A stretch of DNA of 37,292 nt from a virus. This document shows positions 1 through 37,292 of this stretch, piece after piece; within the stretch, counting starts at the first letter, position 1, and each line of letters opens with the position of its first letter. The stretch lies in the IMG/VR virus record IMGVR_UViG_3300006947_000033, positions 1-37,292 of that record. One strand, written 5' to 3'. The position numbers and the translations under genes are program-made. The notes beneath the pieces are model-generated. The model saw only the letters and a list, made by a program, of their open reading frames with translations. It did not search any database and was not told the origin of the DNA.

Positions 1-15
1 ATGGTTGGAGTCGAA

Positions 16-345
16 ATGAGTGAATATACGCCAGACAACTGGGTAGTACTAAAGATCAAAGAAGGCAAAGGCACATTCCCTTTCTACAAAGTATTAGGAG
101 GATGGAGTGGTGGTTACTTAGGTGGTGACAGTTGGCGAATGAACAGCGGTGTTACCCAAGTTAAAGAAGATGGTGACTACTATGAATTCTATGGCGAAAG
201 TGGTTCTTGTTATAGATGCCACAAAGAAGTTTATGGTTTGCGTATGAATAACGCAGGCGTCTATAATCAGTTAAGAGAACAACAGCAATTCGAAGGGCAA
301 GTACAAATGATGCCCGAAGATACTGATTGGAGTAAACTACTATGA
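16..345 (+). CDS. hypothetical small phage protein
   Basis: Protein of 109 aa; I do not recognise the family. An ATG at position 1 is in frame, but the GGAG at 7-10 lies five bases before the ATG at 16 and makes that the likely start. The product is soluble and rich in Gly and Tyr in its first half, with a C-rich patch (SCYRCHKE) that could bind metal. It overlaps the next gene by ATGA at 342-345, which suggests translational coupling. Function unknown. Confidence 0.7.
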   Translation: MSEYTPDNWVVLKIKEGKGTFPFYKVLGGWSGGYLGGDSWRMNSGVTQVKEDGDYYEFYGESGSCYRCHKEVYGLRMNNAGVYNQLREQQQFEGQVQMMPEDTDWSKLL

Positions 346-509
346 GACGTGGTGAGAAAAGTTTGGAAGTAAGAGCAAAGCAACACATCTCTATTTGTTG
401 TAAGACTCTCTGCGAGAGAGAGATAGTAGAAGAATACATCAATCAATTAGAAGAGAGAGTAAAAGAACTTGAGAAAATGGTGGAGAATCTGGGCAAAGAG
501 TCTAGGTGA
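342..509 (+). CDS. small coiled-coil protein
   Basis: A 55-aa protein starting in the ATGA overlap with the upstream gene. Its N-terminal half is basic with three cysteines (ICCKTLC). Its C-terminal half (about residues 28-50) is Glu/Lys rich with heptad-like Leu/Val/Ile spacing, so a short coiled coil is likely. No family recognised. Its 3' end overlaps the next predicted gene in another frame. Confidence 0.55.
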   Translation: MRRGEKSLEVRAKQHISICCKTLCEREIVEEYINQLEERVKELEKMVENLGKESR

Positions 510-648
510 GAAAGTTGGTGAGACGGACAAGCAAGCAAACACTGTTGCAGGTATCAGGACAGTGTGGTGGTTGACTCACATGGCAACTTGTGTCGCAATC
601 ATTCTTAATGCCATTGCCAATCATGGATTAGGATTAATAGGATTATGA
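469..648 (+). CDS. small membrane-anchored protein, TTG start
   Basis: A 59-aa reading frame with no ATG until far inside; the best start is TTG at 469, behind a GAGAG stretch near 452-458. The product has a basic Trp-rich head, a polar ETDKQANTVAG segment and a C-terminal hydrophobic stretch (about residues 32-59) that should span the membrane. Similar short proteins ending in an ANTVAGIRT-Trp-Trp helix occur in T4-like marine phages (from memory). It overlaps the upstream gene by 41 bases and the next gene by ATGA. The start codon is the uncertain part. Confidence 0.5.
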   Translation: MRKWWRIWAKSLGEKVGETDKQANTVAGIRTVWWLTHMATCVAIILNAIANHGLGLIGL

Positions 649-839
649 ACGAACGAATAAAAGAACTTGCTTTACAGTCTGGATTAGAAATGTGCAGTTG
701 TGGTTGTGATATGCCTACTCGACAATCTGCGGAATTCGCTAAGTTGATTATACAGGAATGTTCTGCCGTGGCAAGTGACAATGATTACTATCGCTCTGCG
801 GGTACTGCGGTTAGAGAACATTTCGGAGTTGAAGATTGA
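645..839 (+). CDS. small conserved phage protein (MNERIKELA type)
   Basis: A 64-aa protein starting in an ATGA overlap. It begins MNERIKELALQSG and ends with REHFGVED, a layout I recognise from short conserved proteins of T4-like cyanophages. A CSCGCDMPT stretch near residues 17-25 carries three closely spaced cysteines, so metal binding is possible but untested. Its function is unknown. It shares its last bases with a TTG-started gene. Confidence 0.65.
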   Translation: MNERIKELALQSGLEMCSCGCDMPTRQSAEFAKLIIQECSAVASDNDYYRSAGTAVREHFGVED

Positions 840-1258
840 ACGAAGACGAACGAGTTGCAAGAGTCGAGGGTCAACTTAGTCCTGAAGTTCAATCAGAGTT
901 CTCTGGCAGTACAATGTCTAAAGCAGGTAGACTTGCAATGGAACTTAATGCCGAGCGTAAAAGACTCAAAGAAGAAATGGAAGTTCTTCAGTTAGAAGTC
1001 GAAGATTTAAAACCTGCAACTCCTACAGGAACTGTTGATAGTTATATCAAGTGGGTAGCAACTATACTTGGCGTGGTTGGAGTATTCATTATGAGCGCAG
1101 GGTTTGGCACAGCAGGTCAGATATGTTATGCATCTGCCGCAACTTGTTGGGTGTATGTGGGTCATTGTTGGAATGACAAAGCGATTATGATTGGTAGTGC
1201 TATAAGTGGTACTGCGGTATTAATGTCCTTAGTAGAAGTTTTAATGGAGCAAGTTTAA
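836..1258 (+). CDS. membrane protein with coiled-coil head, paralogue of the gene at 3021
   Basis: A 140-aa protein. The TTG start at 836 is supported by GGAG at 825-828, seven bases upstream, and by overlap with the previous stop. Residues 28-60 form a charged, probably coiled-coil helix. Three hydrophobic segments follow at about 71-90, 95-112 and 116-136. The membrane part aligns with the protein at 3021-3314: both have T-[VI]-D-x-Y-[IV]-K-W before the first helix and W-[NK]-D-[KR]-A-[IL] before the last. This suggests duplication within one small phage membrane family. It recalls short membrane proteins of cyanophages. Role unknown. Confidence 0.75.
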   Translation: MNEDERVARVEGQLSPEVQSEFSGSTMSKAGRLAMELNAERKRLKEEMEVLQLEVEDLKPATPTGTVDSYIKWVATILGVVGVFIMSAGFGTAGQICYASAATCWVYVGHCWNDKAIMIGSAISGTAVLMSLVEVLMEQV

Positions 1259-1259
1259 C

Positions 1260-1595
1260 ATGTCAATAACATCAACACCCGATGCACTAGATGTATTGCG
1301 TAAACGTCTTGAGGGACGTACCGATTGTGATATTCGAGTAAAAGTAAACAAAGCAGGTTGTAGTGGATACGCCTATGAGATGGAATACTCTTATGTAAGA
1401 AACGATGATGATATAATTATTCCACTAGAGGAAGTTTCTTTAGTGGTTGATCCCAAAAGTATATTGTTTCTACAAGGAACAAGATTGGAGTATACTGTCG
1501 AAGGATTCAATGAAGGGTTTCAGTTCGTCAACCCTAATGTAACTGGCGAATGTGGATGTGGAGAGAGTTTTTATTATGATACAACAACAGTTTAG
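1260..1595 (+). CDS. IscA/HesB-like A-type iron-sulfur carrier
   Basis: A 111-aa protein of the HesB/IscA family. The three cluster-binding cysteines are present: C34 in AGCSGY, and C98 and C100 in the ECGCGESF motif near the C terminus. The length is typical for the family. A-type carriers hold and hand over Fe-S clusters to apo-proteins, and phage versions are known in cyanophages. In this genome likely clients include the two radical SAM proteins at 28689 and 31014 (inference). The start ATG has GGAG about ten bases upstream. Confidence 0.92.
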   Translation: MSITSTPDALDVLRKRLEGRTDCDIRVKVNKAGCSGYAYEMEYSYVRNDDDIIIPLEEVSLVVDPKSILFLQGTRLEYTVEGFNEGFQFVNPNVTGECGCGESFYYDTTTV

Positions 1596-1833
1596 ATTTT
1601 ACGACAAATTCCCTGATCAACTGTGTTTGGATGTTACTCAAGAACAACCGCAACCAGATTACTCAAATTCTTTAACATCGATCAATGGTGATGGTTTATG
1701 CTTCATCGATGACACTTATGCTACCTCTATGAACTATACCGTTAACCTCAATAATGTAGTATTTAATGATGACGAGAAACCTTCGCTATTTAAAAGAATC
1801 GTTTTAAAACAATTAGGAATAAAATACAAATGA
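1576..1833 (+). CDS. hypothetical protein
   Basis: An 85-aa protein beginning MIQQQFRFYDKF. A longer in-frame reading exists from 1552, but the ATG at 1576 has GAGAG at 1561-1567 in front of it and is preferred. It overlaps the end of the iscA-like gene in another frame. It is acidic in the middle, has a basic C terminus (LFKRIVLKQLGIKYK) and shows no membrane segment. No family recognised. Confidence 0.6.
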   Translation: MIQQQFRFYDKFPDQLCLDVTQEQPQPDYSNSLTSINGDGLCFIDDTYATSMNYTVNLNNVVFNDDEKPSLFKRIVLKQLGIKYK

Positions 1834-2186
1834 AATACTTCTGGATGGGTTTAGGTTGGTTGTGTGTTGTATTAGCATATGTTGGTTTCGTCACACCTGG
1901 AATTCCATTCAGTCACTTTCTGTTGGGTGCAGTCTATTGCTTCTCGAAGTCTAGTCCTCGAATGGAGAAGTGGTTATATAATCATCCTTGGTTCGGTGAG
2001 TTTCTTACCAACTGGAAAGAGAAAAAGATATTCCCAGTCAAAGCAAAGATCGGCATGGTCGTTATGATGTCATCTTCCCTCATTATTATGTACTACACTG
2101 TACCTAATATCATGTTAGTTGTCTATGCGGGTGTCACCATGGCACTAGTTGCTACCTTTGTCTGGTGGAAATACCCATCGTCATAA
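1830..2186 (+). CDS. DUF454 (YbaN-like) inner-membrane protein
   Basis: A 118-aa protein matching DUF454, a small bacterial inner-membrane family that includes E. coli YbaN. Diagnostic parts are a first hydrophobic helix (5-22) ending in a TPGIPF motif, the loop CFSKSSPRMEKWLYNHPWFG (37-56), a W-x-E-K-K-x-F-P-V-K-A-K stretch, and two C-terminal hydrophobic helices (about 74-92 and 93-112). The family has no known reaction. Presence in a phage suggests a gene taken from a bacterial host. It overlaps the previous gene by four bases and ends within a hairpin region. Confidence 0.85.
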   Translation: MKYFWMGLGWLCVVLAYVGFVTPGIPFSHFLLGAVYCFSKSSPRMEKWLYNHPWFGEFLTNWKEKKIFPVKAKIGMVVMMSSSLIIMYYTVPNIMLVVYAGVTMALVATFVWWKYPSS

Positions 2187-2211
2187 GTTCCATGAATGAT
2201 GGGTATTCATG
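2171..2211 (+). repeat. two mutually exclusive stem-loops before promoter 1
   Basis: ATACCCATC (2171-2179) is perfectly complementary to GATGGGTAT (2198-2206), giving a nine-base-pair stem. CATGAAT (2191-2197) can instead pair with ATTCATG (2205-2211). The two share bases and cannot form together. The first overlaps the end of the DUF454 gene. There is no T-tract, so a classical terminator is not clear. Confidence 0.6.
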
Positions 2212-2229
2212 AGATAAATGGCGAAAGTG

Positions 2230-2257
2230 TTGACACCATCTCCAGTTATGATATAAT
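2230..2257 (+). promoter_or_regulatory. sigma70-type promoter with extended -10 (P1)
   Basis: TTGACA at 2230-2235 and TATAAT at 2252-2257, separated by 16 bases, with TGA directly before the -10 box (extended -10). It lies in a gene-free gap and would drive the genes from 2288. The surrounding sequence is repeated at 5107-5142. Confidence 0.88.
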
Positions 2258-2287
2258 AGTACCTCATTAGACAGATAGAGACTTATT

Positions 2288-2584
2288 ATGAAAGACAGAA
2301 TATTCAACTATGCCCACACTGATGATACTAACAAGTTCTACTTCAATCGTGTTACCGACGAGTTCACCACCAAGATGAATTGGTATGATAACGATGACGT
2401 TGATATGATTGTCGTTGACGCAACCAATACCTCACAAGAGACTGACAACATATTCTCTTTCATCTATAAGACAGAACCTAACACTGATCAAGTATGGATG
2501 CGCTTTGCCAATGAGTTCGAATGTCGCAACACTGACTTGATTCTTGATCCAACTAAACCCGCTTACATGATACAGGTGAAATAA
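2288..2584 (+). CDS. hypothetical early protein
   Basis: A 98-aa acidic, soluble protein, first gene after promoter P1. It has many aromatic residues and Asp (YFNRVTDEF, NWYDNDDVDMIVVD), as often seen in small phage proteins that bind host factors, but no family is recognised. Its stop codon overlaps the next start (AATAATG). Confidence 0.7.
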   Translation: MKDRIFNYAHTDDTNKFYFNRVTDEFTTKMNWYDNDDVDMIVVDATNTSQETDNIFSFIYKTEPNTDQVWMRFANEFECRNTDLILDPTKPAYMIQVK

Positions 2585-2853
2585 TGAAAGCAATTACTTA
2601 TATATCTGACCCTAGTCACTCTTACCTTAAAGTTCCTGCTAGTGTTGTTGAGAACCTTGGTTTCATGAACAAAATCTCTGAGTACTCTTTCTTTAACGGG
2701 ACTTCAGTCTGGTTAGAATGTGATTGTGATGCTCAGTTGTTCTTTGATGCTCTTGATGAGAGAGGAATCGAAGAACCTCTTATCAAACACCAATCACTGA
2801 ATTTTCAAGCACCATTTCGACTGCTTCCACGATTTACTCACAATGCAGCATAA
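2584..2853 (+). CDS. small conserved phage protein (ISDPSHSYLKVP type)
   Basis: An 89-aa protein. It has an N-terminal ITYISDPSHSYLKVPASVVENLG stretch (about residues 4-26), an ISEYSFF motif and a DCDAQLFFDAL helix. I recall this layout, commonly as DPGHGWL...ECDA, in small uncharacterised proteins from many tailed phages. It is soluble and acidic. It is coupled to the previous gene by an overlapping stop/start and shares promoter P1. Function unknown. Confidence 0.7.
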   Translation: MKAITYISDPSHSYLKVPASVVENLGFMNKISEYSFFNGTSVWLECDCDAQLFFDALDERGIEEPLIKHQSLNFQAPFRLLPRFTHNAA

Positions 2854-2855
2854 TT

Positions 2856-3017
2856 ATGATGAATAAACTGAATCTTGTATTAGGTAGTTTGATGATGATG
2901 GGTGCTGTTGGTGCAATCGAGACTGGCAGTATGACACTCAGTACTGCTATGGTGTTTGGTGTGATTGGTTCAATCGCCGCAGTCTACAGTGCATATAAAC
3001 TTAATGAAGAGTATTAA
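2856..3017 (+). CDS. small two-helix membrane protein
   Basis: A 53-aa protein starting at tandem ATG codons (2856 and 2859). Residues 5-20 and 31-47 are hydrophobic and glycine-rich, separated by a short polar turn (IETGSMT). This predicts a membrane hairpin with a charged C terminus (KLNEEY). Three more genes in this region encode small membrane proteins. No family recognised; a phage membrane modifier is possible. Confidence 0.6.
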   Translation: MMNKLNLVLGSLMMMGAVGAIETGSMTLSTAMVFGVIGSIAAVYSAYKLNEEY

Positions 3018-3020
3018 ATA

Positions 3021-3314
3021 ATGACAGAGTTCACCCCCGAAGAGTTGAAAAACTCCAAACGAATCTTCAAGTCGGCAACACCAAAGTATACTATTGATTG
3101 GTATGTCAAGTGGTTTGCCTCTGTTATGGTTCTCTCTGCAATGTCAGTACGAGGAATTGAGGGATTGATGTACTACGATCTCGCCTTGTCATACATTGGA
3201 TTGATCGGGTGGTTAGCAGTCTCGTTCATGTGGAAAGATAGAGCATTGATTTGTGTAAACGGTGTTGGTCTTGTGTTACTATCAAAGAATATTCTTTCTC
3301 TGTGGGCAGCATAA
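3021..3314 (+). CDS. three-helix membrane protein, paralogue of the gene at 836
   Basis: A 97-aa protein starting three bases after the previous stop. After a polar N-terminal 20 residues come hydrophobic segments at about 30-43, 55-71 and 75-95. T-I-D-W-Y-V-K-W (24-31) and W-K-D-R-A-L (71-76) align with T-V-D-S-Y-I-K-W and W-N-D-K-A-I in the protein at 836-1258, so the two appear to be diverged copies. The present copy lacks the coiled-coil head. Function unknown. Confidence 0.72.
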   Translation: MTEFTPEELKNSKRIFKSATPKYTIDWYVKWFASVMVLSAMSVRGIEGLMYYDLALSYIGLIGWLAVSFMWKDRALICVNGVGLVLLSKNILSLWAA

Positions 3315-3330
3315 GAATGCAGGTTCTTAT
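3311..3330 (+). repeat. stem-loop overlapping the stop of the 3021 gene
   Basis: ATAAGAA (3311-3317) and TTCTTAT (3324-3330) form a seven-base-pair stem with a six-base loop. The stop codon lies in the left arm. The right arm is the beginning of a 24-base element repeated at 4124-4147. Confidence 0.55.
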
Positions 3331-3345
3331 AACAAAATGTTCTAA
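3322..3345 (+). repeat. 24-bp direct repeat, copy A
   Basis: A perfect 24-base match to 4124-4147; both copies begin GGTTCTTATAACAAAATG. Each copy lies just upstream of a promoter (P2 and P3), so the pair looks like a duplicated regulatory cassette. Confidence 0.85.
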
Positions 3346-3363
3346 AAATAATTGAGAAAAAGG

Positions 3364-3391
3364 TAGACAAGAACTCCAGATATGATATAAT
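3364..3391 (+). promoter_or_regulatory. sigma70-type promoter with extended -10 (P2)
   Basis: TAGACA at 3364-3369 (one mismatch to consensus) and TATAAT at 3386-3391, spacer 16, with TGA before the -10 box. It drives the gene at 3429. Confidence 0.8.
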
Positions 3392-3428
3392 AAGTACTTA
3401 GTTAATCGAGATGAAGAGAGAATATATT

Positions 3429-3983
3429 ATGAATGATTTAATTGCGATGTACGAAGAACAGGGTCTTACCCTTGTACTAGACGAAGAAAGAAATATTGCT
3501 CGTTGTGACCGTCCTGCTCCACGAAGTCGTTTAGGTTTCAAGAGCGAGTTTCACACTCGTTACCAAAGTGTTGAGCGTATGATTCTAGTATGTACTCAAT
3601 TCATCGAAAACCGTATTGCCAATCAGAAAGCGAAAGAAGAATATAAGATCACTCAGAAGATAAAGAAAGTCGCTCTTGCCGCAGATGTTAAAGTTGGTGA
3701 CTTGTTCGTTGACAGTTGGGGTTATGAGCAAACCAATGTTGATGCTTACCAAGTTGTTGCTAAACCTAGTGCGACTACTGTAATCGTTCGTGAGATTGGT
3801 TACGCTACTGTTAAAGATTCTGAAGGTTATGATTGTGAAAATGTTCGTCTTGTTCCTAACTCTTTCAAGGGTGAAGAGATGACCAAGAGATTAAACAACT
3901 ACGGTGGTTTCAAGACTTACAGTCACTCAAGTGCTTCAAAGACTACTGCTGATGCTACTCACTACCGTTCATGGTACTACTAA
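3429..3983 (+). CDS. hypothetical early protein
   Basis: A 184-aa protein beginning MNDLIAMYEEQG. An in-frame ATG exists at 3411, but the GAGAG at 3416-3420 sits nine bases before 3429. The same GAGAGAATATATTATG leader precedes the next gene at 3997. The first 70 residues are charged with an Arg-rich patch (CDRPAPRSRLGFKSEFHTRY). Residues 95-150 look like a small beta domain (VGDLFVDSWG...VDAYQVV...TTVIVREIG), reminiscent of phage proteins with an SH3-like fold. The C terminus is Ser/Tyr/Thr-rich. No family recognised. Confidence 0.7.
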   Translation: MNDLIAMYEEQGLTLVLDEERNIARCDRPAPRSRLGFKSEFHTRYQSVERMILVCTQFIENRIANQKAKEEYKITQKIKKVALAADVKVGDLFVDSWGYEQTNVDAYQVVAKPSATTVIVREIGYATVKDSEGYDCENVRLVPNSFKGEEMTKRLNNYGGFKTYSHSSASKTTADATHYRSWYY

Positions 3984-3996
3984 GAGAGAATATATT

Positions 3997-4134
3997 ATGA
4001 AAAATGAAGTTTCTGTGTTGATGAATGACCTCGTTATGCTGATTGAAGCAAGCGAGTGTTATAACGAAACGTACTACAACAGCGAGTACAAGCGAATAAT
4101 TAATCGAATCATTGAACTAGGAGGGTTCTTATAA
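3997..4134 (+). CDS. small acidic protein
   Basis: A 45-aa protein beginning MKNEVSVLMNDLVMLIEA. The start is set by a GAGAGAATATATT leader identical to the one before the gene at 3429. The N terminus MNDL also resembles that gene, so its beginning may have arisen with the duplicated leader. Mostly helical by eye, ending IINRIIELGGFL. Its stop codon lies inside the 24-base repeat at 4124. No family recognised. Confidence 0.55.
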   Translation: MKNEVSVLMNDLVMLIEASECYNETYYNSEYKRIINRIIELGGFL

Positions 4135-4147
4135 CAAAATGTTCTAA
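4124..4147 (+). repeat. 24-bp direct repeat, copy B
   Basis: Perfect copy of 3322-3345. It overlaps the last codons of the 3997 gene and lies nine bases before the -35 box of promoter P3. Confidence 0.85.
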
Positions 4148-4155
4148 GAAAGGTG

Positions 4156-4184
4156 TTGACAAAACATCATATCCATGAGATAAT
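4156..4184 (+). promoter_or_regulatory. sigma70-type promoter with extended -10 (P3)
   Basis: TTGACA at 4156-4161 and GATAAT at 4179-4184, spacer 17, with a TG dinucleotide just before the -10 box. The following AGTACC matches the start region of P1. It drives the HD hydrolase gene. Confidence 0.82.
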
Positions 4185-4216
4185 AGTACCCTATTGAGAT
4201 GAGAGAGTTATTAGTT

Positions 4217-4705
4217 ATGTTAGTTGAAGCGATCCAGTTTGCCACCGAGATGCACAAAAGTCAGGTACGAAAGTATACTGGTGAAGCATATATCACCCAC
4301 CCTGTTGCCGTTGCTGATCTTGTTGAAGAGTATATGAATGCCAATGGTTACAGCGAAGATGAGATCATGGATGCCATGACCATCGCCGTCTTGCACGATA
4401 CTGTCGAAGACACCGAAGCAACCGAGGAAGACATCTTCCAGATGTACGGTGCTGATATTGCCACTGGTGTTTGGTTCTTGACTAAGTGTCCTGACTATGT
4501 AGGTAACAGACGTATTCGTAAGAAGATCTGCGAAGACCGTCTTGCTCGTGCTCCAGAAATTATTAAAATCATTAAGACATTTGATATGTACCACAACAGT
4601 CTAACCTTGGAAAGAGATGACCCTAAGTTCTACAAGGTCTTCATGGTCGAGACTGTCAGTTTGTTGAGCGCAATGAACACTACTGAAATCTTTCCGAAGA
4701 AGTAA
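4217..4705 (+). CDS. HD-domain hydrolase, SpoT/MESH1-like (putative alarmone hydrolase)
   Basis: A 162-aa protein that is essentially one RelA/SpoT-type HD hydrolase domain. Visible motifs: H13-x-x-Q-x-R-K with Y25-x-x-H28-P (first metal ligand region), H60-D61 followed by E64-D65, and D123 with H126-N127 in place of the usual D-R-x-H-N. The synthetase and TGS/ACT domains of long Rel proteins are absent, so by homology it would cleave the 3' pyrophosphate of (p)ppGpp or the phosphate of a related nucleotide. GAGAG at 4203-4207 favours the start at 4217 over an in-frame ATG at 4199. It has its own promoter, P3. Confidence 0.85.
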   Translation: MLVEAIQFATEMHKSQVRKYTGEAYITHPVAVADLVEEYMNANGYSEDEIMDAMTIAVLHDTVEDTEATEEDIFQMYGADIATGVWFLTKCPDYVGNRRIRKKICEDRLARAPEIIKIIKTFDMYHNSLTLERDDPKFYKVFMVETVSLLSAMNTTEIFPKK

Positions 4706-4730
4706 CTACTTAAATTATTGGAGATATATT

Positions 4731-5084
4731 ATGGGTATTCACGTAAACATTTATAAGCAAGCAAGAGACGAAGATTCTATGTTCGGTAACGTGGACTGCA
4801 CCGCTGGTGGTGAGTCAAGTTACGCAAAAGGTTTCACTGTGATGAACTGTGAAGGACCGTTCGAACCTTGTATGGATTATCCTGCCGCTGAACTTGTGAT
4901 GGCAGAACCGATCGGTGGAAGAAAGATTCTTAGACTGTTTCCAGTTTCTAAGTTGAACAACAACATGACCATGTTTGGCGGAAACTATGCTAGTACTTCT
5001 GACTCAAGGTTCTCAAGTCTTTGCGACAAGTTACTTGGCGGTACGTTCTTCGGTGCGGTTGCTGTCTTTGATAGAGTTGAGTGA
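4731..5084 (+). CDS. hypothetical protein
   Basis: A 117-aa soluble protein with a TTGGAG ribosome-binding site ten bases before ATG. It has several cysteines (C24, C40, C47, C97), a Gly/Met-rich centre and a C terminus GTFFGAVAVFDRVE that looks like a buried beta strand. It is probably a compact alpha/beta protein. No family recognised. It follows the HD hydrolase in the same transcription unit. Confidence 0.65.
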   Translation: MGIHVNIYKQARDEDSMFGNVDCTAGGESSYAKGFTVMNCEGPFEPCMDYPAAELVMAEPIGGRKILRLFPVSKLNNNMTMFGGNYASTSDSRFSSLCDKLLGGTFFGAVAVFDRVE

Positions 5085-5085
5085 G

Positions 5086-5113
5086 ATTCATCTGATGAAT
5101 AATCACTATTCAT
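5086..5113 (+). repeat. alternative hairpins before promoter P4
   Basis: ATGAAT at 5095-5100 can pair with ATTCAT at 5086-5091 or with ATTCAT at 5108-5113. This is the same either/or layout as at 2171-2211. TATTCATGAGA is shared with 2204-2214, and the similarity continues into the -35 region. Confidence 0.6.
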
Positions 5114-5132
5114 GAGAAAAATGTGAAAAGTG

Positions 5133-5160
5133 TTGACACCCTGTGTAGATATGTTATAAT
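5133..5160 (+). promoter_or_regulatory. sigma70-type promoter with extended -10 (P4)
   Basis: TTGACA at 5133-5138 and TATAAT at 5155-5160, spacer 16, with TGT before the -10 box. Transcription should start around 5167, which rules out the in-frame TTG at 5163 as a start for the next gene. Confidence 0.88.
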
Positions 5161-5189
5161 GGTTGTACGAATTGAGAGAGAGATTAAAT

Positions 5190-5573
5190 ATGTTATATAA
5201 TGATTACAACGAAATCCCCGCAAACCTTCGCCGAGTTATCCTTGATGAGACGCTAGAGAAGCGTATAAACAAAGTGCCTTTGTCACTATGTAATCGAATC
5301 ATCGATGATCATGAGCGACATGAGGCAGAGATGGAAACACTTCGCCACTTCAGTGTTCAATATAAGAAGGGCAGTGTCACTAAGACATTCGAATACACAA
5401 GTGGTCAAGAAGCGTTGACCGCACTTGATCAGATGATTGGTTATGATGATAGAGACTTGTCTGTTGTTGCTGTTCTGAAGCAAGCAGATAGAGTTATTCG
5501 TGGATACTTCAACGGTCAGTGGATTGTCCCTGCTCCGAAAGATGCTGTTAAATTTAATAAGGTTGGTGTTTAA
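5190..5573 (+). CDS. hypothetical early protein
   Basis: A 127-aa protein beginning MLYNDYNEIP. The upstream in-frame TTG at 5163 lies before the expected transcript start of P4, and GAGAGAG precedes 5190, so 5190 is chosen. The first 50 residues are helical and charged (NLRRVILDETLEKRINKVPLSL). The rest has a strand-rich look with VQYKKGSVTKTFEY and a C-terminal GQWIVPAPKDAVKF. No family recognised. Confidence 0.68.
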   Translation: MLYNDYNEIPANLRRVILDETLEKRINKVPLSLCNRIIDDHERHEAEMETLRHFSVQYKKGSVTKTFEYTSGQEALTALDQMIGYDDRDLSVVAVLKQADRVIRGYFNGQWIVPAPKDAVKFNKVGV

Positions 5574-5574
5574 T

Positions 5575-5853
5575 ATGATTATTGATAAAATTACTGTTAT
5601 TACTGCAAAACAAATTCCTACTAAAGATACTTCGTTTATACAGGATATGTACACAGCAATTACTGTACGTGAGTTGTACGCAGTAGTAAAAAAGAAAGCA
5701 TTGGCGATAGCAAAAGATTTAGAATTGCAGACCCAAGGCAAAGCGCGTGTTAGCGTTGAGATGGTAGAGGGTGCGGGTGGTTTACCTTGCGCAGATATTT
5801 GGAGTTACGGAAGCATTACAAATCAAGTCTTCTGTACAGATGAAGAGGTATAA
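5575..5853 (+). CDS. hypothetical small protein
   Basis: A 92-aa protein beginning MIIDKITVITAKQ, starting one base after the previous stop. The frame is open further upstream, but only within the previous gene. It contains one long helix (about 28-52, ELYAVVKKKALAIAKDLELQ) followed by a strand-like KARVSVEMVEG. It could be a small alpha/beta domain. No family recognised. Confidence 0.6.
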   Translation: MIIDKITVITAKQIPTKDTSFIQDMYTAITVRELYAVVKKKALAIAKDLELQTQGKARVSVEMVEGAGGLPCADIWSYGSITNQVFCTDEEV

Positions 5854-6432
5854 GTGATAGAAAATAATATAATTTTAACTGACATCGACGGAGTAGTTCT
5901 TAACTGGGCATATGCGTTCGATGTCTTTATGACAGAACATGGTCATACTCAAAGAGACAGTATTCCAGTCTATGATGTGAGTGTGACGTACGGTATCACT
6001 AAAGAGCAAGCAAAACATATGGTTCGTATGTTCAATGAGAGTGCCGCAATGGGATTCTTACCGCCTCTACGTGATGCAATGCACTACATGAAGAAGTTGC
6101 ACGAAGAGCATGGATATGTTTTCCACGCAATCACTAGTCAGAGCAGTAACCCTAATGCGCAGAAGTTGCGAATTATGAATCTTCAGAAGTTATTTGGAGA
6201 AACTCTATTCGCGAAGTTCACTATTCTTGGTTGTGGTGATGACAAAGATGAAGCACTTGAACCTTATCGAGACTCTGGTTATACTTGGGTTGAAGATAAA
6301 GTAGAGAATGCTGAGTTGGGTGTTAAGTTAGGACTCGATAGTCTATTGATGGAACATGGATTTAACATGGATCACGAAACTATTCCTTGTATGAAAAACT
6401 GGAAAGACATCTATGAGCGACTTGTAGGTTAA
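5854..6432 (+). CDS. HAD-superfamily hydrolase (putative phosphatase)
   Basis: A 192-aa protein with GTG start directly after the previous stop and AGAGG upstream. HAD motif I is D10-I-D12-G-V-V, which provides the nucleophile and general acid. Motif II is probably the Thr/Ser in HAITSQSS (about 91-97). The motif IV acidic pair is in the W-V-E-D-K-V-E-N-A segment (about 152-160), followed by a GVKLGLDSLLM stretch like other HAD proteins. A helical cap is likely between residues 15 and 80. Such proteins occur in T4-like marine phages; the substrate, perhaps a nucleotide or sugar phosphate, is unknown. It is the last gene before a strong terminator. Confidence 0.85.
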   Translation: MIENNIILTDIDGVVLNWAYAFDVFMTEHGHTQRDSIPVYDVSVTYGITKEQAKHMVRMFNESAAMGFLPPLRDAMHYMKKLHEEHGYVFHAITSQSSNPNAQKLRIMNLQKLFGETLFAKFTILGCGDDKDEALEPYRDSGYTWVEDKVENAELGVKLGLDSLLMEHGFNMDHETIPCMKNWKDIYERLVG

Positions 6433-6433
6433 T

Positions 6434-6486
6434 ACGTTATGGGGAGTGGCGTTATGTGCTACTCCCTAACACGTTTCTGTCCCTTA
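6434..6486 (+). terminator. intrinsic terminator after the HAD gene
   Basis: Bases 6434-6447 pair with 6461-6474: eight pairs around GGGGAGT/ACTCCC including one G-T wobble, a 2x2 internal loop, then ACGT/ACGT. The loop has 13 bases. TTTCTGTCCCTT follows. It closes the early-type block and sits directly before a late-type promoter. Confidence 0.75.
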
Positions 6487-6492
6487 TAAATA
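6485..6492 (+). promoter_or_regulatory. T4-type late promoter box
   Basis: TATAAATA at 6485-6492 matches the T4 late promoter consensus used by gp55-programmed RNA polymerase. Transcription would start around 6498, leaving a short leader with GAGGGA before the ATG at 6514. The genes that follow are virion-like, which agrees. Confidence 0.75.
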
Positions 6493-6513
6493 AAACATTA
6501 TATCGAGGGATTT

Positions 6514-7965
6514 ATGGCAGCATTACAGAAAGCAGATTTCGAAAAGCAGGCGTCAGGTGGCACCTACGCAGGAAAGACTCGCCACGAAATCTTCGCTCTC
6601 AAGATAAATGACAATAAGAAGTTCATCGTAGGTAATACCGAAGCGGGCAGAAAGGTCACAGGTGTTTCATACGAGTATAATCCTCGCGACACAAATCAAT
6701 CTGGTACATTAACGTACTACATTCACAATAAAAAAGAACTCCTAACAGTATCCAATAGAAAGATATTTAAAGATGGAGACTTCGGAGGTGGTTCGGCAGG
6801 TTCTGGCGGTGGCGCTGAAGTGACTAAGTTTACTGAGTCTACACAGTGCTACTATTGTGCCTATGTGTTCAAGCATGGACGTAAGATCGATATGAAGAAA
6901 CCTCTTACTACTGATGAACTCAAATCATGTGAGAATCTGGTATATGCATCTAAGTCACTCGACGATTGTATCAAGAAAGGTCCTGCCGCATGGTTCGAAG
7001 ACCAGATATACGCTAAGACTGCTAATGCAATGTTTGAAAAATATAAAGGCAAGTTCAAGGGTACTGTATACTTTCATCGTTCTGGTGATGGCAGTAAGTC
7101 TAAGTTGATGGACAATATCTATCAAGCGAAGTTGATTTGTGCTAGAAAGGATCGACAGTCTGGTGAACCTCAAGCACCTGGCAGTTTCTCTAATGACAAA
7201 TGGAATCCTGGTGACATATGGGCAACAACATTACCTAACGAAGCAAAACCTCTGCACGACTTCACAGATTCTTGGGGTGAACTTAATGATGCAGTGGCAA
7301 GACTAAGTGGTGCTTTCGGAGGCGATGCTAAGATTCTAGGCATATCTCTGAAGAGATTGTCAGGAATGGGTAAAGTACAAGAGTTCAATATTCCTGGCAC
7401 CAAGACATTCGATGATATCTCATTCTCACATTTTACCTTCGGTCAAATCAATAACTTCTTCTCATCTACTGATGCCTACTTGTATACAGCAGTACAGGGC
7501 AGAATGCAGTTAAGAACATTCTCTACTACATCATCTTGGCAGGGACAGATTACTGGTGCGGCGGCAGCAGGTGGTAAGATCGGTGGTGGTAACCTAGCAT
7601 TCTATCTAAATCTGGTCACTAAAGGTAGAGTTAAGATGTTCGGTGCATTAGGAACTGAAGACATTCTCATCAGAAATGAAATAAATAATAATACTAAATA
7701 TAGTAATGATTTCTATAAGTTGTATGTTAATTTAGCGAAAAGTTCTAAGAACCTAAGGCAAGAAGTGCCGATGTCCGAAGTAGAGTTTGATAAGAAACTC
7801 AGTCAAGCGACAGATGGTTTTAGAGTATCAAAATACATTACCAGTAGATTCATAAATGAGTTAATAAAACTACCTGCCAAAGAGCAGAACGAGATAATGA
7901 CTTTGTGCTGGTTGTATGCATCTTCTGCAACAGACCAATCTAGTTATTATATAAAAATAGCATAG
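6514..7965 (+). CDS. putative virion structural protein
   Basis: A 483-aa protein, the first gene behind a late promoter box, so probably a structural or assembly protein. Residues 1-90 look strand-rich, followed by a Gly/Ser linker (GGGSAGSGGGAE, about 91-102). A CYYC pair occurs around residues 112-115. The central part contains WNPGDIWATTLP and FGQINNFFSSTDAYLYTAVQGRMQLRTFS-type stretches, as seen in uncharacterised proteins of T4-like marine phages. A Gly/Ala-rich ITGAAAAGGKIGGGN segment precedes a helical C terminus. I cannot assign a T4 counterpart. Confidence 0.7.
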   Translation: MAALQKADFEKQASGGTYAGKTRHEIFALKINDNKKFIVGNTEAGRKVTGVSYEYNPRDTNQSGTLTYYIHNKKELLTVSNRKIFKDGDFGGGSAGSGGGAEVTKFTESTQCYYCAYVFKHGRKIDMKKPLTTDELKSCENLVYASKSLDDCIKKGPAAWFEDQIYAKTANAMFEKYKGKFKGTVYFHRSGDGSKSKLMDNIYQAKLICARKDRQSGEPQAPGSFSNDKWNPGDIWATTLPNEAKPLHDFTDSWGELNDAVARLSGAFGGDAKILGISLKRLSGMGKVQEFNIPGTKTFDDISFSHFTFGQINNFFSSTDAYLYTAVQGRMQLRTFSTTSSWQGQITGAAAAGGKIGGGNLAFYLNLVTKGRVKMFGALGTEDILIRNEINNNTKYSNDFYKLYVNLAKSSKNLRQEVPMSEVEFDKKLSQATDGFRVSKYITSRFINELIKLPAKEQNEIMTLCWLYASSATDQSSYYIKIA

Positions 7966-7990
7966 AAGGTCCTTAAAGAGGGTAATACAC

Positions 7991-8197
7991 ATGTCACACA
8001 TAGTTAAGAAATATAGTCAAGACAACTTTATAACGAATAGGTTGGGTATCCCTCCTTTCGACAATGTTAATCTATCTTATGATTCTTCGGATAACGTAAG
8101 TCTCATTGTCTTTACAAGAGATACTGGAACTGTCGCCAAGGTACTGTACAGTTACGATTCTGCTGAAAATATAACCAACATAAAGCGAACAGTATAA
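7991..8197 (+). CDS. small putative virion protein
   Basis: A 68-aa protein with GAGGG about ten bases before ATG. It has a repeated strand pattern: YDSSDNVSLIVFTRD followed by LYSYDSAENIT, suggesting a small beta-sheet domain, as in phage tail or neck accessory proteins. It sits between two putative virion genes and overlaps the next by TAATG. Specific role unknown. Confidence 0.6.
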   Translation: MSHIVKKYSQDNFITNRLGIPPFDNVNLSYDSSDNVSLIVFTRDTGTVAKVLYSYDSAENITNIKRTV

Positions 8198-9279
8198 TGG
8201 CAGTCATAAAAACCCAGATCATTAATTTCGAAACAGGTGAAGTGACTAACTCTGGTTTCACAGCAAGAAAGACTCAGGTTGTTAAAAGAAGCACTGGCCC
8301 ACTTGATGTAGATACGGTGACTCCTACAGTTATACCTGAGATGTCTCTTGCTGTGCCAGCGGCGACATATCTGGTAGAATTTAATGGACAGTTTAGCGTA
8401 GAGAACACTTCTAGTTATACTTTAACCGCAAAGAACGAGTTGACTACATTATATAATGCGCTTACTGCATTATCTGCTACAGTGGCAGATCATGCTGCCA
8501 CTTTTGGTAATGGTGAAACATTATCCTCAGGTGTTTATACTATAACGGGTGCTGCCAATGTTACTGGCACATTAACACTTAATGGTGACGCTAACGATCT
8601 ATTCGTATTTCGATGCACAGGCGCGTTTACAACTGCCGCATCATCTAATGTAGTATTGACTGGTGGTGCAGTTGCCGCTAATGTTTGGTTTGTTGCACAA
8701 GGTGCTCCCAGTACTGGTGCAAATAGTACAATGAGAGGTAACATGATTGCAAACCAAGCGGCGCCTAGTCTCGGTGCTGGTACAATCATGGAAGGTCGTA
8801 TGTTTGCAATTAATGGCGCCGCGTCACTGAATGCTAGTACTATGACTACACCCTCAGGAACTAGTACTGTAACTGTCGGAACGTCATTAGCAGGGTTCTC
8901 TATCTTCGCAGGTATTGGTAATGTATCTAACAGCGGTGCTAGTGTACTATCTCTGAGTGTCGGTACAAATGCTGGTGCTGTAACTGGATTTGATCCTGCT
9001 GACGTTTCGAAACCTCTTTATTCAGGTGGTTCTGAGACCATAGGCAAAATCTATTATGGTATATATTTAGATGGTGTCATTGTGGCGGACTCATTACGTA
9101 ATACTACACACAAATTTGTAGCAGAGGGTAGCGAGTTTCCGTTAATACTGCAAACTGTTGTTGCAACAACCCCCGGTCAAGTAGTTGATGTTAGATGTTA
9201 TGCGTCGATCGGAGAAATGAAAATTTGTCCTGAGAAGTCCTTTATCCTGGCACCAATTAATCCTGCTGTATATAACTAG
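8197..9279 (+). CDS. virion-associated protein with DUF3494 ice-binding-like domain
   Basis: A 360-aa protein. Residues about 75-218 match the DUF3494 ice-binding fold: an L-x-x-x-Y-x-x-L-x-x-x-A helix (82-100), then LSSGVYTITGAANVTGTLTL (109-128), LFVFRCTGAFTTA (135-147), NVWFVAQG and the solenoid rungs MRGNMIA and MEGRMFAINGAASL, ending at TMTTPSG. The N-terminal 50 residues (AVIKTQIINFETGEVTNSG) are a separate strand-rich part, perhaps the virion anchor. Residues 225-350 form another beta-rich domain. There is no signal peptide. The TAATG overlap with the 68-aa gene and the upstream late box suggest a late structural gene. Ice binding itself is not shown; the solenoid may be reused as a tail or head decoration. 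Confidence 0.85.
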   Translation: MAVIKTQIINFETGEVTNSGFTARKTQVVKRSTGPLDVDTVTPTVIPEMSLAVPAATYLVEFNGQFSVENTSSYTLTAKNELTTLYNALTALSATVADHAATFGNGETLSSGVYTITGAANVTGTLTLNGDANDLFVFRCTGAFTTAASSNVVLTGGAVAANVWFVAQGAPSTGANSTMRGNMIANQAAPSLGAGTIMEGRMFAINGAASLNASTMTTPSGTSTVTVGTSLAGFSIFAGIGNVSNSGASVLSLSVGTNAGAVTGFDPADVSKPLYSGGSETIGKIYYGIYLDGVIVADSLRNTTHKFVAEGSEFPLILQTVVATTPGQVVDVRCYASIGEMKICPEKSFILAPINPAVYN

Positions 9280-9294
9280 TAATAAAATAAAAGG

Positions 9295-9322
9295 TTGACA
9301 ACCAGTACCAGTATGTTATAAT
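9295..9322 (+). promoter_or_regulatory. sigma70-type promoter with extended -10 (P5)
   Basis: TTGACA at 9295-9300 and TATAAT at 9317-9322, spacer 16, TGT before the -10 box. It lies between a late-type gene and the block with capsid-targeting-like leaders. Confidence 0.86.
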
Positions 9323-9354
9323 AGCATATTACTTACTAGAACTAAGAGAGAAAT

Positions 9355-9651
9355 ATGAAGTCATTTAAGACACATCTTGAAGAATCCACTAAAGTAAAGT
9401 GGAATAAAGTTGCTGACGGATACGTGAATAAAAGGATGGTGTACAAACACGTTACTTCTGATGGTATGTATCAAATACGTATATCTGGTGCTGATTCTAT
9501 GAAATTTAATAAAGATGGCAGTCAGAAAGTGATGCCTACAGTCTTTGATATGCATCCAGCATCATATAGTCCAAGATACCCTGTTAGCGGTTATAAGAAT
9601 GTTACTATAGCGAAAGCAGAAGTTGAAAGGTGGATTGCTGATCATGAATAA
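9355..9651 (+). CDS. small protein with capsid-targeting-like leader
   Basis: A 98-aa protein beginning MKSFKTHLEES, the first of a series in this block whose start resembles the T4 internal-protein leader (MKTYQEFIAE-type); this one is a weaker match. GAGAG precedes the ATG. The rest is a small basic alpha/beta domain (WNKVADGYVNKRMVYKHVTSDGMYQIRISG) ending in a helix. It overlaps the next gene. It could be a minor head protein (inference); no family recognised. Confidence 0.68.
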   Translation: MKSFKTHLEESTKVKWNKVADGYVNKRMVYKHVTSDGMYQIRISGADSMKFNKDGSQKVMPTVFDMHPASYSPRYPVSGYKNVTIAKAEVERWIADHE

Positions 9652-10873
9652 TTTTAAAGAGTTCATTACAGAAGCGGCACAAAAGAACACCCATATGACT
9701 CACATCGAAGATAAGGTCATCTACGGTGGTGCTAATGGAACTCGTCAAGCAATCAATGCTCTTCGTGAGTTAAGAGATATGCTTGGCGGTAAGAAAGAAG
9801 GTTCTGTATCAGTCAAGTGGGACGGTGCGCCAGCAGTATTTGCCGGTACTGATCCCTCTGACGGTAAGTTCTTTGTTGCTAAGAAAGGCATCTTCAATAA
9901 GAATCCAAAGATATACAAGACTGATGCTGACATCGATGACGATACATCTGGTGATCTCAATGACAAACTAAAACTTGCATTGAAGTACTTACCTGAACTT
10001 GGTATTAAAGGAGTCATTCAAGGCGACTTTCTATACAAGCGTTCTGAACTAAAGAAGAAGAAGATCGGCACAGAAACATATCTTACCTTTCACCCTAACA
10101 CAATCGTGTATGCAGTACCCGTAAAACAATCTAAAGAACTACTTGCTTCTAAAATAGGCATTGTATGGCACACTACATATACAGGTAGTTCTTTTGAAAC
10201 TATGAGCGCATCATATGGTGTTGATGTAAACAAAATGAAAAAGTCAACGAACGTCTGGTCACAGGATGCTATATTGCGTGATGTGTCTAATGCTACGATG
10301 ACTAAAAAAGAAACGGATGAAGTAAATGAAACTCTATCACAAATTGGCAAACTTTTTAACCAAATCTCTGGAAGCACTCTTCGAGTATTATCCTCTAACC
10401 CAGGACTTGCACAGACAATCGAGACCTTTAATAACACCTACGTTAGACGAGGAGAAGTTATTGGAGACTCCAAAAAGCACGCCGAAAAACTCATCGCCTA
10501 CATCAACCAAAAGTACCAAAAAGAAATCGACAAGCGTAGCACCGAAAAAGGCAAAGGCGCCCAAAAAGCGAAGCGCGACGAAATCCTCAAGTTCTTCAGC
10601 AAAGAAAACAAAATAAGTCTCATTAAGATGTTTGAATTGCAGAAATTGATTGTTTTAGTTAAATTAAAACTTATAAATAACCTTAATAGATTAAGTAATA
10701 TTGGTGCGTTTGTTAAAACTAAGAACGGATACAAGACTACTGGTCAAGAAGGTTATGTTGCAATAGACACACTTGGTGGTGATGCGGTGAAATTGGTTGA
10801 TCGTATGGAGTTTTCATACAACAACTTTTCACCTGATATATTAAAAGGATGGGATAAACCAAAAGGTAAATAA
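9644..10873 (+). CDS. ligase-like nucleotidyltransferase with capsid-targeting-like leader (DUF6267-like)
   Basis: A 409-aa protein. The frame is open from 9623, but the ATG at 9644 gives the leader MNNFKEFITE-AA, nearly identical to T4 internal-protein leaders. Downstream, V-K58-W-D-G61 resembles motif I (KxDG) of ATP-dependent RNA/DNA ligases, with K58 as candidate adenylated lysine. GVIQGDFLY (about 129-137) fits the later E/Q-G-[ED] motif, followed by FHPNTIVYAV. I recall such proteins as DUF6267 in T4-like marine phages. The C-terminal third is Lys-rich and helical. Bases about 10440-10610 use many C-ending codons, unlike the AT-rich stretch right after. Ligase activity is inferred from motifs only. 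Confidence 0.78.
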   Translation: MNNFKEFITEAAQKNTHMTHIEDKVIYGGANGTRQAINALRELRDMLGGKKEGSVSVKWDGAPAVFAGTDPSDGKFFVAKKGIFNKNPKIYKTDADIDDDTSGDLNDKLKLALKYLPELGIKGVIQGDFLYKRSELKKKKIGTETYLTFHPNTIVYAVPVKQSKELLASKIGIVWHTTYTGSSFETMSASYGVDVNKMKKSTNVWSQDAILRDVSNATMTKKETDEVNETLSQIGKLFNQISGSTLRVLSSNPGLAQTIETFNNTYVRRGEVIGDSKKHAEKLIAYINQKYQKEIDKRSTEKGKGAQKAKRDEILKFFSKENKISLIKMFELQKLIVLVKLKLINNLNRLSNIGAFVKTKNGYKTTGQEGYVAIDTLGGDAVKLVDRMEFSYNNFSPDILKGWDKPKGK

Positions 10874-10874
10874 G

Positions 10875-11309
10875 ATGGCAGATAAACCATTATCGTTTAA
10901 AGACTTTTTAACAGTTGACTACAGTCAGACTGGTGAAAGAGTACAAGCGACAAACGCTAAACAGCGTAAAGAAACCGACGAAGCACTTGACTTTCAACAG
11001 AGACGTGCCCGCGGTCGTTCGATGAAAAAGAACAAAGCAAAGATAGCGATGGGTCGTAGACGTGCCGCTAAGAAAACTGCTAGTCAAGATGTCCTTAAGA
11101 AACGTGCCCGTAAAGGCGCGATCAATCAACTATTCAAAAAATTCGCAAAGGGCACTTCACGTTCTGAGTTGCCAGCATCTCGGCGCCAAGAGATCGAGAA
11201 GCGTATCGAGAAGATGAAATCCAAAGTGAATATGATTGCACGTAAGAACTTACCTGCTATTCGCAAATTAGAGAAAGATCGCCGACAGGGTGGAAATACT
11301 CCAAAATGA
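10875..11309 (+). CDS. very basic conserved phage protein (SFKDFL leader)
   Basis: A 144-aa protein, very rich in Arg and Lys. It begins MADKPLSFKDFLTVDYSQTG; LSFKDFL resembles the aromatic-Lys-x-Phe core of the leaders on neighbouring genes. The body is a run of basic helices (QQRRARGRSMKKNKAKIAMG, KKRARKGAINQLFKKFAKG, EKRIEKMKSKV). Homologues are familiar from T4-like cyanophages but lack a function. A DNA-binding head-interior protein is a reasonable inference, because T4 packs basic internal proteins with its DNA. It overlaps the next gene by ATGA. Confidence 0.75.
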   Translation: MADKPLSFKDFLTVDYSQTGERVQATNAKQRKETDEALDFQQRRARGRSMKKNKAKIAMGRRRAAKKTASQDVLKKRARKGAINQLFKKFAKGTSRSELPASRRQEIEKRIEKMKSKVNMIARKNLPAIRKLEKDRRQGGNTPK

Positions 11310-12553
11310 TTCCTTCCTTTAAACAGTATCTCGTAGAAGAGAACCGTGAAGTGTTCTTCACATTCGGTCGTATGAATCCTCCTACGATCGGACACGGCAA
11401 ACTACTGTCAGTACTATCCACTAAAGCGGGCAAGAATCCCTGGTTCGCTTATGTCTCACAATCACAAAACGCAAAGAAAGATCCCTTAACCTACGACCAG
11501 AAAGTGAAGCACGTTCGCAAGATGTTTCCTAAGTTTGGTCGTAATGTAATGCTTGATAAGAAAGTACGTACAGTGTTTGATATTGCTGTAATACTATTCG
11601 ATCAAGGTTTCAATCGCATTACAATGGTTGTTGGTTCGGATCGTGTAACAGAATTTAAGACTCTCCTTGACAAGTACAATGGTGAGAAAGCGCGACATGG
11701 TTTCTACAACTTCGAAAAGATTATGGTTGTCTCTGCTGGTGAACGAGATCCTGATGCCGAAGGCGTTGAAGGAATGTCTGCATCCAAGCAACGCGAGAAT
11801 GCCAAGAACAATGATTTCGCATCATTCTCTCAAGGCGTTCCTAAGTCGATGAATGCGAGAGATGCAAAGCGTCTGTTCAATGATGTTCGCGGTGGGATGG
11901 GACTCAAAGAAACAACTACATTTAGAAATCACATTGAACTTGAATCAGTCTCAGAGACACGAGAGAAATTCATTCAAGGTGAGTTATTCAATCTTACTGA
12001 CAAAGTTATTATCAGCGAGTCAGGTAAGTCGGGATACATTCAGACTATTGGTACTAACTATGTTATCGTAGCATTAGATGAAGGTGGCATTACTCGTCAA
12101 TGGATAGAATCAGTTGAGTTAGCAGAAGTACCAACAGGTCAGATGATCGATAAGATTAAAGCATCTACTGTATCTAAGAAGCGATATCAGGCAGCACTTA
12201 AAGTACTAAAAGATGTTGTTGCTCGTAAGAAGAAAGAAGCGAATGGTAAACCCATGCGTCACGGTATCGAATACTACGCTGGACAAATCGCTAAACAATA
12301 TGATATTAATTCTCGGGTTCTTGCTACTATGCATGAGACTAATGTTCCTGGATGGGGAACACCAGAAGCAACTAAGAAAGCGAAGAAGTTTGTTCCTGGT
12401 CAGAATGAAGCGAAGGGCGACGAAGTTTCCTTAGCAAAAGATACTATCGACCAAGAACTTCAGACAGACAAGATTAAACATGACCGTATTCTTGATCGTG
12501 CGAGATTAAACCGCGCTAGACGCAAGAATAAACAAACAAATCCAAAAGTATAA
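11306..12553 (+). CDS. cytidylyl/adenylyltransferase-like enzyme with capsid-targeting-like leader
   Basis: A 415-aa protein. The leader MIPSFKQYLVEEN resembles the T4 capsid-targeting sequence. A Rossmann nucleotidyltransferase domain follows: GRMNPPT27-x-G-H30 (the phosphate-binding T-x-G-H motif), VVGSD (108-112) and M-S-A-S-K-Q-R (157-163), equivalent to the I-S-S-T-x-x-R signature. This is the NMNAT/cytidylyltransferase superfamily, so it would join an NTP to a phosphate- or ribonucleotide-type substrate. A small beta domain (SGYIQTIGTNYVIVALDEGG, 241-260) and a helical basic C-terminal part follow. Substrate unknown; NMN is one possibility. Confidence 0.8.
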   Translation: MIPSFKQYLVEENREVFFTFGRMNPPTIGHGKLLSVLSTKAGKNPWFAYVSQSQNAKKDPLTYDQKVKHVRKMFPKFGRNVMLDKKVRTVFDIAVILFDQGFNRITMVVGSDRVTEFKTLLDKYNGEKARHGFYNFEKIMVVSAGERDPDAEGVEGMSASKQRENAKNNDFASFSQGVPKSMNARDAKRLFNDVRGGMGLKETTTFRNHIELESVSETREKFIQGELFNLTDKVIISESGKSGYIQTIGTNYVIVALDEGGITRQWIESVELAEVPTGQMIDKIKASTVSKKRYQAALKVLKDVVARKKKEANGKPMRHGIEYYAGQIAKQYDINSRVLATMHETNVPGWGTPEATKKAKKFVPGQNEAKGDEVSLAKDTIDQELQTDKIKHDRILDRARLNRARRKNKQTNPKV

Positions 12554-12562
12554 ATAGGACAT

Positions 12563-13612
12563 ATGAAAACATTTAATGCGCTATCAGAAGAAGTAACTCA
12601 AAAGCAACTCAATGATGTTGAGAAGTTTGCGGATCGTATTCTCGCCAAGTTTAATGTAGACATTGAATTTACTCGGCATTTTGCTGATCGTATGAATGAT
12701 GCTCGAAACAAACCCGCAGTTAGTGTTGCGGAGTTACAGCAGATATTTAAGAAGATTGCAAGAAAGAAAGCAAAGGATATTCGACAGAATCCTGATAGCG
12801 AAGCAGTCATAAAAGATATTCAAAAAGACTTGAACTTGCCTGTGGTTATAAGTTATAATAAGAACAAAGAAGAGTTCGAGGTTATAACTAAGACTATTAT
12901 GCGTAAAAAAGATTTCAAGACCACAAGTAAAGTAATTACTACGGAAGCAAAAAAAATGAAAGATGACCCCTGTTGGAAAGATTACGAGATGGTTGGCACT
13001 AAGAAGAAGAATGGTAAAGAAGTGCCTAACTGTGTACCCAAAGAAGATATATCCTCAGAGTCAACTAAGGAATATGGTAAGTCGATGTCCGCAATTGCTC
13101 GAAGACGCCAACAGGCAGCAATGAAACCTGGTGAGATGGACAAGTTAAAGCGTCTTAAAGATATGATGAAGAATGCTAATAAGAAAGAATCTGTTGACGA
13201 GGTCAAGAAACCAGTATCACAGATGACTCCTGCCGAGAAGAAAGCAGATGCAGAGAGACGCAAAGAATACAAGGCGCATCAGAAGTCAAAGCATGAGTCG
13301 GTTGTCCTAGAGTCAACTATTGAAGAAGCAGTACAAGATTGGAAAGTTACAGTTACAAAACCAATCAATAAGTTAAAGAAAGGCGCATCACAATCGGTTA
13401 AAGCACGTTCTGCATTCGAAGCAATTAACAAAGCAATAAAACTGTGGGGCGATCCTGCCCTTAAAGCGGCACCAGCAAGTTCGTTTAGTGTTGCTAAAGA
13501 TAAGTTTCCCACTAACACTAGTGCTACCCAAGGTAAGCGAATGGGAGAGAGGGAGTCTGTCGAAGAAAAGAAAGATTTCTTTAAGTTCCGCGAGACAATG
13601 AACAAGTCGTGA
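12563..13612 (+). CDS. putative head-interior protein, DUF4258-like N-terminal domain
   Basis: A 349-aa protein conserved in kind among T4-like cyanophages. It begins MKTFNALSEEVTQ, a weak leader match. Residues 15-120 contain FTRHFADRMNDARNKP (36-51) and a strand pair before KTIMRKKDF, a pattern like DUF4258/RelE-type small domains. A second motif, DPCWKDYEMVGTKKK...VPNCVP with C137 and C157, is a short module I have seen in several phage proteins. The remainder is charged and disordered-looking, with repeated E-S-V blocks (209-211, 245-247, 331-333). A role in the prohead core or as packaged protein is inferred from context. Confidence 0.7.
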   Translation: MKTFNALSEEVTQKQLNDVEKFADRILAKFNVDIEFTRHFADRMNDARNKPAVSVAELQQIFKKIARKKAKDIRQNPDSEAVIKDIQKDLNLPVVISYNKNKEEFEVITKTIMRKKDFKTTSKVITTEAKKMKDDPCWKDYEMVGTKKKNGKEVPNCVPKEDISSESTKEYGKSMSAIARRRQQAAMKPGEMDKLKRLKDMMKNANKKESVDEVKKPVSQMTPAEKKADAERRKEYKAHQKSKHESVVLESTIEEAVQDWKVTVTKPINKLKKGASQSVKARSAFEAINKAIKLWGDPALKAAPASSFSVAKDKFPTNTSATQGKRMGERESVEEKKDFFKFRETMNKS

Positions 13613-14385
13613 AAAAATTTAAATCATTTATAGCAGAAGCATATCAGCAATTCTTGGATAAGTCACCTAGTAACTGGGGTGAGGATAAGGTAGTCGCTTA
13701 CGGAACCAAGAAAGGTCACAAAGTGATCGGTGTATGTGGTCACGGTAGGGTAGAAGGTATTGTACTGTTCGGTCTGGATGCTGGCGACAAGAAGTATGTC
13801 GGTAAGGAAGCAAAGGTCAAGACTGGTCAAACAGTATTCCGTTATGCTACTCGTAATAGTATGGCAGGTGACATCTTTCCTTTAGTTAAGATTGACGTTA
13901 AACGTGGTCTACTATATAACCTGTCACAGAAATCGATTGATGGTGAGATTGAACACGCAGAGTTTGAGAGCAAAAGTGTTAAGTTGCGTTATCTGCGTCT
14001 TGCCGCAACTGCGAATATTAGTGGCATTACTGGATTCGATCCCGGATTCGGTTCAATGAAAGAATCTGTAGACCTTGATGAAGATTATACATGTGAAGAA
14101 CTAGAGATCACAGAAGCAGAATATCAGGGTAAATCAGTTACACTAAATAATCCCTTTAGACTGCCTTCTGGTAATAAGAAGAAGTTTGGCGTATACGTTA
14201 CCAATAAGAAAGGTAATATAGTTAAAGTTACGTTTGGTGATCCTAACATGGAGATCAAACGTGATGATCCCGAAAGACGAAAGTCCTTCAGAGCGCGGCA
14301 CAATTGTGCTGATAAGAAAGATAAAACCACTCCGGGTTATTGGAGTTGCTATCAATGGAGGGCATCTGCGAAAGTAGATAACTAG
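13609..14385 (+). CDS. putative packaged protein with capsid-targeting leader and Cys-rich C-terminal module
   Basis: A 258-aa protein with GTG start in a GTGA overlap. The leader MKKFKSFIAE-AY is close to the T4 internal-protein leader; gp21-type cleavage would fall after E10. Residues 20-140 form an uncharacterised domain. I167-T-E169-A is a second possible prohead-protease site. The C-terminal module (171-258) contains KKFGVYVTNKKGNIVKVTFGD and P-E-R-R-K-S-F-R-A-R-H-N-C233 followed by Y-W-S-C247, a widespread module in T4-like phages of unknown function. It may be cut into two pieces in the head (inference). Confidence 0.75.
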   Translation: MKKFKSFIAEAYQQFLDKSPSNWGEDKVVAYGTKKGHKVIGVCGHGRVEGIVLFGLDAGDKKYVGKEAKVKTGQTVFRYATRNSMAGDIFPLVKIDVKRGLLYNLSQKSIDGEIEHAEFESKSVKLRYLRLAATANISGITGFDPGFGSMKESVDLDEDYTCEELEITEAEYQGKSVTLNNPFRLPSGNKKKFGVYVTNKKGNIVKVTFGDPNMEIKRDDPERRKSFRARHNCADKKDKTTPGYWSCYQWRASAKVDN

Positions 14386-14390
14386 ATTGT

Positions 14391-14690
14391 ATGGGAAATA
14401 TGACAAACGCAGATCGACTAGGCAGAATAGAGGACAAGATTGACCAAATGTCCGAAGCAATCATCTCACTCGCAAGAGTGCAGGAGAAAGTATCGGACTT
14501 GGAGAATCGAAGAGCGGAGCAACACGAACGTATGAATCAACACTCTAAGAAATTAGATGACATAGATATTAAAGTCACTACGTTGATGGAAAAAGTAAAC
14601 AACATACAGATGGTGGGACTCGCGGCAGGCGGTCTGATAGCAACAATTTTTTTAGCACTACTAACTGGGCAGATAGTAATCGGCCAATAA
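14391..14690 (+). CDS. coiled-coil protein with C-terminal membrane anchor
   Basis: A 99-aa protein. Residues 4-72 are one long charged heptad-patterned helix (ADRLGRIEDKIDQM, LDDIDIKVTTLMEKV). Residues 74-97 form a single hydrophobic segment (MVGLAAGGLIATIFLALLTGQIV). This layout resembles XhlA-like or other phage membrane-attached coiled-coil proteins involved in lysis or membrane contact. ATG codons at 14391 and 14400 are both possible; neither has a clear ribosome-binding site. Specific role unknown. Confidence 0.68.
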   Translation: MGNMTNADRLGRIEDKIDQMSEAIISLARVQEKVSDLENRRAEQHERMNQHSKKLDDIDIKVTTLMEKVNNIQMVGLAAGGLIATIFLALLTGQIVIGQ

Positions 14691-14708
14691 ACGCAACTGG
14701 AGAACAAA

Positions 14709-15728
14709 ATGAATCCCGAGTACATTAAAAATATCGCCCAACTATGGCAAGACGTACAAGAAGGCGAAAAGAAGAAATTAGATCCCGTAGATGATAAAGC
14801 GAACGATAAGAAGTTCGTTAATCGTAAAGACAAAGACATTGACAACGATGGTGATGTTGATTCGTCTGATGAGTTTTTGCACAAGAGACGTAAAGCAATC
14901 GACAACAAGAAAGACGGTGGAGAGAAACCGGCGACGAATGAAGCGCGTCAGATGAAAGATCCTAAGAAAGATTCTATGGTCACTAAGAACGGCAAGACTA
15001 TAGTAGTTGATAAGTCTAAGGAAGCAGAATACCTCAAGAAAGGTTGGATTATATCAGAAACACAAGAATCTTGTGGCGATGATAAGAAGATGAAGAAAGA
15101 GTCGGACGAAGATATGACTCCTTGTCCTGATTGCGAAGGTTCTACTGATAATCACGATCCTGAATGTCCTAAAGCAGACACAGGTAAAAAGGAAGTAGAA
15201 GAAGGCAGAGTGAAAGATCAGTTGATTAAAGATTCCGAGAAGATGTCTAAGAAAGACTTCATTAAGAAGTACGGAAAAGAAATGGCAGATGATCTTTATG
15301 AAGCAAAGGAATATTCTAACACTGTTACTCATGCTTATCATGGTTACGGTGAAATTCTGCAACGTACTGATGAAGGCATAGATGTTATGTTTGAACATGG
15401 CGTTGAAATGGGTATGAGCGAAGCAACTCTAACATTCCTAGAGACTGTTGCCGCTACTACACTAGCAAAGAAAGCAACTCAAGTTGCTGGCGGTGGAGAG
15501 AAGACTGGACAAAATGCTTCTAAAGGCGAGAAAGAATTTGCTGATAAGCATGACAAAGATGATCCAAAGTTAGCGGCAGATGATGCTGATGGACACGAAG
15601 ATGCTACTAAAGCAGGACGTGCAGTTAAGTCTCAGTCTGGTACTCGTGGTAACGAACCTCGTATCGGCGACAAGACTATTGTAAATCCTGTTAAGGGTGC
15701 TGTAACTAAAACTACTGGTAAGGAATAA
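14709..15728 (+). CDS. acidic/charged head-core-like protein with calcium-loop motif
   Basis: A 339-aa, highly charged, low-complexity protein. D43-x-D45-x-D47-G-D49-V-D51-x-x-D54 is a good EF-hand/dockerin-type calcium loop, followed by the basic FLHKRRKAI helix. Similar DNDG...SRD/KRR loops recur in cyanophage structural proteins. C139-P-D-C142 with H149 and C153 could bind zinc. L196-Y-E198-A fits a prohead-protease site. The C-terminal 90 residues are Lys/Asp/Gly-rich and probably disordered. A GGAG ribosome-binding site precedes the start. It may be a scaffold or internal core protein; this is inferred from composition and neighbours. Confidence 0.68.
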   Translation: MNPEYIKNIAQLWQDVQEGEKKKLDPVDDKANDKKFVNRKDKDIDNDGDVDSSDEFLHKRRKAIDNKKDGGEKPATNEARQMKDPKKDSMVTKNGKTIVVDKSKEAEYLKKGWIISETQESCGDDKKMKKESDEDMTPCPDCEGSTDNHDPECPKADTGKKEVEEGRVKDQLIKDSEKMSKKDFIKKYGKEMADDLYEAKEYSNTVTHAYHGYGEILQRTDEGIDVMFEHGVEMGMSEATLTFLETVAATTLAKKATQVAGGGEKTGQNASKGEKEFADKHDKDDPKLAADDADGHEDATKAGRAVKSQSGTRGNEPRIGDKTIVNPVKGAVTKTTGKE

Positions 15729-15732
15729 GATT

Positions 15733-15996
15733 ATGCCTATTAGAGGTCCTAAGAATGCTACCCCAACTCCAATCGGTTGGGTTTCACCAAAAGGCGAATT
15801 GCTAAAGAGTCAACGTATTACTTCTCAGCAAATCGCAGAGTTTCGTGGCGATGTTCCAACAACTGCAACTCAGTTAAACGAAGCACCTGTTCACCAGACT
15901 TCATTGGGTGCTATGACAGATGTGGAACTAGAAGTAACTTCACTGCATTATGATATCGACTTGTCTTCGGGTATCACCGAAGAGTTAGAAGATTAA
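15733..15996 (+). CDS. small putative structural protein
   Basis: An 87-aa protein beginning MPIRGPKNATPTPIGW-SPKGELLKSQ. This Pro-rich G-W-x-x-P-x-G-E-L-L pattern I recall from short proteins of T4-like marine phages. The C-terminal half is acidic. It sits between two probable structural genes and is not membrane-bound. Function unknown. Confidence 0.62.
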   Translation: MPIRGPKNATPTPIGWVSPKGELLKSQRITSQQIAEFRGDVPTTATQLNEAPVHQTSLGAMTDVELEVTSLHYDIDLSSGITEELED

Positions 15997-15997
15997 T

Positions 15998-16315
15998 ATG
16001 TCAGAAGAACTAGATAAGATCCATCATCCTGCTGATACCAACGGTGATGGAAAGGTATCAAAAGAAGAAGAAGCAATGTACTTAGAGTTTAAACGTAAAG
16101 AACTCGACGATGCTGATGCTATGCGAGACGCGCAACGTAAGATGGCGTGGTTCGCATTGTTCGGTATGTTGTTATATCCCTTTGCTGTTGTACTTGCTTC
16201 TCTATTAGGTATCGATACAGCGGCGAAGACTTTAGGTGATATGGCGCCTACTTACTTTGTATCTGTATCATTAATTGTTGGTGCTTTCTTTGGCGCTCAG
16301 GCACTGAAGAAATAG
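15998..16315 (+). CDS. EF-hand membrane protein
   Basis: A 105-aa protein. A canonical EF-hand loop lies at D13-x-N15-x-D17-G-x-V20-x-x-x-E24, followed by the acidic helix EEEAMYLEFKRKELDDAD. Two hydrophobic helices follow at about 49-70 and 84-101, with APTYFVSVS between them. Very similar proteins are common in T4-like cyanophages. Calcium sensing or calcium-dependent assembly at the membrane or virion is an inference. Ends just before an inverted repeat. Confidence 0.8.
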   Translation: MSEELDKIHHPADTNGDGKVSKEEEAMYLEFKRKELDDADAMRDAQRKMAWFALFGMLLYPFAVVLASLLGIDTAAKTLGDMAPTYFVSVSLIVGAFFGAQALKK

Positions 16316-16316
16316 A

Positions 16317-16345
16317 AGTCTATATACTATACCAACATATAGACT
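16317..16345 (+). repeat. 8-bp inverted repeat
   Basis: AGTCTATA (16317-16324) and TATAGACT (16338-16345) form a perfect eight-base-pair stem with a 13-base loop. There is no T-tract; it could be an RNA-processing or mRNA-stability hairpin or a protein-binding site. Confidence 0.55.
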
Positions 16346-16354
16346 ATAGCAAAT

Positions 16355-16723
16355 ATGAAACTTTTTGAAACACTAGATGAATCTACGTTCCTGATCTTCT
16401 CAGCAAAGAATTATTACAATCCTACTTGTATCGATGCTGAGGAGTTCTACGAAGATATAAAACGATTTAAGTATATCAAGCGTCTATTGAACAGACATCT
16501 TGATGGTGGTAAACTGTCAGTGAACTTGATATTAAATCATCTCATTGTTGTATTCAATGTGTTTGGTAATGATCCAGGTTTAAAGATGCTAGAGTACAAG
16601 TTAGATGACCGTCACTGGTCATCAATCAAACCATTCCTTGTATATCTAAGAGTAATAACAAACGAAACATATACGGGCATTGAAATGGATGCGCGTGTTA
16701 TCGAAGAGTTGAGAAAGATATGA
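16355..16723 (+). CDS. conserved T4-like phage protein
   Basis: A 122-aa protein beginning MKLFETLDEST. Residues 27-50 (AEEFYEDIKRFKYIKRLLNRHL) and the following LSVNLILNHLIVVFNVFG stretch match a small conserved family in T4-like cyanophages (from memory). All-helical by eye and soluble. It overlaps the next gene by ATGA, and those two genes are likely partners. Function unknown. Confidence 0.7.
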   Translation: MKLFETLDESTFLIFSAKNYYNPTCIDAEEFYEDIKRFKYIKRLLNRHLDGGKLSVNLILNHLIVVFNVFGNDPGLKMLEYKLDDRHWSSIKPFLVYLRVITNETYTGIEMDARVIEELRKI

Positions 16724-17307
16724 GTTTAGCAAGTAAAGCGGGTGATCTGCTCTATACGTTTAGATTCTTGAAGATGTTGACTACACCTTGGGATGAGACT
16801 GATGCATTTAAATTAGGTCTTATTGATGAGAAAGGTAAGCGAATCAAGAGCGAGAAAGTCGATTCATCTGACAAGAAAACCGCGTTAGGTCCTTTCGTTC
16901 GTCTCGTGTTTAATGTCAAAAGAGCAATAGGCAAGATACCTGGTGGCAAGACTACTTTAGGTTCTTATGCGGCAGCACTCTTTCTACTCAAAGAACATTA
17001 TAGTGTCGGTGAGAATAATCTAACAAGAATATGTGTCGAAGCGGGTATTGATCCACTTGATATGATAGCAGAAGACCATGCTTGGTACGTACTTGAGAAC
17101 AACCAATTAGCACCAGGAATATATCGCGTAAAGGGTGATAAACTTCTTGGCGAAGGACTCGAAGATGCAGTTCGTGCTAAAGACCAAATTCGTATACTTG
17201 ACGAATCATTTCCAGTCGGTGATGTGTTCGGCATGAACGTGTATGAAGCAATGCACCTAACTACTAACAAGATGGTGTATATCACACTAGGAGAAATCTA
17301 CAAATGA
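16720..17307 (+). CDS. conserved T4-like phage protein
   Basis: A 195-aa protein. The N-terminal part (DLLYTFRFLKMLTTPWDETDAFKLGLIDEKG) and RLVFNVKRAIGKIPGGKTTLGSYAAALFLLKE are highly recognisable from uncharacterised proteins of T4-like marine phages. The C-terminal part looks beta-rich (VFGMNVYEAMHLTTNKMVYITLGEIY). It overlaps genes on both sides. A virion or assembly role is likely from position but cannot be specified. Confidence 0.72.
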   Translation: MSLASKAGDLLYTFRFLKMLTTPWDETDAFKLGLIDEKGKRIKSEKVDSSDKKTALGPFVRLVFNVKRAIGKIPGGKTTLGSYAAALFLLKEHYSVGENNLTRICVEAGIDPLDMIAEDHAWYVLENNQLAPGIYRVKGDKLLGEGLEDAVRAKDQIRILDESFPVGDVFGMNVYEAMHLTTNKMVYITLGEIYK

Positions 17308-17480
17308 AATCGTTCAAAGAATTTATGGTAGAAGAACCTACAGTCTCCACTGGTCCCGGTATCGCAGGCACAAGTCCTGGTGATCCTGCTGACTGGACAT
17401 ACGGAAAGAAGAAAAAGCGTAAACCCCTAACTCGTTCTTTTATAGAGATAATGGGCAAGCGTAAAAAACTTATCAAATAA
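17304..17480 (+). CDS. T4 internal-protein-like small basic protein
   Basis: A 58-aa protein whose leader MKSFKEFMVE is one of the best matches in the window to the T4 capsid-targeting sequence. Prohead-protease cleavage after E10 would release a peptide of about 48 residues with a Gly/Pro/Ser linker and a basic tail (YGKKKKRKPLTRSFIEIMGKRKK). Size, leader and charge are like T4 internal proteins. DNA binding inside the head and delivery to the host are inferences. It overlaps the previous gene by ATGA. Confidence 0.72.
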   Translation: MKSFKEFMVEEPTVSTGPGIAGTSPGDPADWTYGKKKKRKPLTRSFIEIMGKRKKLIK

Positions 17481-17494
17481 AACCTCGAAATAGA

Positions 17495-17523
17495 TTGACA
17501 TCATCTCGATTGTAGTGTACAAT
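17495..17523 (+). promoter_or_regulatory. sigma70-type promoter (P6) for nrdA
   Basis: TTGACA at 17495-17500 and TACAAT at 17518-17523, spacer 17, TG immediately before the -10 box. It leads the nrdA-nrdB unit. Confidence 0.82.
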
Positions 17524-17577
17524 AAGCACTATATAAACGACTAGACCCAAAAATAAAATAATAGATGAGTAGAATTA

Positions 17578-19566
17578 ATGCCAGTAAAAATTGACAAAAA
17601 GCGTGATGCACTATTAAAAGATTACGCAGTAGGTATGTTGAAAGACTTCTACTTAAATGATAATGAAAATTCTCCGCAAGAAGCATTCGCTAGAGCGTCA
17701 ACAGCATGGTCAAGATACGAAGGACAATTGGACGAAGCATTAGCACAACGACTCTATGATTTTGTTTCGAAGAAGTGGTTTATGTTTGCTAGTCCTGTAC
17801 TATCTAATGCGCCTACTGATAAGAAGAAAGATAAAGGGATGCCTATCTCATGCTTTCTAACTTATGTTCCAGATACATTAGAAGGACTAATTGGTCACTC
17901 ATCTGAGTTAAGATGGTTGTCAGTATATGGTGGTGGAGTTGGTGGTCATTGGAGTGATGTACGTACAGTATCAGATGTAGCACCTGGTCCTATGCCATTC
18001 TTACATACTGTCGATGCTGACATGATTGCATATAAACAAGGCAAGACTCGCAAGGGTTCTTATGCCGCATATATGGATGTAAGTCACCCTGACATTATAG
18101 AGTTTTTGAACATGCGTGTGCCTACGGGTGACGTACAGCGTAAAGCATTGAACTTGCATAATGCAATCAATATTACTGATGAGTTCATGGAAGCGGTTAC
18201 CAAGAATCTTTCGTTCGATCTACGTGATCCGAAAGGACAAAAAGTTAAAGAATCAATCAATGCTCGTAAGTTATGGGAACGTATTCTTGAGACTCGATTC
18301 AGAACAGGCGAACCTTACTTAAACTTTATTGACACTGCTAACAGAGACTTACCTCAACCATTGAAAGACCTTGGTCTGAAGATTAATGGTTCGAATCTCT
18401 GTAATGAAATTCACTTACCCACATCGAAAGACCGAACTGCTGTATGTTGTTTGTCTTCATTAAATCTGGAATACTATGATGAATGGAAAGATACGACTAT
18501 TGTTCGTGACCTTATTCGTATGCTTGATAACGTCTTGCAGTACTTCATTGACGAAGCACCCAACACAATTGAACGTGCAAAATATAGCGCCGCAAGAGAG
18601 AGATCGCTCGGACTTGGAGCGATGGGATTCCATAGTCTATTGCAACGACACGGTGTTGCATGGGAGTCACAGGCAGCGCGGGAAATTAACGATGCTGTGT
18701 TTAAACACATTAATACCCAAGCGATTCTGGAGACTGAAGTCTTGGCACAAGAGAGAGGTGAATATCTCGATGGTCAGGGAAGTGGACGGAGAAATAGTCA
18801 TCTCATGGCAGTGGCACCCAACGCTTCAAGTGGAGTAATACTAAGTACTAGTCCTTCGATTGAACCAAGTAAAGCAAACGCATACACACACCGTACTCGT
18901 GCTGGATCGTTTCTTGTTAAGAATCCATACTTGATTCAATTACTGATAGATAAGGGTGAAGATAACGAGTCTAACTGGACAAGTATCATCACCAACAAAG
19001 GTTCTGTTCAACACTTACCGTTTATGACTGAAGGCGAGAAAGCAATCTTCAAGACTGCGCAAGAGTTAGATCAGAACTGGGTAGTTCAACACGCAGGTGA
19101 ACGTCAGAAGTATATCTGCCAGGGTCAGAGTGTTAATCTATTCTTTCCAGCAGGTACTCCTAAGTCGTATGTAAATAAAGTACATATCAATGCATGGAAA
19201 CTAGGACTGAAAGGACTGTACTATCTACGTACAGAAGCGAAGTCTCGTGCAGAGAATGTATCAGAAAAAGTAGAAAGAGTAGCACTAGAAGGTGATAAGC
19301 GAAACGTAGTATATTCTAAACCAGATTGTCCATTCTGTCAATTGGCGAAAGAAGAAATGAGACTACGTGGTATTCCATATGATGAAGTTAATCTAACTGA
19401 GGTAGGTAAGACAGCGGCAGAAGTAACTGGTCGTAAAGATGTTAAAACAGTTCCACAGATATATATTGGTGGAGAATACATTGGTGGGTATGAAGACCTT
19501 ATGTCATACCTAGATAAAGAAGTTGAAAACGACGGCGATGACGAATGTCTCGCTTGTTCAGGATAA
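17578..19566 (+). CDS. nrdA: ribonucleotide reductase large subunit with built-in glutaredoxin
   Basis: A 662-aa class I ribonucleoside-diphosphate reductase alpha subunit, making dNDPs from NDPs with the beta subunit encoded just downstream. Visible are C92 in ISCFL, the catalytic N273-L-C275-N-E277 motif, the partner cysteine in AVCCLSSLNL (290-291) and the conserved PNASSG loop. There is no N-terminal ATP cone, so dATP feedback is probably absent. Residues about 575-645 form a glutaredoxin domain (C584-P-F-C587, TVPQI at 624-628, GGYEDL), placed before the C-terminal redox tail C657-L-A-C660. The enzyme thus carries its own electron donor. Driven by P6. Confidence 0.95.
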   Translation: MPVKIDKKRDALLKDYAVGMLKDFYLNDNENSPQEAFARASTAWSRYEGQLDEALAQRLYDFVSKKWFMFASPVLSNAPTDKKKDKGMPISCFLTYVPDTLEGLIGHSSELRWLSVYGGGVGGHWSDVRTVSDVAPGPMPFLHTVDADMIAYKQGKTRKGSYAAYMDVSHPDIIEFLNMRVPTGDVQRKALNLHNAINITDEFMEAVTKNLSFDLRDPKGQKVKESINARKLWERILETRFRTGEPYLNFIDTANRDLPQPLKDLGLKINGSNLCNEIHLPTSKDRTAVCCLSSLNLEYYDEWKDTTIVRDLIRMLDNVLQYFIDEAPNTIERAKYSAARERSLGLGAMGFHSLLQRHGVAWESQAAREINDAVFKHINTQAILETEVLAQERGEYLDGQGSGRRNSHLMAVAPNASSGVILSTSPSIEPSKANAYTHRTRAGSFLVKNPYLIQLLIDKGEDNESNWTSIITNKGSVQHLPFMTEGEKAIFKTAQELDQNWVVQHAGERQKYICQGQSVNLFFPAGTPKSYVNKVHINAWKLGLKGLYYLRTEAKSRAENVSEKVERVALEGDKRNVVYSKPDCPFCQLAKEEMRLRGIPYDEVNLTEVGKTAAEVTGRKDVKTVPQIYIGGEYIGGYEDLMSYLDKEVENDGDDECLACSG

Positions 19567-19578
19567 GAGAGTAGATTA

Positions 19579-20547
19579 ATGGCATTATTAGAATTCAGTA
19601 AAAGTTACAAACCATTCGCCTACCCATGGGCAGTGGACTTGACAAAGAAACATGAAGAGATACATTGGGTAGAAGACGAAGCAGAGTTAAGCGAAGACGT
19701 ACAAGATTGGAAAACTAAGTTAAGTGAAGAGGAGAAGGAGTTTGTTACACAGATTCTACGTCTATTCACACAGTCAGATGTTCAAGTAGGCGAGAACTAC
19801 CACGAGTTATTGATCCCTAAGTTTAAGAACAATGAGATCCGTAATATGTTATCGTCCTTTGCTAATCGCGAAGGTGTACATCAACGTGCATATGCTCTGT
19901 TGAATGATACGCTTGGATTACCTGACGAAGACTTCCACAAGTTTCTTGAATACAAAGCGATGGCAGAGAAACTGGACTTCATGAAAGAAGGCAGTATCAA
20001 TACACATACAGGTCTTGCACTAGTATTAGCACAATCAGTATTCAACGAAGGTATGAGTTTGTTCTCTTCGTTCGTTATGCTATTGAACTTCCAGCGTTTC
20101 GGTAAGATGAAAGGCATGGGTACTATTGTTGAGTGGTCTATTCGTGATGAGACTCTACACGTACAAGGCAACGCTAAGTTGTTCCGTGAGTTCTGCGAAG
20201 AGCATCCACGTATTGTCAATGACGAATTGAAGTCAAAGATTTATGAGATGGCAAAGAATGCTGTTAAGTTAGAAGATAAGTTTATTGACTTAGCATACAA
20301 CAACCACGAGATCGAAGGTCTTGCAAAAGAAGATGTTAAGCAATACATTCGACACATTGCAGATCGACGCTTGTTACAACTAGGCATGAAACCTAAGTTT
20401 AAAGTAAAAGAGAATCCATTACCTTGGTTGGACTGGGTACTCAATGGAGCATCTCATGATAATTTCTTTGAGAAGCGAGTCACTGAATACTCTGTAAATG
20501 GTATGGACGGTGATTGGGGATGGGATGAAGAAGGAGTGCCCACATGA
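19579..20547 (+). CDS. nrdB: ribonucleotide reductase small subunit
   Basis: A 322-aa class I RNR beta subunit. Probable metal ligands: D67 (TQSDVQ), E98 and H101 (REGVH), E157 (FNEGM), E191 and H194 (RDETLH). Y105 in HQRAY sits at the radical tyrosine position, so a tyrosyl-radical, di-metal enzyme is expected. The acidic C-terminal tail ends GDWGWDEEGVPT, where the alpha subunit would be contacted. It starts 12 bases after nrdA and overlaps the next small gene. Confidence 0.95.
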   Translation: MALLEFSKSYKPFAYPWAVDLTKKHEEIHWVEDEAELSEDVQDWKTKLSEEEKEFVTQILRLFTQSDVQVGENYHELLIPKFKNNEIRNMLSSFANREGVHQRAYALLNDTLGLPDEDFHKFLEYKAMAEKLDFMKEGSINTHTGLALVLAQSVFNEGMSLFSSFVMLLNFQRFGKMKGMGTIVEWSIRDETLHVQGNAKLFREFCEEHPRIVNDELKSKIYEMAKNAVKLEDKFIDLAYNNHEIEGLAKEDVKQYIRHIADRRLLQLGMKPKFKVKENPLPWLDWVLNGASHDNFFEKRVTEYSVNGMDGDWGWDEEGVPT

Positions 20548-20693
20548 TGGAAGACACCCGTAGATTTATGACTGAATGTCCTGTATGTGATAGTAACTGT
20601 TTCATCGATGTGTTAAACGTCGATGAGGCAGTGATATACTGTCCCATGTGCGGAACTGAAGCAGAAGTGGAAGAGGTTTTTATAGAAGACTAA
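20544..20693 (+). CDS. small zinc-ribbon protein
   Basis: A 49-aa protein in an ATGATG start overlapping the nrdB stop. C12-P-V-C15 and C33-P-M-C36 make a clear four-cysteine zinc ribbon; the flanks are acidic. Such small zinc proteins next to nrd genes could be regulators or redox partners, but no specific function is known. It is translationally coupled to nrdB. Confidence 0.75.
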   Translation: MMEDTRRFMTECPVCDSNCFIDVLNVDEAVIYCPMCGTEAEVEEVFIED

Positions 20694-20696
20694 ATA
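20689..20696 (+). promoter_or_regulatory. possible late promoter box (ACTAAATA)
   Basis: ACTAAATA at 20689-20696 overlaps the stop of the zinc-ribbon gene and resembles the relaxed late box (CTAAATA/NATAAATA) described for T4-like cyanophages. Distance to the ATG at 20725 is suitable. Only one base box supports it. Confidence 0.35.
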
Positions 20697-20724
20697 GTGT
20701 TATCTTCAATCAAGGTAGCACTAC

Positions 20725-22368
20725 ATGAAACCCACTATAGCATTGTATGAGGGTCATGATACTAATCTAACAGTATATGACCCTAATACCGACTCGTTCT
20801 ACATATATGAATTTGAACGTGTTTCAGGTATTAAACACCACAACATAAAAAACCGTAAAGGTAGCAATGGTTTATCTACCAGCGCAAATGTTCAATATCT
20901 ACAGATTATTCTGAATCATCTTAAAGAAGTTCATGGCATTGAAAATGACTTCGACACATTTATCTTCAAACCCATTTGGTGGAATGTGTCATACATTGAC
21001 CGCAGTATTATCAATTCAGACAAAGAGATTTTACCAGTCATCGATCACCATGATGCTCATGCATGGTGTGCATATGGACAAGCACCTGAATCGTTCGAGA
21101 ACACTGCTTGTATAACTTATGATGGTTGGGGCGATAACACCGCATTCAAGTACTCGTGTTTCAAAGGCATCAATCGACATTCAGTTGAACCCATGTGTTA
21201 TAATTTCTCGATGGTCTACACTGCTATGGCACACTCTCTCAAGATATTACATGGTACTATGGATCTTGATCTCCCGGGTAAACTAATGGGATTATCTGCA
21301 TACGGTGAAGTGAATCGCACGTGGTCAGATATAATGAAAGATTCTATCAAATCAGACTGGTGGAAATATAAACTAAGCAATGAAGCAGGATCTAAACCAC
21401 CTGTCACCTGGGACGACTCACAAAATCCATTACTTGTGATGAGAAAACAGATCAATCCGTGTATTCAGACAACTGATTATAACATAAAACTAGAGAACAC
21501 TAAAGCATTCGCACTCGCTAGTTCTGCGCAGATTGCATTCGAAGAAGGTATCGTCGAAACTATTAAAGAAGAGTTCCTTGATAAGATTGAAGCGCACGAT
21601 AACAATCTGATAATATCTGGCGGTAGTGCATTAAATGTTCTTGCTAACGAAGCAATCAAACGTGCATTTCCTGATGTCAACATATACATCCCACCAAACT
21701 GTCATGATGGCGGTCTAAGTTTTGGTATGTTATACGAACATCTAAAGACTACTAAGAAATACGATGTCACTCAATCTGGTCCAAGAATATTTGATTACAA
21801 ATATATGGATCCGATGATTAAACTATACGGCGCAAAGAAAGTCAGTATTAATGATATTGCAGACTTACTTAAAGAGCAGAAGATAATAGGGATGGTGATT
21901 GGTAACATGGAAGTAGGACCGAGAGCATTGGGTAATCGTTCTATACTATGTGACGCATCTAATCCTAAGATGAAAGACACCCTCAATTGTCGTGTTAAGT
22001 TCCGAGAGTGGTTTAGACCTTTCGCTCCTATATGCAGAAAGGAAGATGCACCTAAGTATTTCTACTCACCAAACTTTGATAACATGGAATGCATGCAATT
22101 CGTCGCGGATGTGTTGCCAGAGTATCAAACTAAACTATTCTCTGTAACACACTACGACAATACTGCCAGACTTCAGGTGGTGACGGAGGAGAGCAATGCT
22201 GCAATCTATGACATACTGACAGCGTTCGATGGAGTACTAATAAACACTTCCTTGAATGTTCAAGGTAAACCTATTCTAAATACCTTTGATGAAGCATTTC
22301 ATGTTTTACAACAGACAGGCCTAGACCATATAGTGGTAGAGTATGAAAATGATTATTGGTTATTCTAA
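20725..22368 (+). CDS. carbamoyltransferase, NodU/TobZ family (copy 1)
   Basis: A 547-aa carbamoyltransferase. The N-terminal Kae1-like half shows H11-D-T-N, the metal-binding H108-H109-D110-A-H112 and the D-G-W-G-D-N nucleotide loop (133-138). The C-terminal YrdC-like half contains the family block N-M-E-V-G-P-R-A-L-G-N-R-S-I and F-R-P-F-A-P. Family members make carbamoyl-AMP from carbamoyl phosphate and ATP and transfer the carbamoyl group to a hydroxyl. Phage relatives have been linked to carbamoylated hydroxymethylcytosine; sugars are the alternative substrate. A second copy lies at 22841. Confidence 0.92.
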   Translation: MKPTIALYEGHDTNLTVYDPNTDSFYIYEFERVSGIKHHNIKNRKGSNGLSTSANVQYLQIILNHLKEVHGIENDFDTFIFKPIWWNVSYIDRSIINSDKEILPVIDHHDAHAWCAYGQAPESFENTACITYDGWGDNTAFKYSCFKGINRHSVEPMCYNFSMVYTAMAHSLKILHGTMDLDLPGKLMGLSAYGEVNRTWSDIMKDSIKSDWWKYKLSNEAGSKPPVTWDDSQNPLLVMRKQINPCIQTTDYNIKLENTKAFALASSAQIAFEEGIVETIKEEFLDKIEAHDNNLIISGGSALNVLANEAIKRAFPDVNIYIPPNCHDGGLSFGMLYEHLKTTKKYDVTQSGPRIFDYKYMDPMIKLYGAKKVSINDIADLLKEQKIIGMVIGNMEVGPRALGNRSILCDASNPKMKDTLNCRVKFREWFRPFAPICRKEDAPKYFYSPNFDNMECMQFVADVLPEYQTKLFSVTHYDNTARLQVVTEESNAAIYDILTAFDGVLINTSLNVQGKPILNTFDEAFHVLQQTGLDHIVVEYENDYWLF

Positions 22369-22381
22369 GGAATTATAACAG

Positions 22382-22837
22382 ATGTGGAATATGAATGAAA
22401 GTGTATTCGAACCCAGCGAAGAGTTTTTAAAAGACTATGTTGGATTTGTGTATCGTATCACTGAGATAGATACAGGTAAGATGTATATAGGAAAGAAGTT
22501 CTTCTGGAAACCCAAGACACTGCCTAAGAACTCTGTACGTAAAAGAAAGATAAAAATGAAAGTTCCTTCGGACTGGCAGAAGTATTATGGTTCGAGTGAA
22601 CATCTATTAGAGTCAATCAAGAGAACTGGCGTTGATAACTATCACCGTGAAGTTCTAAAGTTATGCACAACTAAAGGCGAATGCTCCTACTATGAAGCAA
22701 AGTTACAATTTGAATACGATGTCCTACTCGACGAACAATACTACAATGCGTTTATCGGTTGCAAAATACACGCAAAGCATTTGCCCAAACCCGCTATCGA
22801 AATACGAACAGCAGAACCTTGGTTCAATAGACCTTAA
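22382..22837 (+). CDS. GIY-YIG domain endonuclease-like protein
   Basis: A 151-aa protein with a GIY-YIG-type core: G21-F-V-Y24 then M-Y35-I-G37-K-K near the N terminus, followed by a basic insertion (KPKTLPKNSVRKRKIKMK), D-W-Q-K-Y-Y-G-S-S-E and the C-S-Y-Y-E-A-K-L-Q helix with its conserved Glu. Closely similar proteins are frequent in T4-like marine phages and are annotated as Seg-like or GIY-YIG endonucleases. It sits between two carbamoyltransferase genes, so it may be a mobile homing gene or a resident nuclease. Confidence 0.82.
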   Translation: MWNMNESVFEPSEEFLKDYVGFVYRITEIDTGKMYIGKKFFWKPKTLPKNSVRKRKIKMKVPSDWQKYYGSSEHLLESIKRTGVDNYHREVLKLCTTKGECSYYEAKLQFEYDVLLDEQYYNAFIGCKIHAKHLPKPAIEIRTAEPWFNRP

Positions 22838-22840
22838 ACT

Positions 22841-24589
22841 ATGAGGAATCTAATCGCCGCTAATTGGGGTCATGACGCCTCACTATGTTTCTGGAATGAT
22901 GTTGCAAAAACATTTCATACTATTGAGATAGAAAAACTTGTAGGTATAAAACACTACAGAGGTCACGCACGTAAGGATGAAGAACTAGAGATTCTTAAAA
23001 GGTGTGCTAAGATAGCAGAAGAAGAGTTTGGCATACCCAACGACTATCACTGCATCATTCGTGGCAATCTATTGAACGATATCAAGAAAGAACAGATTGA
23101 AAATGGCACGGGTCGTTTGACAGATAATAAAGTTTCTGATGATATGATGCTCGATGTTGATAACATTAATGCTGTATTTAATACTAAGAATATTGATATT
23201 ACATATCGACATCATGAAGCACACGCATGGAATGGATTCGCTCCTTCGGGATTCGACAAAGCAGTCATACTTACTATGGATGGTGGTGGTAACGATGGGT
23301 TCACTCATTTGTTCACTGCTGAAAATCCTAATAAACCTCTGACAAGTCATACACGAATACATGGAGTTCAAGCGCATGGCAGAAACTATACTCAGGCATG
23401 CCTATGGTCGTTATACAGTATAATGCAAAGCACCGACTGTTCGTTAGATGTTGCGGGTAAAGCAATGGGAGCATCGTCGTACGGAAACACTGAAAGCGAT
23501 CCCTATTCGACTGCAACGAAACTGTTTATGAGAAGTACGACCGCTTGGAATAACTTTAGTCCTGGCAGAATGCTGTACGAGAAACATTACAACCAAACTT
23601 TGAAAGACGGTACTAACAGTAAGATTAAGTTTATCGAAGCGTTTAGTACTTCGCCTGAAGTGTACAATCCCTATAAACTATTTGTGGATGAGATTGATTG
23701 GCAAACAGAATGTGATATGGCAAGAGGCATTCAAGATGCGTTTGTTAAAGATGCTATAAAATGGTTCAAAGAGATTATGAGGGTTAGAAACGTAAACCTA
23801 GATGACTACGACAGAAATGTGGTGTTCTCTGGTGGTAGTGCGTTAAATGTGCTGTTCAATGATATACTACAGCGAGAGATGAATATCAATCTATTCGTAC
23901 CGCCTAATCCAGCAGACCAAGGAATTCCCTACGGTATGCTAGTGCAATGGATGGTCGATCATGCTACACAATACTCGCGTGAAGAAACTACGTACTCTGG
24001 TCAAAAGATACAAGACATGGAGGACTTACAGAAATATTATCATTCACACAAAGGCAGAATGACAACTATTGCAGATGTAGCAAGCATACTGAAAGATGAT
24101 AAGATTGTCGGACTCGTGCAAGGTGGCATGGAAGTAGGTGCGAGAGCGTTAGGCAATCGTTCTATACTTGCTGATCCAAAGGGCGCAGATAAGAAAGACA
24201 AAGTTAATGCAGTAAAGAGACGCGAAGCATACCGTCCGTTCGCGCCAGTATGTAGATTAGAAGATGTAGAGACTTACTTTGACTCAGTTCGTTATGACAA
24301 TCTATCTTATATGAATTTTGCGATAAAGACTCGTGAAGAACATATAGATAAGTTAAGAGCAGTTACTCATGTTGATGGGACAGCAAGAGTACAGACAGTT
24401 ACTAAAGAACAGAATACAATACTACATGATTTATTAAGTGAATTTGATGGTGTATTATTGAACACTTCTTTCAATGTGAAAGGATCTCCAATACTAAATA
24501 CACTTAAAGAAGCGTTCTATATGCTTGACGAAACCACACTCGATCATCTGGTAGTAGTAGATGAACATAACACAATATGGATTTTTTAA
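22841..24589 (+). CDS. carbamoyltransferase, NodU/TobZ family (copy 2)
   Basis: A 582-aa paralogue of the protein at 20725. It keeps G-H11-D-A-S, H124-H125-E126-A-H128 (Glu instead of Asp) and M-D-G-G-G-N-D-G (147-154), with the YrdC-like half marked by G-G-M-E-V-G-A-R-A-L-G-N-R-S-I and Y-R-P-F-A-P. It is longer by 35 residues and clearly diverged, so the two copies may use different acceptors. No good ribosome-binding site is visible; translation may depend on the upstream gene, three bases away. Reaction as for copy 1. Confidence 0.92.
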   Translation: MRNLIAANWGHDASLCFWNDVAKTFHTIEIEKLVGIKHYRGHARKDEELEILKRCAKIAEEEFGIPNDYHCIIRGNLLNDIKKEQIENGTGRLTDNKVSDDMMLDVDNINAVFNTKNIDITYRHHEAHAWNGFAPSGFDKAVILTMDGGGNDGFTHLFTAENPNKPLTSHTRIHGVQAHGRNYTQACLWSLYSIMQSTDCSLDVAGKAMGASSYGNTESDPYSTATKLFMRSTTAWNNFSPGRMLYEKHYNQTLKDGTNSKIKFIEAFSTSPEVYNPYKLFVDEIDWQTECDMARGIQDAFVKDAIKWFKEIMRVRNVNLDDYDRNVVFSGGSALNVLFNDILQREMNINLFVPPNPADQGIPYGMLVQWMVDHATQYSREETTYSGQKIQDMEDLQKYYHSHKGRMTTIADVASILKDDKIVGLVQGGMEVGARALGNRSILADPKGADKKDKVNAVKRREAYRPFAPVCRLEDVETYFDSVRYDNLSYMNFAIKTREEHIDKLRAVTHVDGTARVQTVTKEQNTILHDLLSEFDGVLLNTSFNVKGSPILNTLKEAFYMLDETTLDHLVVVDEHNTIWIF

Positions 24590-25308
24590 TGTTAAAATTT
24601 CAACAGTACATAAACGAACAAGCAATAATCGAACAAGCAGAACTAGACCTAATCAACGAAGGCGTAAATGATCCTGCAATCTTTAAAGCAGTGTTTCTTG
24701 CTGGTGGTCCTGGTAGTGGCAAGTCGTTCATTGTTGGCAAAACTGGATTAGGTAGTTTTGGATTTCGTGTAGTCAACTCTGATGATGCATTTGAAAACTC
24801 TATGAAGAAAGCAGGCATGGAGATGAATCCGGATAACATCTTCTCTGTTAAAGGACAAGAACTACGTGGTAAAGCAACTAAGTTGACTGCCGCTAAACAA
24901 GAGATGTATCTTAAAGGTCGTCTCGGTATTGTTATTGATGGAACTGGTAAAGACTCTGCTAAGATTAAAGCGCAAAGAGCAAAACTAGAGAAGATGGGAT
25001 ATGATACTGCACTGATTCTAGTTAATACAAATATCGACACCGCTGTTGATCGTGACGCACAACGTAAACGCTCTATTGGTAAGAAGATGCTTACCCCGAT
25101 GTGGCAGGCAGTGCAAGATAATATTGGAACATACCAGCAAATGTTTGGTCAAGAGAATACCTTTATCGTAGATAACAGCAAAGGCAAAGACTTCACAAAA
25201 GAAACTATGGCAGCGTACAAGGGTATTGGAGCGTGGTCCAAGAAACCAGTTAAAGATTCTCGTGCTAAGAAGTGGATTAAATCCGAGTTGAAAAATAAGA
25301 CTAGATAA
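24589..25308 (+). CDS. P-loop kinase (zeta-toxin/polynucleotide-kinase-like) with capsid-targeting-like leader
   Basis: A 239-aa protein. The frame is open from 24577, but the TAATG overlap with the carbamoyltransferase stop gives start 24589 and the leader MLKFQQYINE, another capsid-targeting-like sequence. The Walker A loop is G39-G-P-G-S-G-K45-S46. V-I-D-G-T-G (about 115-120) acts as the acidic strand, and the Arg-rich D-R-D-A-Q-R-K-R-S-I-G-K-K stretch looks like a lid. This fits the P-loop kinase group with zeta-toxin-like, chloramphenicol-phosphotransferase-like and polynucleotide kinase members. Substrate unknown. The leader suggests head packaging although the gene lies 7 kb from the head block. 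Confidence 0.82.
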   Translation: MLKFQQYINEQAIIEQAELDLINEGVNDPAIFKAVFLAGGPGSGKSFIVGKTGLGSFGFRVVNSDDAFENSMKKAGMEMNPDNIFSVKGQELRGKATKLTAAKQEMYLKGRLGIVIDGTGKDSAKIKAQRAKLEKMGYDTALILVNTNIDTAVDRDAQRKRSIGKKMLTPMWQAVQDNIGTYQQMFGQENTFIVDNSKGKDFTKETMAAYKGIGAWSKKPVKDSRAKKWIKSELKNKTR

Positions 25309-25322
25309 TAGTAAGAAATAGG

Positions 25323-25351
25323 TTGACAGGCGTGCTATGAACGTGTATAAT
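25323..25351 (+). promoter_or_regulatory. sigma70-type promoter (P7)
   Basis: TTGACA at 25323-25328 and TATAAT at 25346-25351, spacer 17, TG immediately before the -10 box. Drives the gene at 25399 and probably the following small genes. Confidence 0.87.
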
Positions 25352-25398
25352 ACACTTAGTACGTTTTTAATTGAATAAGATGATAGGTTGTTAGTAAT

Positions 25399-25830
25399 AT
25401 GAGTTATGGAAGAAAGAAAGAAGTATATCAAATACTTAAACTAGTTGAATCAGCAAAGTCTCGTAACGACAAGATCCAAGTCTTGCGTGATAACAATATA
25501 ATGGCACTACGAGATGTACTTCAAGGTACATTCGATCCCACTATCAAATTCAAATTGCCAGAAGGCACACCTCCGTTTACTGCAAATGAAGAAAACACTG
25601 CACCCTCATCATTACTAAGGCATCATAGATTCTTTAAGTATTTTGTTGAGGGAGTTGGTGAGTGTGAAAAACTCACAAACCTCAGGCGTGAGAAAATGTT
25701 CATTGAAGTACTCGAAGCGATTCACCCACAAGATGCCGAAATTGTAATCAAAATGGTTGCAAAGAAAACCCCATTGAAAGGATTGACCAAGAAATTGGTA
25801 CAGGAGGCAATGCCTGATTTGATCCGATAA
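25399..25830 (+). CDS. DUF6433-like conserved phage protein
   Basis: A 143-aa protein. The stretch ALRDVLQGTFDPTIKFKLPEGTPPF (about 36-60) and the C-terminal KKTPLKGLTKKLVQEAMPDL are recognisable from the DUF6433 family of T4-like cyanophages (from memory). The protein is soluble and helical. Function is unknown; the own strong promoter P7 suggests early expression. Confidence 0.75.
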   Translation: MSYGRKKEVYQILKLVESAKSRNDKIQVLRDNNIMALRDVLQGTFDPTIKFKLPEGTPPFTANEENTAPSSLLRHHRFFKYFVEGVGECEKLTNLRREKMFIEVLEAIHPQDAEIVIKMVAKKTPLKGLTKKLVQEAMPDLIR

Positions 25831-25878
25831 TTTGTCATGTTGAAGTTTAATTAACTAACCCCCTAACGGAGTACGCCT

Positions 25879-26049
25879 ATGGTAGAAAGAAATCAGATAG
25901 CAAGGTTAAGAAAAGATTCTCAAGAACTTGGACACTATATCCATAAATTGAATAAGAAAGGAAATGCAGATAAAGCGTATAAAATCGCCAAACGGCAATC
26001 TTTTCTCAATCAGGTAATAGAGTCATTCGAGACTTCAATAGCAAAATAA
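25879..26049 (+). CDS. small basic conserved phage protein
   Basis: A 56-aa protein with GGAG about eight bases before ATG. Charged, all helical (VERNQIARLRKDSQELGHYI, ADKAYKIAKRQSFLNQVIES). The A-x-K-I-A-K-R-Q-x-F-L motif occurs in small proteins of T4-like cyanophages. ACCCCCT upstream (25858-25864) and AGGGGGT at its stop (26049-26055) could pair around the gene. Function unknown. Confidence 0.65.
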   Translation: MVERNQIARLRKDSQELGHYIHKLNKKGNADKAYKIAKRQSFLNQVIESFETSIAK

Positions 26050-26138
26050 GGGGGTGATCCTATCTCTTTGGAGTAATTACAGTTACTTCATCGTATGTTT
26101 TAGGATAGCGTCTCAAGGATGAGACATATCTTTTTTAT
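26050..26138 (+). ncRNA. structured non-coding region (possible small RNA or 3' UTR element)
   Basis: This gene-free stretch can fold in a nested way: ATCCTA (26057-26062) with TAGGAT (26101-26106) enclosing AGTAA (26072-26076) with TTACT (26083-26087). It ends in an intrinsic terminator. No promoter is visible directly in front, so it may be a 3' UTR piece rather than an independent RNA. The remainder up to 26185 holds only an A-rich leader for the next gene. Confidence 0.4.
26110..26136 (+). terminator. intrinsic terminator
   Basis: GTCTCA (26110-26115), loop AGGA, then TGAGAC (26120-26125): a six-base-pair stem with a tetraloop, followed after five bases by TTTTTT (26131-26136). Confidence 0.78.
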
Positions 26139-26185
26139 ACATAATGTAAACTATAAGAAACAATGTACAGGATAAGAAACAAATA

Positions 26186-26422
26186 ATGCCTATTTACACA
26201 ATGAAAAACATTAATACTGGCGAAACAGAAGATATGTTTATGTCTATAGCAAACATGGAAACATTCGTGGCAGAAGGTACTCACACACAAGTTATGAGTG
26301 CGCCTGCTTTAGTAAGTCATACAGGTAACATCATCAATAAGACATCTGGTGATTGGAAAGAACATCTTACTCGCTGCCAGAAAGCGGCAGGGACTCACAT
26401 TCCTAATACTATAAAAGTATAA
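26186..26422 (+). CDS. small conserved protein, FmdB-like N terminus
   Basis: A 78-aa protein beginning MPIYTMKNINTGETEDMFMSIANMETF. This recalls the FmdB-type start (MPIY-x-C/F...) seen in small phage proteins, but the zinc-ribbon cysteine pairs are missing; only C53 or so remains in LTRCQKAAG. Homologues lie next to phoH in other marine T4-like phages in my memory. Function unknown. Confidence 0.62.
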   Translation: MPIYTMKNINTGETEDMFMSIANMETFVAEGTHTQVMSAPALVSHTGNIINKTSGDWKEHLTRCQKAAGTHIPNTIKV

Positions 26423-26423
26423 T

Positions 26424-27149
26424 ATGAAATCAAAACAAACTAAAGGTCAGTTCATTACAGCGGCACCGGCACGTCGACCCAGAACACTTCGTCTCTGCGA
26501 CTTGATGACTATCGATCCTCTTACAGATAAGCAGAGAGATACGTTTGAAGCATATAAGTCTGGTGATCATCTAGCACTCGTAGGAACAGCAGGAACAGGT
26601 AAGACATTTCTTGCTCTATATCTTGCGTTCGAAGAGATGATGAATAAGTCAACAATATACGAATCAGTTAGAATCGTTCGCTCAGTTGTACCTACAAGAG
26701 ATGTTGGTTTCTTGCCAGGAACACTAGAAGAGAAACTTGATGCGTTCACAGGACCTTATCGTTCTGCTTGTGCTGAGTTGTTCGGAGACGGTGAAGCGTA
26801 TGATAAACTGATTGATGCCAACCAATTAACATTCGAGTCTACATCATTTATTCGTGGTGTCACATATGATAACTCTATTGTTATTGTCGATGAGATGCAG
26901 AACTTAAACTTTCACGAGTTAGATTCTATCATCACACGTATCGGTCAAAACAGTAAGATTATATTTGCAGGTGATTATCTGCAATCAGATTTCAAGAATA
27001 AGAATGAAAAAGAAGGGGTTAATAAATTCCTAAGTATACTTGAGAACATGAAACATTTCAGCATAGTTACATTTACTTGGGAAGATATCGTAAGGTCTGA
27101 CTTCGTGAGAGACTATATAATGACTAAAGAACATATGGGCATAACATAA
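26424..27149 (+). CDS. phoH: PhoH-like ATPase
   Basis: A 241-aa PhoH-family P-loop NTPase. Walker A is G54-T-A-G-T-G-K60-T61; Walker B is S-I-V-I-V-D-E-M-Q-N. The characteristic RIVRSVVPTRDVGFLPG segment, ITRIGQNSKIIFAGD and Q-S-D follow. PhoH is one of the commonest auxiliary genes of marine phages. It is related to helicase-type ATPases, and a role in RNA turnover or phosphate stress has been proposed but not settled. It overlaps the lysozyme gene by one base. Confidence 0.93.
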   Translation: MKSKQTKGQFITAAPARRPRTLRLCDLMTIDPLTDKQRDTFEAYKSGDHLALVGTAGTGKTFLALYLAFEEMMNKSTIYESVRIVRSVVPTRDVGFLPGTLEEKLDAFTGPYRSACAELFGDGEAYDKLIDANQLTFESTSFIRGVTYDNSIVIVDEMQNLNFHELDSIITRIGQNSKIIFAGDYLQSDFKNKNEKEGVNKFLSILENMKHFSIVTFTWEDIVRSDFVRDYIMTKEHMGIT

Positions 27150-27595
27150 TGAACAGAACAAATTTATTTGAACAATTAAAAATCGACGAAGGTGTCAAGT
27201 ACGAAGTGTACAAGGATCATCTTGGTTATCCAACATTTGGTGTAGGTCACTTAATTTTAAAAGATGACCCCGAATATGGATTCGAAGAAGGCACTCCTAT
27301 CTCAGAAGAACGTGTTGTTGAAGCGTTTAAATATGACAGTGAGTTAGCAGAGTCAGAGTGTGTTGCACTATTCGGTAACGGATTCATGTTGTGGCAACCA
27401 GAAGTACAAGAAATCTGCATTAACATGATGTTCAACTTAGGTCGTACTCGACTAAGTAAGTTCAAGAACTTCAGGGCAGCACTTAAAGATAAAGACTTTG
27501 CACGAGCGGCAGTAGAAGGTCGTGATAGTCTATGGTACAGACAAGTAGGCAATCGTGCCGAGCGTCTGATGGTTAGATTGGAAGCACTAGGATAA
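27149..27595 (+). CDS. T4-type lysozyme (glycoside hydrolase family 24 endolysin)
   Basis: A 148-aa muramidase that cleaves the glycan strand of peptidoglycan. The catalytic triad of T4 lysozyme is conserved: E14 in IDEGV, D23 in YKDHLGY and T29 in PTFGVGH. The C-terminal N-R-A-E-R-L-x-x-R-L helix and the ICINMMFNLG stretch also match. There is no signal peptide, so like T4 gpe it would need a holin; none is certain here. It is cotranscribed with phoH and precedes a small basic gene. Confidence 0.93.
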   Translation: MNRTNLFEQLKIDEGVKYEVYKDHLGYPTFGVGHLILKDDPEYGFEEGTPISEERVVEAFKYDSELAESECVALFGNGFMLWQPEVQEICINMMFNLGRTRLSKFKNFRAALKDKDFARAAVEGRDSLWYRQVGNRAERLMVRLEALG

Positions 27596-27600
27596 TAGTA

Positions 27601-27756
27601 ATGGCAAAGTACGGTCGATTCGATCCCCGTAATAAGAAGAAAGAGCAGAAGTCTGGTAAGAAAGTAAGAACACCACAGGATGCTATGAATTTTATTAACT
27701 CACTTGATAAGAGGTCTTTCTCGGAGTCTACTACAGATCAACGTGAACAAAAGTAA
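27601..27756 (+). CDS. small basic phage protein (KYGRFDPRNKK type)
   Basis: A 51-aa protein. It begins MAKYGRFDPRNKKKEQKSGKK and is very rich in Lys and Arg; the second half (TPQDAMNFINSLDKR) is helical. Short proteins with a K-Y-G-x-x-D-P-R-N-K-K start are familiar from T4-like cyanophages. It overlaps the next gene by TAATG. Nucleic-acid binding is possible from charge only. Confidence 0.62.
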   Translation: MAKYGRFDPRNKKKEQKSGKKVRTPQDAMNFINSLDKRSFSESTTDQREQK

Positions 27757-28643
27757 TGCCGTTACAAGAGTACGTCGATCCATGGAAAGGACTGTCTTTT
27801 CTTTTTACAGATACTAATACTGTAGATTGGAAGGGCACCATTGGTGTCGGCGACATACTCTTTGGTCTTAATGCTGTACATATGCTCACACATCTAGCAC
27901 GAAAGTCTGGTCGCGATGTGCCATTCACTACGATGAATGTGCATTGGAATCACAGCGAAGACCACCTCCATCACTTCGAAGATCCCGAAACTATCATTGA
28001 GCGAACTGATTACATTCATTCGTTCTATCACGATAAAGAATCCGTAAAGATTAATCATATCTTTAACTCCACTGACAATGAGATTGAACGTCTACGTCAT
28101 AGAGGACTACAACGTAAGTCTGGTGCGAGAGATGTGCTAGATGGTATCCCGTCATGGATGTTCAGACGCGATTGCTGGCACGATTCAAGTGAAAGCAAGA
28201 AGATCGTATTCTGGAGACCATTCGTACTTAATGCGGAGATCCCACGTGGGTGGAAACGAACCTTTCAACCCGAAGACTGGGAAAGAATACTCGACATACT
28301 ACGCGCCAAAGGTTATGAACTTATTGAGTTGTCGTACCGCACCCCCGTAAGAGAAGCATTCTATCATATCAACACTTGTCGTTTTGGTATATTCTACGAT
28401 GGCATGTGGCAGTACATTGCAAAGAATCTATGTAAACCTGTTGTAGCATTAGGCGACAATGGTATCATTCACATACACAATCCGCAGGGCGTCAACTTCA
28501 AGTTACCTAAACCTGATGCTGGCGGTGGTACTGTATTCTCTTATCTTGAGGGTTTAGATAAAGGAAATCAAAATCACATGGATCGTCGTGCAGAGAAATA
28601 TCGAGATTTTATACTAAATGAGTTGCAAGTTGAAGACATTTAG
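27756..28643 (+). CDS. GT-B-like glycosyltransferase (putative)
   Basis: A 295-aa protein. The N-terminal I-G-V-G-D-I-L-F-G-L-N-A-V-H-M-L helix (about 29-44) looks like the first glycine loop of GT9/heptosyltransferase-like GT-B enzymes. In the C-terminal half, LRAKGYELIELSYRT, REAFYHINTCRFGIFYDGMWQYIA and CKPVVALGD match the order of a GT-B nucleotide-sugar site. It opens the modification cluster that runs to the window end. Assignment to a family rests on layout, not a decisive motif. Confidence 0.65.
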   Translation: MPLQEYVDPWKGLSFLFTDTNTVDWKGTIGVGDILFGLNAVHMLTHLARKSGRDVPFTTMNVHWNHSEDHLHHFEDPETIIERTDYIHSFYHDKESVKINHIFNSTDNEIERLRHRGLQRKSGARDVLDGIPSWMFRRDCWHDSSESKKIVFWRPFVLNAEIPRGWKRTFQPEDWERILDILRAKGYELIELSYRTPVREAFYHINTCRFGIFYDGMWQYIAKNLCKPVVALGDNGIIHIHNPQGVNFKLPKPDAGGGTVFSYLEGLDKGNQNHMDRRAEKYRDFILNELQVEDI

Positions 28644-28651
28644 TGTATACT
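28623..28651 (+). promoter_or_regulatory. possible promoter (P8) for the modification cluster
   Basis: TTGCAA at 28623-28628 and TATACT at 28646-28651, spacer 17. The boxes are weaker than P1-P7. It overlaps the end of the 27756 gene and faces a 45-base gap before the radical SAM gene. A small palindrome, ACTATACATAGT (28650-28661), overlaps the -10 box. Confidence 0.45.
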
Positions 28652-28688
28652 ATACATAGTAGTCTATAACGTAATAAAGTGAATTAAT

Positions 28689-29657
28689 ATGAAAATCGAT
28701 AGAGCAGTAATTGAGATTGAAGGTGCATGTAACTTCTCATGTACCATGTGTCCACAAGACAAGCGCAACGAACAGGGCGGGCGACACAAAGACTTTCTTC
28801 GTAAGATGAATCTATTGGAGTTTGAGGACTACGTAAGAGATTGCGCACAGCATGGTTTACGTGTAGTTAATCTTGATGGTTCTGGCGAAGCAACAATTCT
28901 ACGAACACTTCCTGAATACATTAAGATTGTTAAGAGATACAATGCTGAGTGCGTTATCTTCTCTAACGGTTTTAAGATGCATGGTCAATTCATGCGCGAC
29001 TGTGTTGATGCAGGACTCGACTTCTTTAGATTCTCGTTCATCGGTTCTAATCCAGAAAAGTATGATGAGTGGATGTATAACACACGCGGATCTAACTATG
29101 AGTTCATTAAGAAGAACATCCGCGAGATGCGCGACTATGTTAAGTCATCGGGTTCTACTTGTACCGTAGCAACATATCATCTTATCACTGACAACGACAA
29201 CTACGAGAACGAACTTGCTGAGTATAAAGCAATCGTTGAAGAGTTAGATGTTAAGACTGAAATCTGGAAGATGCACAACTGGTCAGGCGTATATGAGTTA
29301 GATGTTAATGCTCGAAAGGGTGAAGTTAAAACATGTGGTCGACCATTCTCACCTGATGTTGTGATTCGTGCTGGTGGTTTAGATGGTAACAGAGGTGCAG
29401 TTGCGCCATGTTGTCAAGTATTAGGTCGCGACGAAGAAGCAGTTCTTGGTCATTGTTCTGAGAATACTATCGAAGAGATTTGGGATGGACCTGCTTACAC
29501 CGAGTTAAGAGACAATCATACTACGGGCGACTATCCAGATTACTGTAAGTCGTGTGACTTTTTACTTGACGATCCAGAAGTTTTAGTCTATAGTAACCAT
29601 GAACGTGATCTACACCAGATGTACGGCACTGAATTTAGTCTTGAGGAATTTCGATGA
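28689..29657 (+). CDS. radical SAM/SPASM-type enzyme
   Basis: A 322-aa radical SAM protein. C14-N-F-S-C18-T-M-C21 binds the [4Fe-4S] cluster that cleaves S-adenosylmethionine. D-G-S-G-E-A stands where the GGE motif is expected. C-terminal cysteines (C-G-R-P-F, A-P-C-C-Q, C-K-S-C) resemble a SPASM or twitch domain for auxiliary clusters, usual in peptide- or sugar-modifying enzymes such as moenomycin/aminoglycoside dehydrogenases and RiPP maturases. Substrate unknown; the glycosyltransferase neighbours favour a sugar or a protein side chain. It overlaps the next gene by ATGA. Confidence 0.88.
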   Translation: MKIDRAVIEIEGACNFSCTMCPQDKRNEQGGRHKDFLRKMNLLEFEDYVRDCAQHGLRVVNLDGSGEATILRTLPEYIKIVKRYNAECVIFSNGFKMHGQFMRDCVDAGLDFFRFSFIGSNPEKYDEWMYNTRGSNYEFIKKNIREMRDYVKSSGSTCTVATYHLITDNDNYENELAEYKAIVEELDVKTEIWKMHNWSGVYELDVNARKGEVKTCGRPFSPDVVIRAGGLDGNRGAVAPCCQVLGRDEEAVLGHCSENTIEEIWDGPAYTELRDNHTTGDYPDYCKSCDFLLDDPEVLVYSNHERDLHQMYGTEFSLEEFR

Positions 29658-30235
29658 AACCAGATGTTCATATGATTACTATTACTGGCAATTCTATATC
29701 AGAACACTATCGCGATCTTGTTAAACCGTCATGGGAAGATGCTGGTTGGAAAGTTTTAAACTTCGAAGCGTTAGTTCCTGAGGACTGTGTGAATGTGAAA
29801 ATCTTACCCTTAGGTGATAAACGTCGAGGCGCTAAGATAGTTGGATTTACTGAAACAGAGATAGCAGTTTGGTACAGTCATTACTATGCTTGGATGCTAT
29901 GTCGTAAGTTAGATAAACCTATCATCGTAGCAGAGCATGACATTCTATTAGAACAAGATATTGATCCAGATGTGTTCAATCATCCTATTGCCTGCTTGTC
30001 TCATGTCACACGAAGAAATGGTGATCATGCTAAACTCGCGGGTGGTGCATATTATATTACGCCAGCAGGCGCAAAGAGATTATGTGCAATCAAAGACCAT
30101 AAGAAAGACTCTGTTGATTATAACTCTGATGCTTGGATACATCGTATTTGTGATACTTACGGTAAATGGTTTATGATGACAACTATACAAGTGCAAGACC
30201 AAGAAGTTGGTGTTACAGTTGAGCATAGAAAATGA
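29654..30235 (+). CDS. GT25-like glycosyltransferase (copy 1)
   Basis: A 193-aa protein of the GT25 (LPS/procollagen galactosyltransferase) type. The core motif is W-Y-S-H-Y-Y-A-W-M-L-C followed by P-I-I-V-A-E-H-D-I, where E-H-D replaces the E-D-D nucleotide-sugar/metal motif. A-G-G-A-Y-Y-I-T-P-A-G-A-K-R-L and a later acidic segment (V-D-Y-N-S-D-A-W) also fit. There are four such proteins in this cluster. The acceptor is unknown. Confidence 0.78.
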   Translation: MKPDVHMITITGNSISEHYRDLVKPSWEDAGWKVLNFEALVPEDCVNVKILPLGDKRRGAKIVGFTETEIAVWYSHYYAWMLCRKLDKPIIVAEHDILLEQDIDPDVFNHPIACLSHVTRRNGDHAKLAGGAYYITPAGAKRLCAIKDHKKDSVDYNSDAWIHRICDTYGKWFMMTTIQVQDQEVGVTVEHRK

Positions 30236-31017
30236 AAAGATTAATATATCAAGTAGCAGTAGGCAAACCTTCGAAGTTATATGCAACGTGTATAGAGACA
30301 GTCTCCTTATATTGCGAACGTCATGGTATAGAGCATATCGTACAGACAACTCCTAAACTTAGAATCAAACCCGACATCTTTACCACGGGTCGTAGCACTG
30401 AGTCATACAGTAAACATGGTGGTTTTCTACCTATCTTCGAGAAAGAGAATGCGTTCGATCTCCTCGATTCTTATGACCAGATTGCTATAGTTGATGCTGA
30501 CATATTCATACGTGAAGACGCTCCTAATATCTTCGATGATTTCGGAACAGATCGTGCGTTCGGTGCAGTCATTGAGCGAGAGATGCCTATCACTAGAGAG
30601 TATCAGAACAAGATACAAAACTACTCTAATATGCAGTACGCTGGATTACACACACCTCAAGTTGACTTCAAACCTAACAGATTAGGATTCGAGTTCGCTA
30701 ACATGGGTCTAATTCTACTGAACAGTAAGTTGTTTAAACCTTATCTTAAAGGACAGACAGCAAAACAGTTTCTAAATCGTATTGAGTTTAAACCATTCGT
30801 TGATGGTGTCAATGCTTGGAAATGGTCTACAGATCAGACTCTATTGAACTATTTCATAAAAAAAGAGAAGGTTTCGTTTAAATCGCTTGACTTTAGATGG
30901 AATGGTCTGTATACTGTAAATACAAAGATAACTGAATGCTACTTCGTTCACTTCTTTCTGAAAGATAAACTGCCGAATGGTGGTGAGAATGTAAGCGAGT
31001 TAATAGGAAACATATGA
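30232..31017 (+). CDS. GT8-like GT-A glycosyltransferase
   Basis: A 261-aa protein with a GT-A fold signature. An N-terminal strand (RLIYQVAVG) is followed by a helix and the metal-binding Q-I-A-I-V-D-A-D-I-F motif (DxD, about 82-91), then F-E-F-A-N-M-G-L-I-L-L-N and W-S-T-D-Q-T-L-L-N, the typical D-Q motif. The C terminus has a Y-F-V-H-F-F-L-K-D-K motif with the late His. It should transfer a sugar from a nucleotide sugar. Overlaps on both sides show it is part of one operon. Confidence 0.78.
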   Translation: MKRLIYQVAVGKPSKLYATCIETVSLYCERHGIEHIVQTTPKLRIKPDIFTTGRSTESYSKHGGFLPIFEKENAFDLLDSYDQIAIVDADIFIREDAPNIFDDFGTDRAFGAVIEREMPITREYQNKIQNYSNMQYAGLHTPQVDFKPNRLGFEFANMGLILLNSKLFKPYLKGQTAKQFLNRIEFKPFVDGVNAWKWSTDQTLLNYFIKKEKVSFKSLDFRWNGLYTVNTKITECYFVHFFLKDKLPNGGENVSELIGNI

Positions 31018-32117
31018 AGTCATACGAAGATAAAACCCAGAAGTACAGTACGTGGGGAGATAAACTTCTCCAACACGCTGACCTTCTGGCGTCCATACAG
31101 ATAGAAGATAAGTTTAAACCAGTTACAGTTCAACTGTCGCTATGTGAGATGTGTGACAGTGATTGTCCGTTCTGCTCTGTTGCGGCACGACCTCTGAAGA
31201 GTTACATCCCATGGGAGCAAGTGAAACAACTTCTGCTTGACTTTAAAGATTTGGGTGCTAAGAGTATCGAGATTACAGGTGGTGGTAATCCAATGCTGTA
31301 TCGCGATAAAGAGACCAAGAAGAATATTAACGATGTGATTAAGTTCTGCAACGAATGTGGATTCGATGTTGGTATTATTACTAACACAGAGAAACTTGAA
31401 CGTCATCTTAATCCCGAAGTATATCCAATGATTAACTGGATTCGTATCTCACTGATTAAGTTAGATGAGCGAACTGCACCAGAGAAGTATGATTTCGGAT
31501 CATTCCCTCACAGCAAGTTGGGATTCAGTTACATAATCTACGATAGCACAGGCGATGGACCTGATGTATTATCTCGCACGAACAAACCTTATCAAGGCAC
31601 TACAGTAGAAAGCATCGAACGTATTGCTAAACTGATTGAGTTGAACCCTGGTGTTAAGTTCTGTCGTATTGCAGGCAACTGTTTATTGTCAGGACACAAC
31701 ACAGAGATACGTGGTAGATTCGGTGCTATCATTGATGCGCTTGACAAACACGACAAGTTCTTTATCAAAGAGATATGGGATCAAGATAAACCATTCTCTG
31801 ACGGTTGTTACGTAGGACTAGTTCGACCATACATTGCACCACACCCTGACGGTGGCACATATCAAGTTTATATTTGCACAAGTCATGTACTAGAGAATCG
31901 AATCTATGATTTGGACTATTCTCTTGGTGATATTAAAGATATCAAAGCAATATGGAACAAGGCGAATCTACTGTACGCAAAGACAGGCAACCCGTATGAA
32001 GTACGTGGTAACTGTGGTGATGACTGGGACAAGTCATGCGTGAAGTGCTTCTACTATAACAATAACAAACTACTACATACAGTAGCGCAACCAATGGAAG
32101 ACCCTAACTTTCCGTGA
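31014..32117 (+). CDS. second radical SAM enzyme
   Basis: A 367-aa radical SAM protein with C47-D-S-D-C51-P-F-C54 and an extra C44. E-I-T-G-G-G-N-P is the SAM-binding glycine motif. Later parts include D-G-C-Y-V-G-L-V-R-P-Y-I-A-P-H-P-D-G-G and C-V-K-C, suggesting a C-terminal auxiliary cluster. It differs strongly from the radical SAM at 28689, so the two likely perform separate steps. ATGA overlap with the GT8-like gene. Reaction unknown. Confidence 0.86.
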   Translation: MKSYEDKTQKYSTWGDKLLQHADLLASIQIEDKFKPVTVQLSLCEMCDSDCPFCSVAARPLKSYIPWEQVKQLLLDFKDLGAKSIEITGGGNPMLYRDKETKKNINDVIKFCNECGFDVGIITNTEKLERHLNPEVYPMINWIRISLIKLDERTAPEKYDFGSFPHSKLGFSYIIYDSTGDGPDVLSRTNKPYQGTTVESIERIAKLIELNPGVKFCRIAGNCLLSGHNTEIRGRFGAIIDALDKHDKFFIKEIWDQDKPFSDGCYVGLVRPYIAPHPDGGTYQVYICTSHVLENRIYDLDYSLGDIKDIKAIWNKANLLYAKTGNPYEVRGNCGDDWDKSCVKCFYYNNNKLLHTVAQPMEDPNFP

Positions 32118-32131
32118 GACATGAAACAGGG

Positions 32132-32260
32132 ATGTTCATTTTGCGAATGATGTTGATTGTCTGGTTATCGATAAGTGTTGATGGCGAAGATGATCTTTAC
32201 GGAGTACTCTCCTCAATAAGAAGACTCCAAGAGTGTAAGAAACTAGTAACTATACAATAG
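32132..32260 (+). CDS. very small protein with hydrophobic N terminus (tentative)
   Basis: A 42-aa reading frame filling the gap between the radical SAM and methyltransferase genes. It begins MFILRMMLIVWLSISVDGE: a short basic-hydrophobic segment like a signal or membrane anchor, followed by DLYGVLSSIRRLQECKK. Alternative starts are the tandem ATGs at 32147/32150. No ribosome-binding site is strong. It may be a small membrane peptide or chance. Confidence 0.4.
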   Translation: MFILRMMLIVWLSISVDGEDDLYGVLSSIRRLQECKKLVTIQ

Positions 32261-32268
32261 GTGATGAT

Positions 32269-32853
32269 GTGGCATTTGACAAGACGTACTACGAAACAAA
32301 CAACTATACGAACTATCTCGAAAGAGGTGATCGTTATCAACAAACTGCCGCAGAGTTGCTGGCACACTTAAAGACCATGAACTTAGATCATGGACCCTTT
32401 CTCGACTTCGGTTGTGCTGTAGGGTTTCTACTTCAGGGTCTAAAGAATCTAAGACCTGATGAGGAGATGTACGGTGTTGACATCTCTGAATATGCTCGTG
32501 AAGTATGTAAGGAGAAAGAACTCACTGCATTAGCAGAAGTGGAATTCGCTAAGAGTCACGGTGTTGTATTTGCTATGGATGTATTCGAGCATATGCCTAT
32601 CGATCAACTCGACCTATTCTTCAATCTTATTAAAGCAGAAACTATCGTATTTCGTATGCCGGTACCTGCCGCCGAAGGCGAAGATTACTACCTTGATGTA
32701 TCTCGTGCTGATCCTACACATCTTATTAAGTGGACTAAGGACGAGTGGAGAGAATTCTTTGTAGAGAATAACTATATTCCTCTTGACTTAAACCTCTCAA
32801 CGGTGTATAATAGTACTGGAGTCTACACTGGATTAGCGATTAGAGTTAAATAA
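32269..32853 (+). CDS. class I SAM-dependent methyltransferase
   Basis: A 194-aa protein with GTG start behind an AGGTGAT ribosome-binding site. Motif I is F-L-D46-F-G-C-A-V-G; the acidic strand 2 follows in M-Y-G-V-D-I-S; V-F-A-M-D-V-F-E-H-M-P is the post-motif typical of Methyltransf_11/23-type enzymes acting on small molecules or sugars. Position within the glycosyltransferase cluster suggests O- or N-methylation of a sugar. It overlaps the next gene by TAATG. Confidence 0.82.
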   Translation: MAFDKTYYETNNYTNYLERGDRYQQTAAELLAHLKTMNLDHGPFLDFGCAVGFLLQGLKNLRPDEEMYGVDISEYAREVCKEKELTALAEVEFAKSHGVVFAMDVFEHMPIDQLDLFFNLIKAETIVFRMPVPAAEGEDYYLDVSRADPTHLIKWTKDEWREFFVENNYIPLDLNLSTVYNSTGVYTGLAIRVK

Positions 32854-33395
32854 TGTACAACGCATTTAAAATAGAAAGAATCTTTACCAACGATGATATA
32901 TATCATTTGAGACATCTATTCCATTCCTGTGAAGAGAGTTTAGCACATCAAGATTATAATCTCTATGATGTTGATAAACGTATTATTCCAAACTCTGCTA
33001 CACATCCTCTGTTACAAAAACTAAATGAGTATATGGACTTAACTCCTATGTCTCATTATTTTGTTAAGTATACACCAGAAGCATTCACTAGTCTGCATAC
33101 AGATGATGACGGCGTAGTAAAGTTGACTGTCGTAACATTGCTTGAGGATATGGATCTAGTAGGTGGTGAAACACTGGTGCTTGATCGTTATGTTAAAAGT
33201 GCTAGACCTAAACATAAGTATGCAAAACGTGGTAAGATGGGAGAAGCACCAATTGGTACGTCACTCATTCCTATTATCGCTAGAATGACCCTGGGTGACT
33301 CGATCATCTATGACAATGCAATTAAGCATGGCGTTTGTCAAGTTGAGAAGGGTTATAGATTAGTATTAGTTAGTTGGTATAAAGAACATGATTAA
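32853..33395 (+). CDS. 2-oxoglutarate/Fe(II)-dependent oxygenase (prolyl-hydroxylase-like)
   Basis: A 180-aa protein. The iron triad is H82-T-D84 and H159 (I-K-H-G-V), and R169 (G-Y-R-L-V-L-V-S-W-Y) should bind 2-oxoglutarate; G-G-E-T-L-V-L (about 104-110) is the usual middle strand. Length and motif spacing fit the single-domain P4H-like oxygenases common in marine T4-like phages. It hydroxylates either a protein side chain or a small molecule. Its place beside GT25 enzymes is notable because hydroxylation makes a site for glycosylation. Confidence 0.86.
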   Translation: MYNAFKIERIFTNDDIYHLRHLFHSCEESLAHQDYNLYDVDKRIIPNSATHPLLQKLNEYMDLTPMSHYFVKYTPEAFTSLHTDDDGVVKLTVVTLLEDMDLVGGETLVLDRYVKSARPKHKYAKRGKMGEAPIGTSLIPIIARMTLGDSIIYDNAIKHGVCQVEKGYRLVLVSWYKEHD

Positions 33396-33867
33396 GATTG
33401 CACACCGTGGTAATGTAAGTGGACCTAATCCTGGTCGCGAGAACACATCTAAGTATGTTGATGAAGCAATTGTATTAGGATATATCGCTGAAGTGGATAT
33501 ATGGAAAGTCGGTGATAGATTATATATGACACATGAATGCAAGTTGAACGATAGAACTGAAATCAACATTGAATGGTTAAAGTCACGAAAGAATGAACTT
33601 GTTATACACTGTAAAGATATTATTGCATTACAGTTTTTCTCGTGTTCACTTGAAGACTGGCACTTCTATTATCACGAGAGTGACGCATATACTCTAACAA
33701 GTGCTAATTGGATTTGGGCATTTCCCGGGAGTCCTGTTCACCCATATAAACCTAAAGACATTTACAATTCTGCTGATTGTGTTTCTATATGCAACTTACC
33801 AGAACTGAGTGACCAAGATGTATCTCTGTTTGCTGGTGTATGTTCTGATTACATAGAGAACTATTAA
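33388..33867 (+). CDS. GDPD-like phosphodiesterase, short form
   Basis: A 159-aa protein related to glycerophosphodiester phosphodiesterases. Motif one is I-A-H6-R7-G-N with E18-N-T, followed by E35-V-D37-I and H49 in Y-M-T-H-E, the residues that bind metal and phosphate in the family. The usual GDPD length is about 250 residues, so this is a compact or C-terminally altered version; P-G-S-P-V-H-P replaces typical late motifs. It may remove or exchange a phosphodiester-linked substituent, or be a non-catalytic relative. Confidence 0.68.
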   Translation: MIKIAHRGNVSGPNPGRENTSKYVDEAIVLGYIAEVDIWKVGDRLYMTHECKLNDRTEINIEWLKSRKNELVIHCKDIIALQFFSCSLEDWHFYYHESDAYTLTSANWIWAFPGSPVHPYKPKDIYNSADCVSICNLPELSDQDVSLFAGVCSDYIENY

Positions 33868-34571
33868 TGAAAGTCTATTGTATTTACACAGAGAAAGATC
33901 CTCGATCTAAGCAGGGATTGCAAAGGTGTAAAGATTCTGCTAAGAAGCACGACATCGATCTTATATCATATCCCTGCATACACTTCTCTGACTTAAAAGA
34001 AGTTTGGAAAGAGCATGACATCAAAGCAAAGTATAAACCAATCCCAGGACAACAGACGTACTTTCCCGAGAAGTTAGCACCACAGACTAGGGTAGCAAAC
34101 GGCACTACTCATTATATGTTGTATAAGAAGTGTGTCGAATTGAACGAACCTATTGCTATACTAGAACACGATTCATTTTTTGTCGCACCTCTTCCTACAG
34201 ATTTACCTCCTAACATAGATGAGGCGATTATTCAAATATCATCACATTCTGCGATGCAACTTACTCCTACTATGTTGAAGGGTTGTGGTCGTGCTAATAA
34301 GATGAGAAAATATGGTACGACACAAAAACCATATCGCGACTGGACTGGAGAGCGAGGTGTTATATCTCATCCTCTATCAGGCACAAACGGCACTAGTGGT
34401 TACATAATAGGTCCCGTGGCAGCACAGCGAATGATTGACTATATAAATGTAGAAGGTATAGGATTTGCTGATAGATTACGTGAAGATCATATTGGCGAAG
34501 GAAATATTCACTTACAAGTTCCGCAGAGCGTACTCTGTCCGAACGATATTAAATCAGCGAGACTGACATGA
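33867..34571 (+). CDS. GT25-like glycosyltransferase (copy 2)
   Basis: A 234-aa protein with the GT25 core: H-Y-M-L-Y-K-K-C-V-E-L-N-E-P-I-A-I-L-E-H-D-S, again with E-H-D in place of E-D-D. Later G-T-S-G-Y-I-I-G-P-V-A-A-Q-R-M-I-D-Y and a D-H motif match copies at 29654, 35187 and 35882. It shares one base with the GDPD-like gene upstream and overlaps the methyltransferase downstream. Specificity unknown. Confidence 0.78.
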   Translation: MKVYCIYTEKDPRSKQGLQRCKDSAKKHDIDLISYPCIHFSDLKEVWKEHDIKAKYKPIPGQQTYFPEKLAPQTRVANGTTHYMLYKKCVELNEPIAILEHDSFFVAPLPTDLPPNIDEAIIQISSHSAMQLTPTMLKGCGRANKMRKYGTTQKPYRDWTGERGVISHPLSGTNGTSGYIIGPVAAQRMIDYINVEGIGFADRLREDHIGEGNIHLQVPQSVLCPNDIKSARLT

Positions 34572-35194
34572 ACATGAAAGACATCTTTTTAAAGAACGGC
34601 AGTGATAAAGGCGTTACTGGTAAATACCCACACCACTATCACACAGTGTATGAGTCAGTATTCGAATCGCGTCGGAACGAACCTATTAAGATATTAGAGG
34701 TAGGTATTTGGAAAGGAACGAGTCATCAATCATGGTTAGATTACTTTCCCAATGCAGAAGTCTATGGCATTGACATATTTACTCGTGTACAACCCGAAGA
34801 CGTTCCTGCACTACAGGACGATCGGTGCCACTACATCAAAGCAGACAGTACAGATCCTAGAATACAAGGTCATATTGAAGCGGCATGGGGCAAAGATATT
34901 ACGTTTGACTTTATCATTGATGATGGTTTACATACACCCAGTGCAAACAAAAAGACTTTCGAGAACCTATGGGAGTATACAGCAAAGGGCGGCAGTTTCT
35001 TAATTGAAGATGTTTGGCCGATCAACAAGATGACTTTCGATGAAGCGAGGAATCCTTGGTTACAGAAAGCAGTATACAGTCCAGTATTCTATGACATGTT
35101 CCTCGAGGCATTGCCCGAAGGATACGTAGAATACGATTGTCGATATACGAGCGGTGTTCCTGATAGTTATATTATAGAGATAAAAAATGATTGA
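34568..35194 (+). CDS. class I SAM methyltransferase, MycE/TylE-like type
   Basis: A 208-aa protein. G-S-D-K-G and H-H-Y-H-T-V-Y-E near the N terminus, then I-L-E44-V-G-I-W-K-G50 (motif I), V-Y-G-I-D-I, and D-F-I-I-D-D-G-L-H with G-G-S-F-L-I-E-D-V resemble the sugar O-methyltransferases of macrolide pathways (MycE/TylE type), which use a D-D metal site. A sugar hydroxyl is thus a likely acceptor. ATGA overlap with the GT25 gene upstream. Confidence 0.8.
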   Translation: MNMKDIFLKNGSDKGVTGKYPHHYHTVYESVFESRRNEPIKILEVGIWKGTSHQSWLDYFPNAEVYGIDIFTRVQPEDVPALQDDRCHYIKADSTDPRIQGHIEAAWGKDITFDFIIDDGLHTPSANKKTFENLWEYTAKGGSFLIEDVWPINKMTFDEARNPWLQKAVYSPVFYDMFLEALPEGYVEYDCRYTSGVPDSYIIEIKND

Positions 35195-35885
35195 AGGTTA
35201 CGTAATAACACTGAGTGATAATCCTACATCTTGGCATTCAAGCGATAGACTCATTGCTAGTTCAGAGAAAGTAGAGAACGAGTTTACGATTCATAAGACT
35301 CAAGCAATCACGCCTGATCGTGTGACAACATTGATGAAACAGCATCGACTTCATTGGAACTACCCTTGGCAAGGATCACAACTTGATTTGCAGTCTGGTC
35401 TTACGAAGTCTGCTTATCAAACTGTTGATCCCAATAAGAGAATCGCTTGCTTTCTGTCACACTATCTGCTATGGAAAAAGTGTGTAAGTGAGAAGAAAGA
35501 CATAATGATATTCGAGCATGATGCATATTTTACAAGTAAGTTAGAATATAGTTTGCTATTTCAATCACCTTATGATATAATAGGACTTAATGATCCAATG
35601 GGAGCAACTAGACGCGCCCAACTATATCATGAAAGTGTAAGCAAGAGACGCGGAGTTAGTCCAGCACCTAAGATAGATAGCATTGAGATTCCACAAGGCA
35701 TAGCAGGAAACTCTGCATACTTCATTAAACCTGAAGGCGCACAGAAACTAATAAACTTAGTGAACGAATACGGTGCTTGGCCAAACGATGCTATTATGTG
35801 TAAACAATTAATACCTCGCAAACTGGGACAATTGTTTCCTTATGTAACTAAAGTACAAGGTATCGAATCGACGACCTCAATATGA
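35187..35885 (+). CDS. GT25-like glycosyltransferase (copy 3)
   Basis: A 232-aa protein. G-Y-V-I-T-L-S-D-N starts the Rossmann-like half; R-I-A-C-F-L-S-H-Y-L-L-W-K-K-C and D-I-M-I-F-E-H-D-A are the GT25 signatures. N-S-A-Y-F-I-K-P-E-G-A-Q-K-L precedes a W-P-N-D-A acidic motif. The insertion between residues 50 and 80 (WNYPWQGSQLDLQSGL) differs from the other copies. It overlaps both neighbours by a few bases. Confidence 0.8.
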   Translation: MIEGYVITLSDNPTSWHSSDRLIASSEKVENEFTIHKTQAITPDRVTTLMKQHRLHWNYPWQGSQLDLQSGLTKSAYQTVDPNKRIACFLSHYLLWKKCVSEKKDIMIFEHDAYFTSKLEYSLLFQSPYDIIGLNDPMGATRRAQLYHESVSKRRGVSPAPKIDSIEIPQGIAGNSAYFIKPEGAQKLINLVNEYGAWPNDAIMCKQLIPRKLGQLFPYVTKVQGIESTTSI

Positions 35886-36532
35886 AATCATTTGTAATTA
35901 CAATAAAATCTTTACCTGAGTCTGTTGCAGTAGCAGAGCGAATGATAGCATCGGCACCTGAGTATGATGTTCAGATGTTCAATGCTATTACTCCTAAGGA
36001 TGATCCATATAAACTATTTGATTATTATGGATTGCCTCTGCATGGATTTAGAGAAGAGGGATCAGTAAAACTTAACTGTATGTCTGCATTCTTATCACAC
36101 TACACATTATGGAAAATGTGTGTGAAAGATAATGTCGAGTACCAAATATTCGAGCATGACGCTGTAGCAGTTATGCCTATTCCTAGAGTGATCAAATATA
36201 CGGGTTGTGTCAATATTGGTGCACCTAGTTATGGCAGGCAAGCGCAGTGTGGTCAGATGGGTGTTAATCCTTTGACAACTAAGACTTACTTTCCTGGCGC
36301 ACATGGTTATCGACTCAAACCTGATGCGGCAAAGGCATTTATTCAAGGTGCTTATGACTATGCCAGACCAACAGATGTATTTCTAAACATTGCAATCTTT
36401 CCTTGGTTAGAAGAGTTCTATCCACATCCTGTGGTTGCAAGAGATACATTTACTACTATTCAAAAAGAAGGTGGGTGTGTAGCAAAGCATAATTATGATG
36501 CTAACAAATATCGGATAATAAGTAATGTCTAA
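35882..36532 (+). CDS. GT25-like glycosyltransferase (copy 4)
   Basis: A 216-aa protein most like the copy at 35187. S-F-V-I-T-I-K-S-L-P starts the first strand; L-N-C-M-S-A-F-L-S-H-Y-T-L-W-K-M-C and Y-Q-I-F-E-H-D-A are the GT25 core; H-G-Y-R-L-K-P-D-A-A-K-A-F and R-P-T-D-V follow. The adjacent copies 3 and 4 probably arose by tandem duplication. Substrate unknown. Confidence 0.8.
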   Translation: MKSFVITIKSLPESVAVAERMIASAPEYDVQMFNAITPKDDPYKLFDYYGLPLHGFREEGSVKLNCMSAFLSHYTLWKMCVKDNVEYQIFEHDAVAVMPIPRVIKYTGCVNIGAPSYGRQAQCGQMGVNPLTTKTYFPGAHGYRLKPDAAKAFIQGAYDYARPTDVFLNIAIFPWLEEFYPHPVVARDTFTTIQKEGGCVAKHNYDANKYRIISNV

Positions 36533-37181
36533 TACAAGCAGGTGCTTTATTACTGGGTGTGATTCTAATACAGAATGGATGCTCCCTTGGTTTATTAAGC
36601 ACTACACTAAGCACAACAAAACACCTATTGTCTTTATGGACTTTGGTGTATCTCGTGAAATGAAAGGATGGTTACAGGCAGATAATATATTTGCTGACTA
36701 CATAACAATGGAGAAACAGAAAGTTGGTGGTTGGTTCTATAAACCACAAGCATTACTTGCATCTCCTTGTGAAGAGACTTGCTGGATTGACACAGACATT
36801 CATGTACTAGGCGATCTATCGGGTGTCTGGGATCATGTTGAAGATAATAAACTAGGCATGGTAGAAGACAAACCTTGGAGCGCACGAAGAGGTGAAGTAT
36901 GGCACAACTCTGGTGTTGTTGCAATGAAGGGCAAACCTAATATACTTCGCAAGTGGGCAGATGAATGTCGAAAGAATCCTAAAGTAGGAGACCAAGAAGT
37001 ACTTCACTCGATGATGCTTACTCCCATTTCACGTATGACACATATCAATAGTGTGCCTAATATATACAACTGGTTACGTATACAATTACTTGATGGTCAA
37101 GACAACCCTAACAAACTTGCTATGCACTGGACAGGTGCAAAGGGCAAAGAACAGATAAAGAAGATAATGTATAATGAGTAA
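36525..37181 (+). CDS. GT-A glycosyltransferase with DxD motif
   Basis: A 218-aa protein. An N-terminal C-F-I-T-G-C-D strand and helix lead to T-C-W-I-D-T-D-I-H-V-L, the metal-binding DxD motif (about 86-96). W-H-N-S-G-V-V-A-M-K and G-D-Q-E-V-L-H are the later GT8-like motifs. A-M-H-W-T-G near the C terminus supplies the late His. It is distinct from the GT8-like protein at 30232. It overlaps both neighbours. Confidence 0.76.
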   Translation: MSNTSRCFITGCDSNTEWMLPWFIKHYTKHNKTPIVFMDFGVSREMKGWLQADNIFADYITMEKQKVGGWFYKPQALLASPCEETCWIDTDIHVLGDLSGVWDHVEDNKLGMVEDKPWSARRGEVWHNSGVVAMKGKPNILRKWADECRKNPKVGDQEVLHSMMLTPISRMTHINSVPNIYNWLRIQLLDGQDNPNKLAMHWTGAKGKEQIKKIMYNE

Positions 37182-37292
37182 AGTATTTCATATTATTGGT
37201 AACGGTGATCAAGCGAAGCATTACCTGAAAGAACCACGAAAGGGAACTAAACTTCTCTGTAATATGCCTCCGTTCGAGATACCTAGAGATGA
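37174..37292 (+). CDS. partial gene, unknown protein of modification cluster
   Basis: The first 39 codons of a gene running off the window, in an overlap with the previous gene. It begins MSKVFHIIGNGDQAKHYLKE. The I-I-G-N-G-D strand-loop and L-L-C-N-M-P-P-F match a type of protein found near glycosyltransferases in T4-like cyanophages (from memory), perhaps a sugar-processing enzyme. Too short to classify. Confidence 0.6.
   Translation, partial: MSKVFHIIGNGDQAKHYLKEPRKGTKLLCNMPPFEIPRD

Follow-up and report, generated by a model that had tools for sequence, protein, structure and literature searches.

A putative phage recognition tip: circularly permuted DUF3494 solenoid within a predicted TNF/C1q-like jelly roll

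Closest described systems

In canonical DUF3494 ice-binding proteins such as 5uyt, a helix accompanies a beta-solenoid and an N-terminal rung sequence is present, and these elements are also found in the protein considered here, P0001, encoded in the 37,292-base IMG/VR virus record IMGVR_UViG_3300006947_000033 (hereafter the window, i.e. the whole stretch analysed). Unlike in 5uyt, however, the rung of P0001 lies behind the solenoid, the unit is inserted in another domain, there is no leader and Thr/Ser are fewer at the mapped ice-face positions. Regarding this other domain, the Photorhabdus lectin PLTL (9ib7) and the N-terminal domain of the Burkholderia lectin BC2L-C (6tid) are jelly rolls like P0001, with 120-124 residues aligned, from which P0001 differs by an identity of about 15% and an insert of about 200 residues in one loop, the likeness concerning the predicted fold. 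The same base fold occurs in the cyanophage A-1(L) short tail fibre (8ke9) and in BFVD Caudovirales proteins labelled 'C1q domain containing', and no clear full-length match to the chimera appeared among the BFVD matches listed. As for the complete chimeric domain, it is also present, at 27-35% identity, in secreted Bacteroidota proteins encoded in tandem gene arrays (L099, L100 and L101), which, unlike P0001, start with a leader-like sequence, have a further region ahead of the domain and belong to cellular genomes.

In the literature, three Arctic viral units with PF11999 have been related to possible host cryoprotection, with polar-skewed homologues (PMC11515562), one antifreeze protein has been described in Southern Ocean viruses (PMC8407431), and PF11999 has also been found in substrate-binding proteins from many habitats (PMC12337378), as far as the accessible text of these three sources goes. 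Synechococcus phage S-SKS1, named as a homologue in the accessible text of PMC11515562, gave no PF11999 match at E <= 1. Within open-licence PubMed Central, no paper combined DUF3494, ice-binding protein and phage, and in the accessible portions neither the permutation nor the fusion with a jelly roll nor a role as a tip was described. The accessible part of the eCIS fibre catalogue (PMC12923769) lists no ice-binding tips, 'ice-binding' appearing there in the title of a reference.

Domain matches, predicted structure and chain order

The sole Pfam-A family matched by P0001 in hmmscan is PF11999 (Ice_binding/DUF3494; 101 bits, E 9.1e-29, for a curated cut-off of 28.7), residues 59-216 corresponding to profile positions 43-207 of 208, and the PHROGs profiles gave no family. 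A phmmer search of PDB sequences yielded 25 distinct sequences at E <= 1, with 5uyt as the best (E 4.7e-37), all of them ice-binding, antifreeze or DUF3494 proteins, including 6bg8, which is named 'Ig domain protein'. A preliminary description of this DNA, made from the letters alone, had proposed a DUF3494 ice-binding fold at 8197-9279, and this call stands because of the Pfam and PDB sequence matches, with model superpositions reaching Z 20.1; the motif segments it quoted were located at residues ~109-148 and, as it had also stated, direct reading of the N-terminus reveals no signal-peptide-like hydrophobic stretch.

While folding from the single sequence gave a pLDDT of 33 only, the AlphaFold model built from a 23-row alignment has a mean pLDDT of 86.3 and a pTM of 0.77, with 220 of the 360 residues at 90 or above and residues 1-25 poor. 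Structure prediction had been suggested as a check on the beta-solenoid, and a helix-braced discontinuous beta-solenoid is seen in the model at residues 73-224. In VIA-align, P0001 73..224 superimposes on 5uyt_B with Z 20.1, 38% identity and an rmsd of 1.4 for 151 residues; for the remaining ice-binding entries listed, Z is 16.8-18.9 (25 listed entries in total, including 5uyt). Residues 26..356, split around the insert, superimpose on the TNF-like lectins PLTL 9ib7 (Z 15.1, rmsd 2.0, 120 aligned of 133) and BC2L-C 6tid (Z 14.8, rmsd 2.6, 124 aligned), and also on BxpB 8d02 (Z 13.9), BclA 1wck (Z 12.4), a C1q domain (4ous, Z 12.2), the phage phi812 spike (9eul, Z 12.2) and the cyanophage A-1(L) short-tail-fibre domain (8ke9, Z 12.0). 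Foldseek concurs on the ice-binding proteins and ranks the jelly-roll entries weaker (E ~0.006 and up). In sequence searches of Pfam and PHROGs, where HMMER filters drop weak matches, no C1q/TNF family was obtained at E <= 10, residues 1-75, 223-360 and 261-360 being searched apart. The extra N- and C-terminal regions of the preliminary description thus exist but are not two separate add-ons, as in the model residues ~26-70 and ~280-356 appear as the halves of one TNF/C1q-like jelly roll with DUF3494 inserted between them (Table 1). Being made on a predicted structure, these matches would speak for the fold only and are silent on the ligand.

Within the insert, PF11999 profile positions 1-42, i.e. 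the N-terminal rung, are missing before the helix of P0001 and reappear at residues ~225-277, and in the phmmer alignment with 5uyt, residues 227-269 of P0001 also match the N-terminal segment of an ice-binding unit. Comparing residues 224-284 of the 28-row family alignment with 90 canonical N-terminal segments, hhalign returned a probability of 97.7 (E 1.7e-12, 52 columns), for at most 0.5 with four other family segments used as controls. When single sequences were scored with a canonical N-rung profile, built without the jelly-roll segments of the permuted family, 18 of the 28 members reached at least 15 bits, all behind the solenoid; the other 10 scored -0.7 to 8.2, no higher than the best shuffled copy (any match in 405 of 1,400 shuffled controls, maximum 9.7). 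In Pfam, P0001 and the protein of another viral record, L088, match PF11999 only from profile position 43, while of six other viral DUF3494 proteins in the same comparison, five begin at profile position 1 and one (L095) has two stretches, the best starting at 9. Judging from these profile alignments, the DUF3494 chain order in P0001 appears to be helix, solenoid, then N-terminal rung, the canonical order not being kept. Regarding its origin, tandem ice-binding units such as those of 5uyt may have offered a ready register-shifted unit composed of a helix, a solenoid and the next rung.

Table 1. Features of the P0001 locus (positions in the window)
Feature	Position	Strand	Basis or remark
phrog_1462 gene, upstream neighbour of the cassette	6514..7965	+	one distant relative annotated 'virion protein'
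Swapped cassette	7966..9285	+	in near relatives, 274-aa phrog_8198 protein (L003) or its 3' end (L002)
68-aa partner gene	7991..8197	+	stop overlaps P0001 start by one base (TAATG); same overlap in L300
P0001, chimeric virion-type protein, 360 aa: predicted TNF/C1q-like jelly roll with inserted, apparently circularly permuted DUF3494	8197..9279	+	
P0001 residues 1-25, N-terminal lead	8197..8271	+	pLDDT mostly <50; similar start in L300 homologue
P0001 residues 26-70, predicted jelly roll, first half	8272..8406	+	model range 26..356 on TNF-like lectins; alignment
P0001 residues 73-224, DUF3494 helix (74-91) and beta-solenoid	8413..8868	+	Pfam; VIA-align to 5uyt_B
P0001 residues 225-277, putative DUF3494 N-terminal rung behind solenoid	8869..9027	+	hhalign
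P0001 residues 280-356, predicted jelly roll, second half	9034..9264	+	alignment, model
DUF6267/phrog_455 gene, downstream neighbour	9623..10873	+	profile matches

Cassette exchange and relatives in phages and Bacteroidota

The carrier of P0001 is a virus of marine-type bacteria, in which neighbouring genes match phage families, namely ribonucleotide reductase subunits, PhoH, a cytidyltransferase, DUF6267 and two NolO-like carbamoyltransferases; the latter two genes flank, at 20725-24589, an ORF matching phrog_447 and homing-endonuclease families. Related phages were located via the DUF6267/phrog_455 gene, which has relatives in 463 records among named phages, mostly cyanophages, Phage C48C1 (Kyanoviridae, 67.6%) being the closest, and, of the 80 DUF6267 phage loci, none of the 49 searched whole, most of them fragments, had a PF11999 match. 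Two viral records, L002 and L003, share 93% DNA identity with the window downstream of the cassette. In L003, identity is 86% until the upstream gene stops (7965) and sets in again at 9286, the 68-aa ORF and P0001 being replaced in between by a 274-aa phrog_8198 protein (8.8e-56), while the L002 record begins inside the same phrog_8198 gene. The slot is variable in other relatives as well, with 27 ORFs matching the 274-aa protein at E <= 1e-3 in the set of loci compared, that protein included. P0001 therefore occupies a variable cassette slot, exchanged at gene edges.

The 68-aa gene and P0001 form a cassette that recurs in one other phage. In that record (L300), the P0001 homologue is 49% identical over the full length, N-terminus included, and is preceded, with the identical single-base overlap, by a gene for a 66-aa protein homologous to the 68-aa product (38%, pairwise E 2e-15). 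The gene neighbourhood of this 6.2-kb locus differs from that of the window, none of 44 window proteins tested, beyond the pair, matching there at 1e-5, and the viral scan yielded no relative of the 68-aa protein, its homologue standing only beside the P0001 homologue of L300. Since both genes and their overlap are kept in a different neighbourhood, the pair is a conserved, apparently mobile unit. The late promoter assumed in the preliminary description is not supported, as the T4-type motif TATAAATA occurs three times in the window for a chance mean of 2.6, and its nearest occurrence upstream of P0001 (6485-6492) precedes a gene two genes upstream. Directly behind P0001, an exact sigma-70-like consensus (TTGACA-16-TATAAT, 9295-9322, + strand), with TG preceding the second hexamer, is retained in L002 and L003 and would drive the gene at 9355.

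With P0001 alone as the query, no close relatives were found in viral_contigs, genome_contigs or 50,697 phage records, and a plasmid search gave solenoid-only matches, full-length relatives being reached only with alignments as queries. A four-row core alignment matched 10 viral and 80 bacterial loci, and a 17-row alignment 72 viral loci, of which 12 have the full-length chimeric domain, 3 no family-profile match and 57 a portion of the domain, in most cases the solenoid. Searches of whole records confirmed the full-length domain in 12 of 12, one with two tandem copies (two genes at 6722-8942 of L195), and a later scan added L300 and L301, which brings the chimeric domain to 14 viral records besides the window, or 13 different cases because L199 and L200 encode an identical protein. 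The L088 ORF, for instance, matches P0001 over 55-352 with 33% identity (E 1e-28 for the pair). In Bacteroidota, MAGs encode the full-length domain in arrays of ~460-aa genes (L099, L100 and L101); full-length matches occur in 3 of 299 Flavobacteriaceae genomes (any match at 1e-25 in 4 of 299) and in at least 3 of 395 Bacteroidota genomes, counting at most the best five candidates per genome, while 30 of the 395 have any match at 1e-20, most of them solenoid only. In a tree of the chimeric domain (28 rows, 334 columns, L300 and L301 left out), P0001 pairs with L193 (100/100) and the bacterial rows group together with one phage row (L194) beside them; although this tree needs two phage/bacteria label changes, a single clade of all phage copies is not rejected (AU p 0.125). 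Besides, canonical DUF3494 domains occur in pairs within long viral ORFs of L096, L237, L258-L260 and L262.

In several phages, the chimeric domain ends a fibre-like protein, a layout of stalk and C-terminal tip seen in L193, L196, L199, L202 and L203, P0001 itself having no stalk. In L193, it is the C-terminal part of a 724-aa ORF adjoining two ORFs that match tail-fibre family phrog_9729, in a locus that also has a gene in common with the window (54.5%) and a weak DUF6267 match, and L202 has it C-terminal on a similar long ORF. In L196, it sits on a collagen-like stalk matching tail-fibre family phrog_6320 (2.8e-32). The stalk preceding it in L199 and L203 is common to cultured Oceanospirillum and Shewanella phages bearing another C-terminal head, the L199 stalk (residues 1-183) matching proteins of Oceanospirillum phage vB_OsaM_PD0307 and Shewanella phage SppYZU01 with different C-terminal parts. 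Regarding gene context, the chimeric gene of L203 is flanked by portal (1.2e-65), head maturation protease (3.8e-53), head decoration (8.7e-12) and major head protein (8.3e-51) genes, that of L201 comes after the genes for head protease and major head protein, and that of L088 immediately upstream of a tail sheath gene (phrog_165, 3.1e-93). Of note, DUF3494 is also found inside tail-sheath-like ORFs, in L097 (1-4344, phrog_2839 6.9e-24) and L204 (4294-7155, phrog_279 1.7e-25), where the solenoids may decorate the contractile sheath.

Recognition, ice binding or decoration

The computed fold, permutation, insertion, recurrence on fibre-like proteins, slot swap and conserved gene pair are best explained by P0001 being located on the virion surface, with its folded part acting as an exchangeable tip for recognition, and this is quite probably the case. 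The placement of P0001 on the virion is based on its relatives and its slot, because the protein has no stalk and is unmatched in 50,697 phage records. TNF/C1q-like jelly rolls form trimers in known members. The jelly roll of P0001 would accordingly be the trimeric base of the tip, with the permuted DUF3494 beta-solenoid projecting from one of its loops. The permutation would put the two ends of the insert at an internal junction of canonical DUF3494, such that the domain fits into a loop, and up to three solenoids could stand around or above the trimer with their flat faces outward. The tip would most likely serve adhesion, its target being a glycan on the host surface or some other solid surface, and the 68-aa partner would probably aid the anchoring or assembly of P0001. 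The preliminary description had left the choice between an ice-binding decoration and reuse of the solenoid as a receptor-binding or decoration module; the latter is now better supported, as the same domain ends stalked fibre-type proteins and adjoins capsid and tail genes.

That the solenoid still binds ice, as a virion decoration tethering particles to ice crystals or blocking recrystallisation around them, is suggested by the fold match to many proven ice-binding proteins and, in the accessible text of PMC11515562, by the Arctic viral units with PF11999 and their polar-skewed homologues. It was approached through three AnpIBP ice-face segments, as listed in the accessible text of PMC7277481, which were mapped via the phmmer alignment onto 11 positions of P0001. 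At these approximately mapped positions, the 28 family rows have Thr 0.07, Ser+Thr 0.12 and Ala+Gly 0.69 (the 12 phage rows Thr 0.11, Ser+Thr 0.17 and Ala+Gly 0.64), against Thr 0.21, Ser+Thr 0.41 and Ala+Gly 0.36 in 75 canonical relatives, a set in which ice binding is unproven. The comparison is weak because column 188 is mostly gap in the canonical set and column 190 looks inward-facing. Small flat residues are retained (AGST 0.81 in the family, 0.77 in the canonical set), which favours ice, yet Thr and Ser are depleted and replaced by Ala and Gly, which does not, and neither does the presence of PF11999 in substrate-binding proteins of many habitats, as given in the accessible text of PMC12337378. 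For habitat, the six IMG metagenome numbers looked up led to no paper. All in all, ice binding by P0001 is unlikely.

Protection of the infected host cell from freezing is how phage PF11999 genes have been read in print, namely for three Arctic viral units in the accessible text of PMC11515562, and a canonical form that would suit it does exist: the viral contig L180/L250 encodes a canonical DUF3494 protein that starts with a hydrophobic leader, has a C-terminus rich in Pro/Ser and would be a likelier secreted ice-binding protein. P0001, however, has no leader, its domain is part of a fusion with a jelly roll, and with stalks in relatives, and it stands in a swapped virion-type slot, its relatives being among head, fibre or tail genes, so that an auxiliary gene of this kind is very improbable here. 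DUF3494 proteins are also predicted in BFVD for the giant virus Hyperionvirus (A0A3G5A745 and A0A3G5AEI1). A structural decoration, i.e. a stabilising or spacing domain with no ligand, would suit the solenoids within the tail-sheath ORFs of L097 and L204, where a spacer or decoration role is plausible, as well as the copies of L199, L203 and L201 located among capsid genes; the C-terminal position on fibre-like stalks, the swapping of tips on a common stalk and a jelly roll nearest to lectins argue against it, and such a role is improbable for P0001.

Returning to the recognition tip, it is somewhat more likely than not that the permuted antifreeze-type solenoid in the loop of a TNF-like lectin fold constitutes a new recognition module, traded between surface proteins of Bacteroidota and tailed phages of unrelated kinds (T4-like phages, contractile-tailed ones whose gene order is Mu-like, and capsid-fibre carriers), phage 'ice-binding' genes listed today as host cryoprotection then being at least partly virion adhesion tips that may bind glycans, particles or ice. 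PF11999 matches in viral metagenomes should accordingly not be read by default as the host cryoprotection genes proposed in the accessible text of PMC11515562, because 12 of 72 viral DUF3494 loci are chimeric, besides the two in tail-sheath-like ORFs. A surface-binding fold that is naturally both circularly permuted and inserted into another such fold is unusual; in the present case the arrangement recurs and is common to phages and bacteria. For phage biology, this would add an exchangeable tip of a new type; for work on ice binding, it would offer a lineage whose solenoid seems to have escaped its usual chemistry and could serve to test what a DUF3494 face must have to bind ice.

Follow-up and report, generated by a model that had tools for sequence, protein, structure and literature searches.

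In phage T4, the internal proteins IPI, IPII and IPIII enter the head by means of a short N-terminal capsid targeting sequence, in which positions 4 and 7 of IPIII are known to function in targeting and positions 8 and 10 in processing (PMC9026906). Giant phages such as SPN3US and the phiKZ relatives carry a bolus of head proteins, enzymes among them, whose N-terminal propeptides are cut by a gp21-type protease (PMC5694885, PMC10052503), and head-packaged NAD/ADP-ribose enzymes of myoviruses (Alt, MuF fusions) have been proposed to be carried in the head and injected (PMC9503650). Enzymes have also been found repeatedly in cyanophage virions, including NMNAT-like proteins, a SAM hydrolase, an APH-like kinase and the Cas9-annotated nuclease of S-CREM2 (PMC10665884, PMC9602691, PMC3037559, PMC9146016), without an account of how they get there. 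Here we describe a leader of the T4 type on several unrelated proteins of a marine phage (IMG/VR record IMGVR_UViG_3300006947_000033, positions 1 to 37,292; hereafter 'the window', the whole 37,292-nt stretch analysed), and suggest that this phage probably carries a kit of enzymes in its particle and delivers them with its DNA. We found no paper on this leader in marine phages in the one open-licence library searched (papers consulted there include PMC9964418).

The leader is strong on six proteins of the window, all on the + strand. A regex scan of 1164 start positions on both strands gave seven matches, comprising these six and position 23660, an internal GTG of a carbamoyltransferase gene that we take as chance. 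The first (9355..9651) is a 98-aa protein with no PHROG or Pfam match, whose first 30 bases encode MKSFKTHLEE, followed by Ser (matrix score 23.7, see below; 5 of 7 orthologues score 7 or more). The second (9644..10873) is a DUF6267 protein (PF19782, E 7.7e-103) with the leader MNNFKEFITE followed by Ala, and 143 of 149 orthologues have a leader. Its body is ligase-like in that K58 W59 D60 G61 is invariant in 60 sequences; however, ligases reached at most Z 6.7 and were tied with unrelated helical chains, there was no Foldseek match at E 0.001 or better, and no convincing PDB sequence match. The third (11306..12553) is an NMNAT/NadD-like nucleotidylyltransferase (Foldseek E 4.1e-5, probability 1.00 to NadD, also matching PPAT) with a GRMNPPTIGH stretch in which T27, G29 and H30 are invariant. 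Its leader is MIPSFKQYLVE, followed by Glu, and 132 of 152 orthologues, which were found without a leader pattern, also have a leader. The fourth (13609..14385) is a two-domain protein with a GTG start, the leader MKKFKSFIAE followed by Ala (score 25.3), and a second possible site, ITE before Ala, at residue 169 ahead of the phrog_7595 domain. Only 1 of 21 orthologues of its first domain scores 7 or more, however, and several have MKTIKELMTEA, with Ile/Leu in place of the aromatics. The fifth (17304..17480) is a 58-aa basic protein with MKSFKEFMVE followed by Glu (score 21.5; leader in 10 of 10 orthologues). The sixth (24589..25308, within an ORF whose longest form starts at 24577) is a P-loop kinase (Zeta_toxin PF06414, E 9.2e-8; AAA_33 PF13671, E 5.6e-7) with MLKFQQYINE followed by Gln, a second site, LINE before Gly, at residue 24, a score of 22.1, and 45 of 53 orthologues scoring 7 or more. 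These orthologue counts take the best-scoring start of each ORF, which favours leaders.

A first-pass annotation of the sequence had proposed a T4 internal-protein-like leader on a cargo of enzymes and basic proteins between 9355 and 17480, and this interpretation is supported, although individual calls require correction. The kinase at 24589 lies outside that interval and was missed, while 9355, listed as weak, is a strong case. The protein at 10875..11309 (+), also listed as weak, is basic (net charge +28 in 144 aa) and bears only the targeting half of the leader, SFKDFLTV, with both aromatics but Val in place of Glu; 69 of its 114 orthologues nonetheless have a scoring leader, for example MLSFKQFVSE in phage C48C1. 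The 349-aa lysine-rich protein at 12563..13612 (+) has a borderline and doubtful leader, MKTFNALSEE, which scores 3.1 in the 99% relatives (our sequences L018/L019), although 23 of 38 orthologues score 7 or more. The proposed leader at 16355 is not a leader: 0 of 63 orthologues score, and the Pfam domain DUF7207 begins at residue 4. The suggestion that several start codons only make sense with the leader holds for 13609, and for C48C1, in which the GenBank cytidyltransferase start (L002:20067; L numbers are our sequence handles) leaves out a leader that begins at GTG 20001. Of the two T4 forms that the annotation had given, MKTYQEFITE was not seen: IPII and IPIII both read MKTYQEFIAE, and IPI reads MKTFKEFTSTTTPVSTITEA.

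To test the resemblance to T4 we built a position matrix from 31 leader groups on viral contigs, with no T4 sequence in it. This matrix ranks IPIII, IPII and IPI as the top 3 of 203 ORFs in 49 kb of T4. Within the window, 6 of 182 ORFs score 10 or more, while shuffled N termini give on average 0.23 of 776 starts, and at most 2 in 300 shuffles; because window proteins were in the training set this number is partly circular, whereas the transfers to T4 and S-CREM2 are not. In a larger set, 301 of 20,653 + strand N termini were counted against 8.6 in shuffles. The training groups were drawn from 40, of which nine (S7, which corresponds to the internal start at 23660, S17, S24, S33 and S35-S39) were set aside by eye as chance, short, antisense or badly aligned. 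The 31 kept are not all unrelated, as a looser clustering gave 29 families, about 22 after dropping the chance-like ones, and some kept groups share PHROGs (S5 and S6, phrog_1462). Leave-one-family-out gave 30 of 31 with a median of 6 or more, but since the groups had been picked by a regex this too is partly circular, and the adenylate-kinase group S23 falls to 3.4 when left out of training, such that its leader is doubtful. Some other high scores were taken as chance or not followed: C48C1 L006:30405 (11.1) and L005:24455 (11.0, an internal start), S-SCSM1 L013:27799 (9.5) and Melnitz L003:47154 (7.8).

Association of the leader with the virion could be assessed in relatives for which mass spectrometry has been published. 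In cyanophage S-CREM2, the top 5 of 219 N termini are all proteins detected in the virion (52 of 219 detected), and 0 of 167 undetected proteins score 6 or more (P = 6.5e-4, or 1.6e-5 against the 26 detected non-structural proteins); four of the five have no homologue in the training set. Three of the five lie in a grey zone (8.4, 8.1, 6.5), however, and by the simple regex the contrast is weaker, at 4 of 52 against 1 of 167 (P = 0.012), with ORF175 matching the regex but undetected. The label 'Cas9' of S-CREM2 ORF12 was not confirmed, as Pfam gave no family, and its leader-like stretch has its first Phe at residue 19 with a CTG codon at residue 17, so it may not be an N terminus. NMNAT-like enzymes have been reported in virions of S-SM1, S-CREM2, S-SCSM1 and S-SZBM1, and all four start with the leader followed by Ala. 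On the other hand, S-SCSM1 ORF30 and S-SZBM1_191 and _192 have strong leaders but are not tagged or listed as virion proteins, marginal scores (7.0 and 7.5) occur on the S-SZBM1 CP12 and sliding clamp, neither of which is listed in its virion, and a DNA helicase of C48C1 starts MKDYSHFMVEA. An alternative is that the leader is an amphipathic N-terminal peptide for another place in the cell, and that the proteins only co-purify with virions; indeed, the S-CREM2 authors themselves allow incomplete separation in CsCl (PMC10665884). We consider this very unlikely, given that leader and detection go together and that the leader ends in the cleavage form of major capsid proteins.

Conservation within the leader is position-specific. 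Among 60 DUF6267 proteins, entropy is low at positions 4, 8 and 10, moderate at 7, and high at 2, 3, 5 and 6, matching the functional residues of T4 IPIII; Phe occurs at position 4 in 54 of 60, Phe/Tyr/His at position 7 in 57 of 60, Ile/Leu at position 8 in 59 of 60, and Glu at position 10 in 59 of 60. Maturation sites of major capsid proteins likewise read F/L-[ILM]-x-E. The leader lies outside the fold in structural models, with a pLDDT under 50 in the DUF6267 protein. Less consistent with T4, the residue following Glu is Gln in 83 of 128 DUF6267 leaders and Glu in 115 of 122 enzyme leaders, rather than the Ala seen in T4. It might be argued that the leaders are alike only because a 5' gene segment was copied between genes by recombination, with no function of its own, as T4 IPII and IPIII have identical leaders and such segments could spread. 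This seems highly improbable: codons vary, Phe/Tyr/His or Ile/Leu interchange at the conserved positions, the six window leaders are 47-70% alike in DNA and their upstream 20 bases 10-45%, and only positions 4, 7, 8, 9 and 10 are held in DUF6267. A DNA or RNA element as the cause was rejected on the DNA comparison. Late-promoter support was also lacking, since TATAAATA occurs 3 times against 2.6 expected, although one copy at 12549 lies just upstream of 12563.

We consider with good confidence that these N termini are a T4-type capsid targeting sequence used on a broad enzyme cargo. We infer that aromatic residues at positions 4 and 7 dock the protein on the prohead core during assembly, that a gp21-type prohead protease likely recognizes [I/L/M]-x-E at the end of the leader and cuts after the Glu to leave the mature protein in the head, and that the tagged proteins (an NMNAT-like nucleotidylyltransferase, a ligase-like DUF6267 protein, a P-loop kinase and small basic proteins) leave with the DNA into the next host, where the enzymes would be used at the start of infection. 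Support for packaging comes from virion data for orthologues or other leader proteins in relatives rather than from this phage, and no leader-bearing DUF6267 phage has a virion proteome known to us. Neither gp21 nor gp22 was identified in the window, which is a fragment; both are present in C48C1, and gp21 is present on related contigs. Alternatively, the leader may dock proteins on the prohead core to serve head assembly or DNA condensation, rather than as an injected enzyme kit; several tagged proteins are small and very basic (10875, 17304), and T4 IPIII has a role in head morphogenesis (PMC9026906). This appears unlikely, because tagged bodies include enzyme folds (NadD-like, P-loop kinase, SAM lyase, ATP-grasp and HD_4) that scaffolding would not need.

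It is tempting to speculate, though the evidence makes this no more than a tentative possibility, that marine T4-like phages share one ten-residue address that makes the head a loading bay for an interchangeable kit of enzymes (NMNAT-like, ligase-like, P-loop kinase, SAM lyase, HD-domain, ATP-grasp and perhaps a Cas9-annotated nuclease), delivered at time zero to rebuild NAD, repair nucleic acid ends and block restriction before any phage gene is expressed, and that gp21 itself enters the prohead through a copy of the same F-x-x-F/L-L docking motif at its C terminus. A short readable address would answer how enzymes come to be in cyanophage particles, and would allow the probable head cargo of a T4-like phage to be listed from its genome, with corrected start codons.

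The survey of head-packaged NAD/ADP-ribose enzymes in myoviruses (PMC9503650) argues from gene context and fusions, and by a term search NMNAT and cyanophage did not occur in its main text. The enzymes reported from cyanophage virions are orthologues or analogues of the cargo in the window, but no leader is mentioned in the portions of those papers that we consulted, and the S-CREM2 authors leave open packaging or co-purification. In the giant phages most propeptides are 111-254 residues long, with a few of 20-24, the protease motif differs, and there is no shared ten-residue tag. Among the closest known systems is that of the T4 internal proteins, which share the N-terminal signal and its key residues at positions 4, 7, 8 and 10; compact (IPIII) and split (IPI) forms both occur. 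T4, however, tags a few small proteins, whereas here the tag is on many protein groups, several with enzyme folds, and the residue after Glu is often Gln or Glu.

The genes of this 37,292-base virus record are those of a marine T4-like phage. The best protein match of the NMNAT-like enzyme encoded at 11306 is to Phage C48C1 (Kyanoviridae; 63% over residues 1-274), and a 116-kb IMG/VR contig is 99% identical at DUF6267. Similarity to Methylophilales phages Melnitz is also evident at the DNA level, where a D-rich repeat-like stretch (DKDIDNDGDVDSSDEFLHKRR) at 14709-15728 is conserved (84% over 90 bases); this stretch recurs in orthologues and in S-SM1 ORF191, but no leader was found (0 of 54). 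A regex scan of 1164 start positions on both strands identified the leader at 9355, 9644 (the DUF6267 protein), 11306, 13609 and 17304, as well as on a kinase at 24589 that lies outside the interval considered in the first-pass annotation; a seventh hit, at 23660, is an internal start. Two Nol-like carbamoyltransferase genes (20725-22368 and 22841-24589) lie close together just before the tagged kinase. Six of 182 window ORFs score 10 or more with the position matrix described below, while shuffles give 0.23 starts, although this comparison is partly circular because these genes were in the training set. Of the calls regarded as weak in the first-pass annotation, 9355 is strong, 10875 retains the aromatics but not the Glu, 12563 is borderline, and 16355 is wrong: 0 of 63 orthologues score, and its Pfam domain starts at residue 4.

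The leader is also more frequent than expected by chance among related viruses. On 288 related viral loci (3.28 Mb), 301 of 20,653 distinct + strand N termini (ATG or GTG) match [FY]-x-x-[FYHW]-[ILMV]-x-E two to five residues after the start, against 8.6 when residues 2-15 are shuffled; on the - strand there were 2 of 3,930 against 1.5. It is important to recognize that these contigs were found by homology to window proteins, in three of four searches with a leader peptide among the search patterns, and so the raw count is inflated. The search with 11306, however, used no leader pattern, and there 132 of 152 orthologues carry the leader. The corresponding counts for the other proteins are 143 of 149 for DUF6267, 45 of 53 for the kinase, 10 of 10 for 17304, 5 of 7 for 9355, 69 of 114 for 10875, 23 of 38 for 12563, and only 1 of 21 for the first domain of 13609. 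The leader-bearing bodies fall into 40 groups or, with looser linking, 29 families. Nine groups were set aside as chance and 31 were kept, some of which are related to each other, and some singletons may be chance.

To ask whether this is the same signal as that of T4, a position matrix was built from the 31 groups, each weighted once and with no T4 sequence included, and run over all ORFs in 49 kb of T4. The top three of 203 ORFs are IPIII, IPII and IPI (11.1, 11.1 and 7.2), followed by an internal start (6.3). Without the NMNAT group in training their scores are 11.4, 11.4 and 7.4.

The S-CREM2 virion proteome lists 52 proteins (PMC10665884). We translated and scored all 219 annotated S-CREM2 genes and compared the scores with detection in the particle. 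The five best are ORF154 (cytidylyltransferase, 21.2), ORF14 (APH-like kinase, 15.5), ORF6 (SAM lyase, 8.4; PF23780, E 2.3e-19), ORF13 (8.1) and ORF136 (6.5); all five were detected, the next protein scores 1.9, and none of the 167 undetected proteins reaches 6. The chance that five all fall among the 52 is 6.5e-4, or 1.6e-5 for the 26 detected non-structural proteins, and four of the five have no homologue in the training set. With the plain regex the contrast is weaker, at 4 of 52 against 1 of 167 (P = 0.012). The authors of that study allowed that such proteins may be carried in the virion or, alternatively, may not have been separated from it. Interestingly, ORF12 (7704-10313 on L008, the S-CREM2 locus), which is annotated as Cas9 and was detected in the virion but is not recognized by Pfam, has a leader-like stretch (16.2) with its first Phe at residue 19 and a CTG codon at residue 17.

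The NMNAT-like enzyme is reported from virions of S-SM1 (PMC3037559), S-CREM2, S-SCSM1 (PMC9602691) and S-SZBM1 (PMC9146016). All four begin with the leader and have Ala after the Glu: MKKFSAFLNE/A, MKNFSSFLTE/A, MKSFLQFLKE/A and MRFRQFIIE/A (a slash follows the Glu here and below). These were examined because the enzyme had been reported, and so they illustrate rather than test the association. P-TIM68 has MKSFTSFFTE/A (12.0), and S-BM3 only MKTLKFFLE (-1.1). In S-SZBM1 the DUF6267-like ORF141 has no leader and is not in the virion table. Against the model, S-SCSM1 ORF30 and S-SZBM1_191 and _192 have strong leaders (24.4, 24.5 and 26.6) and are not tagged or listed as virion proteins. S-SZBM1 CP12 (7.0) and sliding clamp (7.5) have marginal scores and are not listed either, so that scores of 6 to 8 constitute a grey zone. 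Similarly, a C48C1 DNA helicase (L004:19419, on a C48C1 locus), UvsW-like by position, starts MKDYSHFMVEA, a loose leader match on a probably cytoplasmic protein, whereas S-CREM2 UvsW has none. In addition, 48 S-SCSM1 genes bear a virion tag by our count while the paper reports 45 detected, and the S-SZBM1 text names a few structural proteins that its Table 1 does not.

Along 60 aligned DUF6267 proteins, entropy at leader positions 2 to 10 is 2.57, 2.54, 0.47, 2.77, 2.65, 1.51, 0.77, 1.15 and 0.12 bits. In T4 IPIII, suppressor studies placed targeting mainly at residues 4 and 7 and processing at residues 8 and 10, with Asp at 10 blocking the cut but not the targeting (PMC9026906). The low-entropy columns fit this assignment, with position 9 also fairly low. 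Codons vary synonymously, and Phe/Tyr/His or Ile/Leu interchange, so selection is on the peptide. AlphaFold gives residues 1-18 of DUF6267 a pLDDT under 50 and residues 1-10 of the 11306 protein a mean of 50, as for a flexible tag outside the fold.

The leaders also end in the same form as the maturation site of major capsid proteins. At the position of the T4 capsid-protein cut (FGSFLTE/A, residue 65), the major capsid proteins of C48C1, S-CREM2, S-SCSM1 and S-SZBM1 read GGFLTE/T, TGLLTE/A, GSFLAE/A and RGILTE/A, and 40 distinct major capsid protein N termini from contigs show [ILM]-x-E there, followed by A, T, D, V or N. The residue after Glu is Q in 83 of 128 DUF6267 leaders and E in 115 of 122 enzyme leaders, leaving the exact cut uncertain. 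Intriguingly, the prohead protease of C48C1 (gp21, L004:14633-15292) and gp21 of related loci (L306-L385) end in a conserved REFKNFLSLIKS tail that looks like the leader core. The 23 distinct C-terminal tails of 55 distinct gp21 proteins contain FKNFL (22) or YKNFL (1), but most come from 80 loci at 86-99% identity and so are not independent. The more distant gp21s of S-CREM2, S-SCSM1 and S-SZBM1 end in FHDLL, FNDFL and FHEFL, while T4 gp21 lacks the motif. That the protease docks on the core through the same motif is our inference.

Two arrangements of the leader were observed. Most leaders are compact, like that of IPIII, but some kinase orthologues have the aromatics first and a separate LQE/G or LDE/G before the domain, like IPI. 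The kinase at 24589 has a compact leader and a second LINE/G. The 13609 protein has an ITE/A before a domain that stands alone with its own leader in C48C1, as if two tagged proteins had fused.

Among the tagged proteins, 11306 has the NadD/PPAT fold and 24589 is a Zeta_toxin/AAA_33 kinase. DUF6267 has an invariant KWDG, which appears to have the form of ligase motif I, and many DNA and RNA ligases occur in its structural match list at Z up to 6.7, but these are tied with unrelated helical chains and so are suggestive only. Other tagged proteins include a DUF5824 protein, an adenylate kinase with a doubtful leader, a RimK ATP-grasp protein in Melnitz, and an HD_4 protein with leader MLNFKSHMNE on a related contig (L062:1574-2140), whereas the HD phosphohydrolase-type protein of the window (4199-4705) has no leader. 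Roles in NAD supply, nucleic acid repair and anti-restriction are guesses from these families.

Overall, the first-pass observation holds and its main interpretation, a leader like the capsid-targeting leader of T4 internal proteins, is supported, with one call removed, one doubtful and one gene added; cleavage after the Glu and injection into the host remain inferred. Although we found no description of this leader in marine phages in the literature searched, the device itself is known: what is seen here is probably a wider use of the T4 capsid targeting sequence.

Follow-up and report, generated by a model that had tools for sequence, protein, structure and literature searches.

A putative glycan-assembly and sugar-tailoring operon of soluble enzymes beside phoH in a marine T4-like phage

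In 2010, clusters of LPS genes, with one of the reported sites near phoH, were described in the marine cyanomyoviruses P-SSM2, S-SSM7 and S-SM2 (PMC3037559), in a text that does not use the terms radical SAM or glycosyltransferase and that raised the question of whether the glycan genes of T4-like marine phages serve any function. In 2020, glycosyltransferase islands with radical-SAM cassettes that are gained and lost were reported in pelagimyophages, and the published view of such genes is that they modify the host O-chain against co-infection (PMC7029224).

We analysed a stretch of 37,292 nucleotides from IMG/VR record IMGVR_UViG_3300006947_000033 (hereafter the window). This fragment comes from the genome of a marine T4-like phage (Kyanoviridae), and its RNR region resembles that of the Kyanoviridae phage Melnitz. 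The window had been predicted to carry a modification cluster of at least 13 consecutive, mostly overlapping genes running on past the window, and both points were confirmed. Thirteen same-strand ORFs (genes A–M; Table 1) occupy positions 27756–37181, with 10 of the 12 junctions overlapping by 1–8 bases; at the other two, 45 bp (28643/28689) and 151 bp (32117/32269) separate the genes. A fourteenth ORF (gene N) shares 8 bases with gene M and leaves the contig end; its homologue in the closest relative, G002, is complete (251 aa) and is the last gene of the run, and family searches with it returned nothing. As the gene order is kept in G002 (67–97% protein identity) and partly in 92 related loci, the 13-gene run is not a chance arrangement. 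The locus is a glycan-gene run beside phoH in a marine T4-like phage, lying between phoH/lysozyme and a region of late-regulator, ssDNA-binding and tail-tube genes. Recent acquisition, judged by composition, was rejected (GC 39.9% in the run and 39.7% upstream). Immediately upstream, a conserved 51-aa ORF missed in the original prediction has a stop codon that shares 1 base with the gene A start, and had no match in a family search. Further upstream are two carbamoyltransferases, the first of which, not part of the cluster as originally predicted, probably belongs to the same pathway and O-carbamoylates a sugar; in 18 related loci a carbamoyltransferase homologue precedes gene A by ≤400 bp.

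Table 1. Coordinates of the run and its upstream neighbours in the window
Feature	Coordinates	Strand	Evidence or remark
NolO/NodU-type carbamoyltransferase 1	20725..22368	+	Pfam Carbam_trans_N and _C, phrog_1601
NolO/NodU-type carbamoyltransferase 2	22841..24589	+	
phoH	26424-27149		Run begins beside it, at 27756
51-aa ORF (MAKYxRFDPRNKKK...)	27601..27756	+	Conserved small gene
Gene A: predicted GT-B glycosyltransferase, GT9/heptosyltransferase-like	27756..28643	+	AlphaFold2 model, fold comparison
Gene B: radical SAM, one C-terminal auxiliary-cluster (twitch/SPASM-like) region	28689..29657	+	PF04055, PF13186
Gene C: GT25 glycosyltransferase	29654..30235	+	PF01755 27 bits (cut-off 24), ExD invariant
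Gene D: GT-A glycosyltransferase, GT8-like	30232..31017	+	AlphaFold2 model, fold search
Gene E: radical SAM, the second of two; pairs with gene F	31014..32117	+	PF04055
Gene F: class I SAM methyltransferase	32269..32853	+	PF13489 above cut-off; phrog_27380 8e-14
Gene G: 2OG/Fe(II) oxygenase, HxD...H intact	32853..33395	+	PF09859, phrog_61 oxygenase part
Gene H: conserved, GDPD-like motif residues, family unproven	33388..33867	+	phrog_34507 1.7e-18 (unknown function)
Gene I: GT25 glycosyltransferase	33867..34571	+	PF01755 38.3 bits
Gene J: sugar O-methyltransferase-like, MycE/TylE relative	34568..35194	+	PF13578, profile matches
Gene K: GT25 glycosyltransferase, right-end core	35187..35885	+	PF01755 63.3 bits
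Gene L: GT25 glycosyltransferase, right-end core	35882..36532	+	PF01755 49.2 bits
Gene M: probable GT-A transferase of the right-end core, with a DTD motif	36525..37181	+	DxD motif, sub-threshold GT8
Gene N (5' part): protein of unknown family	37174..37292	+	Complete in G002

Pfam calls were taken as scores above the curated (gathering) cut-off, and the folds of AlphaFold2 models of genes A and D were compared by VIA Z. Family searches with gene A, including Pfam and PDB-sequence searches, gave no match, and its confident model (pLDDT 91.1) has a GT-B fold, as the original prediction would have it, nearest to GT9-type heptosyltransferases (Z 11–12; TibC 11.8, WaaC 11.3 and WaaF 11.1). Four GT25 proteins had been predicted, and genes C, I, K and L all match PF01755 (27–63 bits, cut-off 24). 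The ExD motif is invariant in all four, E110 and D112 (gene K numbering) being present in 30/30 sequences, and the GT25 profile matches a bacterial GT25 enzyme and procollagen galactosyltransferase. The two proposed GT-A transferases stood unequally. Gene D was upheld by its model (pLDDT 92.0), which has a GT-A fold with the PBCV-1 capsid glycosyltransferase as best match (Z 16.8, rmsd 3.0, 193 aligned) and LgtC at Z 14.1; its D88 and D90 are invariant, and it scored 14.8 bits against GT8 (PF01501), under the cut-off of 24.3. Gene M is the weaker call, probably a GT-A transferase from its DxD motif (D89 and D91 invariant) and a GT8 score of 12.8 bits, under the same cut-off. Homology of gene M to gene D was rejected on profile comparison, in which the DxD region alone aligned (E 0.029, probability 1.7%).

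The two radical SAM enzymes expected are genes B and E, with PF04055 scores of 48.6 and 38.1 bits respectively (cut-off 29.5) and a SPASM match for gene B. Alignment showed invariant cysteines in gene B at C14/C18/C21 (CxxxCxxC), C216, C241, C242, C286 and C289, and in gene E at C47/C51/C54 (CxxxCxxC), C265, C288, C342 and C345. Both scored far below the NCBIfam cut-offs of named radical SAM equivalogs (viperin, MoaA, PqqE and RiPP maturases), the best value for gene B being 60.7 versus a cut-off of 380. Identification of gene E as viperin was rejected, as the similarity is weak (39.7 bits versus 180). BtrN was among the PDB matches of gene B, which has 353 relatives in viral contigs and is the most conserved of the left-end core genes. 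Its high identity among loci is partly a selection effect, because most loci were fetched by similarity to gene B; in loci fetched by gene E, gene B (68–76%) and phoH (64–71%) are about equally conserved. No close cellular homologue of gene B was found: the only two hits in 84,980 genomes were phage contigs in MAGs, as judged by phage synteny, and bacterial homologues were therefore dismissed as functional context.

Both predicted methyltransferases were found by Pfam in genes F and J. The E–F pair occurs also in the HTVC008M cluster and in a SynMITS9220M01 cluster bearing a heptose pathway. Gene J resembles sugar O-methyltransferases in its profile matches to MycE (3ssm, 5.8e-20) and TylE (8ia9, 5e-18), and its invariant D118, D119, H122, E147 and D148 are at positions that we take to be those of the ligands and catalytic histidine of MycE. 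The 2OG oxygenase proposed for gene G was retained on a marginal Oxygenase-NA match (PF09859, 26.9 bits, cut-off 26.2), with H82, D84, H159 and R169 invariant. Gene H had been called GDPD-like, a family assignment that was not borne out: PF03009 matched none of five records (the window, G002 and three relatives) at E≤10, in a search whose control was positive in 11 of 14 genomes. The HRGN, EN and ExD residues of gene H are invariant in the alignment.

We next consider the related loci (92 in total, with arrangement counts from 44). A left end of GT9-like, radical SAM, GT25 and GT8-like genes (A–D) and a right end of GT25, GT25 and GT-A genes (K–M) recur, with median spacings of −7 bp (A–B), 6 bp (K–L) and −7 bp (L–M), and this core cassette is retained across diverged phages. 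Between genes D and K the distance varies from 3 bp to 7.6 kb, and the 44 loci show 21 arrangements and 38 ORF families. The middles of relatives bring HAD plus NTP_transferase (as in G003 and G004), cupin and GATase genes, and a sulfotransferase gene lies close by. Fixed ends with a variable middle are the architecture typical of bacterial surface-glycan loci. In comparison with G002, the dN/dS values of all 13 genes were 0.03–0.21, about the range of nrdA, nrdB and phoH; thus all 13 genes are under purifying selection.

The glycosyltransferase families and folds, the GT25 invariants, the relationship of gene J and the upstream carbamoyltransferases point to a glycan and support the original view that the run encodes the means of making a decorated, methylated sugar. 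Our best, still tentative, explanation is a cytoplasmic phage operon for glycan assembly and sugar tailoring, with a host envelope glycan as the likeliest acceptor. During infection, soluble cytoplasmic enzymes would move sugars sequentially from host NDP-sugar pools, the end modules A–D and K–M making the constant parts of the glycan and the swappable middle (here E–J) its decoration. The sugars may be altered by oxidation or epimerisation, hydroxylation, methylation and carbamoylation through the two radical SAM enzymes, the oxygenase of gene G, both methyltransferases (the MycE-like gene J and gene F) and the carbamoyltransferases encoded upstream. The acceptor would be an envelope glycan made on the cytoplasmic side (of the lipid-A core or LOS type), and the remodelled infected cell would no longer look like a receptor to competing phages. 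An LPS-type core of the host is slightly favoured over a virion protein. The fold of gene A is near the LPS-core heptosyltransferases WaaC and WaaF as well as TibC, the E–F pair is found in a cluster with a heptose pathway, and host O-chain modification is the published view of such genes (PMC7029224). Against this explanation, none of the 13 genes has a membrane segment (top 19-residue Kyte–Doolittle mean 1.31), and the run showed no recognisable flippase, polymerase, ligase or lipid-carrier transferase and therefore cannot build an O-antigen alone; nor does the locus hold a complete O-antigen or capsule export system (Wzx/Wzy/ligase or other membrane proteins). Also against it, no NDP-sugar pathway was recognised in the run: no sugar-nucleotide synthesis gene was identified in 27756–37292 of this fragmentary genome or in the rest of the G002 run, although the relatives G003 and G004 carry HAD plus NTP_transferase genes.

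The protein heptosyltransferase TibC and the capsid glycosyltransferase of PBCV-1 scored at least as high as the LPS enzymes in the fold comparisons, so a protein acceptor fits equally well. The enzymes may instead glycosylate a structural protein of the capsid or tail in the cytoplasm, as chloroviruses do with their capsid protein, to protect the particle or tune adsorption; this is the less probable of the two readings. In its favour, every one of the 13 enzymes looks soluble and no step involving a lipid link was recognised, the best fold matches of genes D and A are the PBCV-1 enzyme and TibC, diverged phages retain the core cassette, and no close homologue of gene B was found in cells; however, the locus does not adjoin recognised fibre genes in the relatives G001 and G002, and fold likeness does not demonstrate an acceptor. 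The fuller proposal of a modular, O-antigen-like locus, all soluble and with a phage-specific gene B, that places radical-tailored, methylated and carbamoylated sugars on the virion is more doubtful. A collagen-like target of the GT25 and 2OG enzymes, by comparison with procollagen modification, was rejected: no run of ≥7 Gly-X-Y triplets occurred in any frame of the window and the fetched loci, including 150 of the 152.7 kb of G001. The late-promoter motif TATAAATA was not enriched over shuffles, so no inference on timing was drawn.

A complex sugar on a modified base of DNA for restriction evasion, also considered in the original prediction, appears improbable. A TAGT-family glycosyltransferase matching phrog_842 (beta-glucosyl-HMC-alpha-glucosyltransferase) lies just after the cluster in G001 and G002, outside the window; phage C48C1, which shares genes A and B with the run, encodes a Tet_JBP protein; and gene G has its marginal Oxygenase-NA score. 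However, PF00303 (the thymidylate synthase/hydroxymethylase family) and Tet_JBP (PF12851) are absent from the relatives G001–G005, one of them 152.7 kb long, and this lack of hydroxymethyl-pyrimidine synthases and TET argues against a DNA acceptor. The TAGT-bearing relatives have no TET, C48C1 with its TET has no detectable TAGT, and the four GT25s, the GT9-like fold and the MycE-like methyltransferase indicate a glycan. Still harder to sustain is a small molecule, either a soluble glycoside or a nucleoside-like metabolite. The BtrN- and MycE/TylE-like matches stem from antibiotic biosynthesis, a radical SAM enzyme is paired with a methyltransferase and gene E is weakly like viperin-type enzymes, but it falls far short of the viperin cut-off, no scaffold-forming, export or resistance genes were recognised, and an oligosaccharide fits seven glycosyltransferases better. 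That the genes are functionless filler topping up the headful, a possibility considered for cyanophage LPS clusters (PMC3037559), is scarcely credible, being largely refuted by purifying selection in 13/13 genes, invariant catalytic residues and the tight overlapping order, and the run is not inert.

With purifying selection on every gene of the run, and fixed ends around a variable middle across related loci, the question posed in 2010 can be tested for each gene in turn. With the host surface as acceptor, as we tentatively favour, the locus would act as a barrier to superinfection that varies between strains; with the virion as acceptor, the phages that infect abundant marine bacteria would have glycosylated particles whose sugars are tailored by radical SAM enzymes.

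Single parts of the run have likenesses well outside marine phages. The chlorovirus PBCV-1 capsid machinery likewise consists of virus-encoded cytoplasmic glycosyltransferases, and the fold of gene D is common to its capsid glycosyltransferase, although the identity is 14–15% and the virus class is different. Gene J matches the catalytic domain of MycE and TylE with the DDGxH and ED residues kept, but it is a single domain of 208 aa and lies within a phage glycan cluster. Closer at hand, the Kyanoviridae phage C48C1 (OQ984149) carries homologues of genes A (37.5%) and B (70.8%) side by side and a carbamoyltransferase near them, but no detectable homologues of C–M in the 41-kb stretch compared, and its Tet_JBP protein is encoded elsewhere. 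The pelagimyophage island (e.g. of HTVC008M, which has homologues of genes E, F and M) also holds many glycosyltransferases, GT8 being the commonest; it lies between VrlC and gp14 with tail fibres, whereas the present locus lies elsewhere and has four GT25s and a MycE-like methyltransferase. The cyanomyovirus LPS clusters share with it a T4-like marine phage, a large glycan run and one reported site near phoH; unlike them, the present run has no recognised sugar-nucleotide synthesis gene and is built on a radical-SAM/GT9-like core that many phages conserve, with fixed ends round a variable middle. The original statement that no such pathway had been described therefore holds for the exact gene set, within the literature searched, but not for the kind (PMC3037559 and PMC7029224): clusters of glycosyltransferase and radical SAM genes in marine T4-like phages were already published in 2010 and 2020, and the present locus is a more sharply defined version of them.

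The sugar run is modular in order and under selection, and encodes soluble enzymes with intact catalytic residues, two of them with confidently modelled folds. All thirteen ORFs of the original prediction (genes A–M) were present, ten of the twelve junctions overlapping by 1–8 bases, and the cluster did continue into a fourteenth ORF, gene N. In this 37,292-bp IMG/VR fragment (GC 39.8%) nearly all genes lie on the + strand. Because its ribonucleotide reductase (RNR) stretch has 72% DNA identity to the Kyanoviridae phage Melnitz, and RNR, PhoH and tail-lysozyme-like genes stand upstream of the run, we assign it to a marine T4-like phage. G002, the closest relative with long flanks, has the same gene order, then a 251-residue gene N and then unrelated genes, except for a TAGT glycosyltransferase ~1 kb further on.

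Positions of the run, its neighbours and related features
Feature	Record	Positions	Strand	Remark
RNR large subunit	window	17578–19566		single ORF including C-terminal glutaredoxin domain
NolO-type carbamoyltransferase 1	window	20725–22368		diverged from second copy
Homing-endonuclease-like ORF	window	22382–22837		between the carbamoyltransferase genes
NolO-type carbamoyltransferase 2	window	22841–24589		diverged from first copy
51-residue ORF	window	27601–27756	+	immediately upstream of gene A; conserved; starts MAKYxRFDPRNKKK; 27 tblastn matches in related loci, some being overlapping copies of one contig
Genes A–M	window	27756–37181	+	thirteen ORFs
Gene N	window	from 37174		
TAGT glycosyltransferase	G002	30667–31281		downstream edge of cluster
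TAGT glycosyltransferase	G001	84228–85690		downstream edge of cluster
Alternative middle	G003, 50001–90000, reversed	~18949–25875 of oriented stretch		GATase/Peptidase_C26, cupin, HAD+NTP_transferase; sulfotransferase near
Tet_JBP-family protein	C48C1 (OQ984149.1)	about 50309–50755		

The ends of the run are fixed and its middle is variable. Nearly all of the 92 loci compared carried A (90) and B (89), most had D (83), and smaller numbers had C (60), K (51) and L (48); A and B were adjacent in 84, and the A–B, K–L and L–M junctions were tight. The D–K interval ranged, in the 44 loci with both genes, from 3 bp and no gene to 7.6 kb and eleven ORFs, giving 21 arrangements and 38 ORF families. 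Relatives contribute HAD plus NTP_transferase, GATase and cupin genes to the middle, with a sulfotransferase close by; this set is a frequent alternative middle, and its GATase–nucleotidyltransferase pair is reminiscent of the phosphoramidate decoration of the Campylobacter capsule. The layout resembles that of bacterial surface-glycan loci, where strain-specific genes lie between constant ones. The pairwise distances of a neighbouring backbone gene correlated with those of phoH at 0.85; the corresponding values were 0.86 for K, 0.79 for A, 0.62 for L, 0.61 for D and 0.49 for B, indicating that the end genes move mostly with the phage backbone. Across all 13 genes, dN/dS relative to G002 was 0.03–0.21, roughly the range of RNR and phoH.

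Pfam confirmed the four predicted GT25s (C, I, K and L), and these copies and their relatives keep the family invariants, including ExD. Family searches gave no usable match for A and D, which were modelled using AlphaFold2 from 45 and 43 aligned sequences respectively (pLDDT 91.1 and 92.0). Gene A adopts a GT-B fold nearest to TibC (Z 11.8), WaaC (Z 11.3) and WaaF (Z 11.1), with rmsd values of 4.1–4.6; for gene D, a GT-A fold, the best match was the PBCV-1 capsid glycosyltransferase (Z 16.8), and LgtC was close (Z 14.1). Gene M, with an invariant DxD, is an unproven GT-A candidate.

The two radical-SAM proteins (B and E) and two methyltransferases (F and J) were likewise borne out by Pfam, as was, barely, an Oxygenase-NA-type 2OG oxygenase (G); the GDPD-like label for gene H was not supported by profile search. 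Both radical-SAM enzymes keep CxxxCxxC and have invariant C-terminal cysteines (five in B, four in E) that would suit one auxiliary cluster each. Neither reached a curated cut-off for named radical-SAM equivalogs; among solved structures, BtrN, an amino-sugar dehydrogenase, aligned weakly with the C-terminal part of B (E-value about 5e-5). The close-relative scan of IMG/VR gave 353 relatives for B (the best 80 were kept, biasing identities upward), 20 for E and 5 for G. A search of 84,980 genomes of bacteria and archaea gave two matches to B, each on a contig with phage synteny. These MAG contigs, labelled Sphingobacteriales and Euryarchaeota, carry phoH-A-B and more in phage order and appear to be phage sequence binned in error. 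Where E and F occur together they are, in nearly all loci, no more than about 220 bp apart (826 bp on one contig); Pelagibacter phage HTVC008M and Synechococcus phage SynMITS9220M01 share the pair, the latter with a heptose pathway in its cluster. The gene J profile matched only the sugar O-methyltransferases MycE and TylE.

The two carbamoyltransferases are probably part of the run's chemistry; 18 relatives have a homologue <400 bp upstream of gene A. In G003 and G004, a protein of 109–110 residues that begins like an EF-hand and contains two hydrophobic segments lies between a carbamoyltransferase and gene A, the sole membrane-protein candidate noticed close to the run.

We propose that sugars would be moved stepwise from host NDP-sugars and tailored by the radical-SAM, 2OG, methyl- and carbamoyltransferase enzymes. 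The weak point is the acceptor, which we infer, at slightly below even chances, to be the host lipid-A core/LOS; the cytoplasmic GT9-like, GT8-like and GT25 enzymes and a published pelagimyophage proposal (PMC7029224) make it compatible. A virion protein is a somewhat less probable acceptor: it agrees with the best fold matches, no lipid-linked step was recognised in the run, and no membrane segment was found in any of genes A–M. DNA is disfavoured, as PF00303 and Tet_JBP are absent from five relatives, but two of the five, G001 and G002, carry TAGT genes next to the run that speak for it (TET was undetectable in these TAGT-bearing records). Phage C48C1, which has both gene A and gene B, may oxidise 5-methylcytosine, judging by its Tet_JBP protein.

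Glycan clusters near phoH have been published for cyanophages (PMC3037559), and glycosyltransferase islands with radical-SAM cassettes for pelagimyophages (PMC7029224). To these the present run adds a defined locus of fixed ends and variable middle whose radical-SAM core is specific to phages, the tie between gene J and sugar O-methyltransferases, the recurring radical-SAM–methyltransferase pair E–F, and evidence of selection.
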